Assembly (NCBI RefSeq): GCF_029873635.1
Contig: NC_080427.1
Span: 74,617,348 to 74,681,347, forward strand
DNA length: 64,000 nucleotides
Source: Malania oleifera
Lineage: Eukaryota; Streptophyta; Magnoliopsida; Santalales; Ximeniaceae
Direction of reading: 5' to 3'
Under the pieces are notes generated by a model. It had not been told where the DNA came from. It ran no database searches and worked only from the letters and a program-made list of their open reading frames with translations. The stretch's first letter is position 1. Each line of letters begins with the position of its first letter. The position numbers were made by a program, and so were the translations under genes. Of this stretch, positions 1 to 64,000 are shown one piece after another.

Positions 1-1235
1 ACAAGAACTTGCTCCTCAAAGAGCTGATTAGTACAAATTGAAACATTATGTACATCAGTAAATTCAAAACATGAATTTCAGAATGAAGCTCTTAGAAACC
101 TATCACCGTAGGTATCTTTCAATGGATGAAAGAATCAACAACTTAATGCACAAACTCAGTGAGAAACTCAGAAAAGCTTTCAGAAAATTTCGTGAGTAAT
201 GAGAGCAATAGCACACTTTCAGAATTTAAGTAGGCTTTGAGAGAGAATGAGAGCTGAATTGATTTCTTGGTGTTTAAAACAATCATTCTTGAGGGTATTT
301 ATAGAGATAGAAAACGTCCTTACTTGTTCCCTAAGTGTACTTAGTTGTTTCCAAGTTTTAAAAATTATTTAAGCTTCAAATAATTTGAATTTTAAAAAAT
401 ATATCCGTGGGAAATTTTAAAATTGTCGCAAGCCAGACGACTGTGAAGTCCTGGTAGTCGTCTATCCATATATTATAACTATAAAATTCATAAGCAGAGA
501 GGTGGTAGTCGTCTATCACTTGATTGGCAGTCGTCTGTCACTAGAATAATTTAGTTTTAATACAACACAGTATGGTGGCAGTCGTCTATCCATATGGTGA
601 TAGCCGTCTGTCCATGAACAAGTCAATTTTTTCAATATACACAGAAGGTTAATAGTCATCTGGCAGAACACTCACAGACAGTTCACTAGTCACTGGCAGT
701 CGCCTGTCCATTATATGACAGTCGTCTGCTAGTCTTCCAACTTCTATTAAAACACTTCAAAACATGCCAGTCTTCTGTCAGACAGATTTTCCTCATTTCA
801 ACATATTTTTGAATTCTCTCTTCTTTTGCTTAATTAATCTTGGATTATGAGTTTGTTTAACTTTAAAAAACATGTTCCAAGCTTTATACTAAGGTCTCTA
901 AGTCTCTTTGCCTAATGAGCTTCAAAATGAAAGATTCTATTTGAATATACTTAGAAGTACTTACAAAGACTTTGTCCTAAGCTTATTGTGACACTTTCTT
1001 TGCTTCAAGTCCTTTCGATGTTGCTTCTTCAATCTTTCAGTCTTCTATGAGCTTTCGTTGTGGATCTTTGGTGTTCTTACATGACTTTCCTTGTTCCTTG
1101 ATAAGCTTTCATTTCAGGGTATATGTAATTTGAGGAAATCATTTTTGCCTTTTGTCATATCATTTGAAAATGCAGTAAATAGTTTTACTTTGTTATCATC
1201 AAAACTAAGAGTTTGTAAGCCTAACTAGGCCAACA
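1..1235 (-). repeat. Cop1 3' LTR (partial)
   Basis: Collinear with 12424-13689 of the right LTR. Both end in TAGGCCAACA on the plus strand, which is TGTTGGCCTA in element sense, where the copies stop matching. About 670 bp of this LTR lie left of the window. It holds a TATA box (tatttata, 296-303, minus sense) and a GTCGTCTG motif array at about 440-800. Confidence 0.9.
440..800 (-). repeat. GTCGTCTG motif array in Cop1 3' LTR
   Basis: About ten degenerate copies of a motif like AGTCGTCTGTCCA, in direct and some inverted orientation, spaced roughly 20-50 bp. In element sense the array lies upstream of the TATA box at 296-303. The right LTR has the matching array at 12860-13225. Confidence 0.8.
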
Positions 1236-1500
1236 ATCTCACCCTTTTTGATGATGACAAAGAATGAGCAAAGATATTAAAATTAAAATTAATGCTCCCC
1301 CTATCAATAAGCATAAATTTAAAATAATCTCATTAAGACACATTAAGGCATAAGTTCCAAGATTCAAAGATTCATAAAACTCTTCATAGATCATACTGGA
1401 AATACAAATGTAGTACATCATACTTGAAATACAACCATACATAAGCAAATACATACATAAGTTCATAGACTTTGCTCAAGACACATACTCCCCCTTTTGA
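1236..1500 (-). other. Cop1 polypurine tracts (multiple)
   Basis: The tract touching the LTR is AAAAAGGGTGAGAT in element sense (1236-1250). Two more purine tracts follow inside the element at 1295-1302 (ctccccct) and 1487-1500 (actcccccttttga). The LTR-adjacent tract primes plus-strand DNA synthesis. Repeated tracts in this position are, as I recall, a Sirevirus hallmark. Confidence 0.7.
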
Positions 1501-1566
1501 CATCAACAAAAAGTCATAAAACATTTAGAAATTGAGCATGTGTAGCAAAAGTGTTAAAAACAGTAT

Positions 1567-2629
1567 CTATGTATCAGAATCAGTGGCACTAGCTGCAGCA
1601 ATTCCTTTACCTTTGGATTGTGTTAAACCTTCTTCTTCTTCTTTAGTTTCTTCTTCATTATCCCCTGCATCTTCCCCATCTTCTTCAGCTTCTCCTTCAT
1701 CTTCTCCTTCTTCACTCGCAGCTTCTTCTTCATCGTCATTGTCATTGCTCTCTTGATTTTCTGTGACATGGTGTTCTATTTTGGCAATGCGATGATCTAG
1801 CAAAGTGTATTTGTCATCAATGTTTGAAATCTTATCCTGAAGAGAAGCTTTCCCACATTTCATAATTCAAGCTGGTATAATTCTGATAAAATGAAACAAA
1901 CCAAGGTGGCATATCAGCTTCTTCAGGAGCTAGATCCCTTTCTTCTTGTGCTGGCCTTGCCGGTCTATTGCCTCTAAACATCCATCCTTCGATAGAATTT
2001 TTGTAACCCATTATTATGAAAAAATTGAAGAACGACGCATGATCAAAGGATCCAGACTTCGGAATTATATTATATGCAATGATCTTGTGCAGGATTTGTG
2101 CTTGAAGATTTAGTTGTTTGTATGGTGGAGGATGTCCAAAATAAACGGGTGCATCATTCATTACCAGGGGTAATAATTCTTGTGGTGAAAATCCTTGCTC
2201 CATAGTCCATTGCTTTTTTACTGGAGTACACTTAAAATCCCCATACTTGATGTGAAGAATTTTCCGTAAAGAGTGTGGGGTAAGTGTTATTTTCTGGCTA
2301 TAAATTTCAGTAGCAATTCCAACTTCTTTCTTTATCAAGTTTGAGTAAAAAATATTAATCTGATATAGGTAATACCCCTTAACTTGGTGAAGAATGAACT
2401 TATCCCATCCTATATTTTTGAACATTTCAAGGATTTTAGGGAAATTTTCTTCAAAGAAAGTAACATCTATTAACTTGCAAAACATTGGATCAATTGTCGA
2501 GATATGATTTTGATATAATGCTCTCATATGCGATGAAACCAGTCATTTTTCTATGTCATCGTTGCTTGTAGGCTTTGAACAAGACGAGGAGGCTTTTCAT
2601 TTTCTTCCTACATTTTTGGTATGAACCAT
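1567..2629 (-). pseudogene. Cop1 extra gene between pol and 3' LTR (decayed)
   Basis: Same strand as pol. The likely start is the ATG at 2629. Two in-frame stops follow early, then an open stretch of 231 codons (2527-1832), then a frameshift near 1850 into a short coiled-coil-like, strongly acidic tail ending at 1567. The core has the pattern FP..L...GW..F, a conserved FY.N and H.I.YN..P. The Cop2 gene at 15018-16187 matches along its length, including the N-terminal MVHTK/MAPRP start and an LVSS/FVSS motif. From memory it resembles the family databases call putative plant transposon protein. Function unknown; it occupies the position of the Sirevirus env-like gene, but no clear membrane segment is seen. 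Confidence 0.7.
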
Positions 2630-2785
2630 TTTGAACCAATTGAATTTCAGAAACCCTAGATGTGTATGGATTAGAGTTATGATGGATGATCGTTGGGAGA
2701 AGTTTAGGAGAGAAAGAACTTTGAAGAGAGTGAAGAGGAGTTGATTTAGAGAAGGGGGGACGAATGGAGAGACGTCTGGGGGGGG

Positions 2786-2940
2786 TTTAAAAATATTTTT
2801 TTTTAAGTGAAATGAACACTACCTGCCACTAGACAATCTTCTGTCACTAAGTTGATAGTCGTCTGTCCACTGTCTTTTTACACAGATAGTAGCCTGCTAG
2901 TCGCCTGCCAGCTATCTAGCAATTGTCTGCCCTGACCAAC
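2786..2940 (-). promoter_or_regulatory. Promoter-like block upstream of the Cop1 extra gene
   Basis: In element sense: copies of the Cop1 LTR motif (for example GTCGTCTGTCCA, 2821-2940), then an AT-rich TATA-like run (2786-2805), then a CT-rich leader of about 130 bp with CTAGGGTTTC near its end, then the ATG at 2629. This repeats the order of the LTR promoter. That it is a promoter is inferred. Confidence 0.45.
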
Positions 2941-2989
2941 TGTTTTTCTTCTCTTTTAGTTAACTTCTCTTATATGTAACATGCCTAAT

Positions 2990-5036
2990 TCCCATCGAAT
3001 AAATACAAATTGATCCTTAGCTAATGGTTTAGTAAATATATCAGCTAATTGATCAAGAGTATTAACAAATTCAAGTACTATTTCTTTCTCGTCTACAACA
3101 GCTCCCAACTGCTATGTACTCTGCTTCAGCTGTAGATAATGCTATGGAATTTTGTTTCTTTGAAAACCAAGAGACTAGTGAGGGTCCTAGGAAGTGACAA
3201 GTCCCACTAGTACTTTTTCTATCTATTTTGCATCCCACATAATCTGCATCTAAATAACTTATCATTTCGAAATCAGTTTCTTTTGGATACCATAATCCTA
3301 AATTTAGTATGCCTAGCAAATATCTAAGGATTCGTTTTACTGCTATTTGATGTGATTCCTTATGAGCTTATTGGAACCTAGCACACATACACACACTAAA
3401 CATGATATCTATTCTACTTGTTGTTAAGTAAAGTAAGCTTCCTATCATGCCTCCGTAATTCTTGGTATCTACTTGTTTCCCTTTTTCATCCTTGTCAAGA
3501 CTAGTTGAGTTGCTCATGGGAGTTCCTATAGGTTTACCTTCTTCCATATCAAACTTCTTTAGCATGTCTTTAATATACTTAGTTTGATTTATGAAAGTTC
3601 CATTTTTAGCTTGTTTGATTTGTAATCCTAGAAAGTAATTTAACTCTCCCACCATGCTCATTTCAAACTCTTTTTGCATAGTTGTAACAAATTCATTACA
3701 CAAGTCTTCATGAGTTGCTCCAAATATAATATCATCTACATAAATTTGTACTATAAGCATATCATTTTCTTTTCTTTTTATAAATAAAGTGCTATCTATC
3801 TTTCCTTTTGAAAAATTGTTTTGGAGTAGGAATTTGCTTAGTCTATCGTACCAAGCTCTAGGAGCTCGTTTCAATCCATATAAGGCTTTAGTTAGCTTGA
3901 ATACATGATTTAGATTTTTAGAGTCTTCAAAACCTGAAAGGTTGTTTAACATAAACTTCTTCATTAATGTAGCCATTTAGGAATGCACTTTTTACATCCA
4001 TTTGGTATAATTTGAAGTCTTTATTAGCTGCATAGGCAAGAAGCATCCTTATTGCTTCCGTCCTTGCTATAGGAGTAAAGGTTTCTTCATAATCAATACC
4101 TTCTTCTTGATTATAACCTTGTGCTACAAGCCTAACTTTATTCCTTACAACTACCCCAGTTTCATCCTTTTTATTTCTAAACACCCATTTAGTTCTTATG
4201 ATTGACTTATCTTTGGGTTTAGGTATAAGTTTCCATACTTGACTTCTTTCAAATTGATTTAATTCCTCCTGCATAGCTATAATCCAAGAATCATCTTTTA
4301 AAGCTTCTTCTATATTCTTGGGTTCATCTTGAAACAAGAAGGCATAAGTGTTACAAATATTTTTTTAATAAGGCTCTAGTGGTTATTCCTTTTGATGGTT
4401 CACCAAGAATTTGGTCTTTTGAGTGACATTTAGCACATCTCCATTCTTTAGGTAGTTCTAGATTTTCAATGGTGTTTTCTTTTGAAGCTTCATTATTATT
4501 TTCTTCTTTTATTTCAGAATCTTTTTCTTTTTGTGAATTATCTTTTTTTTCATCAATCTTAATTTTGTTGTCATGATCATTTGATTCATCAAACGTTATA
4601 TGTATTGATTCAATAATTGTAAGAGTTCTTTTATTGTAAACCCTATAAGCTTTACTATTTGTTTAGTAACCTAAGAAAGTTCCTTCATCAAATTTTGCAT
4701 CGAACTTTCCTAGATCATCTTTAGTATTAAGGATAAAGCATTTGCATCCAAATACATGAAAGTAGGAAATATTGGGTTTTCTTCCTTTCCATAATTCATA
4801 TGGTGTTTTGTCTAAACTAGATCTTATGGATACTCTATTTATAATGTAACAAGCTCTATTCACAGCTTCTGCCCAAAAGTATTTAGGTAGATTATTTTTG
4901 TTTAACATAGTTCTTGCCATTTCTTGTAAGGTTCTATTTTTTCTTTCTACAACTCCATTTTGTTGTGGAGTCCTACGTGCGGAAAAATTATGGTTTATTC
5001 CATATTCATTACAGAATTTTTCAACATTTTTGTTTA
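2990..5036 (-). pseudogene. Cop1 pol, downstream part: integrase C-terminal half, RT and RNase H
   Basis: Minus-strand fragments in order. Integrase: NGVVERKNRTLQEMARTML (5036-4663). RT start: [10 protein letters not shown] and [10 protein letters not shown] (4337-3927). RT core with the catalytic YVDDIIFG (3976-3368). RNase H: SYLDADY, DRKSTSGT, STAEAEYIA (3319-3071), then QLADIFTKPL at about 3040. Frame changes and stops separate the pieces, so no polyprotein can be made. The integrase is cut at 5036/5037 by GypK and resumes at 9125. Confidence 0.9.
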
Positions 5037-5556
5037 TGTCACGGTCCGCCTTTTTCACACCGTTGTGAAGGGCCGTGCGGCAGTAGCTAAAGCACTCTTG
5101 CTTAACTAGCCAACCTATCGTTTACCAACATTCATCCATGAAGCACTTTCATTAACATTCAATCAGATAGCAGTGGAAATAATAATCAATTCATGAAAGC
5201 CATGGCAACCAAGCAGTAAACATTGAAGCAAACGTAATTCATTAACAAATCCTCCGTTGACATGTTGTACTTAGCGAGGGAGGCAAGTAGGCTAAGCACG
5301 TTGACAATTGCTAGTGAGTTTTACAATGATTGATGAACACTCACCCTCCCCTAAAGGGCTTTCTGGGACATTCTCACTCTGGCACTAGGAAACATCAAAG
5401 TGACCGAGGGGTCATACTGCCTTATTTGGCTTACAATGAAATAAATACTGGAAAATAACCCTACACTAGTATTTACATGATGGAAACCCATCCTAAGCAT
5501 ACGAGATAAGCAGTCACAGGCAAGCATAAGGCCCTAAACAAGCTTAGCTCGTGACA
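5037..5556 (-). repeat. GypK 3' LTR, complete
   Basis: Begins TGTCACGGTCC and ends CTCGTGACA on the plus strand. Matches 8729-9124 without gaps over the first 396 bp. A purine tract follows directly at 5557. Confidence 0.92.
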
Positions 5557-7270
5557 TTCTCCCCCACTTATGCGGTCGACGGCCTCGTAGACTTTTGGCG
5601 GTAGGTACACTTCAACTTTGTCCACGAATGGCTTCAAATCTTCCGCAGAAATCCAGCTGATTTTTTTGTCATCAAGGCACTTCCACTTCACTAGGAACTT
5701 CTGCCGCTTCTTCCTTGAGGATATGAACTTTCTATCTGCAAGGATCTCTTCAACGTCATGTCTTTCAGGTTGCACTGTCTTCAACTCTGCGCTGTTTGAC
5801 TGACTTCTGCTCAGGTTGTTGGTGTTGGCGTTGAATGGCTTGAGGCGATTGATATGAAATTGCTGTCTTCTCTCCTGATCTTCCCACTTCTTCATCTACT
5901 TAGAAGCTTTCTCCAGATAATCTTGGGCAAACTCTGTATTCAGTCTCCATTCTCTGGTGAAAATGCACGCCTTGGGACTCTTTCGTCTATACGGCTCGCC
6001 CACTGTGTGAGGTAACAGCGGCAGCTCTATAACAAGCTCAATAGGGCTCTTGTTGGTAGTTAAGCACCTTTGGGCGTTGCCACAGAATGGAGCCACATCA
6101 AGTAGTTGCACGCCATTCTTTTGGTTGTCGTTGACACAATGGCATAAGTACTCATCGAGTAGCTCTCTTAATCTCTTCATCTGTCTGTTTGTCTGTCGGT
6201 GATAACTCGAAGAGATGTCAAGGTGTGACCTGAATATCCTAAAAAACTCTGTTAAAAAAGTTGTCAGTGAACATTAAATCTTGGTCACAAATAATAACTT
6301 GGGGAACACCCCAATATCTCACAATAGTCACAAGGAACAACTATGTCGTCTCCTCTGCCGAACAGTACTTTGGTGCAGCCATGAAAGTACCATACTTCTT
6401 CCGCTCCCCCTTGTCTTGTTGGCAAGTGAGACAAGTTTTGGTATAATCAACCACATCATCCCACGTGTGCGGCCAATAATACCTCCCCAGTAGTCCTGTC
6501 ATTGGAGTCATTCTCTGCGAGTACTCCTTAACGAACTTCCTGCAGTATCTAGTAAGGCCAAGAAAGGAACACAACTCCTTCACTGTCGTGGGGATCTTCT
6601 GTTCTTGAATCATCCTTACCTTCTCCATACCCCTCCGGATATGACCTTGTTCAACGACTTGACTAAGGAATTTGTTGCTCCACCGAGCGAAAGAGAAATT
6701 CTCCTTCTTCACATTCAAACTGTTTCCCCTCAGCCTATCGAACACCTTCCGTAGATGCTCTTCATGTTTCCTCTGAAACGACACCGATGCTCCTAACAGT
6801 GTTTTGGAAGGGCGAACACATCCCGCTTCCATTTCATCAAGCTGTTTCCCCAACTCTACTATCTCAAGAGGCGCAATCCGACATGGCCCTTTAGTAGGTG
6901 GTTTCACTCTTGATAACAACTCGATCTCTTGCTCCACAGTCCATCATGAAGGCAAAATTTGAGGCAATTTATCCGGCAACACCTCCTTATCCTTATCCAA
7001 CACCGCTTGGATGGTCGTAGGCTCCAACTCTTGGCCTACTTCTTTGTCTACCACCACCGTGGCTAGACGTGTCTACTCACCCTGACCCAATCCTTCATTG
7101 AGTTGTATGGCTGAAAGGGACTTCCTGTCGTCTCCTTTCGTTGCAACGAATTGCACCATGCATGAGTGATCTCCCATCAGAAATAGGGAACCAGCCGATG
7201 GCATCAGCACTACCCTCGTCCCCATTAAGAACTCCATTCCTAGAATGACTGGATAGTCATCCAATGGCAC
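5557..7270 (-). pseudogene. GypK pol remnant: protease end, RT fragment, integrase, chromodomain
   Basis: In minus-strand order: retropepsin tail with VILGMEFL (7270-7073); RT entry with EAGCVRPSK joined directly to the RT thumb EEHLRKVFDRLR, so the catalytic YxDD part is deleted (6937-6341); the FLGLTRYCRKFVKEY connection; the integrase zinc finger TCLTCQQDKG without a full RNase H before it; integrase tail (6180-5896); and a chromodomain (KFLVKWKCLDDKKISWISAEDL, described here by its key residues FLVKWK and SWISAE, 5895-5590). Chromodomains of this sort steer integration toward methylated-histone chromatin. The frame runs on into the LTR to 5473. Confidence 0.85.
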
Positions 7271-7297
7271 CGCTGTGAAATTCGCATGACCTTCCCA

Positions 7298-8651
7298 CTA
7301 TCCAAGCTTTATAGCCACTTGCTTGGCTACTCCCAGAGTAGGCTGGGCTACAGAGTTAACTGCTTTCATGCATCCTGTATCCTTCTCTAAGTATAAGTTG
7401 AGTCTCCATGCTTCCACTTGCGAAACAAAATTATGAGTAGCTCCCGTATCCACCATAGCGGGAGTACTCTTCCCATTTATCCTCAAGTCCACAAACATTA
7501 ACCCTCTTGCTCGTGTAACTTTCAGTGTTTTTGTCTGCTTTTCCAATGCGTTCATCAACCGCACTGAATCCACCCTTAAGGCATCATCCTCTTCCCCATC
7601 GTCTTCCACTGCCTGTTCTGCAATGGAAGCTTGTAAGGCATTAAGTGATGCTTTGTGAGGGCACTCAAAAACTCTATGAGGACCTCGAAACAAGAAACAC
7701 TCAATTTTACTCTTCCCCTTTCCATTAGGTGTGTTGAACCCACCCTTGAGACGACGAAGCTTCCTGTGAGGTTGATGATTTAGAGTCGGCTCCCCCACTC
7801 TTGGGTTTGCCATTCTTGAAAGACTTTCCACTATTTCCCTCTTCGCCAAACCGTTTGGACGAAGCGGTCTCATCCCTAGCGTAGTCTGTCAAGCGTTCTG
7901 TAGCCACTTGTGCAGTTGACAAGTATTGAACCCTTTGCCTATGAAGTTCAGTTCTTGCCCATGGTTTCATCCCCTCAAGAAAATAGAACAACTTGTCCTT
8001 CTCCGACGTATCCCGAATATCCAACATTAAAGCAGAAAATTGTTTCACATATTCGCTGATTAACCCCGTATGCTTGAGATCTCTCAGTTTTCTCCTTGCA
8101 TTATACTCAACGTTCTCAAGAAAGAATTGGGCCTTGAGCTCTCTCCTCAAGTCTGCCCAACTATCAATTACACAGTTTCCATTTTCAATTTCTCTGTACT
8201 TGGTACGCCACCACAGTTTGGCATCACCAACCAAGTACATGGTCGCAGTATCCACCTTTGCCTGTTCTGAGGCCATCCTCACAACACGAAAGTACTGCTC
8301 CACATCAAACAAGAAGTTCTCTAACTCCTTGGCATCTCGGGCACCCCCATACATCCTAGGTTCTGGCACCTTGGTCTTGCTAACTCCCGGAGTGTTGGAG
8401 TTCCCCATAGTAAGAACCATCACATTTATCTTTGCATCCAGATCTGCCATCCGGGCTTGCAAAGTTTCCACAGTGTGGCAAAAGTCCTCTAACATGTCGC
8501 CTATCAAACCTGCTTGATGTTTTTGTGATCCCATCACTTCATCAACAAGTTCTCTCATCTGGGCCACCTCCGCGGCCATAGTGTTGGTTGTTTCCTCAAC
8601 CTGTGCTTCCAGCACACTGATCCTCTCAGCATTGTTTGGTGCCATGGTCAC
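7298..8651 (-). pseudogene. GypK gag and protease (frameshifted)
   Basis: Gag starts at the ATG at 8651 and is open for 308 codons. The Gag core shows PRMYGGARDAKELENFLFDVEQ and later LKAQFF, typical of Ty3 capsid. A frame change in 7725-7873 leads into a frame with a CCHC-like knuckle (CFLFRGPHRVFECP, with F replacing the second C) and the retropepsin active site VDTGATHNFVS. A stop after VAIKLG splits this frame from the rest of the protease at 7270. Confidence 0.85.
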
Positions 8652-8714
8652 TTACCAAAGCTTCCCAAATCCAACAACGAAGGCAATTGAATTCACGTAG
8701 CAACTCAACCTTGG

Positions 8715-8726
8715 GCTCTGATACCA
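8715..8726 (-). other. GypK primer binding site
   Basis: TGGTATCAGAGC in element sense, the complement of initiator methionine tRNA 3' end, two bases inside the 5' LTR (8729). Confidence 0.9.
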
Positions 8727-8728
8727 AA

Positions 8729-9124
8729 TGTCACGGTCCGCCTTTTTCACACCGTTGTGAAGGGCCGTGCGGCGCCAGTTAAAGCACTCTTGCTTAACTA
8801 GCCAACCTATCGTTTACCAACATTCATTCATGAAGCACTTTCATTAACATTCAATCAGATAGCAGCGGAAATAATAATCAATTCATGAAAGCCATGGCAA
8901 CCAAGCAGTAAACATTGAAGCAAACGTAATTCATTAACAAATCCTCCGTTGACATGTTGTACTTAGCGAGGGAGGCAAGTGGGCTAAGCACGTTGACAAT
9001 TTCTAGTGAGTTTTACAATGATTGATGAACACTCACCCTCCCCTAAAGAGCTTTATGGGCCATTCTCACTCTGGCACTAGGAAACATCAAAGTGACCGAG
9101 GAGTCATACTGTCTTATTTGGCTT
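8729..9124 (-). repeat. GypK 5' LTR, outer end deleted
   Basis: Equal to 5037-5432, then switches at 9124/9125 to Cop1 integrase codons (LCKKLQNEKG on the minus strand). The missing part is about 125 bp of LTR plus roughly 30 bp of Cop1. Confidence 0.9.
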
Positions 9125-9893
9125 CCCTTTTCATTTTGTAATTTCTTACATAAAGTGATTAGCATGTCACAGGCTTCATCTTTGTTTGCTAAAAATAATA
9201 CCCAAGTGAATCTTGAATAATCATCCACTATTACAAAAGCATATTGTTTATCTCCTAGGCATAAGGTTCTAGTTGGACCAAATAAGTCTAGGTGTAGTAG
9301 TTCCAGAGGTCTTTTAGTAGATATGTTTTTTTTTTTTTTCTTTTTGAAGCTTGTTTTGACTTGCTTTCCCTTTTGGCATGCATCACACATTTTGTCTTTT
9401 ATGAATTTGGTATTGGTAATCCTTTTACAAGATTTATCTTTGATAATTTGGATAATAGGTCCATGCTGGCATGTCCTAATTTTCCATGTCATAGCCAACT
9501 TATTTCATTCATTGCTATCAAACAAGTTATGTTTTGATTTACTAGATTCTCAAGGTTTATACAATAAACATTATTTATCCTATTGGCTATAAACAAGGTT
9601 TCATTGTTCTTAGGATTTTGGATAACACATTTTTCTTTCTTAAAGGTTATTTTGAACCCTTTGTCGCTTAGTTGGCTTATGCTTAAAAGGTTGTGTTTTA
9701 ATCCTTCTACCAATAACACATTATTAATGGTAAAAGAAGGTTCTTTACCTATTTTTTCAATACCAATAATTTTACCTTTGGCATTGTCACCGAAGGTGAC
9801 GTATCCCCCATTCTTTTGTCTTAGTGTGGTAAACTTGGTCTTGTCACCAGTCATGTGCCTTGAACATCCGCTGTTCAAGTACCATTTATCCAT
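9125..9893 (-). pseudogene. Cop1 pol, upstream part: protease end and integrase N-terminal half
   Basis: Minus-strand frames 9893-9489 and 9498-9125 hold the Copia protease/pre-integrase motif WYLNSGCSRHMTGD (DSGCS in most relatives, here NSGCS), the integrase zinc finger end CDACQKGKQVKTSF, RPLELLHLDLFGP and the catalytic-core segment VDDYSRFTWVLF. The IRSD..EF segment expected next is missing at the GypK junction. A frameshift lies near 9490. Confidence 0.88.
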
Positions 9894-9917
9894 TAATGGT
9901 GTAGTCCTAAAGCATAC

Positions 9918-11695
9918 CTACAATGAGGAATTCATTGTGTTAGTCTTTGGAACCCAAATTCTTTTAACTTTCTTTGTGTTGTTTTTAGTTCCATTATTGA
10001 CTCTCCATTCTCCTTGAATTTTAACATATTTTATTTTTAATGGGCAGTTGAACATTATATGCCCTTTAGTTTTGCACATATAGCAAGTGGTGTGTTCATG
10101 TTTGTTGTTTGAGGAGGTGCTAGCATAGTGTTTGGCTTCCTTGACGAAGTATCTCATGTACAATTTTTTTATTCTTTTTATTTATTTTACCATTATAACC
10201 TATCCCTTCTTTATTTCCACGTAGCCTTTGCTGTCCAATCTTCTTTTCAAAATTTTCTTTACCTTTGGTAAAGTTATATATAATTTTCTCCTTATCCTCT
10301 ACTGATTTCTTAAGTTCATTTACTTCTAAATCCTTTTTATTCTAATCATTTTCATTAGTTTTGCCTAACTCTTGAGTTACTTTATTTACTTCCTCTTCTA
10401 ACTTCTTAATACAAAAGTCTTTTTCTCTTTCAATGGTTTTGAATGATTCAAGTTGCTTCAATAGTTCGTTATTTTGATCTTTCAAGGTTATATTTCTTTT
10501 GGAAATTTTTATGAATCTCTTATGTAAAGAAAACAACTCAGCTTGTAATTCCTTATAGGAAGGCATGCTGTCACATGACTCATCACACGACTCATTGTAA
10601 GATTCTGTAGAGGAATAGTAGGAGTTTACCACTTCATTATTAGCCATGAAGCATATGTTTGCCATCTCTTGTCCACTTGATTCATTTCCTGTCTTGCTAG
10701 AGCTAGAATCATCCCACGTGGCTTTCATTGCTTCCTTCTTCTTTTTCTTGTCTTTCTTGAGCAACGTGCAATCCAGCTTGATATGACCTAGTTTCTTGCA
10801 GTGATAGCATATAGGAGGTTCATTCTTACCTTTATTTTCTTTTCTAGTTATCTCTCCTTTTTCAGTTTTCTTTATGTTAAATTTTCTAGGAAACCTCTTA
10901 TTTTTCCTATAGAACTTTCCTAATCTCTTAGTGATGAATGCTAATTCATCTTGATCTAAGTCACTTGATTCACTTTCTTCTTCACTCAAGCTGTTACTAG
11001 AGGCTTTTAATGTTATGGATCTTTTATGTTTGGGTTCAGGATTCCTTTCCTTTAGAGTCATCTCATAAGTGAGTAGTGAACCAATGAGTTCATCTAAAGA
11101 GGTATTCTTAAGGTTTCTACCTTTTGTAATGGCTGTAGCTTTTGGTTCCTATATGGAGGGAAGGCCTCTTAGAATTTTTCTAATCATTTCGTAGGTAGTA
11201 TAGGTTTTTCCTAAGGCACTTAAGGAATTTATTATGTGGGTAAATCTGGTGTACATGCTCGATATTGTTTCATCTGAATTCATCTTAAATGCTTCATATT
11301 CTCTTGTCAACATATCTATCTTATTGTCCCTAACATCTATAGTTCCTTCATATGTCACTTCTAATTTGTCCCATATTTCTTTAGCTGTCTTGCAAGCCAT
11401 GACCCCATTAAATTCATTAGCATCTAAGGCACGATATAAAGCATTTATAGCACTTGAATTAATTTGAAGCATTTTATAATCTTAATATCCTTTTTCTCTT
11501 TTGGAATCTGTTTTCCATCTACTATTTTAGTGGGATAAGGTCTCCATCCATAACTACTTCACATGCTTTCCAATCCATGTGTTGGAGATAGATTTGCATT
11601 CTCTTTTTCCAAAACGTGTAATTATGTCCACAAAAAATTGGTGGACGGGTTGAGGATTGGCCTTCACCGAAGGGTGCTACTCCTATATTTGTCAT
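9918..11695 (-). pseudogene. Cop1 gag (decayed)
   Basis: Probable start ATG at 11695, 55 bp after the primer site in element sense. Fragments: N-terminal Gag with PPIFCGHNY (to about 11530), the UBN2-type region (11472-11149), a basic region with zinc knuckle CYHCKKLGHIKLDC and a coiled coil rich in K and E (11061-10342), and a second knuckle CYMCKTKGHIMFNC (10163-9918). Stops and frame changes separate them. Two zinc knuckles are also seen in Cop2 gag. Confidence 0.85.
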
Positions 11696-11737
11696 TTGAT
11701 CTTTTTATAGTTTCTTGTTAGAAATTACTATAACTAG

Positions 11738-11749
11738 GCTCTCATACCA
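11738..11749 (-). other. Cop1 primer binding site
   Basis: TGGTATGAGAGC in element sense, one base away from the usual TGGTATCAGAGC, two bases inside the LTR. Confidence 0.8.
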
Positions 11750-11751
11750 AT

Positions 11752-13689
11752 TGAAATTGAAATAACTTCCCAAGATGGGGGGTGAATTGGGTTTTAAAAA
11801 TTTTATTCCCCTTAGTCTTATTTATTTTAAGTTGTAACAACAATCAAAACTTAAACACAATCACAATCAACACAATAAGATCAATCACTCAATCTTTATA
11901 ACAATAGCCATGTATAAATGTGAAAATTTGTTGAACTTGTTAAAAGCCCTATATCACAATTATTCTTCTTCCTAATGTTCAGATTTTAAATAAACTTTTA
12001 GATTAATAAGTCAAGGATGATCAACCAATGTAGTCCTTTTCGGTTTCCGCAATCAATGCTGATAAATCCAAAATGAATTACCTTCCGGTCTATTTTACAA
12101 CCAAACATTTAGAATTGAATTTTAAAGCAACCACACAGATTTTTTTTTTTTTTTTTTGCTGAAAAATAAAGAGTAGGGTAGAGAAAGAAGAACGCAGGGC
12201 TTTTTATGAGGTTCAACTTCAACATAGCCTACGTCCTCGCCCTTAGCAAAACCACCAAAGGATTCACTATTACCGTTCCTTTACTGGGCGGAACAACACC
12301 AGTTACAAACACTCCTTGGATAAGGCTAGAGCCCACCTTCTCCAAACAATATCCCCTTGTTTGGTTCAATGATTCAGCACTCGAACCATCAATTAACCTG
12401 TTACAAAGATATAAAACAAGACGTACAAGAACTTGTTCCTCAAAGAGCTGATTAGTACAAATTGAAACACTATGTACTTCAATAAATTCTAAACAAGAAT
12501 TTTAGGATGAAGCTCTTAGAAACTTATCACCGTAGGTATCTTTCAATGGATGAAAGAATCAACAACTTGATGCACAAACTCAGTGAGAAACTCAGCAATG
12601 CTTACAGAGAATTTCGTAAGTAATGAGAGTAATAGCACACTTTCAGAATTTTAGTAAGCTTTGAGAGAGAATGAGAGCTCAATTGATTTCTTAGTGTTTA
12701 AAACAATCATTCTTGAGGGTATTTATAGAGATAGAAAACCTCCTTGCTTGTTCCCCAAGTGTACTTAGAGTTGTTTCCAAGTTTTAAAAATTATTTAAGC
12801 TTCAAATAATTTGAATTTCAAAAAATATATGCGTGGGAAATTTTAAAACTACCGCAAGCCAGACAACTGTGAAGTCCTGGTAGTCGTCTATCCATATATT
12901 ATAACTATAAAATTCACAAGCAAAGAGGTGGCAGTCATCTATCACTTGATTGGAAGTCATCTGTCACCAGAATAATTTAGTTTTAATACAACACAGTAAG
13001 GTGGTAGTCATTTGTCCATATAGTGATAGTCGTCTATCCATGAACAAGTCAATTTTTTCAATATACACAGAAGGTTGACAGTCGTCTGGCAGACACTCAC
13101 AGACGGCTCACTAGTCACTAGCAGTCATCTGTCCATTACATGACAGTCGTCTGTTAGTCTTCTGACTTGAATTAAAAAACTTCAAAACATGTCAGTCGTC
13201 TGTCTCTGAATAGACAGTCATCTGTTAGACAGATTTTCCTCATTTCAACATATTTTTTATTTCACTCTTCCTTTGCTCAATTAATCTTGGAATAAGAGTT
13301 TGTTTAACTTTAAAAAGCATGTTCCAAGCTTTATACTAAGGTCTCTAAGTCTCTTTGCCTAATGAGCTTCAAAATGAAAGATTCATATTTGAATATACTT
13401 AGAAGTGCTTACAAATATTTTGTCCTAAGCTTATTGTGACACTTTCTTTGCTTCGAGTCCTTTCAATGCTGCTTTTTCAATCTTTCAGTCTTCTATGAGC
13501 GTTCATTGTGAATCTTTGGTGTTCTTACATGACTTTCCTTTTTCATTGATCCTTGTAAGCTTTCATGTTAGGGTATATGTAATTTGAGGAAATCATTTTT
13601 TCCTATAGTCATATCACTTGAAAATGCATTAAATAACTTTACGTTCTTATCATCAAAACTAAGAGTTTGTAAGCCTAACTAGGCCAACA
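11752..13689 (-). repeat. Cop1 5' LTR, complete
   Basis: 1938 bp, TG...CA on both strands. From 12424 on it matches the partial LTR at 1-1235. It carries the plant Copia block gcctacgtcctcgccc (12227-12242), the TATA box (12720-12727, minus sense) and the GTCGTCTG array (12860-13225). Near its inner end it has GGGGGGTGAATTGG, shared with the other Copia LTRs here. Confidence 0.92.
12860..13225 (-). repeat. GTCGTCTG motif array in Cop1 5' LTR
   Basis: Degenerate copies of AGTCGTCTGTCCA and inverses, upstream of the TATA box at 12720-12727 in element sense. One extra unit (gtcagtcgtctgtctctgaatagacagt region) compared with the left LTR. Confidence 0.8.
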
Positions 13690-13711
13690 TCTGAGAATAC
13701 CCAAATAATCT

Positions 13712-14574
13712 TGTTGGCCTGGTAGTACGTCTAAAGGGGAGGTGAATAGACTTTCTTCCGTGATGTGCTCACTTTCTACGAACATAGAAATCTTACCAAG
13801 AGCAAGTGCATAAAATTGTCGTGTAAAAGGAAATGTGGAAAATCACGATAATAATATAAATGAGATAAGAGAGAAGAAAAGCTTAACGCATTGATATTTA
13901 CATGGTTCGACACCCTGCCTACGTCCACGCCTTGAGACCAACTCAAGGATTCCTAAAATCCCCTAAAATCCTCCTTCGGGTGGAGAAGCCAATACACACT
14001 AGCTCACAAAGAGCTTCAACAAGGTGCTCACTTAGAGACACCCAAAAATAGCTCACAAAGAGCCTTTGTTTACAAAAGGTAGATGAAAATTAAATGTAAG
14101 CTTGAATACTCCCTTTGATCTCATTAAACCAATAAAACTCTTACTCAATATCCTCTTGTCAATAGAATAAATGCAATGCTAAGAGCAACAAGAAGAGGGC
14201 AGGTGAGTTTGTAAGCAAACCCTAGAAATAACAACACCAATGAATGATCTTCTTACAATATAATTTTCTAGGTAAGAAGTAAATGCTATTTACTCCTATT
14301 TATACACTAAATGGGCGAGTGCAATGCTAGAGAGCCATTGGGCATTTATGAAGGTAAGACAAAATTCCAAAATAGTCGTTGGCAGCATTTAATGTTCGCT
14401 GCTGCCCAACGTTCGTCGATGAAGGCCTATGTTCATCGACGAGCTCTTCAGTAACTTCGTCGACGAAGCACTGTGTTCATCGATGAGTTGCTGGTTCAGA
14501 ATTTAGGTACCTCTCGGTATATTTTCGTCGACGAGAACCTGAATTTAGGTACCTTTAACTATTTGGTCTTAAAA
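13712..14574 (-). repeat. Cop2 3' LTR, U3-deleted
   Basis: 863 bp against 1417 bp in the right LTR. Starts TGTTGGCCTGG; the outer end is TTAAAA where the other LTR has TTAACA. The match breaks in the repeat array after gagaacctg and resumes at acctttaactattt, so most array units and the promoter-distal U3 are lost. TATA box at 14297-14304 (minus sense). Confidence 0.92.
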
Positions 14575-14980
14575 TTCTCCCCCTTTTTGATGATGGCAAT
14601 CCATTAGTGTCCCTTAAAAAAAAATAAATACTCCCCCTTACTAAATAGAATGGTTTAGAGTTTGAATAAAATTCTCCCCCTTAATGTTTGTATTTTATGA
14701 AAGCGTATTTTATTTAAATTTTGGCAGCATGTCATTTATAAATACGATAGTTTTCATTTAGTCCTGCATAAACTATGACAGTCCAGTATATCAATTAATC
14801 AAGTATGCGGATAGAGCATTTATACTCAAAGGACGCAATGATTGGTCCATTTCTAATTATATGCCGTGTTTACAACGTGTGATTAAGGCTAATAGAAACA
14901 ACTAGTAACAACTAGAATTGTTTTCTAATTACATCCGCATACATCTGAAAAATAGTTCTAAAACTACTTCTCCCCCTTTG
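14575..14980 (-). other. Cop2 multiple polypurine tracts and 3' non-coding region
   Basis: Pyrimidine runs on the plus strand at 14575-14586 (ttctccccctttt), 14631-14638, 14671-14682 and 14968-14979 are purine tracts in element sense; the first abuts the LTR. A block at 14716-14745 (ttttggcagcatgtcatttataaat) recurs twice inside CopH. Confidence 0.75.
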
Positions 14981-15017
14981 CCATAATCAAAATTGGGGAG
15001 ATAGCGGAGATAGCATG

Positions 15018-16187
15018 CTACTTGTGAGGGCGACACAATCGATCAAACAGTGCAGCAAAAGATGCGTCGAGAGTGTCAAAACGAGCGTGGTTAGTGCTTT
15101 CTAGCCGAACAAGAGATGCATCAATAGAGTCAAATCGATGGCGGTGTCGAAGCTCGGACTGCGTCATAGCATGCTAAAGCTCATCCAGGCGGTCCAGTAT
15201 ATGACCATAGACGGGGTTCTCATGCTCGCCTTCTTTGGCTTCAGCTTCGGCTTCAACTTCCAAAGCAACCTCAACCTCATCAATGGGAATAGGGCCCTGC
15301 TCGTGGGCCATGACCCATGTGTTAGAGGCTTCGTCCTTTTCGAAGTGCATACGATGAAGAGTTGCCTCAATGTAAATATCTTCGGGCGCAGGACGAATAC
15401 AAGGCAGGTCGGCGCGAATGAGGTTGAAATGGTCGAAGAAGGTTGTGAGGAGACGACCGTATGGGAGACAGCCACATTGCCGCTTGAGGTCTTCTTCCAC
15501 GTTCTGAATGATGATGGAGGGGAGATATATACCCCAGCCAACCCAAATAAAATACATGCAAAATATGTCGCCGAGGGTAACCCAATCCTGGCCACCAGTT
15601 CGAGGACATAGGTTATATGTGATGATGTGGTGGAGGACCCAAAATTCCACAGTGAGGTCCTTGGATTTCGGACGAGCGAGCGCAGAAATACAAGGGTTAC
15701 CGGTAATGAGCTTGAGTGCGGTGTGGGAGTCAAACCAGTCGAAGCAGGTCGGCCAAGAGGACTTGGGGATGCCATGAAGAGGATAAGAAGTGCAACCCAG
15801 TACTGCGGAGAATGTATCGTCAGAAAGCCGAATGACAATGCCTCAAACAGTTGAGTAAGCGGCAATGCTGCAATATGAAGGGATGAAATTCACGTAGAAT
15901 TCGCAAACAAGATCTTCATAAACTAGTTCATCAATATTGAAAAGAGCATCCCATCCGAGGGCTTGAATCTTTGCGACAAGAGCAGGGAAATGAAGCCGTA
16001 AAAAATCAGAGGGTACGATTTTGCCATACACGACATGGCGCATTACAATGTCGGTTTGGTAGTGGTGGGCGGCTTCAGAGGAGACGAAGCGGGGGTCGGG
16101 GTTAGCCGGAGTAGGACTGGAGGAGGGGCGAGAGGATCCTTCACCGGCTTCAGTTTGAATGTTCCTGCATTTGGGGCGAGGGGCCAT
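15018..16187 (-). pseudogene. Cop2 extra gene between pol and 3' LTR, 389 codons with two stops
   Basis: From the ATG at 16187 (MAPRPKCRN start) one frame runs to the TAG at 15018-15020. It is broken only by a TGA at 15843-15845 and a TAG at 15174-15176, both one transition away from CGA and CAG. Motifs in order: a Ser/Pro-rich N-terminus, FVSSEAAHHY, LHFPALVAKIQALGWD, EFYVNF, then FWVLHHIITYNLCPRTGG, a domain ending in acidic EVEAEAEAKEG, and a C-terminal heptad-like stretch (FDSIDASLVRLE). It aligns by eye with the Cop1 gene at 1567-2629. From memory it resembles the putative plant transposon protein family; function unknown. Strong open frames on the opposite strand here are shadows. Confidence 0.75.
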
Positions 16188-16393
16188 GGAGGGATGGAGA
16201 GAAATGCACGACCGAGAGGGAAGAGCTAGGGGCTTGAGGGAGGAGTCAATCGAGGGAGGAGCAGCTGGTAGTGTGTGGGAGGAGACAACTGAGGGTGGAG
16301 GTGGTGGAGGGAGGTGGTGGGAAGTGGTGGCGCAAGGTGGGCAAAAGAACAGCACAGAGTCGAGAGAGGGAGATGTGCGAGAAGAGGGCTAGG

Positions 16394-16566
16394 GTTTGTT
16401 TTGTTTTATCTTGGCAGAAATAAGTACCCCGACAAATTTCATCGACGAGAACCCTGTGTTCATCGATGAAACATAGAATTTTTGGGCGACGAATCCCCTG
16501 TATTCGTCGATGAATTTTGCATATTTCTCGGCAATGAAGACCCTGTGTTCGTCGACGAGAACCTGG
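16394..16566 (-). promoter_or_regulatory. Promoter-like block upstream of the Cop2 extra gene
   Basis: At 16430-16566 there are about five copies of the Cop2 LTR palindrome (ttcatcgacgagaaccctg, gttcgtcgacgag and variants). In element sense they are followed by an A-rich run (AAGATAAAACAAAAC, 16396-16412), a telo-box-like AAACCCTAG (16389-16397) and a CT-rich leader down to the ATG at 16187. The array lies between the pol stop and the extra gene. That it drives a separate transcript is inferred. Confidence 0.5.
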
Positions 16567-16624
16567 AGAAAGGAAATAAATATTAAAGTGGAAAAGTAGG
16601 GAAAGTAAGAGTGGGGGTAGGATC

Positions 16625-19600
16625 CTATAGTATGTCTGAAGGAGTGCACATTCCTAGGGCATGCCGAAGTTTGTGAAATCTTTTTTCATTGAGAGGCTTA
16701 GTTAGAATGTCGGCAAGTTGGTTTTCGGTGGGAACATAAACCAACTCAACGTCTCCTTTTTGGACATGGTCTCGAATGAAGTGGTGCCTAATTTCAATGT
16801 GCTTGGTTCTAGAGTGGAGACACGGATTTTTTGATATGTTGATGGTGCTAGTATTGTCACAATGAATTGGAATACCTTTAACAAAGATTCGAAAATCCTT
16901 AAGTTGTTGTTTCATGTATAATGCTTGAGCACAGCAGCTGCCGGTTGCTATGTACTCAGCCTCGGTGGTGGAAAGAGCTACGAAGGTTTGTTTCTTGCAA
17001 AACCAAGATACAAGGGAGTGTCCATGGAAGTGACATGTTCCACTAGTGCTTTTTCTATCGGTCTTACAACCACCGTAGTCAGCATCAGAGTAGCATGTGA
17101 GGTTCAAGGGAGCATTTTTAGGAAAGAAGAGTCCTAAGTCAGGAGTGCTTGCTAAGTATCTGAAGATTCGTTTGACCGCATGAAGATGAGATACTTTAGG
17201 ACAAGCTTGAAATCTAGCACATAGACAAATACTAAACATTATGTCAGGCCTACTGGAGGTGAGATATAATAAGCTACCTATCATGCCACGGTAGAGTTTT
17301 TGGTCAATGTTTTTCCCTCTTTCATCAACGTCAAGCTTTGTTGTGATACTTGTAGGAGTTGCCTTAGATTTTCCCATTTCAAGGTAAAATTTCTTTAACA
17401 TGTCTTTAACGTATTTGGCCTTATTTATGAAGATTCCATGCTTCAGTTGCTTGATTTGTAATCCTAGGAAAAAGGTTAGCTCACTCATCATGCTCATCTC
17501 AAATGTTTCCTGCATAGTTTGAGCAAAGTCTTGACATAAGGTCTCATTTGTGACCCTGAAGATAATATCATCCATATAGATTTGTATAACTAGCATATCA
17601 TTCTCTTTATGTTTTAAGAAAAGAGTGGTATCGAATTTTCCTCTTGTGAACCCATTTTCAAGAAGAAATTTGCTTAAGCGTTCATACCAAGCTCTTGGTG
17701 CTTGCTTAAGTCTGTAAAGGGCTTTTGAGAGTTTACATACATGATCGGGATGAGTGTGGCTCTCAAAGCCAGGAGGTTGTTTGACAAAAACTTCTTCATT
17801 TATGTATCCATTTAAAAAGGCGCTTTTAACATCCATTTGAAACAATTTGAAGTTTTTGTAACAAGTAAAGGCAAGGAGCATTCTGATGGCCTCTAGTCTA
17901 GCTACAGGAGCATAAGTTTCATCGTAGTCAATAACCTCTCGTTGGTTGTATTGGGCTACAAGTCTAGCTTTATTTCTGACAATATTTTCATCTTCATCTT
18001 TCTTATTCCTAAATACCCATTTAGTGCCAATTATTGTGGTATTTTTGGGTTTAGGAACTAAGTGTCATACTTTGTTTCTTTCGAATTGATCTAATTCTTC
18101 TTGCATGGCATTTATCCAATCTGCATCACTTTCAACTTCTTCAAAGTTTTTAGGTTCTAGGTGAGATACAAAGGCAATATGATTACATCCACTTCTAAGG
18201 TGAGATCGGGTGCTGACACCTTGAGAGGGACTTCCTATGATGAGATCAGTTGGATGATTTTTTACAAACTTCCATGCTTTGGGTAATTCATGATCTTCTT
18301 TCTCTTCTGGTTGGTTAGGTTCTTGAGGAGAAGATCCTAGATGATCTATATTTGTATCTTGACAATTTATGTCTTGATCATTATTTATCATGAGTTGTTC
18401 TAATTCTCTTTCAATTCTAAAGGTAGTGACTTGGCTTTCTTCATTTATCTCAACAGGGGTTTTGGATGTGTGAGGATTTGTTTCATCAAAAACAACATGA
18501 GTTGATTCTTGAACAGTTTGAATTCTTTTGTTGAATACCCTGTATGCTTTACTATTCATGGCATATCCTACGAAGATCCCCTCATCTGACTTTGAATCAA
18601 ATTTAGGTAAATGATCTCTATCGTTTAATATGAAGCACTTGCATCCAAAAACCTTAAAATGTGATATGTTAGGTTTTCTACCCTTCCATATTTCATATGG
18701 GGTTTTTCCTATTTTGGATCTAAGGATGACTCGGTTACTAACATAGCATGTTGTGCTAACGGCTTCTGCCCAGAAGTATTTTGGCAAATTATGTTCGTTG
18801 AGCATTGTTCTAGCCATTTCTTGGAGTGTTCGATTTTTTCTTTCAACTACTCCGTTTTATTGTGGGGTTTTTGGTGCAAAGAAGTTGTGTGAATATCCAT
18901 TTTCATTGCAAAAGTCCTCAAGTTCTTTATTTATAAACTCTCTTCCTTTATCGCTTCTAATATGTATAATTGACAATCCCTTCTCATTTTGGATTTTTCC
19001 ACAAAAATGAATAAATGCATTACATGTATCACTTTTATTGGCAAGAAAAATTACCCATGAAAATCTAGAATAGTCATCAACAATAACAAATGCATACAGT
19101 TTTCCACTAATGCTAGCTATGTCATTTGGTCCAAATAAATCAAGATGGATTAACTCTAGGGGTCTTGATGTAGAGATTACTTTCTTAGTTTTGAAGGAGG
19201 TCTTAACTTGTTTTCCATATTGACAAGCATCACATATTTTGTCTTTCACATAATTTTCTTTTGGTAGACCGTTTACTAGATCCTTGGATGAAAGATTATG
19301 AAGAAGATCCATGCTTGCATGACCTAGTCTCCTATGCCATAACCAACAATTTTCGTTTGTGACAGCTAAGCATTTAATGTTACAATTTGTGATTTCTTCA
19401 AATTCAATTGTATATATGTTGGACTCACGTTTTCTTATGAGAATGGTATTTCCATTTAAATCATTTATTAAGCATTTTGTGGATTGGAAAATAATGTTCA
19501 ACCCTTTATCGCATAGTTGACTAAAACTTAGCAGATTATGTTTGAGAGTATCAACTAGAGCAACATTTTCAATAGCTAGGGATGAATTACTTATTTTACC

Positions 19601-19765
19601 TTTACTGATGATTCTTCCTTTGGCGTTATCTCCAAATGTGACTAGCCCTTCCTTTTTGTAAGCAAGAGAGAGGAATTTGCTTGCGTCTCCCATCATGTGC
19701 CTTGAGCATCCACTGTCTAGAAACCATTTGTTATTTACGAAGTTGCTCTTCAAGCATATATGCAC
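16625..19765 (-). pseudogene. Cop2 pol: protease end, integrase, RT, RNase H
   Basis: One frame through three open stretches (19765-18857, 18817-18065, 17881-16625). Motifs: DSGCSRHMMGD (pre-integrase/protease), HRRLGHASMD, CDACQYGKQ, HLDLFGP, VDDYSRFSW, IRSDKGREF (integrase); then KAYRVFNK; RT with [10 protein letters not shown] and the active site YMDDIIFR, where relatives and Cop1 have YVDDIIFG; RNase H with CYSDADYGGC, DRKSTSGT, STTEAEYIA, KHIEIRHHFIR and QLADILTKPL. Two nonsense codons (near 18855, Gln position in TPQQNG; near 18063, Trp position) stop the polyprotein. Otherwise it looks intact. Confidence 0.92.
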
Positions 19766-19826
19766 ACAACATCAAGTGATTTTTTTTGGTATCCATATTT
19801 TATTGGGTCCTATTAGGTTAGTGTTC

Positions 19827-21503
19827 TTAATTACTCATTTGTAGTTCATATTTTTTTCCTCTATTTCCCCTGAAGGGACATGTAAATCGTACATGCCCTT
19901 TTTTCTCACAATATAAACAGACTTTATTTGCGTATGAGGGATTCACTTTAGGTGCAAAGCTTTTCTTTGATACAGAACTCCTTTTAGCATAGAGGTTTGC
20001 AAATCCTATTGACTCGGAAGATGATAGGTCGTATCCTAAACCTTCTTTGAAAATTCCAAATCTTTGGGCTCCAAGTAATCTATCGAAATCTTCTTTTCCA
20101 CTTGTAAATTTATATATAGTATTGTTTTGATCCTCCACTTTCTTTTTCAATGAAGAGTTTTCTTGAAGAAATTCACTTACTTGACTTTTCAAGCTTTCGA
20201 TTTCTTTTTGAGAGGACTCTTTGTATTTAGGAATTCTTTAGAAAGCTTTTCTTTTTCAATATTAGAAGATGCATTTTCAGCTTTCAAGGTATCACACGAG
20301 CAAATCTATTTTTGTTTGCATTTTGAACAATTTTCTTCTAAAAGTTTGATTTTCCTTTTAGATGCTCTTAGTTCAACATAAAGTTTTCTACAGTTTTCTT
20401 CTAATTCCTCATATGAAGGGAGATATTCGTCATCAGAACTTACCTCAATTAGTTCATCCACCATAAGATAGAAATGGGCGACTTCTTCTTCGACTTCTTC
20501 ATCGGTTGAGGTTCCATCTAGTTCATCCCATTCAGTTGCATTCATTGCTTTGAATCTCTTCTTGTCTCCTTGTTGATTGTTTCTTTTGTTTTTGAAAAGA
20601 GGGCAATCAGCCATGCGGTGCCCAATCTTTTTGCAATTGTAGCATCTGATGCTCAATTCTCCTTTCTCCTTTAGTTTGCCATTTCGTTTGTTTATCAGAA
20701 AGTTTCTAAATCTTCTAGTTAGTAGGGCAACTTCGTCATCATCATCAATCTCCTTTTCTTCTATGATCTCTTTCTGCTTCCCGGCTTTCAGAGCAATTTC
20801 GGTTGCTTTCTTAGGTGCTTCAGTTTCAGCAACAGCATTTTTCTTCTTGATTTCGTAGGTCATGAGAGATCCAATTAGTTCATCAAGTGTGACCTTTGAG
20901 AGGTCCTTTGCTTCCTCAATCGCTGTGGACTTTGCGTGCCAAGATGTTGGTAGAGAATGAAGAATCTTCTGCACATTATCTTCCATAGAGTACTCTCTAC
21001 CAAGAGCTTTTAGTACATTAGTGATGTGTGTGAATCATGTGAACATAGCTGTAATTGTTTCACTTTCTTCCATTTTGAACATTTCATATTCTTTTACAAG
21101 CATATAAATTTTAGATCTCTTTACCTGGGTAGTTCCCTCATATGTTACCTGAAGTTTTTCAAACATTTCCTTGGCCGTGTTGCAACCACATATCTGGTTG
21201 TATTCTTCATCACTTATGGCGCAATATAGGAAATTCTTGGTTTTAAAGTTAAGCTGTGCCAGCCTTGCATCTGCCTCGGGAAGTTTCCCAATGGGTATGT
21301 CATCGCCGTCTTCATTTTTGAAGGTGTAGTCTTCTTCAGTGATGACATTCGATCATGGATGCCTACCACGTGACTAAATCTGTTAATCCCACATACAGTA
21401 GTCATAGGCCTGGATGAAGATGGACATTCGATCCTTCCATGCTGGGTAGTTAATCCCACAAAACTTGGGAGGGCGGTCCACAGATTGACCTTGGGCAAAC
21501 ATA
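19827..21503 (-). pseudogene. Cop2 gag (frameshifted)
   Basis: Starts with ADMFAQGQSVDRPPKFCG near 21503, shortly after the primer site. Stops break the region to 20987; then 20986-20306 is open with a UBN2-type end, KTIGHR-type knuckle CYNCKKIGHRMADC and a coiled coil; a frame change leads to 20192-19827 with a second knuckle CLYCEKKGHVRFTC. Gag would form the particle; this copy cannot. Confidence 0.85.
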
Positions 21504-21530
21504 TCTGCCACGTTGATCTTTTCTCCTGGT

Positions 21531-21542
21531 GCTCTAATACCA
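21531..21542 (-). other. Cop2 primer binding site
   Basis: TGGTATTAGAGC in element sense, one transition from TGGTATCAGAGC, two bases inside the LTR at 21545. Confidence 0.85.
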
Positions 21543-21544
21543 CT

Positions 21545-22961
21545 TGTTGGCCTAGTAGTATGTCTAGAGGGGGGGTGAATAGACTTTCTTCTGTGATGTG
21601 CTCGCTTTCTACAAACACAGAATTCTTACCAAAAGCAAGTGCATAAAATTGTCGTGTAAAAGGAAATGTAGAAAATCACGATAATAATATAAATGAGATA
21701 AGAGAGAAGAAAAGCTTAACACATTGATATTTATGTGGTTCGGCACCCCGCCTACATCCACGCCTTGAGACCAACTCAAGGATTCCCAAACTCTACTAAA
21801 ATCCTCCTTCGGACGGAGAAGCCCAATACACACCAACTCACAAAGAGCTTCAACAAGGTGCACACTTAGAGACACCCAAAAGCAGCTTACAAAGAGCCTT
21901 TGTTTAGAAAAGGTGGATGAAAATTAAATGTAAGCTTGAATACTCCCTTTGAGCTAATTAAACTCTTACTCAATATCCTCTTGTCAATAGAATAAATGCA
22001 ATGCTAAGAGCAGCAAGAAGAGGGCAGGTGAGTTTGTGAGCAAACCCTAGAAATAACAACACCAATGAATGATCTTCTTACAATATAATTTTCTAGGTAA
22101 AAAGTAAATGTTATTTACTCCTATTTATACACTAACTGGGCGAGTGCAACGCTGGAGAGCCGTTGGGCATTTATGAAGGTAAGACAAAATTTCAAAATAG
22201 CCGTTTGCAGCATTTAATGTTCCCTGCTGCCCAACGTTCGTCGATGAAGCCCTGTGTTTGTCGACGAGCTCTTCAGTAACTTCGTCAACGAAGCACTGTG
22301 TTCATCGACGAGTTGCTGAATTTGAATTCAGGTACCTCTCGGTATATTTTCGTCGACGAGAACCTGTGTTCGTCAATGAGTCCTCCATGTCCTTCGTCGA
22401 CGACACCCTGTGTTCGTCGACGAGTTGTGGCTCTGAATTTAGATGCCCCTCGGTATCTTTTTGTCAACGAGAACCCTGTGTTCGTCGATGAAGTTTGTGC
22501 TACACTCGTCGATGAAGCCCTATGTTTGTCAACGAGATCCTTTTTCTTAAAATTTTTGTCCTTTAAGTTTCTAAGAAGGTTCTTGTCCGTTTGGGGGTTT
22601 CTTTATACACTTTTAAATGACTTTACTAGTATTTTGTTGTGTGTGTGTGATACACCCCTTTCTTGCTCTTAGTATTGAGTTTCACTCTATGTACAAGATA
22701 TTTTCAAGATGGTATCTCTCTTATTTACACGCTCATTTTTTTAGATGACTTTGTACATTTGTTGTATCGTTCATGGATGCTTTGAGAGACTTGTGCTTCT
22801 GGTCATGGCACGAGTTGCTTTGACTATTTGTTGGTTCAGATGCCATTCTGTATACCTGAAACATGTCTTAGAGAGACGTTAGTGACCTTAAGAGCAGCTA
22901 ATGGGTCGTTAACATTAAAACATAGTAGGAATGAAAGACCTTTAACTATTTGGTGTTAACA
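21545..22961 (-). repeat. Cop2 5' LTR, complete
   Basis: 1417 bp, TGTTGGCC...TTAACA, followed by the target duplication AATCT. Contains the Copia block gcctacatccacgcct (21750-21765), TATA box (22122-22129, minus sense) and the palindrome array at 22230-22540. Confidence 0.93.
22230..22540 (-). repeat. TCGTCGACGA palindrome array in Cop2 5' LTR
   Basis: About twelve units such as gttcgtcgatgaag, cttcgtcgacgac, tttgtcaacgag, spaced some 20-35 bp and often joined by ccctgtg. Lies upstream of the TATA box in element sense. Short open frames here are translations of the repeat. Confidence 0.88.
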
Positions 22962-23127
22962 AATCTAATTACCCTGATTTTAGGATGGTGCCCAAGTTGG
23001 CCTAACCAACTATCTACTTTAGCAGACTTGAAAAGAATCTTCCTAGGAGTAATGTGGCGACTTCCGATCGTCGAACCGGCAAAGAACAAAGCCAGAATTG
23101 TAAAGAGAATGAGAGGGGAACAAATTT

Positions 23128-23166
<39 letters not shown>

Positions 23167-23479
23167 GCATGCAATCCTCGCAGAAAATGTGATTTTTGGC
23201 CTTATATAGAGTGCTTGTCCACGTGGCTCGTCAACAAGTCACGTCATCTCGTCGACGAAGGCAAGAAGGGATTTTGTCGAGAAACTCGTTACCCTCGTCC
23301 ATGAATTTTAGGCCTTGAAATCAACCCTCTCAGTAAGTTCTCGTCAACGAGCCCAATAAGCTTGTCCATCGACGAATGCTCTACGCTCATCAAAGAGACC
23401 CTGGTGAGTACTCTTTTTGAAATTCCCTTTTTCTACTTCCTTTTATTATTTAATTGGTATAATTCTTCGAGTCTCTACA
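22962..23479 (-). repeat. GypL: right part of an older Gypsy LTR, split by Cop1 and Cop2
   Basis: Resembles the right 40% of the GypD LTR in the same order: ggatggtgcccaag, LTR leader with a (GA)n run (23131-23161), TATA region (ttatatag, 23205-23212), a small array of the TCGTCGACGA motif, and the end gagtctctaca (23479). The 22 bp at 13690-13711 (between Cop1 and Cop2) read on into 22962, as the preceding piece of this LTR. The rest lies beyond Cop1, outside the window. Confidence 0.75.
23131..23161. repeat. (GA)n microsatellite in GypL leader
   Basis: Fifteen or so GA units, left of the TATA region in the same place as the GA/CT tracts of GypD, GypF, GypG and GypI. Confidence 0.9.
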
Positions 23480-24053
23480 ATATTGTAGTACACATCTGCT
23501 TGTATTGGAAACATCTCTTTATACACAAAATTCATATCTGTGTTGTATTCCCGATGTGTTGGTCGAAAGAGGGAGACTAGCCCTGTGAATAGTCCCGAAC
23601 TGGTTCAGACTCAGTTAAGAGAATTAGGTGCACCATCCTGTAAGCTATTGTATTAGGTGTCGCTCCACCTGCAAGTGAGCAATCATAGTGGAATCCGCTT
23701 GCTTGTGAGCTTGAGGCGGGGACGTAGGCAGTATTGGCCAAACTCCGATAACATATCTTGTGTCTCCTCTTTAAATTCCTACACTTTAATTTCCTGCACA
23801 TGTATGCTTATATTTAATTAACTATGAATGTGTGCATGATTTAAATATTGTGAATGATTGGGATAAACTGAGCCTGCTATATTTGCTTTGATTATTTGCT
23901 TAGTTAATATATTATTGGGTGATTGGTATTTGCTTAGACAGATCCTAGATTGTGAAATACTGTTGTTGGATTAATTGAACCTAAGAAGAAATATTTTAAA
24001 TTTTCAATTCACCCCCCCCCCCTGGCGCTTTTGGGAATACACCAATTCCAACA
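23480..24053 (+). repeat. CopM: 3' part of a Copia LTR related to CopH
   Basis: Plus-oriented. gaaagagggagactag, the block aggcggggacgtaggc (23714-23729) and the end ttcaattcaccccccc...ttgggaatac..ccaaca match the reverse complement of the CopH LTR start (47808-48330). No primer site follows, so only an LTR remnant remains. The run of 13 C at 24011 may be unreliable. Confidence 0.72.
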
Positions 24054-24749
24054 GTGAGTTTGTCGTAGACCCTTCGAACTAGCAAGACTCGGCAGGAGCT
24101 TCATGACTCATGAGTTGGTCTTCCACATTGCAAACCAACATGAGCCCTTCACGAGTTTGTCAAGAGTTTCGTGAGTTCATCGTCGACATTTTGAACTAGA
24201 AGGAGCTCTTCGCAAGCTTGTCTTCGAGCCTTCGTGAGTTCATTTGCTTCGAAGTTCGAACTTGTATGTCTTCTTCTTCTTTTACAACTTTGCTTCTTCC
24301 ACTTCTCTATTATTGGGTATGTTCTAGAATTTGATATTCTGGTATATATATATATATATATAAGTAAATTTGGTATGTTCTATTATCTTTGCTAAATCAA
24401 CTGCAAAACTATCCACTTAGAGTGTTTGCCTAGAAATAGATGAGTTTATTTTATCTACTAAAAAAACAAAGACTTTACTATAGGAAGGAAGTCTTTAATG
24501 GAAATATGTATCTTACTCATGTGAATGTAAAATTTTGATGTAGTTTAATCATTTCATTTGCTAGAAAAACAGTATGAGGGCCCAAAATTTTAAATAAACA
24601 TATAAAAAAAATTAAGTTATAAATTTAATTTTACTCTCGTTGAATTTCTTTTCATTCTTACCTAAGATTTTTTTTTTTTTTGACAAAACCAATAACTATA
24701 TTAAATATTAATTAGTCCATGGTATGAGGTGGTGGTTGGATTATGGTCC

Positions 24750-24781
<32 letters not shown>

Positions 24782-25724
24782 TTTTTTTTTTGTTCTTTCT
24801 TTAAATTCTTTCTACAACTTTTTGACTTGGCATTAAGAAAAATTCAAAAGTTTGCCCAGAAAAAAAAAATCCACAATACATTTTCCTGCTCTAAAATCAA
24901 CCCAGGACAACATTAAGCAGAGGATTAGATTTGGTACAAATTGTTTCTATTTAAAATTTTAAAGTGATTTGAAATAATAAATATGTGAAGTTGTGACTAT
25001 TTCTGGATATGGTTTCTACTCTAAAGTCACTTGAAAAGTTTTTAACTAATTCACATTTTGAAAGTGTGGACTTACATTTAACACATTCATAGTGTATGAA
25101 TTTAAAATCATTATCTTTATTTTTCTTTTACATACTTCTGCATATTTATGAGATAAGGTTGATTTGAATTAATTTGCAATATATTACTCGTATCTTAATG
25201 GATGCAAGCATATACAAACTAATTGCAAGTTATCGTATATAATTTAAATTATTATGAAATAAAATAAATTATTAATAAAACTATATTTAAGAATGATGAA
25301 TTATTCGCCCATCCATCATAAATTATTTGACCCAAAATCACTTAATCCGTCACTTAAATAAAGTAAATATGAAATATAATTTTTTCACCCGTTAATCTAC
25401 CTTATCCGTTGTGTATTACCCGACCTAATCCGCTTTTTTATGTCTACAATTTAATTCCAATTCAATGTCATTTTTTTTTAATTAGTCCTTTCAAAGTGAA
25501 ATTTATTGTCGTTACTTCTTATTAATACTGTTGTTTTAACTAATAGTTATTAATCTTTCTGCATCAAAAAAAAAAAAAACAAAAGTAACTTGTTATTCAT
25601 GTTTGACCTTTCAGGCTTTCAGCCACTTGTTCCTGATCTGCTTCGGCTTATGAGCTTCCAAACCAAAGCGAACTTCCTTCCCCAAACAGCGAATGCCCGA
25701 GATTCTTCAGCTTTGTGTTCGTAA
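24054..25724. other. Upstream region of the BTB gene, no gene recognised
   Basis: 24054-24270 has imperfect repeats of words such as gagtttgtc and cgtgagttcat with no clear source. The rest is AT-rich, with (TA)n at 24343-24362, a CTT/poly-T run at 24748-24792, poly-T at 24669-24681 and poly-A at 25566-25579. No open frame of note, no transposon protein motif. The promoter of the gene at 25725 must lie here, but no convincing TATA box was found. Confidence 0.6.
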
Positions 25725-27152
25725 ATGGATGTCAATGGAAATTCTAACGCTGCTGTAGAGTCCCAATTGGGCGGTCGCATCAAGCTCAACGTCGGCGGCA
25801 AGCTATTCGAAACCACCGTATCCACGATCCAAGCCGGCGGCCCAGACTCTCTCCTCGCCGTCCTTTCCGCCCGCCCCAACCCCCATAATCCGGTTTTCAT
25901 CGACCGCGATCCGGAGATCTTCTCCGTCCTCCTCTCCCTCCTCCGCTCCGACCGCCTCCCCTCCGCCGCCAGCCGTTTCTCCAAGCAAGAGCTCGCTGAC
26001 GAAGCCCTCTACTACGGCATCGAGTCCCGCCTCAGATCCGCCTTGTCCCCGCCTCCCTTCACCGGCATCGATGCCTCCGTCGTCACCACCATTCGTCCGG
26101 CCGCCGACGGCCTTCCCTCCGCCTTCACCGCCTTCGCCGCCGACGGATCCGTTTGGATTGCCCACGGCGGTCAGATCTCCAGCTACGATTGGAACCTGAC
26201 GCACGCCGGAACCATCCGGACTCACCTCGAGGACATCACCTCCATCCGCCGCGTCTGGCCGGAAGTCGCCGCCATCGGATCGGACGCCGCCGCCGGACTT
26301 CACTTCTACGACATCTCCGGCGGCCGCCACGTCGGTTCGGCTCACTGGACCGATTCGTCGGACCCGCGGATCTACAGGGCCCGAGTTACCGCCATCGCCG
26401 ATTCATCAAGCTCCGTCTTCGCCTCCTTCGAGTGCAAACATAGAGAGAACTGCATCCTGGCGATCGACAAATCGACGCTGCAGATCGCGTCAGAGATCGG
26501 TCGTCAATCCGGCGGTTCTGCGAAGACCTTGGTCGCCGGGAAACTGACGTACCTACCGGAATCCGGCGCCATCGCGAGTACCGCCGTCACGTGTGGCGCG
26601 TTTGGATACTCCGGGTACATCCGACTGTGGGACCCGAGATCCGGCGAGGTGGTTTGGGAGACGATAGAGCCCGGGTCGGGGCGAAGCAGCAGGTTTGGGG
26701 ACTCGTTCGCAGACGCGGACATTGACGTGGACGGGTCGACCCTTTTCAAGGTGTGCTCCAAATCGGGCGACTTGGCGGTGGCGGATCTCCGTAATTTGGG
26801 GGAGGATCCATGGGTATATTTGAAAGATAAGAACCCGAGTTTGAGAAATACGGGTGGAGGGGGTAGCTGCGTTTTGCATTGTTACAAGAAGCAAGTGTTT
26901 GTGGGGAGAGAGGGGGGATTGGAGGTTTGGTCTAGGGTTGAGGAGAGAGAAACAGAAGGGGAAGAGAGAGAAAGTGGGTTTTGTGAGGGTTCATATAGGA
27001 GGAACTATGTGGATAAGGTGCAAGATAGTGAACGAGGGGTTATAAGGAAAATGGAAGGTGGTGGGAATAGGCTATTTGTGAGCCGACAAAATGTGGAGGG
27101 CATTGAGGTGTGGGAAAGCTCCCATCTTTCGGGTGTGATTTCAGTTTTGTGA
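25725..27152 (+). CDS. BTB/POZ domain protein with C-terminal WD40-like propeller (At2g24240/At4g30940 type)
   Basis: Single open frame of 475 codons without introns, ATG GAT GTC to TGA. Residues about 17-105 form a KCTD-type (T1-like) BTB domain: [13 protein letters not shown], then [18 protein letters not shown] and [11 protein letters not shown]. The rest is a propeller-like region with [29 protein letters not shown] and, at the end, [21 protein letters not shown]. This architecture fits the plant family annotated as BTB/POZ domain-containing protein At2g24240, about 440 residues; the extra length comes from a Glu/Arg-rich loop near residues 405-425. BTB proteins of this sort are thought to act as adaptors for CUL3 ubiquitin ligases; the substrate is unknown. 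The frame is GC-rich, unlike its AT-rich surroundings. An out-of-frame ATG lies 4 bp downstream of the start. The only intact host gene in the window. Confidence 0.93.
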
Positions 27153-27726
27153 TGTAAAATTCTTTCGAAGATTTGTGAGAGAGAGCAATTGGCACATACG
27201 AATTGACTAGTCACTTCTTGCGGATTTTCAAAACTTTACGCTATGTAAAATTAGGAGGCACATGAAATGGATGCCTGAGTTATTATGCATATCATGAGCA
27301 TATGAATATATATTATGTTGTGAATGAGGAATCTATTTGCATCAAGTTGTAGGCTAGTGATGCTTTTGATGTTGGTTAGAAGACAATAAGTCAAGAACCC
27401 AAAATGATTCCTCTAACCCTACAAACGTTTGGAACATGTTCAATTGTATGGTACCCAACTTTGTCAACTTATATATTCGAATTTATTTATGTTTGAAGCA
27501 AGTTTCCTGAAGTTATTTTGCGTGCATACCAGTATAACACTAATTCACATACTATTGTATGTTTTCAAAGGGGATGTTTGCAAAAAATTATGCATCAAGT
27601 TCCAACTACTTAATCGTTTTTTGATTTATGTTTCTTGTAGATCTAAAACAAATTCAGTTACAATAAATAAATAAAATATTAGTTAAGGTTGGAGAAGGAG
27701 AAAAGAAGAAGAGATTAGAGGGTAGT
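27153..27726. other. 3' flank of the BTB gene up to GypD
   Basis: AT-rich. Overlapping aataaa words at about 27663-27676 could serve as a poly(A) signal, though 510 bp from the stop. A GA-rich stretch (27690-27722) precedes GypD. If GypD sits in a CopJ LTR, the left part of that LTR may lie here, but I cannot show it. Confidence 0.5.
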
Positions 27727-29838
27727 TGTGACGACCTGACTATTTTTTTCTTTCCATAATACCATTTAGTATAATTATCCTATTATCCTGTTCAACTATC
27801 AAAACATAATCAACCTGAACCCATGGGTACCAAGGAATATACCTGAAATATAACTCTGATACCTAAGTAGTAGGAAACGTAATTTAAAAACATGTCATCC
27901 AACCAACCAGAATACCAGACTTCTACTAAATCTGTGATATATACAATCATCCATCCAAAAAACCAAAAAGTAACCAAGGGCCACTTCCCAAAAATAAATC
28001 TAACGCTAACTCAACAACTCACCCTTCTGACAAGGTAGTTCGGCTGGTCACTACTGTCGCGGAGCGATATCTGCTCCTTTACTTGGATTTCCTGAAATGT
28101 TAAATGTTGGGGTGAGACACCTCTCAGTAAGGGAAATAAATTAACATCAGTGTGTGGCGTTATGAGCATTTTCGTGTTATTCATATAAACAGTATAATGA
28201 ACATATTTGGTAAAATCTGTCTGTAACAGAACCAAGTAAAACATGATTTGTCATATCATCATAAAGCATACTAGATTTATATACATGAAAATCATCTTAT
28301 AACTGTATAATACTGAAATAACACTTAGGATGGATAGTTAGCTGATGTTATGTCTTACCCTCACATGACTAAATTGTGCAACCCAAAAATGGGACCTAGC
28401 AATGGTTGGTCGACCATGCTAGATCAAACATAAGTGTATAAATACGATGGGTCTGTCCCTCTTGGTCCTGGACTGCTAAGGGGACAACTCCACTCTATAC
28501 TGAAGCCACATCGACTGCCATCTCCGACACTACTGATCTTGTAGTAGTACTATCATAATTCTAAACATATAACTACGGTATCGTGCTCCTAAAACTGAAC
28601 TAAACCATACCATCCGGGTTCTAATATCATATAATAAGTTTCATATACTGAGCATAACTATTTCATATTTCATAGCAATAACTGACATATTAATGTTTCA
28701 TAAATCCTGTCATATCTTACATGATTATGGCATCTGCGCCAACATGAATCATGACATCTCAGACGGCATAACATATCATGTAAATCACGGCATCTGCATA
28801 GGCATATCATAACATACTGAATCATGAAATCTTTGTACTGTTTAACATACTATTTAGAACATAGTTCTTGTATTGTTTTATGGTTTTTCCTAAAAACTGG
28901 TAATACATGATTATTCTGGGAAAACATAATATTTCATTAACATAATTTCCATGATAAAGATTACTCATGCCATACAAAAAGGGTAATATTCAAAACATAA
29001 AATCTGTTCTAAAATCATATTTCTGATATTATTCATGAAAATCATATTTCTAATCAATAACAGTATTCCCAAACATAATTCTACAATATACATATTTACC
29101 TGAAATTAAATGCTGTAAAATAATATATTTTCATAAGAAGGCTGACTTAGTTTATCCCCTTACCTAGCTTATTGAAAAAATCACAAATTAACCTATCCTG
29201 CGCCCGTGGTGTTCCCAGCTCAACACCCTGAAATTTATATTTTTCCCAACAAAACTTTAGTATAAACTCATCTAATTCATTTTCTCAGCCTAAAAATACC
29301 AAATACCTTAATAAATATTAAAATAATCAACTTACCAAATTTTGGGATGGTTCCCAAGTTAGCCTAACCAACCAATCACTCCAGTAGATTTGTAGAGAAT
29401 CTTCCCAGGAGTAACGTGACGACTTCAGATCGTCGATCCGGCGAAGAACCAAGCCAAAAAGCTAGAGAGAAGGTGAGAAGGGTGACGTTAAAGAGAGAGA
29501 GAGAAGGAATTTTCATGCCATTTTTTTCGCTTCAAATCCAGGTTTAGCATATTTATAAAGTGCATACTCGTCGACGAGTCACGTCGTCTCATCGACAAGC
29601 GCAAGAAGGAGATTCGTTGACGAGCACTTACTCCTCGTCGATGAATTTCAGGCCCGAAAACACCTCTCTCGGTAATCCCTCGTTGACAAGACACATGTCC
29701 CTGTTGACGTTCCCCAGAAGGCTCCTCGTCGACGAACAACCTGACCTTGTTGACGAGGCCTACTAAACACCTTTAGAAAACTTATTTTCTCCCCTCTCTT
29801 TTAATACGTAATTCATTAAAATTCTTTAAGTCTCTACA
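27727..29838 (-). repeat. GypD 3' LTR
   Basis: TGTGACGACC...TCTCTACA, 2112 bp. Contains degenerate gcatctgcgccaacatgaatcat repeats (about 28730-28830), a short GA leader tract (29492-29505), TATA box (29550-29557, minus sense) and the palindrome array. The purine tract in element sense follows at 29839-29855. Confidence 0.92.
29566..29760 (-). repeat. TCGTCGACGA palindrome array in GypD 3' LTR
   Basis: About eight units (ctcgtcgacgag, ctcatcgacaag, ttcgttgacgag, ctcgtcgatgaa and others) directly upstream of the TATA box in element sense. The 5' LTR has the same array at 59866-60060. Confidence 0.88.
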
Positions 29839-30153
29839 TTCTCTCATCCTTATAAAAATTTCGTCCTCAAAATTTACTATTTGTATCAAACACCATCCCT
29901 TAAAAAGAAAATGGCTACCTATTTTATTACTTACCCTCACTTGTGGCGGAGGAATACTGTGGTTACATTCAAGGTCCTAGGAGATTACAATACATAAACA
30001 AAAATTCTCCCAAAACCAAAATACTTCCTATTCTATAACCTACAATACTACTCACACATATATCATCTTGCTTTTTGTAAAATTAAACCATACTACATTT
30101 ACTTTACTCATATACCTAGTGTTGATTCCCACTGAATAAGTACTCTGTCAGAT

Positions 30154-31057
30154 CTACTCCTCGAGCTCCCATGAGGTTTCCTCTACCGCTTGATTTCTCC
30201 ACAAGACTTTCACTAAAAGAATCTTCTTATTGTGTAATACTTGTTCTTTCTTATCCAGAATCTGCACTAAAGTTTCTTCATAAGTCAAAGTACCACTGAG
30301 TTCTAACTCGGCATAACTGATGACATGGGAGGAATCTAGAACGTATTTCCTTAGCATGGAAACATGGAATACGTCATGATTTCTAAATAAAGCTGGTGTT
30401 AAAGCCTGCCGATAGGCAACTGACCCTACCCTTTCAAGAATCTTGAAATGGCCAATAAACCTAGGGCTCAACTTACCCTTCCTTCCAAACCTCATAACTC
30501 CCTTCAATGGCACTATCTTCAAGAAAACATGATCTCCCATATCAAATTCCAATTTCCTGCGGCAAGTATCAGTGTAACTCTTATGCCGGCTCTGAGCGGC
30601 ACTGATTCTGTCTCTAATGATCCGAACTTTATCATATGCCTGTTGCACTAGCGCTGGCCCCACCAGTCACCTCTCACCTATCTCATCCCAATATAGAGGA
30701 GAACGACACCTCCTACCATAGAGCGCCTCATAAGGTGTCATGTTAATGCTAGCCTAATAGCTGTTATTGTATGCTAACTTTACCAGCGGCATATAGTGGG
30801 TCCAACTATCCCCAAAATCCAGCATGTACGCCCACAACATATCTTCTAATGTATGAATTACCCTCTCATTTTGGCCGTTTATCTGAGGATGAAACGTCAT
30901 GCTGAAAGATAACTGAGACCCTAGAGCCTCCTACAAGCTTCTCCCAAACCATGACATGAAACGTGGGTCCTAGTCTGATACTATAGACACTGGCACACCA
31001 TGTGATCATACTATCTCCTGAATATATAATTCTGCCAGTCCGTCTATGGAGTAGTTG
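30154..31057 (-). pseudogene. GypD integrase C-terminal half
   Basis: The open part (30663-30154) shows the Gypsy integrase tail: MGDHVFLKI.PLKGVMRFGRKGKLSPRFIG, FHVSMLRKY and the end VLWRNQAVEETSWELEE. Upstream, to 31057, the catalytic-core residues are visible with stops (SDRGP..F, the WADLYVQEIV-type segment LAELYIQEIV). The core is cut at 31057/31058 by GypF and resumes at 39753. Confidence 0.88.
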
Positions 31058-31125
31058 TGTAAGAATCTGACCTGAGTAACATGGACTAAATAATTAAGAA
31101 AAGGGCAAAAAGGTAATTTGAGTAG

Positions 31126-31325
31126 GCTTCGTCGATGAAGCCATTGTTCTCGTCGACGAAGGTGCTCGTACTGTTCGACGAAGAAATTCATAGGTTCGTC
31201 AACGAAGAGATACTGAGAGATTATGGAAAATTATGAATCTCAGGTTTGTCGACAAAGCCACTACGGCGTCGATGAACTCCCTTCTTTAGCTCATCGACGA
31301 AGGCGTTGTTTCATCGATGAGGTTG
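31126..31325 (+). repeat. TCGTCGACGA palindrome array in GypF 5' LTR
   Basis: Eight units, for example ggcttcgtcgatgaagcc, tctcgtcgacgaagg, ggttcgtcaacgaag, ggtttgtcgacaaagcc, tttcatcgatgagg. Ends about 20 bp before the TATA box. The 3' LTR copy is at 37985-38162. Confidence 0.9.
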
Positions 31326-31341
31326 GCTGGGTCAAAGGGGC

Positions 31342-31389
31342 TATAAATATCCTCCTTCATTGCTTAGTTTCTAAGAAAGCTGAATTCTC

Positions 31390-31447
<58 letters not shown>
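31342..31447 (+). promoter_or_regulatory. GypF LTR core promoter and CT-rich leader
   Basis: TATAAATA followed after about 45 bp by a (CT)n run of more than 50 bp, then attctctcttcgattc. The same layout is at 38181-38293 in the 3' LTR. Plant start sites are often followed by CT tracts; the exact start is not shown. Confidence 0.7.
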
Positions 31448-31449
<2 letters not shown>

Positions 31450-32925
31450 AACCAACGAAATCTCTCATTCTCTCTTCGATTCTTCGCTATTCGTCGCTTG
31501 ATTCAACGATTTGACGTTACTGCATGGATCAGGGGAGGAATCTCTTCGAGAATAGTGAATCGGATCTTCGTTTCGAGGATTTTCAGGTTTTGACCAAAAA
31601 CCGAGGTAAGGGTCCAATTTCATTTTCGCTTTGGTAAATATGTAGTAGTAAGAATTATAATGAAGTATAGTACTTTGATATTTAGGTTTTGGGAACTCAG
31701 TTCATAGTTTTGGAGCCATAGAGTTCGTGTTTTGGTATTTGGGCTAAGGTAAGGGGATTCTGTTTATATCAATTATTTTTGAAATTGAAATCGATAAACA
31801 TGTAGTTTATGATTGTATGTATGTTTTGACTACTTATTTGGGAAAATCTGTCGAGTGAAAATATGGGATTTTCGAGTTATAGTTTTGGGGAAAATTTGGG
31901 GGTTTCGGGTATCATCTCTATTTTTGTTGGAAAAATCGTATGTTGTATAAAACTGTAGTATTAAGATGATTGTACCTGTATTTGGTATTAAATTGTATTC
32001 TTGAATTGAAAACAATATAATTTGTTGTATAAATAAGTGTGGAATGAACTGTTGTATGTAAAATGTTCTAGGTTTTGTAAAACAGCTGTGACGGCTAATT
32101 ATCGTAAGCTGATGGGTATAGGAACATGAGTTCCAAAATTGTTCTAGGCTTTATGAAATTTGCCACGTCTCGGCTAATTACCGTGGGCAAACACCATGTC
32201 TCGGCTAAATATCGTGGACGAGAGTGTCCAGCTCTATATCTGAGGGTGTGAAATATCACATGTTTGTTCCGGCTGGTCACTTATGGGTGTGAGTGGACAC
32301 CGTATTAGCAACGATATCGTTGTGAGGCTTCGGTTATTGCAAGGTATCAAGTGCTTGAGTGTGACGACACTGATCGTATGTTTGGCATCGTATGTACTAG
32401 AATTGGATTGTGAAAATACTGGAACTGTATTGTGTTATGTTTTATGTTGAAATAATACTTGTATGTCACACACTGATATAATCTGCTTTCTTCCTTACTG
32501 AGAGGTGTCTTACCCTGAATGTACAAATGTTTTTCAGGTCCTTCAAGTACCCGAAACTAGCATCCTAGCATTCAGGAGTGTAGGTGTTGATTAGATATGT
32601 ATAGTACTTAAGTAAGTACTGATTTTGTAACCGGGTTGTCATTGTTGGGTTTTGTAGACACCCAGGGTATGTACTATATTTGGGAGCGTAGACTCTAGTC
32701 ATGTATAAACTTTGGTATGGTACACTATATATATTAGAAAGAATATTTCTGCTGCGCATTTGAGGTGTATATATGTGTATGTGAATTTGTATAGGGTTTA
32801 CGTGTACCCCACGGGGTCGGACCCTTATTCAGTGTAGTATCATGTATGTTTCAATTAAAATAGAGACAAGCTAGGTTACTAAATTCACACTTGGGGCCTA
32901 TCTGCGAGTTCGGGGCGTGACAGCT

Positions 32926-32937
32926 TGGTATCAGAGC
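32926..32937 (+). other. GypF primer binding site
   Basis: tggtatcagagc, perfect initiator-Met tRNA match, three bases after the 5' LTR. Confidence 0.93.
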
Positions 32938-33249
32938 TAACCAAGTTGTTAGGTCATGTAGACTTGGTTAGGCGTAGTTATGTGTATATATCAAAGTATA
33001 GGATGTAGGAAATGGGTAGAGTAGGTCGAGGGTTGTCTTGTGGCTAGATAGGGACTCATTGGCAGTGTTTTGTGTTTTTTATAGAATGACGATTTTAGTA
33101 AAATCACAACAAACTATTGATGGTTTCGTGTCGGTGTCGTAGGGCAGACCTGGACTTGTAAGAGTTATAGTTAACATGATTAGCTTTTAATGATTGTGTT
33201 AACTGTGTATGATATAGGAATTCTAACTGATTCCTATCCTATTTTTAGA

Positions 33250-34260
33250 ATGGAGCCCAAGGATAACAACTTGGAAAGTGGTTCCGAGGGGATTGCGAGT
33301 GATGGATCTCCTTCTGTGCCTCAGGGATTGACGAGGCATGTCATGCGAGAGATCAGGTGGAGTATTAGGAGAAGTGAGCATTCTCCCACTACTATGGGTT
33401 ATACCATAGAGAGGTTCACCCGCATGCACCCTCCGACGTTTACGAGCGAACTTGATCCAATAGTAGAGGAGAACTAGGTGTAGAAGACTGAGAAGATATT
33501 GGAAGTTCTGCACTGCACCGACCAGCAGAAGATTCTCTATTCTACTTTTCAGCTAGCAGGAGAAGCTGACAAATGGTGGACTGTTGTGAGTCTACTTGAG
33601 AAGCAGAGAGCTAGTCCATCTAGTATGACTTGGATCTGCTTCAAGGAGGTCTTCTTCGAGAGATACTTCTCGACTTGCACTCGTGATGTGAAGGTTGATG
33701 AATTCTCGAGCTTAACTCAAGGAATCGTAACGATGTAGAGATATGCTACCACATATATCGAGATATCTTGTTTCGCGCCATGTTTGGTCTCAAACGAGTA
33801 TGAGAAGACTTCGAGGTTCGAGAAGGGTCTGAGGAAGGACATCCGCAGGCTTGTGGGAATGCTACAGATCTGAGAGTTTTCTATCCTGGTGGATAAAGCC
33901 ATCATAGTTGAGGCTGACCTCCAGGGGGATAAGGTGGTACAGGAATAGAAGAATAAGCTAGTATCTTCTGGTTCTTAGACTAGTCCTCGACAAGGAAAGG
34001 GGAAGAAGAAGAAGAATTATGGTTCAGATTATCGTCATAATACTAAATGGTAGGGTCCTCAAGGGGATCCATCTTCTGTGCAATGCACCAAGTTCCGTAA
34101 ATGGCATGATGGTGAATGCTAGCCGTTCTGGGGTAACTACTACAATTGTGGCAAACCGAGCCACATATCCCGAAACTATCAAGGACAGAGGAGTGATATG
34201 CCTGCACCGAGCCAGAACCGTGGAAGTAATCAGATGCCTCAAGAAAACTATTAGGCAAAC
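33250..34260 (+). pseudogene. GypF gag (many stops)
   Basis: Starts MEPKDNNLESGSE, matching GypG gag ([13 protein letters not shown]). Then [36 protein letters not shown] and FKEVFFERYF, the capsid core of Ty3-type Gag. A damaged zinc knuckle (YNCGKPSHISRNC-like, 34141-34180) follows. TAG stops at about 33476, 33482 and 33736 break it. Confidence 0.88.
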
Positions 34261-34289
34261 ACGACTCTAGTGAGGGTGTATTCTCTTAT

Positions 34290-36075
34290 TATAGTAGATG
34301 CGGAACATATGGGAAACGTGGTGATAGGTACCATGTTATTGCTTTTGCGAATAAAGTTGTTATCTATTTGATTTGGGAGCAACTCATTCTTTTATATCTA
34401 CAAGATTTGTGAAACTGTGTGGGAGAAACCCAAGTGATGAATGAGTGGTTTTCTATGGCTACACCGACTAGGAGTGTAACGATCTGTAGTAAGATGTTAG
34501 GAAACTGCCCAGTGGTTATTCAGGGAAGGCTACTACCAGGGAACCTGTAGTGTATGACATGTGTGGATTTGATGTCATATTGGGGATGGATTGGTTATTC
34601 TCTAGTTATACGGTGATTGATTGTAATAGGAAGGTAGTAGTGTTCAAACCTCTTATGGAGCAGGAATATGATTTCTTAGGATCGTGTGTGCGTTCGACAC
34701 CACAAATTCTGTTAGCTATGCAAGAGAGAAGGTTACTTTTGGATGGGTGTCAAGGGTACCTAGCTTGTGTGAAGGAACCACCACGGGATGATCTGAAACT
34801 TGAAGATATCTGAGTGGTTAACGAATTTTCAGATGTATTCCCGAAATACTTACCTGGTTTACCTCATGATCGTGAGGTGGAGTTCGCTATAGAGTAGCTA
34901 CCAGGCAGGGCGCCGATTTCTAAAGCTCCATACTGGATGGCTCCAACGAAACTTAAGGAGTTAAAGAAGTAGTTACAGGAACTACTGGATAAGGGTTTTA
35001 TCAGACCTAGTGTTTCGCCCTGGAGAGCTCTAGTATTGTTTGTGAAGAAAAAGGATAGGTCAATGAGGATGTGCATTGATTATCGTGAGATTAACAAGGT
35101 AACAATGAAGAACCGATACTTGTTGCCTCGTATAGATGATCTATTTGACTAGCTATAGGGAATGCAAGTCTTTTCGAAGATCGACATATGGTCAGGGTAT
35201 TATTAGGTGAAAGTTAGTACTGAGGATGTTACGAAAACTGCTTTCCGAACTAGATACGGTCACTACGAGTTTCTGGTCATGCCTTTTGGGTTAACTAACG
35301 GCCCGACAGTATTTATGGACCTAATGAACAAGGTTTTCCATTAATACCTGGATCAGTTTGTAGTGGTGTTCATCGATGCTATTTTGGTATATTCTAAGAG
35401 TTCAGAAGAGCACAAAAATCATCTGAGGTTGGTACTTCAGGTACTACAAGAAAAGAAGTTGTATGCTAAGCTGAAGAAATGTGGGTTCTGGCCGAATCAA
35501 GTCGTGTTTCTAGGCTATGTTATGTCGAAGGGTGGTATCTCAGTTAATCCTGGTAAGATAGAAGCAGTGATTGATTAGGTGAAACCGAAGAGTGTACAAG
35601 ATGTTCAGAGTTTCCTAGGACTGGCTGAATAATACTGGCGGTTCGTAGAGGGATTCTCTAAGTTATCTAGCCCTCTTACATGGTTGATGAGGAAGGGTGT
35701 GAGATTTAATTTGAGTAATGAGTGCGAGCAGAGTTTCCAAGAGTTGAAACATCGATTGGTCACTGCTCCGATTTTAACCATCCCATCTGGGGACGGTGGT
35801 TTTGTGATTTACAGCGATGCATTGCTGAAGGGGTTGGGATGTGTGCTAATGCAACAGGGGTAAGTAATTGCTTATGCTTCTCAGTAACTTAAGGAGTACA
35901 AGAAGAATTACCCCATGCATGATCTAGAATTAGTGGTAGTAGTATATGCATTGAAGATTTGGAGACACTACTTATATAGTGAACAGGACTACGATCAAGG
36001 ACTACGATTGAACCATTAGCTATCACTCGGGGAAGGCTAATGTGGTAGCCAATGCGTTGAGTTGGAAGTCAGAGC
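34290..36075 (+). pseudogene. GypF protease, RT and RNase H (many stops)
   Basis: Protease: LGANHSFI region near 34375 and DMCGFDVILGMDWLFSSY (34550-34620). [23 protein letters not shown] (near 35040-35100), the fingers LFD*L*G with two TAG codons at 35150 and 35156, and the catalytic [10 protein letters not shown] (35363-35400), where GypG has FIDDILVYS, so one catalytic Asp is changed to Ala. RNase H follows with IYSDA and [19 protein letters not shown]; its centre is shortened at about 35985. Confidence 0.88.
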
Positions 36076-36079
36076 ATGC

Positions 36080-37620
36080 AACAGTATCTATAGTTATAGG
36101 TTAGCATCATATTAGACGAGATCTAGAAAGCCTTGGCATGGAGTTGGTGGATGATAATCATTAGGTTTTCATTGCTAGCTTGGTGATCCAGTCGACGTTA
36201 CTTGAGAGGATTAAAGTCGCGCAAGCTCGTGATGTGGAGTTAGTTGAGACCATAGAGAAAGTGCAGCAAGGGTTGGCTACAAATTTTAACATCTCCAAGG
36301 GAGGTGTGTTGAGGTTTGGGACCAGTCTGTGTGTCCCAAATGGTGAGGGTATAAAAAGGACGATCTTGGAAGAGGCACATCGTTCTTTGTATGCAGTACA
36401 TCTAGGTAGTACGAAGATGTATCGGGATTTGCGTGAATCTTTCTAGTGGAGTGGCATGAAAAGGGAGCTTGCTCTGTTTGTGAAGCAATGTTTGACGTGT
36501 CAACAGATAAAGGTAGAATATTATAGGTCAACAGGGCCGTTGCAACCATCGAGTATTCTAGAGTAGAAATAGGAGAATATTTCTATGGACTTCATCACCG
36601 GATTGCCACTAGTAGTTCATGGGCAGAATGCAATCTAGGTAATCATGGACAAGTTGACTAAATCTGCTCACTTTATACTGATGAAGGTTAACTACTCTTC
36701 GGATAGGCTAGCAGATTTGTACGTGCAGAAGATAGTTAGAATGCACGGAGTGTCAGTATCCATTGTTTCATATCAAGACCCAAGGTTCACTTCTCGATTC
36801 TGGAAGAGCTTGCAAGAAGCACTGGGGATGAAGTTTACATTCAGTACAGTGTTCCACCCCCAGACTGATGGACAGTCAGAGAGGATGATACAGATCTTGG
36901 AGGATATGTTACGGGCTTATGTATTAAACTTTGGTGGTAGTTGGACTTAGTTTCTACCGTTAGTGGAGTTCACCTATAACAATAGCTTCTAGGCTAGTAT
37001 CGGGATGGCACCGTTCGAGGCATTATATGATCGGAGGTGTCAGTCTCCTCTGTACTAGGATGAGGTTGATGAACGGCAAATATTGGGTCCCGAACTCGTA
37101 CAACAGGCTTCTGAAAAGGTCGGTTTGATCAAGGATAGGATTAAACCGACTTAGAGTCGGAAAAAGAGTTAAGCGAATGTTCGCTACTGTGAGTTGGAAT
37201 TTGAGGTGGGAGGTAAGGTATTTCTAAGGATTACTCTGATGAAAGGAGTGATGAGGTTCAGGAAGAAGGGCAAACTGAGCCCGAGGTATATCGAACCATT
37301 CGAGATACTGGAACGAGTGGGTCCGGTGGCCTACAAGATTGCATTAGCCCCAACGCTCTCAAGGATCCACAATATGTTTCACATATCCATGTTGAGGAGG
37401 TACGTTTCGGATCCGTCGCATGTGATTAGTTACGAATCCTTAGAGATTGGGGATGCTTTGGTGTATGAAGAGATACCTGTTCAGATTCTGGACAGTAAAG
37501 TTTAGAAGTTGCGTACCAAGGAGATACTGTTAGTGAAGGTATTGTGGCAGAATCACACGGTTGAGGAAGCTTCTTAGGAGTTAGAGATGGAAATACGCCG
37601 AAAATATCCATAGTTGTTCT
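36080..37620 (+). pseudogene. GypF integrase (many stops)
   Basis: Zinc-finger region (GSTKMYRDLRESF, CLTCQQIK), core (MDKLTKSAHFILMKVNY, DPRFTSRFWKSLQEALG, FHPQTDGQSERMIQILEDML) and C-terminal part (GGKVFLRITLMKGVMRFRKKGKLSPRYIEPFEILERVG, listed by motifs GGKVFLR and KLSPRYI; FHISMLRRYV). TAG replaces Trp or Gln of the relatives at about 36445, 36566, 36572, 36634, 36948, 36991, 37058, 37153, 37503 and 37576. Confidence 0.9.
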
Positions 37621-37901
37621 GAGTAGTAGCTTGGTAGTAGGATCGATATGAGTATGTAGGTAATATTCTATTATCGTAGTAATGATGTATGGTTAGTCGC
37701 TGGGAGAGTATGTAATATTGTGAGCTCCCGAGATGGTATGTATGTAACCACGATATTCCTCCACCATAAGTGAGGCTATGTATATATTTGGTACGGGGCT
37801 ACTATGTGGATGGAAGCGACTCTTTCTAGAGTCGGGTATGTGTTTGGGGGTGTTGTTGAGTTAGTAAATGAGAGATTACAAATTTCGATGATGAAATTTT
37901 T

Positions 37902-37916
37902 GTAAGGAGGTGAGGT
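37902..37916 (+). other. GypF polypurine tract
   Basis: gtaaggaggtgaggt directly before the 3' LTR; GypG has the matching gtaaggaggggagat. Confidence 0.85.
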
Positions 37917-38224
37917 TGTAAGAACCCGACCTGAGTAACATGGACTAAATAATTAAGAAAAGGGAAAAAAGGTAATTTGAACAGGTTCTCGTCGACGAAG
38001 ACCCTTGTACTGTTCGATGATGAAATTCAAAGGTTCGTCGATGAAGAGATACCGAGAGATTCTGGAAAATTCTAAATCTCCCATTCATCGACGAAGCCAC
38101 CACAGCGTCAATGAACTCCCTTCTTTGACTCATCGGCGAAGGCACTATTTCGTCGACGAGGTTGGTCAGGTCAAAGGGGCTATAAATATCCTCCTTCATT
38201 GCTTGATTGCTAAGAAAGTTAAAT

Positions 38225-38297
<73 letters not shown>

Positions 38298-39747
38298 ACG
38301 GAATCTCTCCTTCTCTCTTCAATTATTCACTATTCATCGCTTGATTCAACGATCTGACGTTACTGCATGGATCAGGGGAGGAATCTCTTGGAGAATAATG
38401 GATCGTATCTTCGTTTCGAGGATTTTCAGGTTTTGACTAAAAACCGAGGTAATGTCCGATTTCATTTTCGTTTCAGTAAATTTGTAGTAGTAAGAATTAT
38501 AGTGAAGTATGGTACTTTGATGTTTAGGTTTTGGGAACTCAGTTCGTAGTTTGGGAGCCGTAGAGTTCATGTTTTGGTATTCGGGTTAAGGTAAGGGGAT
38601 TTTGTTTATATCAATTATTTTTGAAATCGGAATTGGTAAACATGTAGTTTACGATTGTATGTATGTTTTGACTACTTATTTGGAAAAATCTATCAAGTGA
38701 AAATACGGGATTTTTGGGTTACAATTTTGGAAAAAATTTGGGGGTTTCAAGTATCATCACTATTTTTGTTGGAAAAATCATATCATCGCGATGACCGTAC
38801 CTGTATTTGGTATTAAACTGTATTCTCAAATTGAAAATTATATAATTTTTTATATACTCAAAGTGTGGAATGAACTATTGTATGTAAAATGTTCCAGGTT
38901 TTGTAAAACAGCTATGACGGCTAATTATCATAAGCTGATGGGTATAGAAACATGAGTTCCAAAATTGTTCCAGGTTTTGTGAAATTTGCCACTTCTCGGC
39001 TAATTATCGTGGGCAAACATCATGTCTCAGCTAAATACCGTGGGTGAGAGTGTCCGACTCTATATCTGAAGGTGTGAAATATTGCCTGTTTGTTCCGGCT
39101 GGTCACCGATGGGTGTGAGTGGACACCGTATTAGCAACAATATTGCTGTGAGACTTCGGTTATTGTAGGATATCGGGTGCTTGAGTGTGACGAAACTGAT
39201 CATATGTTTGGTATCATATGTATTGGAACTGGATTGTGAAAATACTGGAATTGTATTGTGTTTTGTTTTATTTCGAAATAACACTTGTATGCCACACACT
39301 GATATAACCTACTTTCTTCTTACTGAGAGGTGTCTTACCCCGAATATACAAATGTTTTTCAGGTCCTTTGAGTAGCCAAAACTAGCATCCTAGTGTTCGA
39401 GAGCGTGGGTATCGGTTAGCTAAGTATAGTACTTAAGTAAGTACTGATTTTGTAACCAAATTGTCATTGTTGGGTTTTGTAGACACCTAGGGTATGTATT
39501 GTATTTTGGAGCATAGACTGTAGTCATGTATAGACTCTGGTATGGTAAGTTTTATATATTAGAAAGAATATTTTCGCTGCATATTTAAGGTGTATGTATG
39601 TGTATGTGAATGTGTATAAGGTTTACGTGTACCCGATGGGGTCGGACCCTCATCCAGTGTAGTATCATGTATGTTTTCATTGATATAGGGACAGGTTAGG
39701 TTACTAAATTCACACCTGGGGCCCATCTGCAGGTTTGAGGCGTGACA
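37917..39747 (+). repeat. GypF 3' LTR
   Basis: 1831 bp, tgtaagaacccgacc...ggcgtgaca, followed by the target duplication. Same array, TATA (38181-38188) and CT tract (38228-38293) as the 5' LTR. Differences from the 5' LTR are frequent, so the insertion is not recent. Confidence 0.95.
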
Positions 39748-39752
39748 AGTTG

Positions 39753-40001
39753 ACTTTAATAGGAATGAAGTGAGCAGTCTTCGTCAATCTATCAACGACC
39801 ACCCAAATAGCATTCTGACCATACGGTGTCAGTGATAAACCCATCACGAAATCCATAGCTACATTATCCCATTTCCACTCTGGAATGTAAAGAGGCTGCA
39901 ACTAGCCTGTTGGCCACTGGTGCTCAGTCTTTACCTACTGGTACGTCAGACACTGTTGCACAAACTCGACAATTTACCTCTTCATGCAACTCCACCAGTA
40001 A
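39753..40001 (-). pseudogene. GypD integrase core, middle piece
   Basis: Minus-strand codons WKWDNVAMDFVMGL, GQNAIWVVVDRLTKTAHFIPIK join in sense to LAELYIQEIV at 31057 across GypF. It stops at 40001 in the integrase zinc-finger region (YWW) where GypG was inserted. Confidence 0.88.
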
Positions 40002-40556
40002 TGTCACGCCCTGAACCCCAAAATGGAACTCAAGGATGAAGATGTAACATAACCTGTCCCTGTATTTGACAAAACATCCAAAGATACAATACAATGGATG
40101 AGGATCCGACCCCATGGGGTTCCCAGGCACCCTAAACACATCCAAACACAATCATATATGCAGCGTAAAAAGGTCATTCTATATCAACATATACAGTACC
40201 ATTCTAGAGTCTATACAAGAGCAAAACATGACTCTATCAAAACGTACAAACGGGTGCCCAAAAACATCTCAAAATGGCAACCCAGCGCAATACAATCCTA
40301 GCACTTACCCAAGCGCTAAACGCAGTATACCGACCACTACTCTCCCTACACCAAGATGCTAGTTCCGATTACTTGAAGGACCTATAAAAATGTACATACA
40401 ACAGGGGTGAGACACCTCTCAGTAAGGAAGAACACAGGTTATATCGGTGTGTGGCATTTGAGTGTTATCATGATACACTAACATGCATGAATCAATAGTC
40501 AAAAACAATCAAAATAGTTCCAGTATTTTCACAAACCAAGCAATACAATCTAGTGT

Positions 40557-40775
40557 CGTCACACCCTTCGACTCGAAGCCGGACTGTCTAGTGGTATTTC
40601 ACACCCTTCAGTAAAAACTGGAGATCTGGTGGTATTTCACACCCTTCTGCTCGAAGCCGGACTGTCTGGTGGTATTTCACACCCTTCGGTAAAAATCAGT
40701 GATCTGATGGTATTTCACACCCTTCGGCTCGAAAGCCGGCCAATCTAGTGGTATTGCGCACTCTTCGGCAAAAGT
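40557..40775 (-). repeat. 40-bp tandem repeat in GypG LTR
   Basis: About five units opening with cacacccttcgg and ending ctggtggtattt. Alternate units contain an inverted pair such as cggctcgaaagccg. The 5' LTR has the corresponding array at 47406-47710 with one more spacer segment (about 70 bp). Confidence 0.88.
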
Positions 40776-41559
40776 CGGATTTTTAAACTTGGAACAATTC
40801 AGAACCCCATTCCTATTTCACCAAGATACAACATATGCATGCTCATATAACCAAACAAACCACACCCATTTGGTAATCTAAATGATGATTTTCCAATCAA
40901 ATACAGTTTAAATAAGTCAAGGCACGATCATCCCAATATCACAGTATAAATCAACATATACCCACAATTTTCAACAAAACCAGGGATGTAGCCCGTCGCC
41001 CCCTTTTTTCCAAAACTATAATAATGAAAAACACATAGTTTTTCCTGTTAGATCCCCCCAAATGAGTAGCCAAAATACACACAAGATCGTGAACCACAAT
41101 TCCACTAAGTCCGATTTCAAAAATAACCAATATAACACAGTTTCCCCTTACCTTTTCCCTGAATACCAAATCCCGAACTCCAAGGCTCCTAAACAGCGAA
41201 CCGAGTTTCAAAACCAACAAATCACAGTACAGAATATACTCACAAGGCAGTTACCTACAAAACTACCAAATCAGAAATGAAAACCGAGCCTTACCTCAAT
41301 TTTACGCCGAAACCCAAAAATCTCCAAAACGAGATTCCGATCCATAGAAATTGTAGAGAATCCTTCCGCAATCCTTGTGGTAACTTCCAACTCCCGATTC
41401 TAGCAAAGATCGGTGAAGAAATCTAGAGAGAGAGAGAGAGTATGGAAAGGTTTAGAGAGAGAGAGAGAGAGTGTGTGTGTGTGTGTGTGTGATATTTGAA
41501 GTTTTCTTAGCTTGGAAGTAACGAATATTCTATTTATAGGCCCTTTAACCCGGTCCAAT

Positions 41560-41755
41560 TCGTAGACGAAATGGTGTTCTCGTCGATGAATCTTTCACTA
41601 ACTTCATCGACGAATCAGTGGCCTCGTCGATGAATCTGGGATCTCCGATTTTTCGAGACCCCTCGGCTTCTCCTCGTCGATGAGTCTCTAAATTTCGTCG
41701 ACGAGAAGCATAAAGGCTTCGTCGACAAAATCTGGCTTCGTCAACGAAATATGCC
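41560..41755 (-). repeat. TCGTCGACGA palindrome array in GypG 3' LTR
   Basis: Eight units (ttcgtagacgaa, ctcgtcgatgaa, ttcatcgacgaa, ttcgtcgacgag, ttcgtcaacgaa and others), upstream of the TATA box at 41531-41538 in element sense. Confidence 0.9.
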
Positions 41756-42130
41756 AATTCCCAATTTGACCCTCTCTTATTTATTTAAACCCATTTATCA
41801 CGGTTCGGGTTCTTACAATCTCCCCTCCTTACAAAATTTCGTCCTCGAAATTTGCCATCTCTCATTCACAGACTCATACATACAATCGAATACGCAACTA
41901 GAACTCTAAAGAAAACTGGTGATCACTACAGCGTAGCCCCATCATACACATACACATACATACCCTCACTTATTGCGGATGAATACAGTGGTTACATATA
42001 CAACTATCTCAGGAGTTCACAATACACACACACTCCCGACGACTAACCACCTATCCCAACCCATAGTAGGATCATGTACAAGTGCTCAAAACAACTGTGG
42101 ATACTTCTGGCCTATTTCCGTTTCCAGTTC

Positions 42131-43940
42131 CTAAGAAGCCTCCTTAACCTCGTGGTTTCGCCACAATACCTTCACTAACGGTATCTCTTTGGTACGGAGC
42201 TTTTGAAATTTACGGTCTAGAACCTGAACAGGTATCTCCTCATACGCTAAAGTATCCCCAATTTCCATCTCATCATAACTAATAACATGTGAAGGATCCA
42301 ACACGTACCTCCTTAACATGGATACGTGAAACACATCATGGACCCTCGAAAGTGCTGGAGGTAATACAATCTTGTAGACTACCGAACCCACTCGCTTAAG
42401 TACCTCAAATGGTTTGATATACCTCGGGCTCAGCTTGCCCTTCCTACCAAATCTCATCACCCCTTTCATCAAAGCAATACGTAGAAATACCTTACCTCCC
42501 ACTTCAAACTCTAACTCACGGCAGCGAACATCTGCGTAACTCTTTTGCCGAATCTGAGCTAATCTAATCCTCTCCCGGATCAACCCACCTTCTCAGACGT
42601 CTGCTACACAAGTTCAGGTCCTAACACCTGACGTTCACCAACCTCATCCCAACACAAAGGTGATCAACACCTCCGATCATACAAAGCCTCGAATGGTGCC
42701 ATCCTTATACTAGACTGTAAGTTGTTATTGTAAGCGAACTTTACAAGTGGCATAAACCATATCCAGCTACCACCAAAGTCTAACACACAAGCTTGCAACA
42801 TATCTTCCAAAATCTGTATTGTTCTCTCCGATTGTCCATCAGTATGGGGGTGGAACGCTATACTGAAAGTAAGTTTCATCCCCAATACCTCCTACAGGCT
42901 CATCTAGAATCAAGAAGTAAACCTCGGATCTCGATTTGATACTATGGACACCGGTACTTAGTGCATTCTCACAATCTCATGCACATATAACTCTGCTAGC
43001 CTACTCAAAGGATAGCCAACTTTCATCGGTATGAAATGAGCATATTTCGTCAGTCTATCCACAATCACCCAAATAGCATTTTGCCCGTGAAGCGTTGGTG
43101 GCAATTCGGTCACAAAATCCATGGAAATATGCTCCCATTTCCACACCAGAATAGGAAAAGGCTGCAACAGCCCTGTCAGCCTCTAATGTTCAGCTTTCAC
43201 CTGCTAGCACGTCAGACACTACTCCACGAACTGAGCAATCTGTTTCTTCATACCAGGCCACCAGAAGGTCTCGCGCAAGTCCCGATACATCTTCATACTA
43301 CAGGATGTACCATATAGATAAAACAATGCGCCTCCTCTAGAATCGTCCTTCTGATCTCATCATCATTCAGAACACACAGTTTAGTCTCAAACCTCAACAC
43401 ACCTCCCTTAGAGATGTTAAACTCTGTAGTCAGTCCCTGTTGTACCTTTTCCATAATCTTTGCCAACTTTGCATCACTAGCCTGCGCAGCTTTTATATGC
43501 TCAAATAAGGTCAGTTGGACCACCAAACCAGCAAGATAAGCCTGATGATCACCAACCACCAACTCTATACCTAAGCTTTCTAAATCCTGTCTAATGTGAC
43601 ACTGAGTTAAAATTGCAGATATAGCCGTAGGCTCTGACTTCTGACTCAACGCATCAGCTACCACATTAGTCTTCTTCGGGTGATAACTGATTATGCAATC
43701 GTAGTCTTTAATCAACTCTAACCACCACCCCTGTCTCATGTTCAACTCCTTCTGTGTGAAGAAATACCTAAGACTCTTATGGTCAGTGAAGATCACACAC
43801 TACACACCACACAGATAGTATCGCCAGATCTTCAGTGCATATACAACAGCAGCCAACTCCAAATCATGCGTAGGATAACTCTTCTCATACTCTTTCAATT
43901 AAAGCATACGTTACTACCTTACCCTTCTGCATAAGCACAC
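42131..43940 (-). pseudogene. GypG RNase H and integrase
   Basis: RNase H end: [27 protein letters not shown] (43796-43600). Integrase zinc-finger part near 43300-43200. Core: WKWEHISMDFVTELP, VDRLTKYAHFIPMKV (43167-42958), FHPHTDGQSERTIQILEDML (42885-42664). C-terminal: GGKVFLRIALMKGVMRFGRKGKLSPRYI, listed by GGKVFLR and KLSPRYI, FHVSMLRRYV and the end VLWRNHEVKEAS (42583-42131). Frame breaks lie near 43290, 42950 and 42620. The family processes this from one polyprotein. Confidence 0.9.
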
Positions 43941-43941
43941 A

Positions 43942-45618
43942 TCAAAGACCTTTCAGAGACGCATCGCTATAAATCATAAACCCACCATCCCCAAAAGGAA
44001 TGGTCAAAACTAGAGCAGTAACCGGCAGGTGTTTCAGCTCCTGAAAGCACTGATCGCAATCATTGGTCCACTCGAACTGGACTCCTTTCTTGGTTAATCG
44101 AGTCAAAGGTCCAGACATTTTAGAGAAGCCCTCTACGAACCGACGATAATAACCCGCCAGTCCTAGAAAACTCCGAACCTCCAGCACATTCTTCGGCCTT
44201 ACCCAGTCAACCACAGCTTCAATCTTGCTAGGATCAACTGTTATACCATCCCCAGTAATCACATGGCCTAAGAATGCAATTTGACTCAACCAGAATTCAC
44301 ACTTCTTCAGCTTAGCATACAGCTTCTTCTCTCGCAGCATCTATAGTACTAATCGCAAATGATCCTCATACTCTTCCGTACTCCTCGAGTATACCAAAAT
44401 ATCGTCAATGAATAACACTACGAATCGGTCTAGGGACTCATGAAAAACCCTATTCATCAGATCCATGAACACCATCGGAGCATTCATTAACCCAAAAGGC
44501 ATGACTAAAAACTCATAGTGGCCATATCTAGTTCGAAAAGCTGTCTTTGCTACATCCTCCACTCTAACCCTCACCTGATGATATCCTAACCACAAGTCGA
44601 TCTTTGAAAAGACCCACGTCCCCTGCAACTGGTCAAAGAGATCATCTATACGAGGTAAAATATAGTGATTTTTCACCATCACCTTGTTAATCTCATGGTA
44701 ATCAATGCACATCCGCATCGACCCGTCCTTCTTCCTCACAAACAATACTAGAGCTCCCTAGAGCGAAACACTAGGTCGAATGAATCCCCTATCTAGTAAT
44801 TCCTATAACTGCTCCTTCAATTCTCGAAGTTCTTCTGGAGCCATCCGGTAGAGAACTTTAAAGATTGGTGCCTTACCAGGCAGCAACTCTATCGCAAACT
44901 CCATCTCACGATCTAGAGGTAAACCTGGTAAATCATCTAGAAACACATCTGGAAACTCACTGAATACCCGAATGTCCTCGAGCCTCAACTCATTCCGCAG
45001 CGGTTCTTGCACACAAGTTAGGTACCCCTGACATCCGTCCAAGAGTAAACTCCTCACCTGTAGTGCCGATAGAATCTGTGGTGCTGAACGCACACATAAT
45101 CTGACAAATTCATACTCCTATTCCCCAGGAGGTCTAAACACTACTACTTTCCAACGACAATCAATCACAGCATAACTGGAGAACAACCAATCCATCCCCA
45201 GAATGATATCGAACCCCGACATGTCGTATACCACAAGATTCACTAGTAGTAGCTTCTCCTGAATTTCCACTGGGCAATCTACCAACATCTTCCTACAGAA
45301 AGATACACTCCTAGATGGCGTAGTAACAGATAACACCTCATTCATGTCTCAGGTCTCAACCCCACACTGTCCCACAAAATTCACAGACACAAAGGAATGG
45401 ATTGCACCCGAATCAAACAAAATAGAAGCTTTATTCAAAAGCAATAATAAGGTACTTGTCACCATGTTACCTGCATGCTCAGCGTCCACTGGAGTAAGAG
45501 AGTATACTCTGGCCAGAGCTGTATTCGCTTGAACGATTCCTCGAAGTATCTGATTGGTCCCTCGGTTCCCACTGAATGCAAGCACATCTCGCCTCCGTGC
45601 ACGACAATCCCGAAACAT
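43942..45618 (-). pseudogene. GypG protease and RT
   Basis: Protease FDSGAIHSFVSVNF (45618-45349; DSGA active site), VYDMSGFDIILGMDWLFSSY (45345-45118). RT: LPGLPLDREMEFAIELLPG (45093-44803), [37 protein letters not shown], the catalytic [11 protein letters not shown] (44745-44341), [31 protein letters not shown] (44340-43942). Short stops separate the stretches; the active-site residues remain. Confidence 0.92.
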
Positions 45619-46529
45619 GTGACCTAGCTGGCCACAATTATAGCAGTTACCTCCAAATGATTGGCACTCATCCTCGTGCCATTTGTGGCACCTAGCACAA
45701 TGCCCATGAGTCTGGCTCCCCTGAGAATCCTGGCGCTCGGTATTCTAACGATAACCCAAGTCTTTGTTCCTCTTCTTCTATGATCCCTGATGAAATCCTG
45801 TCTGAGAACCAGATTGTACTGTTCTCTTCCTCGATTCCTAATCTACCTCATCCTCTCAGATACTGGTCTTAATCACCGTGGCCTTATCCACCAACACCGA
45901 GAACTCGAGGATCCGAAGCATACCCTCCAGTCTGCGGATATCCTTCCTCAAACCCTTCTCGAACCTCCGAGTCTTTTCATACTCGCTCGAGACATACATG
46001 GTGCAAAGCGGGACAGCTCTACGTACCGAGTCGCATACCCCTTCACCGTCAAACTCCCCTGAGTCAGCGTAGAAAACTCATCTACCTTCGCATCACGTAC
46101 AGAAGCTGGAAAGTATCTATCAAAGAACACCTCCTTGAATTGGCTCCACGTCATCTCCTCAGGACCGGCTCTCTGCTTCTCCAGCAGACTCACCGCAGTC
46201 CACCATTGACTCGCCTCCCCAGACAACTGGAAAGTAGCATAGAGGACTTGCTGCCTATCCGTGCAGTGCAGGACTCCCAGAATCCTCTCATTCTTCTCCA
46301 TCCAGTCCTCTACTGTCGTTAGGTTAGGTTCTCGAGAGAACGTTGGAGGATGCATGCGTGTGAACCTCTCAATGGTGCACCCCGCAGCATCAGGAGAGTG
46401 CTCGCGCCTCCTCACACTCCGCCCGATCTCCCGTAACACTTGCCTCGTCATACCTCGTAGCACAGAAGGAGACTTATCACTCGCAGTCTCCTCGGAGCCA
46501 CTTCCCAGGTAATTATCCTTGGGCTTCAT
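45619..46529 (-). pseudogene. GypG gag
   Basis: Start chosen at the ATG at 46529 ([14 protein letters not shown]), which matches GypF gag; the longer frame from 46571 lacks support. Capsid core: [63 protein letters not shown], listed by motif. After 45948 the frame shifts; a zinc knuckle (CYNCGQLGHMFRDC) is read at about 45600-45650. Confidence 0.9.
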
Positions 46530-46839
46530 TCTGCAACACAATAGGAATCTATCAATATCTCTACAACACATACAGTTAACACAATGATCTACACTAATCG
46601 TGTTAACTACTCCTTGCCAGGTCTAGGTCTGTCCTATCACACCGACATGAAAGTCATCAATGATCTGCCCTGCTTTTACTAGAATTGTCATCCTAGGAAA
46701 AACACTGAATATTGTCGACAATTCTCGGTCTAGCAACCGAACAACCCTCAACCAATTCTACCCATATCCAACATCCTATACTTTGATATATACTCATAAC
46801 TAAGCCTAACCAAATCTACAAGATCTAGTAACCTGGTTA

Positions 46840-46851
46840 GCTATGATACCA
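46840..46851 (-). other. GypG primer binding site
   Basis: TGGTATCATAGC in element sense, one base from the initiator-Met match, three bases inside the 5' LTR. Confidence 0.88.
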
Positions 46852-46854
46852 AGC

Positions 46855-47807
46855 TATCACGCCCCAAACCCCGAAATGGAACCCAAGGGTGAAGACGTAA
46901 CATAACCTGTCCTTGTATCTGACAAAACATCCAAAGATACAGTACAATGGATGAGGGTCCAACCCCGTGGAGTTCCCAAGCACCCTAAACACATCCAAAC
47001 ACGATCATATATGCAGCGGAAAAAGGTCATTCTATATCAACATATACAGTACCATACCAGAGTCTATACAAGAGCAAAACATGGCTCTATCAAAACGTAC
47101 AAACGGGTGCCCAAAAACATCTCAAAATGGCAACCCAGCACAATACAGTCCTAGCACTTACCCAAGCGTTAAACGCAGTACACCGGCCATATGCTCCCTA
47201 CACCAGGACGCTAGTTCCGGTTACTTGAAGGACCTGTAAAAATGTACATACAGCAGGGGTGAGACACCTCTCAGTAAGGAAGAACACAGGTTATATCAAT
47301 GTGTGGCATTTGAGTGTTATCATGATACACTAACATGCATGAATCAATAGTCAAAACAATCATGACAGTTCCAGTATTTTCACAAACCAAGCAATACAAT
47401 CTGGTGTCGTCACACCCTTCAGCTTGAAGCCGGACCGTCTGGTGGTATTTCACACCCTTCGGTAAAAGCCGGTGATCTGGTGGTATTTCACACCCTTTGG
47501 CTCAAAACCGGACTATCTGGTGATATTTCACACCCTTCGATAAAAACCTGTGATCTGGTGGTATTTCACACCCTTCGGCAAATGTCGGTGTCCCCAGTAA
47601 CTTGGCATAGCATCAACATTGAACCAATGCAAATCTGGTGTTCACACACCCTTTGGCTTGAAAGCTGGCCAATCTAGTGGTATTGCGCACTCTTTGGCAA
47701 AAGTCGGATTTTCAAACCTAGAACAATTCGGAACCCCGTTCCCATTTCACCAAGATACAACATATGCATGTTCATATAACCAAACAAACCACACCCATTT
47801 GGTAATC
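46855..47807 (-). repeat. GypG 5' LTR, inner half only
   Basis: Matches 40002-40880 in order, with TATCACGCCC where the other LTR has TGTCACGCCC. Breaks off at cccatttggtaatc, where CopH begins. The promoter half is missing. Confidence 0.92.
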
Positions 47808-50066
47808 TGTTAGCTTTGGTGTATTCCCAAGAGGGGGGGTGAATTGGAATTTTCAAGTTTATCACCTAGGTTAAACAAAATACCCATATAAAACAATCTA
47901 GGGTCGGTCTATATAATTCCAAATGCACGAGTGTATAAGATATGTATAAATTTAAATCAAGTGCATCATTCACACAATAACATAAGCATGAGGTATATAT
48001 AGAGTGGAGAAATGTAAATAAACACCCGATATGTTATCGGGGTTCGACCAACTGTGCCTACGTCCCCGCCTTTAGCTCGCAAGCCCAAGGATTCCACTAA
48101 TAGCTCACTTAAGGGTGGAGCGGCACCGTTTACAACCAGGTCAAATTAACACAGGGCTGACCTCAACCTTAACCAGGTCAATTAGTAAGGCTAACCTCAA
48201 CCTACACGCCTTAACAGGACGACGCACCTAGCTTTCCTAACCGGGTCTAAGCCAATTCGGGACTATTCCAGAGCTAGTCTCCCTCTTTAGGCCTGTTCTT
48301 GGATATACAACAAATATGTATATAATCAGATGGAACAGTAATTGTGCTTTCAAGTAAAGCAAATATGTACCCAAATGCGCGCAATAGCATACATTACAAA
48401 TATGATTCAATATGTAAGCTCAATGTGGTTTAGATGGTTCAACTCTCAAAGTATTTTCTATTAGTGTAATGCGTACATGAGAATGACAAACAAGCAATCT
48501 TCATATCACAAGATATTCAGCACATAAGTTCACACATAGATGTCAAGTCTCCAGTATTTCAATCAGCAAGATATCTCAAGCATGTTGGTATTAAATGATG
48601 TATATGCTTGGTTTGCAAAATATGTGTAATCTTTGGATTCAGCAAATAATATATGAGTGAAAGAATATTGCAACAAAGACCACTATCACACAAACAAATA
48701 TCTCTTTTAATATTTTACAAGATAAAAGTGCAATAGATATTTGAAAGTGTTTGAAAAGTTTTTGCAACCAAAAACAAATACAATCTTCTCAAGATCTTGC
48801 AATAAAGGTGCAAGCTTAGAAGATCAAACAAAGTCTTCTTAGGATAGGCTTATTAGAAAAAGGCCCCTAAGAATCCTTAGGTTTGGCTCTCAAGAAAATC
48901 GTGTCGAACAAGTAGCACAAGGAGAGCAAACCTATTTAAGCAAAACACTCAATCAACTTACTAATAATGTAGCAAATAATAGAAGGCAAGTATGAGTGAT
49001 TTTAGTAAGAAAATGAGTAGTATAGGGTTTTTATTTTTCAGAGAATTCTTCCCTAATCAAAGTGGCTAATCCATACTAATTTTCTCAAATGATCTCATAT
49101 ATATATAGGCATAGGAGAAAATATGACCGTTGGGGACCTATTGGGTATTATTAAGAAAGTTTAATGATGTTTAAAGCATTTTAACCTTATTTAAAAAATA
49201 TTTACTGTGGTAAAAAATCAGGGCAACCTGAGAGGTTCGGTCGACCAAAACAAGTTTGGTCGACCACGGGACTTTTGAATTGAAGGCTCGGTCGACCAAG
49301 AGAGGGCGATTTTCTAATTTTTCGTAGTTCGGTCGATGGAGCCATTTTGAACTGCCTGGTTCGGTCGACCAGACAGTTGGAAATTTTTCCGAGGACCCTC
49401 CGGTCGACTAGGTAGTTGGAGTACAAAAGTGATCGGTCGACCAGATGGTCAAACTTTTGACCCAGTGAGGTTTCAGTCGACCGGGGCCTTTTGAACTACC
49501 TGGTTCGGTTGACCAGGGCCGTGGTCAAACGTTGACTTGGTCCTAGGTTTCGGTCCACCAAGCCCTTGGTCAACTGTTGACCCAAGCCGATTTCGGTCGA
49601 CCAGGCCAAAATGAACTAACTGTGCTGGTCAACCAAAAGTGCACCATGTGTGCATTTCGGTCCAATCTTAAAGCATACAAACCCTAATGAAGTGTCTAAC
49701 AAATATGTGTGAAAATTTGTGTGTCCTAGGGTCACTTGAGGTCCAATTTAAAGACACCGAAAAAGTCCGGTGTCGATCGACCTTCCTAAGGCCTTTCTAA
49801 GGTCATTTTCATTTCGAGCTTACCTATTAAATCATGCAGTTGATGCATGCAATTATTACAAGCCATAAGCCCTAATTACTATTACAAACCCTTTACATCA
49901 AAGAAATACAACAATTAAATTATAACTAGGGTCTTCATTTTCCTCTAAGGGTCTCCGAGTGCCATCATATGATACTACTAAGATAAACATGCACATCAAC
50001 TCGACAATCATTAAATATCAGAGTATTTGTCATAATCAAAACAAGGTATGACCCATAGGGTCAACA
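47808..50066 (-). repeat. CopH 3' LTR
   Basis: TGTTAGCTTTGG...GGGTCAACA, 2259 bp. Contains GGGGGGTGAATTGG near the inner end, the block gcctacgtccccgcct (48056-48071), a TATA run (49098-49107) and the GGTCGACC array (49230-49640). A purine tract AAAAAAGGGGGAGAT in element sense adjoins at 50067. Confidence 0.85.
49230..49640 (-). repeat. GGTCGACC palindrome array in CopH LTR
   Basis: About twelve units such as ttcggtcgaccagg, ctcggtcgaccaag, tttcagtcgaccgg, cctggttcggttgacc. Same position relative to the TATA run as the TCGTCGACGA arrays, but a different palindrome with the shared core GTCGAC. Confidence 0.88.
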
Positions 50067-52744
50067 ATCTCCCCCTTTTTTATGGTGACAAATACTTGCC
50101 TACTTCTCTCCCTTTTGGCAACAGCAAAAAGGACCATTTGAATTTAAAAATTCTAGGCAATGGGTGATTATTACATTTTATACAAGAAGAAGTTTTGGAA
50201 AGATTTTTTGAAAATTTCGGCAGAGTGCTGTTTGTAAATCAAACTTTCCAAAATAAATCTTATATAAGATGGAACTTGTTTGAGTTTTATAAACCTAGCA
50301 AGTTATCCACAGCTACTCAAACAGTTCAGTATGGTCCATCAATCAAGTATAAATTTCAATATTATCATAAAGTGGACAAAGAAAGTGGCCATTACAAGTC
50401 ATAATCAATACTCATTAAGCCCAATATGATTATACAATAAAATGTAAAGTCCAAGGCCATCATGGAGTAGACATACGAATTATGCACACAAGCAACAATC
50501 AATATTCACAAGTCTAAGGCAACAAAACATATCAACTGTAAAATTTGTTTCTTAGACTTGTAAATTTTACTTGAGAGCTCCCCTTAAATTTATGTACACT
50601 ATGAAATATCTAGGAAGCATCTACTTATACTAACATTAATTATGAGAGTTCGTTAAGTTTCTAATACAGTATAAGTAATGAAACAAATCGGACTCAAAAA
50701 GTTAAAGCCAATTAATAGTGTGAGCCCAATGAGCTTGGTGAGTCATAATTCTCTTCTCAAGGATGGGGCTTAAACTCCCAAATACAGTCTCAGGCATACA
50801 AAAGCACGTTTATGCTCAAGAATGAATTTCATTTAAGCACATCCATCATATGTTCATTCTTCTTAGTATTACTTAGCATGCAAGAGATTTTAGGCATTAA
50901 GTTCTTACTAATTTATTCTAAGATTAGGATCTAAATTCCCATGTATATTTGCATGCACGCTTACTTGAATTAAGCTCAAGGTTGATGTTCTCTTAAGTGC
51001 ATTTCTTATATACTCATCCTATCAAATAAATTCAACATGCAACAAATATTGATCATTCAACGCATATGCATGACATATTGCATTTCATTTTAAAAGCATG
51101 ATAGTCAATTAAGACTATACTCAAGGTTATGCAATTTTGAAATACATGTATGTATATAATAATAATAAGGCAAGAGATAAAAATTTGAGTTTTGAGAAGG
51201 GTTCTTGCCATAAGTACTAAAATAAATACATATGTATATAACTATAAACATATATCCCCCTTTGCTTTTTGCAAAAGGTACTGGGGGTGCTTCCCAAAAA
51301 CAAATTTAAAGATCATGCAAGCAAGTAACAAATTTTCTGATTTGTCAATAAAGCACATACTAAAGATAACTAGAAAAACAAAACCATAATGATCCTAAGA
51401 GTTCAACAATCACATGCAAGATCATATGGTAAGTGCAAACAATTGTGGCAATATAAACATGCTTCAGATTATGATTTTCAATAAAATCGTGTCATTCAAG
51501 TGCATGCCACAATAAGTTCATTCAAGATCTAAGCTAAACATATGGGTAAACAAAACAGGATAGTACTTTAATTCTAGCTACTCCCCCTATCAATTTGAAT
51601 ATGTGCTTAGATTTTTTAACTACTTATACTAATCAAAGTTTAATTTCATTATGCTCAGTAGTATAAGCCATCAATCCACATCTTTGAAATCAACTATACT
51701 GAGTATTTGTCAATTGCATTTTTCACTTGATTAGTATAGTTGTCCCTATAGACCATAGATGCATCAAAGAATATATATTAAGGCATGCAATCTAGTTCAA
51801 GACCCACGAACATTCCATATCAAAATATAAGTCTTTAAGCACAAGATATAATGTTCAGAGATTTTAGAAGAACCTCAATATTTCAATAGACAAAAGTGAC
51901 GCATATAAGTTATTTATGTGCTTCTTATAGGGATGGAGCTAAGCTCCCCTAAGTATGTGATGATTATGCAAGGATGAAAATGTGATATTTCTATTCAAGT
52001 TTTCACTCATCATTTCAAAAAAAAATTTAACATTTTTATTATCATAATCATCCTTAACACAAGGTTTTGGTTTGGGGAAAAATCCTGTCTAAATTTCGGC
52101 AACATGCCGTCTGTAAATCGGACATTTCTCAAATTTTCAAGTACCAAAACCTGATAGATTCAAGCAATCAATTCAAAATATCTCAGTTTAAGCATGCGAG
52201 AACCTATATATGCTACCAGCATGCAATACACAACATACTGCATCAACCATGCAGTTGGCGTTCCATGCAATCCAGTATTGTTAAACAACATATTCAATAA
52301 CTGTTCACAATACTAGATAATCACAAATCACTATCCATCAATATATAGTACAAACAATAAATAACAGTGGATAGTTATGAGTTTTGTGTTGTAACTCATT
52401 AAGGCATATAAGCTATGATCGTAAGAGCATTTAATATAAATAGTCATAAAAGAGAAATGCTCCCCTTGAATACACAACCAAATCATGCCTTTTCTATTTT
52501 TCAAATTCTTTAGCCAAGTGTTTTAATATTTTCAGTTATTATATCTTGGCTTTGGATGAATAAGCTTATAGGACCAAACAGTCACAATAGATATTTCTTT
52601 AAGTGTACTAAGCCTATGTCTGTCTATTTTCTTATGAATCTAATGCATGTGTGAGAGAGGCATGAGTTAGAATGATTATTAAATTTAACTGATCGTGCAT
52701 AGGTTTCTTTCAAACTTCATTTCATAATCTAGATCTGAAACCTA
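50067..52744 (-). other. CopH 3' internal non-coding region with repeated purine tracts
   Basis: No protein motif on either strand. Pyrimidine tracts on the plus strand at 50067-50082, 50577-50586, 51250-51260, 51581-51589 and 52450-52457 are purine tracts in element sense. A block like aaatttcggcaacatgccgtctgtaaat occurs at 50214-50239 and 52092-52118. The extra gene seen in Cop1 and Cop2 is not found here. Confidence 0.65.
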
Positions 52745-54411
52745 GTGCAAATAATTTTAGCCATTTAACTCATTTCTAAGCACATAAAGTTCTAAAAAAT
52801 ATGACTTAACATTCTGAGAGCTTAATTTCCTGCTTAGAGCATCAGCTACCATGTTTTCTTTCCCTAGGTGGTAACCGATAGTGCAATTATAGTCTTTAAT
52901 AAGTTTCAACCCCCTCCTCTGTCTCATGTTCAACTCCTTTTGAGTGAAAAAGTACTTCAAACTTTTATGATCGGAGAATATCTCGTATCTCTCACCGTAC
53001 AAGTAATGTCTCCAAATCTTTAATGCGTGTACCACTACAACTAATTCTAGATCGTGGGTAGGGTAATTCTTTTCATACTCTTTCATATATTAAGAGGCAT
53101 AAGATGCAACCCTACCATGTTGCATCAATACACAGCCGAATCCTTTCAAATACACGTCACTGTAAATAACCATCACCCCCTGACGGAATGATCAGCAATG
53201 GTGCAGTAACAAGCCTCTGTTTCAAATCCTGAAAGCCTTGTTCACAACTGTCATCCCATTCAAACTTAACATTTTTCCTGGTCAGAAGCGTTAGAGGCCC
53301 TGATAATGCTGAGAATCTCTTAACAAACCGACGGTAATAACTTGCTAGCCCCGAGAAACTCCTGATTTCCTAAACGTTCTTCGGCCTAGCCCAATTCATT
53401 ACTACTTCAATATTGCTAGGATCCATAGAAATTTCATTCCCTGATATAACATGCCTCAGAAATGCCATTTTCTCCAACCAAAATTCACATTTACTGAACT
53501 TGGCATATAATCTCTTTTCCCTAAGCATCTGAAGTACTAGTCGTAAATGCGCCTCATGCTCCTCACAACTCCTCAAATTAAACAGTATATCATCAATGAA
53601 AACCACAACAAACTGGTCTAAATACTGATGAAAGATTCTATTCATCAAATCCATAAATGCAACAGAAGCATTCGTCAGACCAAAAGGCATAACGAGGAAG
53701 TTGATAATGCCCATATCTGGTCTTGAAGGTTGTCTTCAAGACGTCTTCTGCTTTTTCTTTCACATGGTGGTAGCCTAATCTGAGGTCAATCTTGGAATAG
53801 ACCCGCGTACCCTGAAGCTGGTCAAATAGATCGTCTATACGAGGTAGAGAATACCTGTTCTTGATTATCACCTTATTAAATTCCCTGTAATCTATACACA
53901 TACTCATAGACTCTGTCTTCTTCTTTACAAATAACACTAGAGTTTCCCACGATGATACACTAGGTTGAATAAATCCTTTATTCAATAGATCTTGTAGCTG
54001 GTCCTTTAATTCCCTCAATTCTATTGAATCCAGCCCGTAAGGAGCTTTAGAGATCGGTGTTGTCTCATAAAATAAATTGATAGTGAAATCTACCTCGTGG
54101 TCAGGAGGCAATCCTGGCAATTCTTTTGGGAAAACATCTGGAAACTCTTTAACCACTAGTTTTTTGCCAAGTTTCAATTCATTTCTTGACACCTCCTTTA
54201 CACAAGTCATAAACCCCTGACAACCATCTAGGAGTAGCCTTCTCACTAGCATAGCTGACACTAACTGTGGTGGGGAACACACCTGCGACCCCATAAACCT
54301 GAATTCTTGATTGCCTGGTGGTTTAAAGATCACTTCTTTCCAATGACAGTCAATATTAGCATAGTTAGCTGCCAGCCAATCCATACCCAGTGTTACATCG
54401 AACTCATGCAT
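52745..54411 (-). pseudogene. GypD RNase H, RT and protease end
   Basis: Protease tail [21 protein letters not shown] and RT N-terminal part [43 protein letters not shown] (listed by motifs [10 protein letters not shown] and [11 protein letters not shown]; 54411-53638). RT core [14 protein letters not shown] (53714-53370), where YS is replaced. RNase [20 protein letters not shown] and [18 protein letters not shown] (53086-52757), ending ADALSRK. Frame breaks near 53700 and 53200. A different family from GypF and GypG. Confidence 0.88.
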
Positions 54412-55731
54412 GTCAATTACAATTAGATCAACAAGTAGTACTCTCCCCTAAATTTCTACGGGATAACCTCTGAGCACCCTATGACACTTTACCACTGAAC
54501 CAGCCTATGAAGCTACTAAAATTTCTACATCTAATAACTAGGTCTCGCCTCCAGACAATTTAATGAAATTCGCAGACAAAAAAGAATGAGTAGCACTAGA
54601 ATCAAATAAAACAATAGCATGGTATGAAAAAATAGTAAGGGTACTTGTCACGATGTTTGCGGCAATCTCTGTGTCTTCTAGAGTCAGAGCATAAACCCTC
54701 GCTGGGGCTGCATTCCTCCGCTGACCTCCACAAGGCGCCTGGTAACCTCCCCTGAACTGCCTGGGAGCAGGAGCAGCACCAATAGTTGTAGGATAATCTC
54801 ATGCTAGATGCCTCGATCCTCGACAACGATAACATACAGCTCTCCCTGCTCAGCACTCCCCCAGATGCCTCTTTCCACTAACATATAGGGTAGGTCTGAG
54901 CACCCTGAACCTCACGGCCCCCAGTCTCCTACCTCTGACCCCTGCCATAGTTTCCTCTCCTCCACTAACCTCAACCAAAGCCCTACTAAAAGCCTAAAGG
55001 TGTGGTCCTCTTTTTCTGTCCCCGTTCCTCTGCACCCAACTACTCACCGGCCTCTACCAAAGTTGCTCTATCAACTAACTAAAAAAAATCCTATATTTTT
55101 AATACCATAACTTGCCTGTAGATCTCACGCCTCAAACCCCTTTCAAACTGTCTTGTTTTCTTTGCTTCATCGAGTATAATAAATGGGGCAAAGCAGGACA
55201 ACTCGATAAACCTCGCCGCGTACTACTAGACCAACTGATGTCCCTTCTTCAAATTCAAGAACTCTTTCACTTTAGCTTCCCTGACAGTGGCTGAGAAATA
55301 TTTGTCAAAGAATAATTCTTTAAATCAGTCACATGTCATAACTATCGATGTCGTCCTCTGTTGCACCAGAAATTTCACCGCAATCCACCACCTCTTAGCC
55401 TTCCCTGTCAGTTTATAGGTGGCAAAGAGGCCCTCTGCTCCTCCATGCACTACAATACCGTCAAAACTTTCTCGATCTCCTACATTCAATTCTCGGTGGC
55501 TATAGGATCAACTCCTCCAAAAAATGTCGGAGGATTCATCTTGATAAATTTCTCTATCATGCACCCATGGCCTGTAGATGGGCCTCCCTACTTTCTAGAC
55601 CTCCTAACAATTTTAGCCATAACTTGCTGAGCCACACTTCGTAATACTGCATTAGAATCAGCCCCGCCTGCACTCGAGGGTCTTGCACCGTCACTACCGC
55701 TCGCATGGGTACTACCTCCTCTAGGATCCAT
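54412..55731 (-). pseudogene. GypD gag and protease start (heavily decayed)
   Basis: ATG at 55731 opens MDPRGGSTHASGS. Codons for MIEKFIKMNPPTF, LTGKAKRWW and FKELFFDKYF can be read through stops and shifts to about 55150. A zinc knuckle (CYRCRGSRHL-type, 54830-54790) and a protease DSSATHSF-like stretch (54600-54560) follow. No frame over 85 codons remains. Confidence 0.75.
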
Positions 55732-56034
55732 CCTGAAAAGACAATAAACATGACTTAAGGTCCCTTATCCTTATAACTTAAGTATCTAACTCAAAACTCA
55801 TATCATCCCTCTATCTTGACATCCTTGTCTTATTTCAAGATCCAATTCTATACTTTAGAAACACAACCCGGCAATAGTTTAATATAACTTTCCTGAAATC
55901 GTCACCCAAGGAAAAACACAAAAACCACCACAGAAGTCTTGTCTCTAACCTGCAGAACAACACCCCAAATCCTCATCCTAAACTCTGGTATTATTTCCAC
56001 TGCACTCTAGAGTCTACAGAACCTAACAAACTAG

Positions 56035-56046
56035 GATCTGATACCA
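56035..56046 (-). other. GypD primer binding site
   Basis: TGGTATCAGATC in element sense, three bases inside the 5' LTR. Confidence 0.88.
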
Positions 56047-57423
56047 AATTGTGACGACCTGCCTATTTTACCATAATAATAATTAATTTTTTTCTTTCCA
56101 TAATATCATTTAGTATAATTATCCTGTTATCATGTTCAGCTATTAAAACATAATCAACCTGGACCCATGGGTACTAGGGATATACCCGAAATACAACTAT
56201 GATACCTAAGCAGCAGGAAATGTAATTTACAAACATGTCATCCAACCAACCACAATACCAGAGTTCTTCTAAATCTGTGACATATACAACCATCCATCCA
56301 AAAGACCAAAAAGTAACCTAGGGCCACTTCCCAAAAATAAATCTAACCCTAGCTCAACTACTCACCCTTCTGATAAGGTAGCTAAGCTAGTCACTATTGT
56401 CGCGGAGCTTTATCTGCTCATCTACCTAGATTTCCTGAAATGTTTGAAATGTTGGGGTGAGACACCTCTCAGTAAGGGAAATAAACTAACATCAGTGTGT
56501 GGCGTTATGAGCATCTCGTGTTGTACATATAAACAGTATAATGAGCATATTTGGTAAAATTTGTTTGTAACAGAACTAAGTAAAACATGATTTGTCATAT
56601 CATCATAAAGCATACTAGATTTATATACATGAAAATCATCTTATAACTGTACAATACTGAAATAACACTTAGGATGGATAGTTAGCTGATGTTATGTCTT
56701 ACCCTCACATGACTAAATTGTGCAACCCAAAGATGGGACCTAGCAATGGTTGGCCGACCATGCTAGATCAAATATAAGGTCTGTCCCTCTTGGTCCTGGA
56801 CTGCTAGGGGGACAACTCCACTCTATACTGAAACCACATCGACTGCCATCTCCCACACTACTGATCTTGTAGTAGTACTATCATAATTCTAAACATATAA
56901 CTACGGTATCGTGCTCCTGAAACTAAACTAAACCATACCATCCGGGTTCTGATATCATAAAAAAAGTTTCATATACTGAGCATAGCTGTTTCATATTCCA
57001 TAGCAATAACTGACATATTAATGTTTCATAAATCCTATCATATCTTATATGATTATGGCATCTGCGCCAACATGAATCATGATATGTCAGCCGACATAAC
57101 ATATCATGTAAATCACGGCATCTACGCCGACATATCATAACATACTAAATCATGAAATCTCTGTACTATTTAACATACTATTTAGAACATAGTTCCTGTA
57201 CGGTTTTATGGTTTTTCCTGAAAACTAGTAATACATTATTGTTCTGGGAAAACATAATATTCCATTAACATAATTTCCATGATAAATGTTACTCATGCCA
57301 CACTGAAAGGGTAATATTCAAAACATAAAATCTGTTCTAAAATCATATTTTTGATATTATTCATGAAAATCATATTTCTTATCAACAGCAGTATTCCCAA
57401 ACATAATTCTACAATATATATAT

Positions 57424-59383
57424 TGTTAGCTTTACCGTGATCCCAAAAGGGGGGGTGAATTGGTGTTTTTAAATTTAATCCCTAGGTGAATGTTCTAACA
57501 CCAGTATGTTCACAACCTTAAGAACAATCTAGTGCAAGTAAAGTAAATATACCAGAATTTAAATAAAGCAATTTAATTAACGCAACATGCACCAGAAAGC
57601 AGTAAAGTAAGAGTGACACACAGAGATGTTATCGAGGTTTAGCCAATTGCCTACATCCCTGCCTTGGCTAACCAGCACAAGGATTACCACTATAACTTGC
57701 TCACTTAAACGAGTGGAGTGGCACCTATACAAATAAGGTCAATTCAAGGGCTAACCTCAACCGATGCATACAATCCTTACCAGGTTGGATTACCGCCCCC
57801 TCAGGCCACGTCTAGAAACACTCAGATTTTACAATCAAATGGTACAACAGATAAGTGCTTTCACGTAAAGCAGATTTGTACCCAAATGCGCACAATCACA
57901 TACACATCAATAGCCTAGATATAGTGTAAGCTCAATGATGCTAGTTTTGTTCAATCAATACTCAATGTAGTATACTCAATATGAAGTTCAAGAGTATTCA
58001 ACACAATATATTCAGTATGATGCACAATCATATTCAACACAAGCAAAGTCTTGGAATCTAAACAGGATATTTCAGTAGCACATCAATAATCCAAGTATAC
58101 TGAACAGATAATCAAACTAGTTCCAAAAGGATTTTCCTTAATGAAAGATGCACAACACTAGTTTGAATAACACTTGCTTGTTTGAAAATTATTTGCACAC
58201 CAAAAAAACGAAGCTATTGGACACTTGCAATGGAATGCAAATATCCTAAACTTTCTTAGTTCAATCCCAAACAAGATTTATAAAAGAGAAATCTGTGGGA
58301 TAAACCTAAGCTAAAAACTCCCAAAGAAAAGGTTTCAAGCACACATACAACTGGGAGTATTAGCAATGAACAATAATCACATGAACATAAGAAACACTCT
58401 CACACTCTCAAATTTATCGAATGGATGCAAGATATGAGAGTATTTGGACAAAGGGTAATTTTTCAGTAGAGAGGATCTTTGCTTAATCACTTTTTTATAA
58501 TCGCTATCTAATTTTGCAAATGAAACCATATATATAGGCAGGTGAAAAATTATAACTGTTCGGGATAGAATGGGTATTATTAAAAAAAAGTCTCAAAAGG
58601 TTAAACTCTAATTAGCCCGAAATAACTCTCTTTTACCACGGTTAAACTACTTTTAACCGGGCGAGGTTCAGGTGGCTGAACCTTGGTTCGGTCGCCCGAT
58701 CAGACACAGTTCAAAAAGTTATTCAACTAAGTTCAGTCGCCCGGATATAGGTTTGGCAGCCTGAATCAAAGTCAGTAGCCAAGCTTCGTGACTTCGGGTG
58801 CCTGGTCAACTTTTAGGTGGCCCGAACATCAGTGTTTGGTCACTTAGGGATATATTTGAACTAAAATCATAGGGCACCTGAGTTGGTGAACATTCCCTTT
58901 CGAAGGGTTCAGGTGCCCGGGAAAATGTGTGCATTTAGGGTTTGGTCACCCGAGGGCTGGTCAACATTTTGACTTTCAAGGTTCGAGCACTCGAGAAGTT
59001 TTGTACTCCAAAGGTTTGGTCGCCCGACTCCTCTTAACTTGCTTAGATTGTCTAATTTTAAGCACAATTATAACACACTCATATATTTTATGCTATGTGT
59101 GTGAGTGTTGGAGCCTAGGGTCTTGCTATGGTCTAATTGAGCTTACGATATATCATGTATGTATGATGTGCAGGTGATAAACATACAACCATACTATTAC
59201 AGACCCATATAAATTATTACAGACCGATATGAATTACAACTACAAAAATAATTCTTCGTGGTTTTCTTGTTTCTTCAAGTGTCCTTCCTTAGGATATTTA
59301 TTTGAACCTGCACAAGCACTTGACAATTATCAAATATCTGTATTTGTCATTATCAAAACCGGATGCGACCTATGAGGTCAACA
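57424..59383 (-). mobile_element. CopH2: solo Copia LTR in the GypD 5' LTR
   Basis: 1960 bp, TGTTAGCTTT...GAGGTCAACA, related to the CopH LTR but clearly another subfamily. Flanks TATAT (57419-57423) and CATAT (59384-59388) with one mismatch; the empty site in the other GypD LTR reads atacatatt. Has the Copia block gcctacatccctgcct (57649-57664) and TATA run (58528-58536). No internal sequence, so it arose by LTR-LTR recombination. Confidence 0.9.
58650..59030 (-). repeat. GGTCGCCCG motif array in CopH2
   Basis: Units such as ttcggtcgcccgat, ttcagtcgcccgg, ttcgggtgcctgg, ttcaggtgcccgg, tttggtcgcccgac; upstream of the TATA run in element sense. Takes the place of the GGTCGACC array of CopH. 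Confidence 0.8.
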
Positions 59384-60138
59384 CATATTTACCTAAAATT
59401 AAATGTTGTAAAATAATAAATATATTTTCATAAGAAGGCTGACTTAGTTTATCCCCTTACTTGGCTTAATGAAAAACTTACAAATTAACCTATCCTACAT
59501 CTGTGGTGTTCCCAGCTTAACACCTTGAAATTTATATTTCTCCCAACAAAATTTCAGTATAAACTCATCTAATACCTTTCCTCAGCCTAAAAATACCAAA
59601 TACCTTAATAAATATTAAAATAATCAATTTATCTAAATTTTGGGATGGTTCCCAAGTTAGCCTAACCAACAAATCACTCCAGTAGATTTGTGGAGAATCT
59701 TCCTAGGAGTAATGTGGCGGCTTCAGATCATTGATTTGGTGAAGAATCGAGCCAAAAATCTAGAGAGAAGGTGAGGAGAGCAGAATTAGAGAGAGAGAAG
59801 CAATTTGCATGCCTTTTTTTTTTTTTTCACTTCAAATTCGAGTTTAGCATATTTATAAAGTGCAGACTCATCAACAAGCCACATCATCTCATCAACGAGC
59901 GCAAGAAGGAGGTTCATCGACGAGCACTTACTCCTCGTCGACGAATTTCAGGCTCGAAAACACCTTTCTCGATAATCCCTCATCAACGAGACACGTGTCC
60001 TTGTCGATGTTCCTTAGAAGGCTCCTCGTCGACGAACGACCTAGCCTCGTTGACGAGGCCTGCTGAACACCTTTAGAAAACTTATTTTCTCCCCTCTCTT
60101 TTAATACGTAATTCGGTAAAATTCTTCGAGTCTCTATA

Positions 60139-60445
60139 GTAGCACTAGGTTTACTCTTTTTATATATGAATAATGGGAGATAAAGGAAAAAGAAGATACT
60201 CCCACCAACACCATCCAACTACTAAAATAACATAGCATCTTCCAACATTTCCCCTCTAGTCAGACGAGGCATACATACCAATTAACCCATTTAGTTACAA
60301 CAATTAGAAAATTTGGCTTTAAATAAAGTTTTGAAAAATAGCTCTTGACTGTTGCACATATTTTACAAATAAAGTTTTTATAACCTTTTTCAACAAAGAA
60401 GCACTAACAAAGTGACAATCAATCTCAAGGTACCGTGCTCTGCTG
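60139..60445 (-). pseudogene. CopJ: Copia LTR start, purine tract and RNase H end
   Basis: In minus sense: RNase H codons YLEIDCHFV (near 60430-60410), then a purine tract (ACTAGAGGGGAAA, near 60250) and TGTTGGAAGATG, which looks like an LTR start. GypD lies within this LTR. 60139-60270 is nearly the same as 63072-63204. Confidence 0.55.
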
Positions 60446-60469
60446 TCTGATCCATCAAGGTTTGATACT

Positions 60470-61242
60470 ATATAGGTAACTAATATCTGTAATATACTAT
60501 TTTTACTATGGTTTCTAAAACAACCATAACCCCATAGAATTTATCTGAAATTCTAAATAAACTTATTGAAATTCTAATTTCTATATAACTGAACTACTAT
60601 CTGAATATCTGTTTATTGGGGCGTTATGGTACTGATAAACGTGTTAATCTGAATTTACTAAAAATACATATTTCTGAGTATACTGTACACTGAAAAATTC
60701 GTCATTCTATAGATGCAAATATCATGGTATTTCTGTTAATAACTATAAACATGGTATTCACAAATTCTATAAATATAGTATTGTTTCTGTTATCAACTCA
60801 AGCCACACAAGTAAATATTAATATTACTAGGCTCTAAAAATTATATATATAGTTTGAATAAAAAGTTAATACAAGTGTATAATTTGTACTAAAATCATAT
60901 ATGGTTGCCTAGCATAGCATGTTTCCCTTACCTAACTACTGGAAAGTCCCTATGGTATGCTAGTCTAACACCTGCATGGCTTCCTACTCAACACCCTAAA
61001 AACAACATTCGTCAGAACATAATATCATTATTTCTTTGCTTCCATCATTTCCTACAACTTCCAGAAGGCCAAAAACTGAATAAAACGCCTTACCCTGATT
61101 CTGGGAAGAAATTCAACTCGATCCCACCAACGATCCGCCCCAGAAGACTTGAAGAGAACTCCGCCAGGAGCGTCGTGGTGGCCTCAAAACTTCGATCCGG
61201 CGACTAACGGGGCCGAAATCAAAGAGAGATGGAGGAGAGGCC

Positions 61243-61280
<38 letters not shown>

Positions 61281-61659
61281 CATTGTGTTGATTTTTTTCT
61301 GTGATTGAACTGAGTTTAAGGCTATTTATACGACAAGATTCATCAACGATCCACGTCACCTCATCGACGAGTCCTGTAGAAAGTTCGTCAATGAATCTGC
61401 ACCCTCGTCGAAAAATTTTAGACTTCCCAAAAATCCTCTCTTGGTATCATCTGGTCGATGAGACGGAACCTCGTCAACGAGATCCTTAAGAACCCTCGTC
61501 GACGAAATCCCTGTGTTCGTCGACGAGTGCTTGGAAAATTTCTTGGGTTATTATATCCAAAATGCAATGTCGTCGACGAAGTCTACTGCCTCCTTCTATT
61601 TCTGTTTCCATTTTCCTCCCTATTTATTATTTAAATATCATTATTCTTTGGGTCGTTAC
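60470..61659 (-). repeat. GypI: Gypsy-type LTR, inner end unclear
   Basis: Ends GGGTCGTTACA on the plus strand (TGTAACGACCC in element sense). Same layout as GypD and GypG LTRs: GA leader tract (61249-61277), TATA box (61323-61330, minus sense), palindrome array (61340-61600). No pol found. The left boundary at about 60470 is a guess. Confidence 0.65.
61340..61600 (-). repeat. TCGTCGACGA palindrome array in GypI
   Basis: About nine units (ctcatcgacgag, ttcgtcaatgaa, ctcgtcaacgag, ctcgtcgacgaa, ttcgtcgacgag and others) upstream of the TATA box in element sense. Confidence 0.88.
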
Positions 61660-63071
61660 AATAAGTCTGTAAGTACGATGGGCCTACTCCTCCTGGTCCC
61701 ACACTGCTAGGGGGACAACTCCACTTTACATTAAAGCCACATCGATTGCCATCTCCCACACTACTGATCGTGTGGTAGCACTATCATAATTTTGAACATA
61801 TAGCTACAATACCATGCTCTTGAAACTGAACTAAACCATACCACTATGGTTCTGATATCATATAATAAGTTTCATATACTAAGCATAACTATTTCATATT
61901 CCATAGCAATAACTGACATATTAATGTTTCATAAATCCTGTCATATCTTACATGATTATGGCATCTGCGCCAACATGAATCACAGCATTTGAGCTGGCAT
62001 AACATATCATGTAAATTACGGCATCCTCGCACGACATATCATAACATACTGAATCATGAAATCTCTATACTATTTAACATATTATTTAGAACATAGTTCC
62101 TGTATTGTTTTATGGTTTTTCTTGAAAACTAATAATACATGATCATTATGGGAAAACATAATTTCCATGATAAATGTTACTCATGCCACATAGAAAGGGT
62201 AATATTCATAACATAAAATCTATTCTAAAATCATATTTCTGATATTACTCATGAAAATCATATTTATGATCAACAATAGAATTCCCAAATATAATTCTAC
62301 AATATACATATTTACTTGAAATTAAATGTTGTAAAATAATAAATATATTTTCATAAGAAGGCTAGCTTAGTTTATCCCCTTACCTGACTTACTAAAAAAC
62401 TCACAAATTAGCCTATCATGCACTCGTGGTGACTTATTGAAAAACTCACAAATTAGCCTATTATGCACTCGTGGTGTTCCCAACTCAACACCCTGAAATT
62501 TACATTTCTCCCAACAAAACTTCAGTATAAACTCATCTAATACCTTTTCTCAGCCTAAAAATACTAAATACCTTAATAAATATTAAAATAATCAACTTAC
62601 CTAAATTTTGGGATGGTTCCCAAGTTAGGAGAATCTTCCCAGGAGTAATATGGCGGCTTCGGATCGTCGATCTGGTGAAGAACCGAGCCAAAAAGCTAGA
62701 GTGAAGGTGAGGAGGGCGAAGTTAGAGAGAGAGAGAAAGAATTTGCATGTCATTTTTTTTGCTTCAAATCCGGGTTTGGCATATTTATAAAGTGTAGACT
62801 CGTCAACGAGCCACGCTATCTCATTGACGAGTACAAGAAGGAGGTTCGTCGACGAGCACTTACTCCTTGTCATCTTATTTCAGGCTCGGAAACACCTCTC
62901 TTGGTAATCCCTCGTCGACGAGACGCATATCCCTGTCGACATTCCCTAAAAGGCCCCTCGTCAATGAACGACCTAGCCTCGTTGACAAGGCCTGCTGAAC
63001 ACCTTTAGAAAACTTATTTTCTCCCTTCTCTTTTCATACGCAATTCGGTAAAATTCTTCGAGTCTCTACAG
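61660..63071 (-). repeat. Second, partial copy of the GypD LTR
   Basis: Matches the GypD LTR from about position 28428 to its end (TCTCTACA at 63071), with TATA box 62782-62789. The inner 700 bp are missing; GypI abuts directly. It has its own changes: a 45-bp tandem duplication (62386-62475) and a ~33-bp loss near 62628. Confidence 0.85.
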
Positions 63072-63480
63072 TAGCACTAGGTTTACTCTTTTTATATATT
63101 AATAATGGGAGATGAAGGAAAAAGAAGACACTCCACCAACACCATCCAACTACTAAAATAACATAGCATCTTCCAACATTTCCCCTCTAGTTGGACGAGG
63201 CATGTACTTATGTCCTCTTATAAAACATTGGGTAGCTAGCAATACCAATGGTGGCTTGACCGTCACAAAACATATTTATGGATTTTATCATTTAATTCCA
63301 ATTTTAATCTAGAGAAACTTCAACAATACAAGTCCACTAAGAGTATGAACCATAGTTCGATATTTTGCTTCAACATAGATCTAGCTGCAATAGTTTGTTT
63401 CTTGTTATGCCAAGTAATAAGATTATCATTCACAAATGTACAATACCCAATAGTAGACCATTGATTTTTTAATATAGTCA
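63072..63480 (-). pseudogene. CopJ copy 2: LTR start, purine tract and RNase H middle
   Basis: 63072-63204 repeats 60139-60270. To its right, minus-strand codons read IGYCTFVNDNLITWHNKKQTIAARS (motifs GYCTFV, LITW.NKKQ.IAARS) and CDGQATIGIA..PMFYKRT, the Copia RNase H segment that precedes EIDCHFV. Many stops. The EIDCHFV end, present at copy 1, is missing here. Confidence 0.6.
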
Positions 63481-64000
63481 TCCCAATGTGATCTCACCAT
63501 TTATATAAATAAAATTCTTATGCAAATCAAATTTACTGAATTTTTGGTACATAGAATTGAAAAAGAATTTAGAAGAACTGATTATGACTCATGTGATACA
63601 TGAGAAATTCCTAGCCATTTCAATAACATAGTTTAGAATCCAAATAATATCGTAGTTAGAATAATCTTGAATGCTCTTAGCATGGTGGCTTTTGTTCATT
63701 TTAAGTTACTATATATTTTCACTTGATTTCTTTCTATTAGTGTTCAAATTTCCATTTTATTCCTTTGGACATTTTTAACGCCCATAACTAATTTGGGTTC
63801 GGTATTTTGGATTTGTAACGGTATTTTGGATTTCGCCACCTTATCAAGGATCGATACCGTTAGCAATCTGGGTTGCTTTCTTGGAGCAGTGGCCATTCCT
63901 TTTGCAGTAGGAACAGAAGAAGCAATTGAGGAAGAACCACAGAAGAATTCTGCTAGGGAAGAAAAGAACGCCGAAGAAGAAGAAGAAGAAGGAGAAGGAG
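63481..64000. other. Right end of window: degenerate Copia-like DNA
   Basis: AT-rich with no frame of note. On the minus strand 63860-63930 reads FCSYCKRNGH, like a Copia Gag zinc knuckle, and 63965-64000 is a (GAA)n-rich stretch. If it belongs to CopJ, most of pol is deleted. Confidence 0.35.

Follow-up and report, generated by a model that had tools for sequence, protein, structure and literature searches.

A palindrome array common to Copia and Gypsy LTRs in Malania oleifera, and its probable transfer between the superfamilies

Arrays of a short palindrome, TCGTCGACGA, lie upstream of the TATA box in the LTRs of one Copia family of Sirevirus type and, more frequently, in those of related Gypsy families of Malania oleifera, as the sequence-only reading of this DNA had noticed for both superfamilies. 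Comparison of the arrays makes it probable that one U3 module, with a putative conserved host-factor site, was passed between the superfamilies and that both amplified it. Transfer is supported because the homology extends to the spacers between the units, and a common factor by itself would give no reason to expect that. The control regions of LTRs are generally held to evolve inside the lineage of their element, and module exchange between superfamilies would, if true, amount to a host activation or silencing solution spreading sideways among genomic parasites. A host regulator could then also end up confronted with some 10^5 competing sites. The chances are roughly even that the module crossed the Copia-Gypsy boundary and that many Gypsy elements and at least one sizeable Copia family stand under one host regulator with about 10^5 exact sites, forming a shared 'regulon'. 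The short, strongly conserved palindrome would make the putative factor directly findable by one-hybrid screening or DAP-seq.

The array and the elements that carry it

The window (the whole stretch analysed, 64,000 nucleotides) contains 51 places within one mismatch of TCGTCGACGA and eleven arrays of at least three units. Six array places had been named by the sequence-only reading, and a motif search recovers all of them:

22238..22535, minus strand: 12-unit array in U3 of the Cop2 5' LTR, three quartets with linkers of 37-38 nt
23228..23350, minus strand: decayed array in the GypL LTR, TATA 19 bp downstream
29568..29756, minus strand: array in the GypD LTR, which adjoins an INT C-terminal piece (30154-30666)
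31129..31320, plus strand: array in the GypF 5' LTR, TATA 21 bp downstream
41560..41747, minus strand: 8-unit array in the GypG 3' LTR, LTR start at 41817
61340..61579, minus strand: array in the GypI LTR, LTR start at 61660, TATA 9 bp downstream

Five further arrays were found:

14413..14534, minus strand: remaining array of 5 units in the Cop2 3' LTR (motif search)
16439..16558, minus strand: extra array (4 units) within Cop2, flanked by the end of pol and by two more ORFs
37989..38159, plus strand: array in the GypF 3' LTR, TATA 21 bp downstream
59868..60056, minus strand: array in a GypD-related LTR (LTR alignment)
62800..62988, minus strand: array in a GypD-related LTR (LTR alignment)

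Counting units with at most two mismatches of any kind, Cop2 has 12, GypL 5, GypD 7, GypF 8, GypG 8 and GypI 9, so that the 8-12 units claimed earlier apply within the spans then given to four of the six places and not to GypL and GypD. A stricter rule (at most one mismatch, or at most three if all are C>T or G>A) leaves 12, 3, 7, 6, 8 and 7 respectively. The claim that the arrays lie upstream of a TATA box stands, a TATA-like box being present on the expected side at all six places, 108 bp from the array in Cop2 and 9-21 bp from it in the five Gypsy LTRs.

Read towards the TATA box, the module consists of two quartets of units, or three in Cop2, and measures about 190-300 bp. Within a quartet the units are separated by a short, a medium and again a short spacer (9-11 nt for the short, 14-15 nt for the medium), which gives a unit spacing of about 20/24/20 bp, and a long linker, mostly 34-41 nt, leads to the next quartet. 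Many arrays have lost units; GypG keeps all eight, and the three quartets of Cop2 repeat with a 112 bp period. Unit-to-unit distances are mostly 19-21, 24-25, 44-51 and 65-71 bp in Copia and Gypsy alike, with exceptions at 29, 38, 40, 53-55, 86 and 92.

The long linker opens, after a unit, with N5-TACCGAGAG. This composite occurs 4,197 times exactly in the whole assembly (2,156 + 2,041) and its reversed pattern not at all; with up to two mismatches allowed in each part, 264 kb of sequence holds 22 cases at an offset of 5 and at most two at any of 15 other offsets. The linker alone, independent of the TATA box, was used to orient 25 of 28 arrays, those dropped being L005 3451-3610, L014 6953-7141 and 16439-16558 of the window, where the linker scored more than three mismatches. 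TATAWA lies downstream within 130 bp in 22 of the 25 and within 60 bp in 20; on the opposite side the corresponding numbers are six and one. Among Gypsy arrays of types I and D, several have TGACGTGG or a near variant in their final spacer before the TATA box, a sequence similar to an ACGT box for bZIP factors; nothing like it was seen among the Cop2 spacers.

Over the whole assembly (1,494,336,490 bases in 510 contigs, 1.494 Gb) there are 132,361 exact copies of TCGTCGACGA, against 1,383 of the reversed motif, a control without any CpG. The pair TCGTCGACGA-N10-TCGTCGACGA occurs at 5,275 places and its reversed control at none. In an unselected sample of 200 kb, made up of twenty 10 kb regions placed at round coordinates of the 13 large contigs, TCGTCGACGA is, AT repeats aside, the commonest palindromic 10-mer, with 29 exact units; among the 58 palindromic 10-mers with at least three CpG the runner-up, CGGTCGACCG, has 7 copies. 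Chance is rejected as the origin of the excess, since the sample holds 84 units with at most one mismatch and five first-order Markov resamplings gave 1, 4, 0, 0 and 1. Provided that the ratio found in the sample (84 to 29) applies throughout, the genome would by extrapolation hold about 3.8 x 10^5 such units.

Equal clustering of the motif in non-LTR DNA, which the sequence-only reading had named as counter-evidence, is not what is found. All but one of the 84 sample units lie within 100 bp of a further unit (counted at up to two mismatches). Of the 28 arrays, 26 align to LTR families; the exceptions are 16439-16558, inside Cop2, and L005 57-225, which is near a Copia RT yet has spacers that look type D-like by eye and is left unclassified. 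The 17 arrays of the sample fall in 11 of its 20 regions, the other nine having none. By LTR alignment, 16 of these 17 are Gypsy-type and one is unclassified, and none in this 200 kb was assigned to Copia. When the window, the sample and three loci chosen for the motif (L001, L002 and L004) were scanned for clustered palindromic 10-mers of any kind containing four or more G or C, 28 clusters came out: 23 of TCGTCGACGA, three of CGGTCGACCG, one of TCATCGATGA and one of CAGTCGACTG.

The Copia carrier in the window is Cop2:

13712-22961, minus strand: Cop2 element, with an AATCT target-site duplication after 22961 and before 13712
21545..22961, minus strand: Cop2 5' LTR (LTR alignment, target-site duplication)
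13712..14541, minus strand: Cop2 3' LTR, the part aligned to the 5' LTR, U3 mostly missing
16625..21034, minus strand: Cop2 coding pieces (gag 20306-21034, INT 18857-19771, SH3 18065-18856, RT 16625-18064)
22122..22129, minus strand: TATA-like box TATAAATA of Cop2, 108 bp downstream of the array
22336..22359, minus strand: composite of unit, N5 and TACCGAGAG, common to Copia and Gypsy arrays (pattern match)

The coding order, gag-INT-RT with RVT_2, is that of Copia, and several Sirevirus traits are present. The polypurine tract is repeated near the 3' LTR, with CTCCCCCTT on the plus strand at 14577, 14631, 14674 and 14970. The Sirevirus junction of 5' LTR and primer binding site, CA/ATTGG-TATCAGAGC, has its counterpart in CA/AGTGG-TATTAGAGC, with two differences in 16 positions. 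The poly-C integrase signal, expected some 21 bp inward of the LTR end, is represented by seven G at 21569-21575 of the plus strand (by eye), taking 21545 as the LTR end. A palindromic cluster upstream of the LTR TATA box, the repeated motif (RM) of Sireviruses, is likewise there; its unit, TCGTCGACGA, does not carry the CGG-CCG signature of Sirevirus RMs.

Sirevirus RMs can have extra copies upstream of env. The internal array of Cop2 sits at the env position, between pol and ORFs at 15846-16388 and 15167-15889, and may act as an internal promoter. Neither ORF has a Pfam match at 0.001. One matches PF20167 weakly (E 0.053); the same family matches 1832-2542 of Cop1 (E 4e-4), both matches being below its cut-off. 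Cop1 (element 1-13692) is a second Sirevirus-like Copia element with its own repeat, TGGCAGTCGTCTGTCA, at 452-780 in its LTR, in 8 copies mostly spaced by 22/51 bp, and without TCGTCGACGA at up to one mismatch. The array as a mark of every Sirevirus in this genome is thereby rejected.

Beyond the window, L025 is another Cop2 LTR; it has ten units, and the 10 kb examined there contain no pol match. L004 is a second Sirevirus-like LTR carrying the array. Its TATA-side flank aligns to Cop2 at 64%, and the 3 kb examined at this locus show no pol; tandem ACTATTAGTGACGGTTT-like repeats lie beside this LTR, at 900-1200. On the Copia side the evidence comes from Cop2, the one family with pol, and from L004, a related LTR.

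The association of array and Cop2 recurs in the genome. Among the best 40 of 1,623 candidates for a Cop2 query spanning the array, the matches cover it almost end to end (87-100%); having been selected by that query, they need not speak for every copy. Of the best 40 of 659 candidates for an array-free Cop2 U3 query, 21 recur among them. In a tally that took in all 89 RT places and both lists of 40, Cop2 RT lies within 9 kb of nine of the best 40 array-spanning matches, the window's own included, always on the same strand. It is downstream by 5,161-5,182 bp in five cases, and upstream by 3,152-3,185 bp in three and by 4,126 bp in one.

Of the Gypsy carriers, GypF is bounded by a target-site duplication:

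31058-39747, plus strand: GypF element, with AGTTG before 31058 and after 39747
31058..32922, plus strand: GypF 5' LTR (LTR alignment)
37917..39747, plus strand: GypF 3' LTR (LTR alignment)
33247..37574, plus strand: GypF coding pieces in the Gypsy order gag, PR-RT, RNaseH, INT

Array-bearing LTRs of types I, F/G and D adjoin pieces of RVT_1, RVP_2, gag (Retrotrans_gag) or SH3_Tf2-1, which places them in Ty3/Gypsy. Gene order is complete in GypF and GypG, and types I and D have single pieces. Two type I loci, L007 and L026, are classed as Gypsy because their LTRs align to that of L012, where gag and RVT_1 follow downstream. A Chromo domain after INT, the chromovirus trait, scores 13.2 bits in one piece, against a cut-off of 25.1.

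Spacer homology and the transfer of a module

With the units removed, spacers of Cop2 and Gypsy arrays were scored against 300 letter shuffles, omitting the then unclassified L004, L005 57-225, L005 3451-3610 and L012 2071-2265. Cop2 and type I spacers are similar in every class (z 11.1 for short, 4.1 for medium and 5.9 for long spacers), and in each of them the direct strand outscores the reverse complement. For F/G the values are -0.4, 2.9 and 7.4, where only the long linker is clear, the reverse complement outscoring the direct strand for short (3.21 vs 2.00) and medium (4.33 vs 3.67) spacers. For D they are 0.7, -1.1 and 3.3, and the long linker alone stands out. In a second control, spacers were shuffled 200 times with units and spacing kept. 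The best Gypsy score of the Cop2 array is 115 bits (L007), with 108 bits for L026, whilst the shuffled arrays have a mean of 48.9 and a maximum of 68.3. For ten of 13 Gypsy sequences no shuffle reaches the observed score; one does for L014, five for L011 and 37 for L006.

Outside the array, the Cop2 LTR matches its own 3' LTR, L004, L013, L016, L008 and 57609-57689 of the window, all of them either Copia-bearing or unclassified (the last two), and none of the array-bearing Gypsy LTRs compared. The similarity between Copia and Gypsy therefore stops at the array. The earlier statement that the sequence around the units differs is thus right outside the array and only partly so within it, where the spacers are partly common to both superfamilies. 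Two accounts fall with these results: a shared motif without homology is rejected by the spacer-only z-scores and the spacer-shuffled controls, and vertical inheritance from before the Copia-Gypsy split by the failure of the remaining Cop2 LTR to match any array-bearing Gypsy LTR.

Convergence is a further alternative. A host factor that binds TCGTCGACGA could have been recruited separately by Copia and Gypsy, its spacing rules imposing the same lattice on both. CGGTCGACCG, which shares the GTCGAC core, forms arrays of another spacing in other elements, implying that such sites have been arrayed more than once, and Cop2 and D spacers are at the null level in two of their three classes. However, Cop2 and type I share spacer letters beyond units and lattice, including the ACACAGGG short spacers common to both, and the TACCGAGAG linker stands at the same offset in Copia and Gypsy. 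On these comparisons convergence is largely refuted already for Cop2 and Gypsy type I, and as a general account it is unlikely. Shared descent of the Cop2 and type I arrays, rather than separate recruitment, is well supported by their spacers, so the proviso of the sequence-only reading that the homology might come from one recombination event only applies in part. Of the two explanations it had offered, transfer gains from the spacer homology, whilst a common host factor would be the best account of the conservation described below.

Transfer of a module could have proceeded as follows. The module would have crossed between Copia and Gypsy on one or a few occasions, by template switching between packaged RNAs or by gene conversion after a nested insertion, and would then have spread by retrotransposition. 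Each unit, in its extended form YTCGTCGACGAR, would be bound as double-stranded DNA, probably by a symmetric dimer, whose binding sets when array-bearing LTRs are transcribed.

Conservation of the unit and its possible function

Constraint was assessed on 190 units (at most two mismatches) in 27 arrays, omitting L004, L005 57-225, L005 3451-3610, L012 2071-2265 and the duplicate L003. Every C and G of the unit lies in a CpG, and 169 of 192 unit changes are C>T or G>A (89 and 80 on the sense strand, P = 0.54). The four non-CpG positions show seven changes in 760 sites. The base before the unit is a pyrimidine in 131 of 133 cases and the base after it a purine in 129 of 133, whilst the next base out is free; these flanking bases played no part in finding the units. 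Changes at G3 and C8 (42 and 39) are about twice as frequent as at C2 and G9 (19 and 20). The excess may be a neutral context effect of ACG vs TCG, or alternatively it may reflect a binding preference.

In twelve pairs of related LTRs the differences number 12 in 680 at unit T/A positions, 241 in 1019 at unit CpG positions, 627 in 2756 at non-CpG spacer positions and 2162 in 12283 at non-CpG flank positions. The T/A constraint is overstated in this comparison: one member of each pair served to find the units by their motif match and the other was only read, which suppresses changes on the branch of the first. A rough correction that halves the flank rate still leaves the difference at about fivefold. 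One of the 12 pairs, the 5' and 3' LTRs of GypF (1 in 36), reflects post-insertion change only. Conserved 12-bp dyads at fixed spacing next to a TATA box have, we infer, the look of a cluster of dimer sites. The GTCGAC core may be linked to AP2/ERF factors of the DREB/CBF group; titles and abstract openings in the open-licence PMC literature yielded nothing usable on such a factor.

The bound protein need not be an activator. The sites might instead recruit a host repressor or the methylation machinery, in keeping with the high CpG density of the arrays (observed/expected 1.47 in the Cop2 array vs 0.46 in the TATA-to-U5 part of the same LTR). A purely silencing site should, however, be lost by selection on the element and not kept across families, an argument that makes this role distinctly unlikely.

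Neutral growth of tandem repeats in a rapidly evolving part of U3, with no function of its own, would fit the variable length of the arrays (3-12 detected units), the 112 bp higher-order duplication in Cop2 and the predominance of CpG transitions among the unit changes, which is as expected for decaying methylated DNA. It is highly unlikely in view of the non-CpG unit positions and the two adjoining bases, which are far more conserved than the spacers, and of the fixed position of the array relative to the TATA box. Least probable of these is a function in the RNA, with self-complementary units pairing in U3 of the genomic RNA for dimerisation, packaging or stability: neighbouring units 10 nt apart could by inspection form 10-bp stems, but pairing would tolerate C>U better and C>T and G>A are about equal on the sense strand, a symmetry test that is itself weak as most changes are probably post-insertion.

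Relation to known LTR repeats

Palindromic RM clusters were named as a Sirevirus feature in the sequence-only reading, and PMC2829016 does describe them in Sireviruses and as absent from classic Copia elements. By position, the Cop2 array matches the arrangement described there. The published RMs given there carry the CGG-CCG signature, Tnd-1 excepted, whereas TCGTCGACGA is without it. The RM is also presented in that account as Sirevirus-specific relative to classic Copia elements; here the same array is found in Gypsy LTRs, with spacers partly shared. Titles and abstract openings in the open-licence PMC literature yielded no palindrome array common to Copia and Gypsy LTRs.

One published RM, that of a Vitis Sirevirus (PMC2829016 Table 3), is CGGTCGACCG, which has the GTCGAC core in common with TCGTCGACGA and differs in its outer bases. 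Related factors may read both. In M. oleifera, exact CGGTCGACCG arrays occur in other elements, at 49238-49603 of the window, L016 7189-7577, L018 4887-5520 and L008 8024-8349, the last with two exact sites only. Their spacing is mostly 32-51, 72-76 and 103-120, as opposed to 20/24/45-50 for TCGTCGACGA. Two Gypsy type I LTRs (L018 at about 5670 and L022 at about 3778) begin a few hundred bases from CGGTCGACCG sites, which could reflect an insertion preference or coincidence.

Among Gypsy elements, the LTRs of Del have a 5' CpG island (PMC4029996), likewise a CpG-dense, variable stretch in the 5' part of the LTR; the word stem 'palindrom' is absent from the main text of that study. Eudicot Del LTRs are said there to be without the island, which, with arrays being a Sirevirus trait, would favour movement of the module from Copia to Gypsy. 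The reverse direction is favoured by the dominance of Gypsy arrays in the sample and by the different repeat of Cop1. Template switching is described for Triticeae element complexes (PMC1950507) and provides a mechanism for passing sequence between LTR elements during reverse transcription. The complexes described there are Angela-like (Copia), and exchange of a U3 module between superfamilies was not found in the available part of that account.

Scans of the 64-kb window for Rfam families and tRNAs were empty. Among its LTR elements, at 25725-27152 on the plus strand, lies an open, intronless BTB/At2g24240-like host gene of 475 aa from stop to stop.
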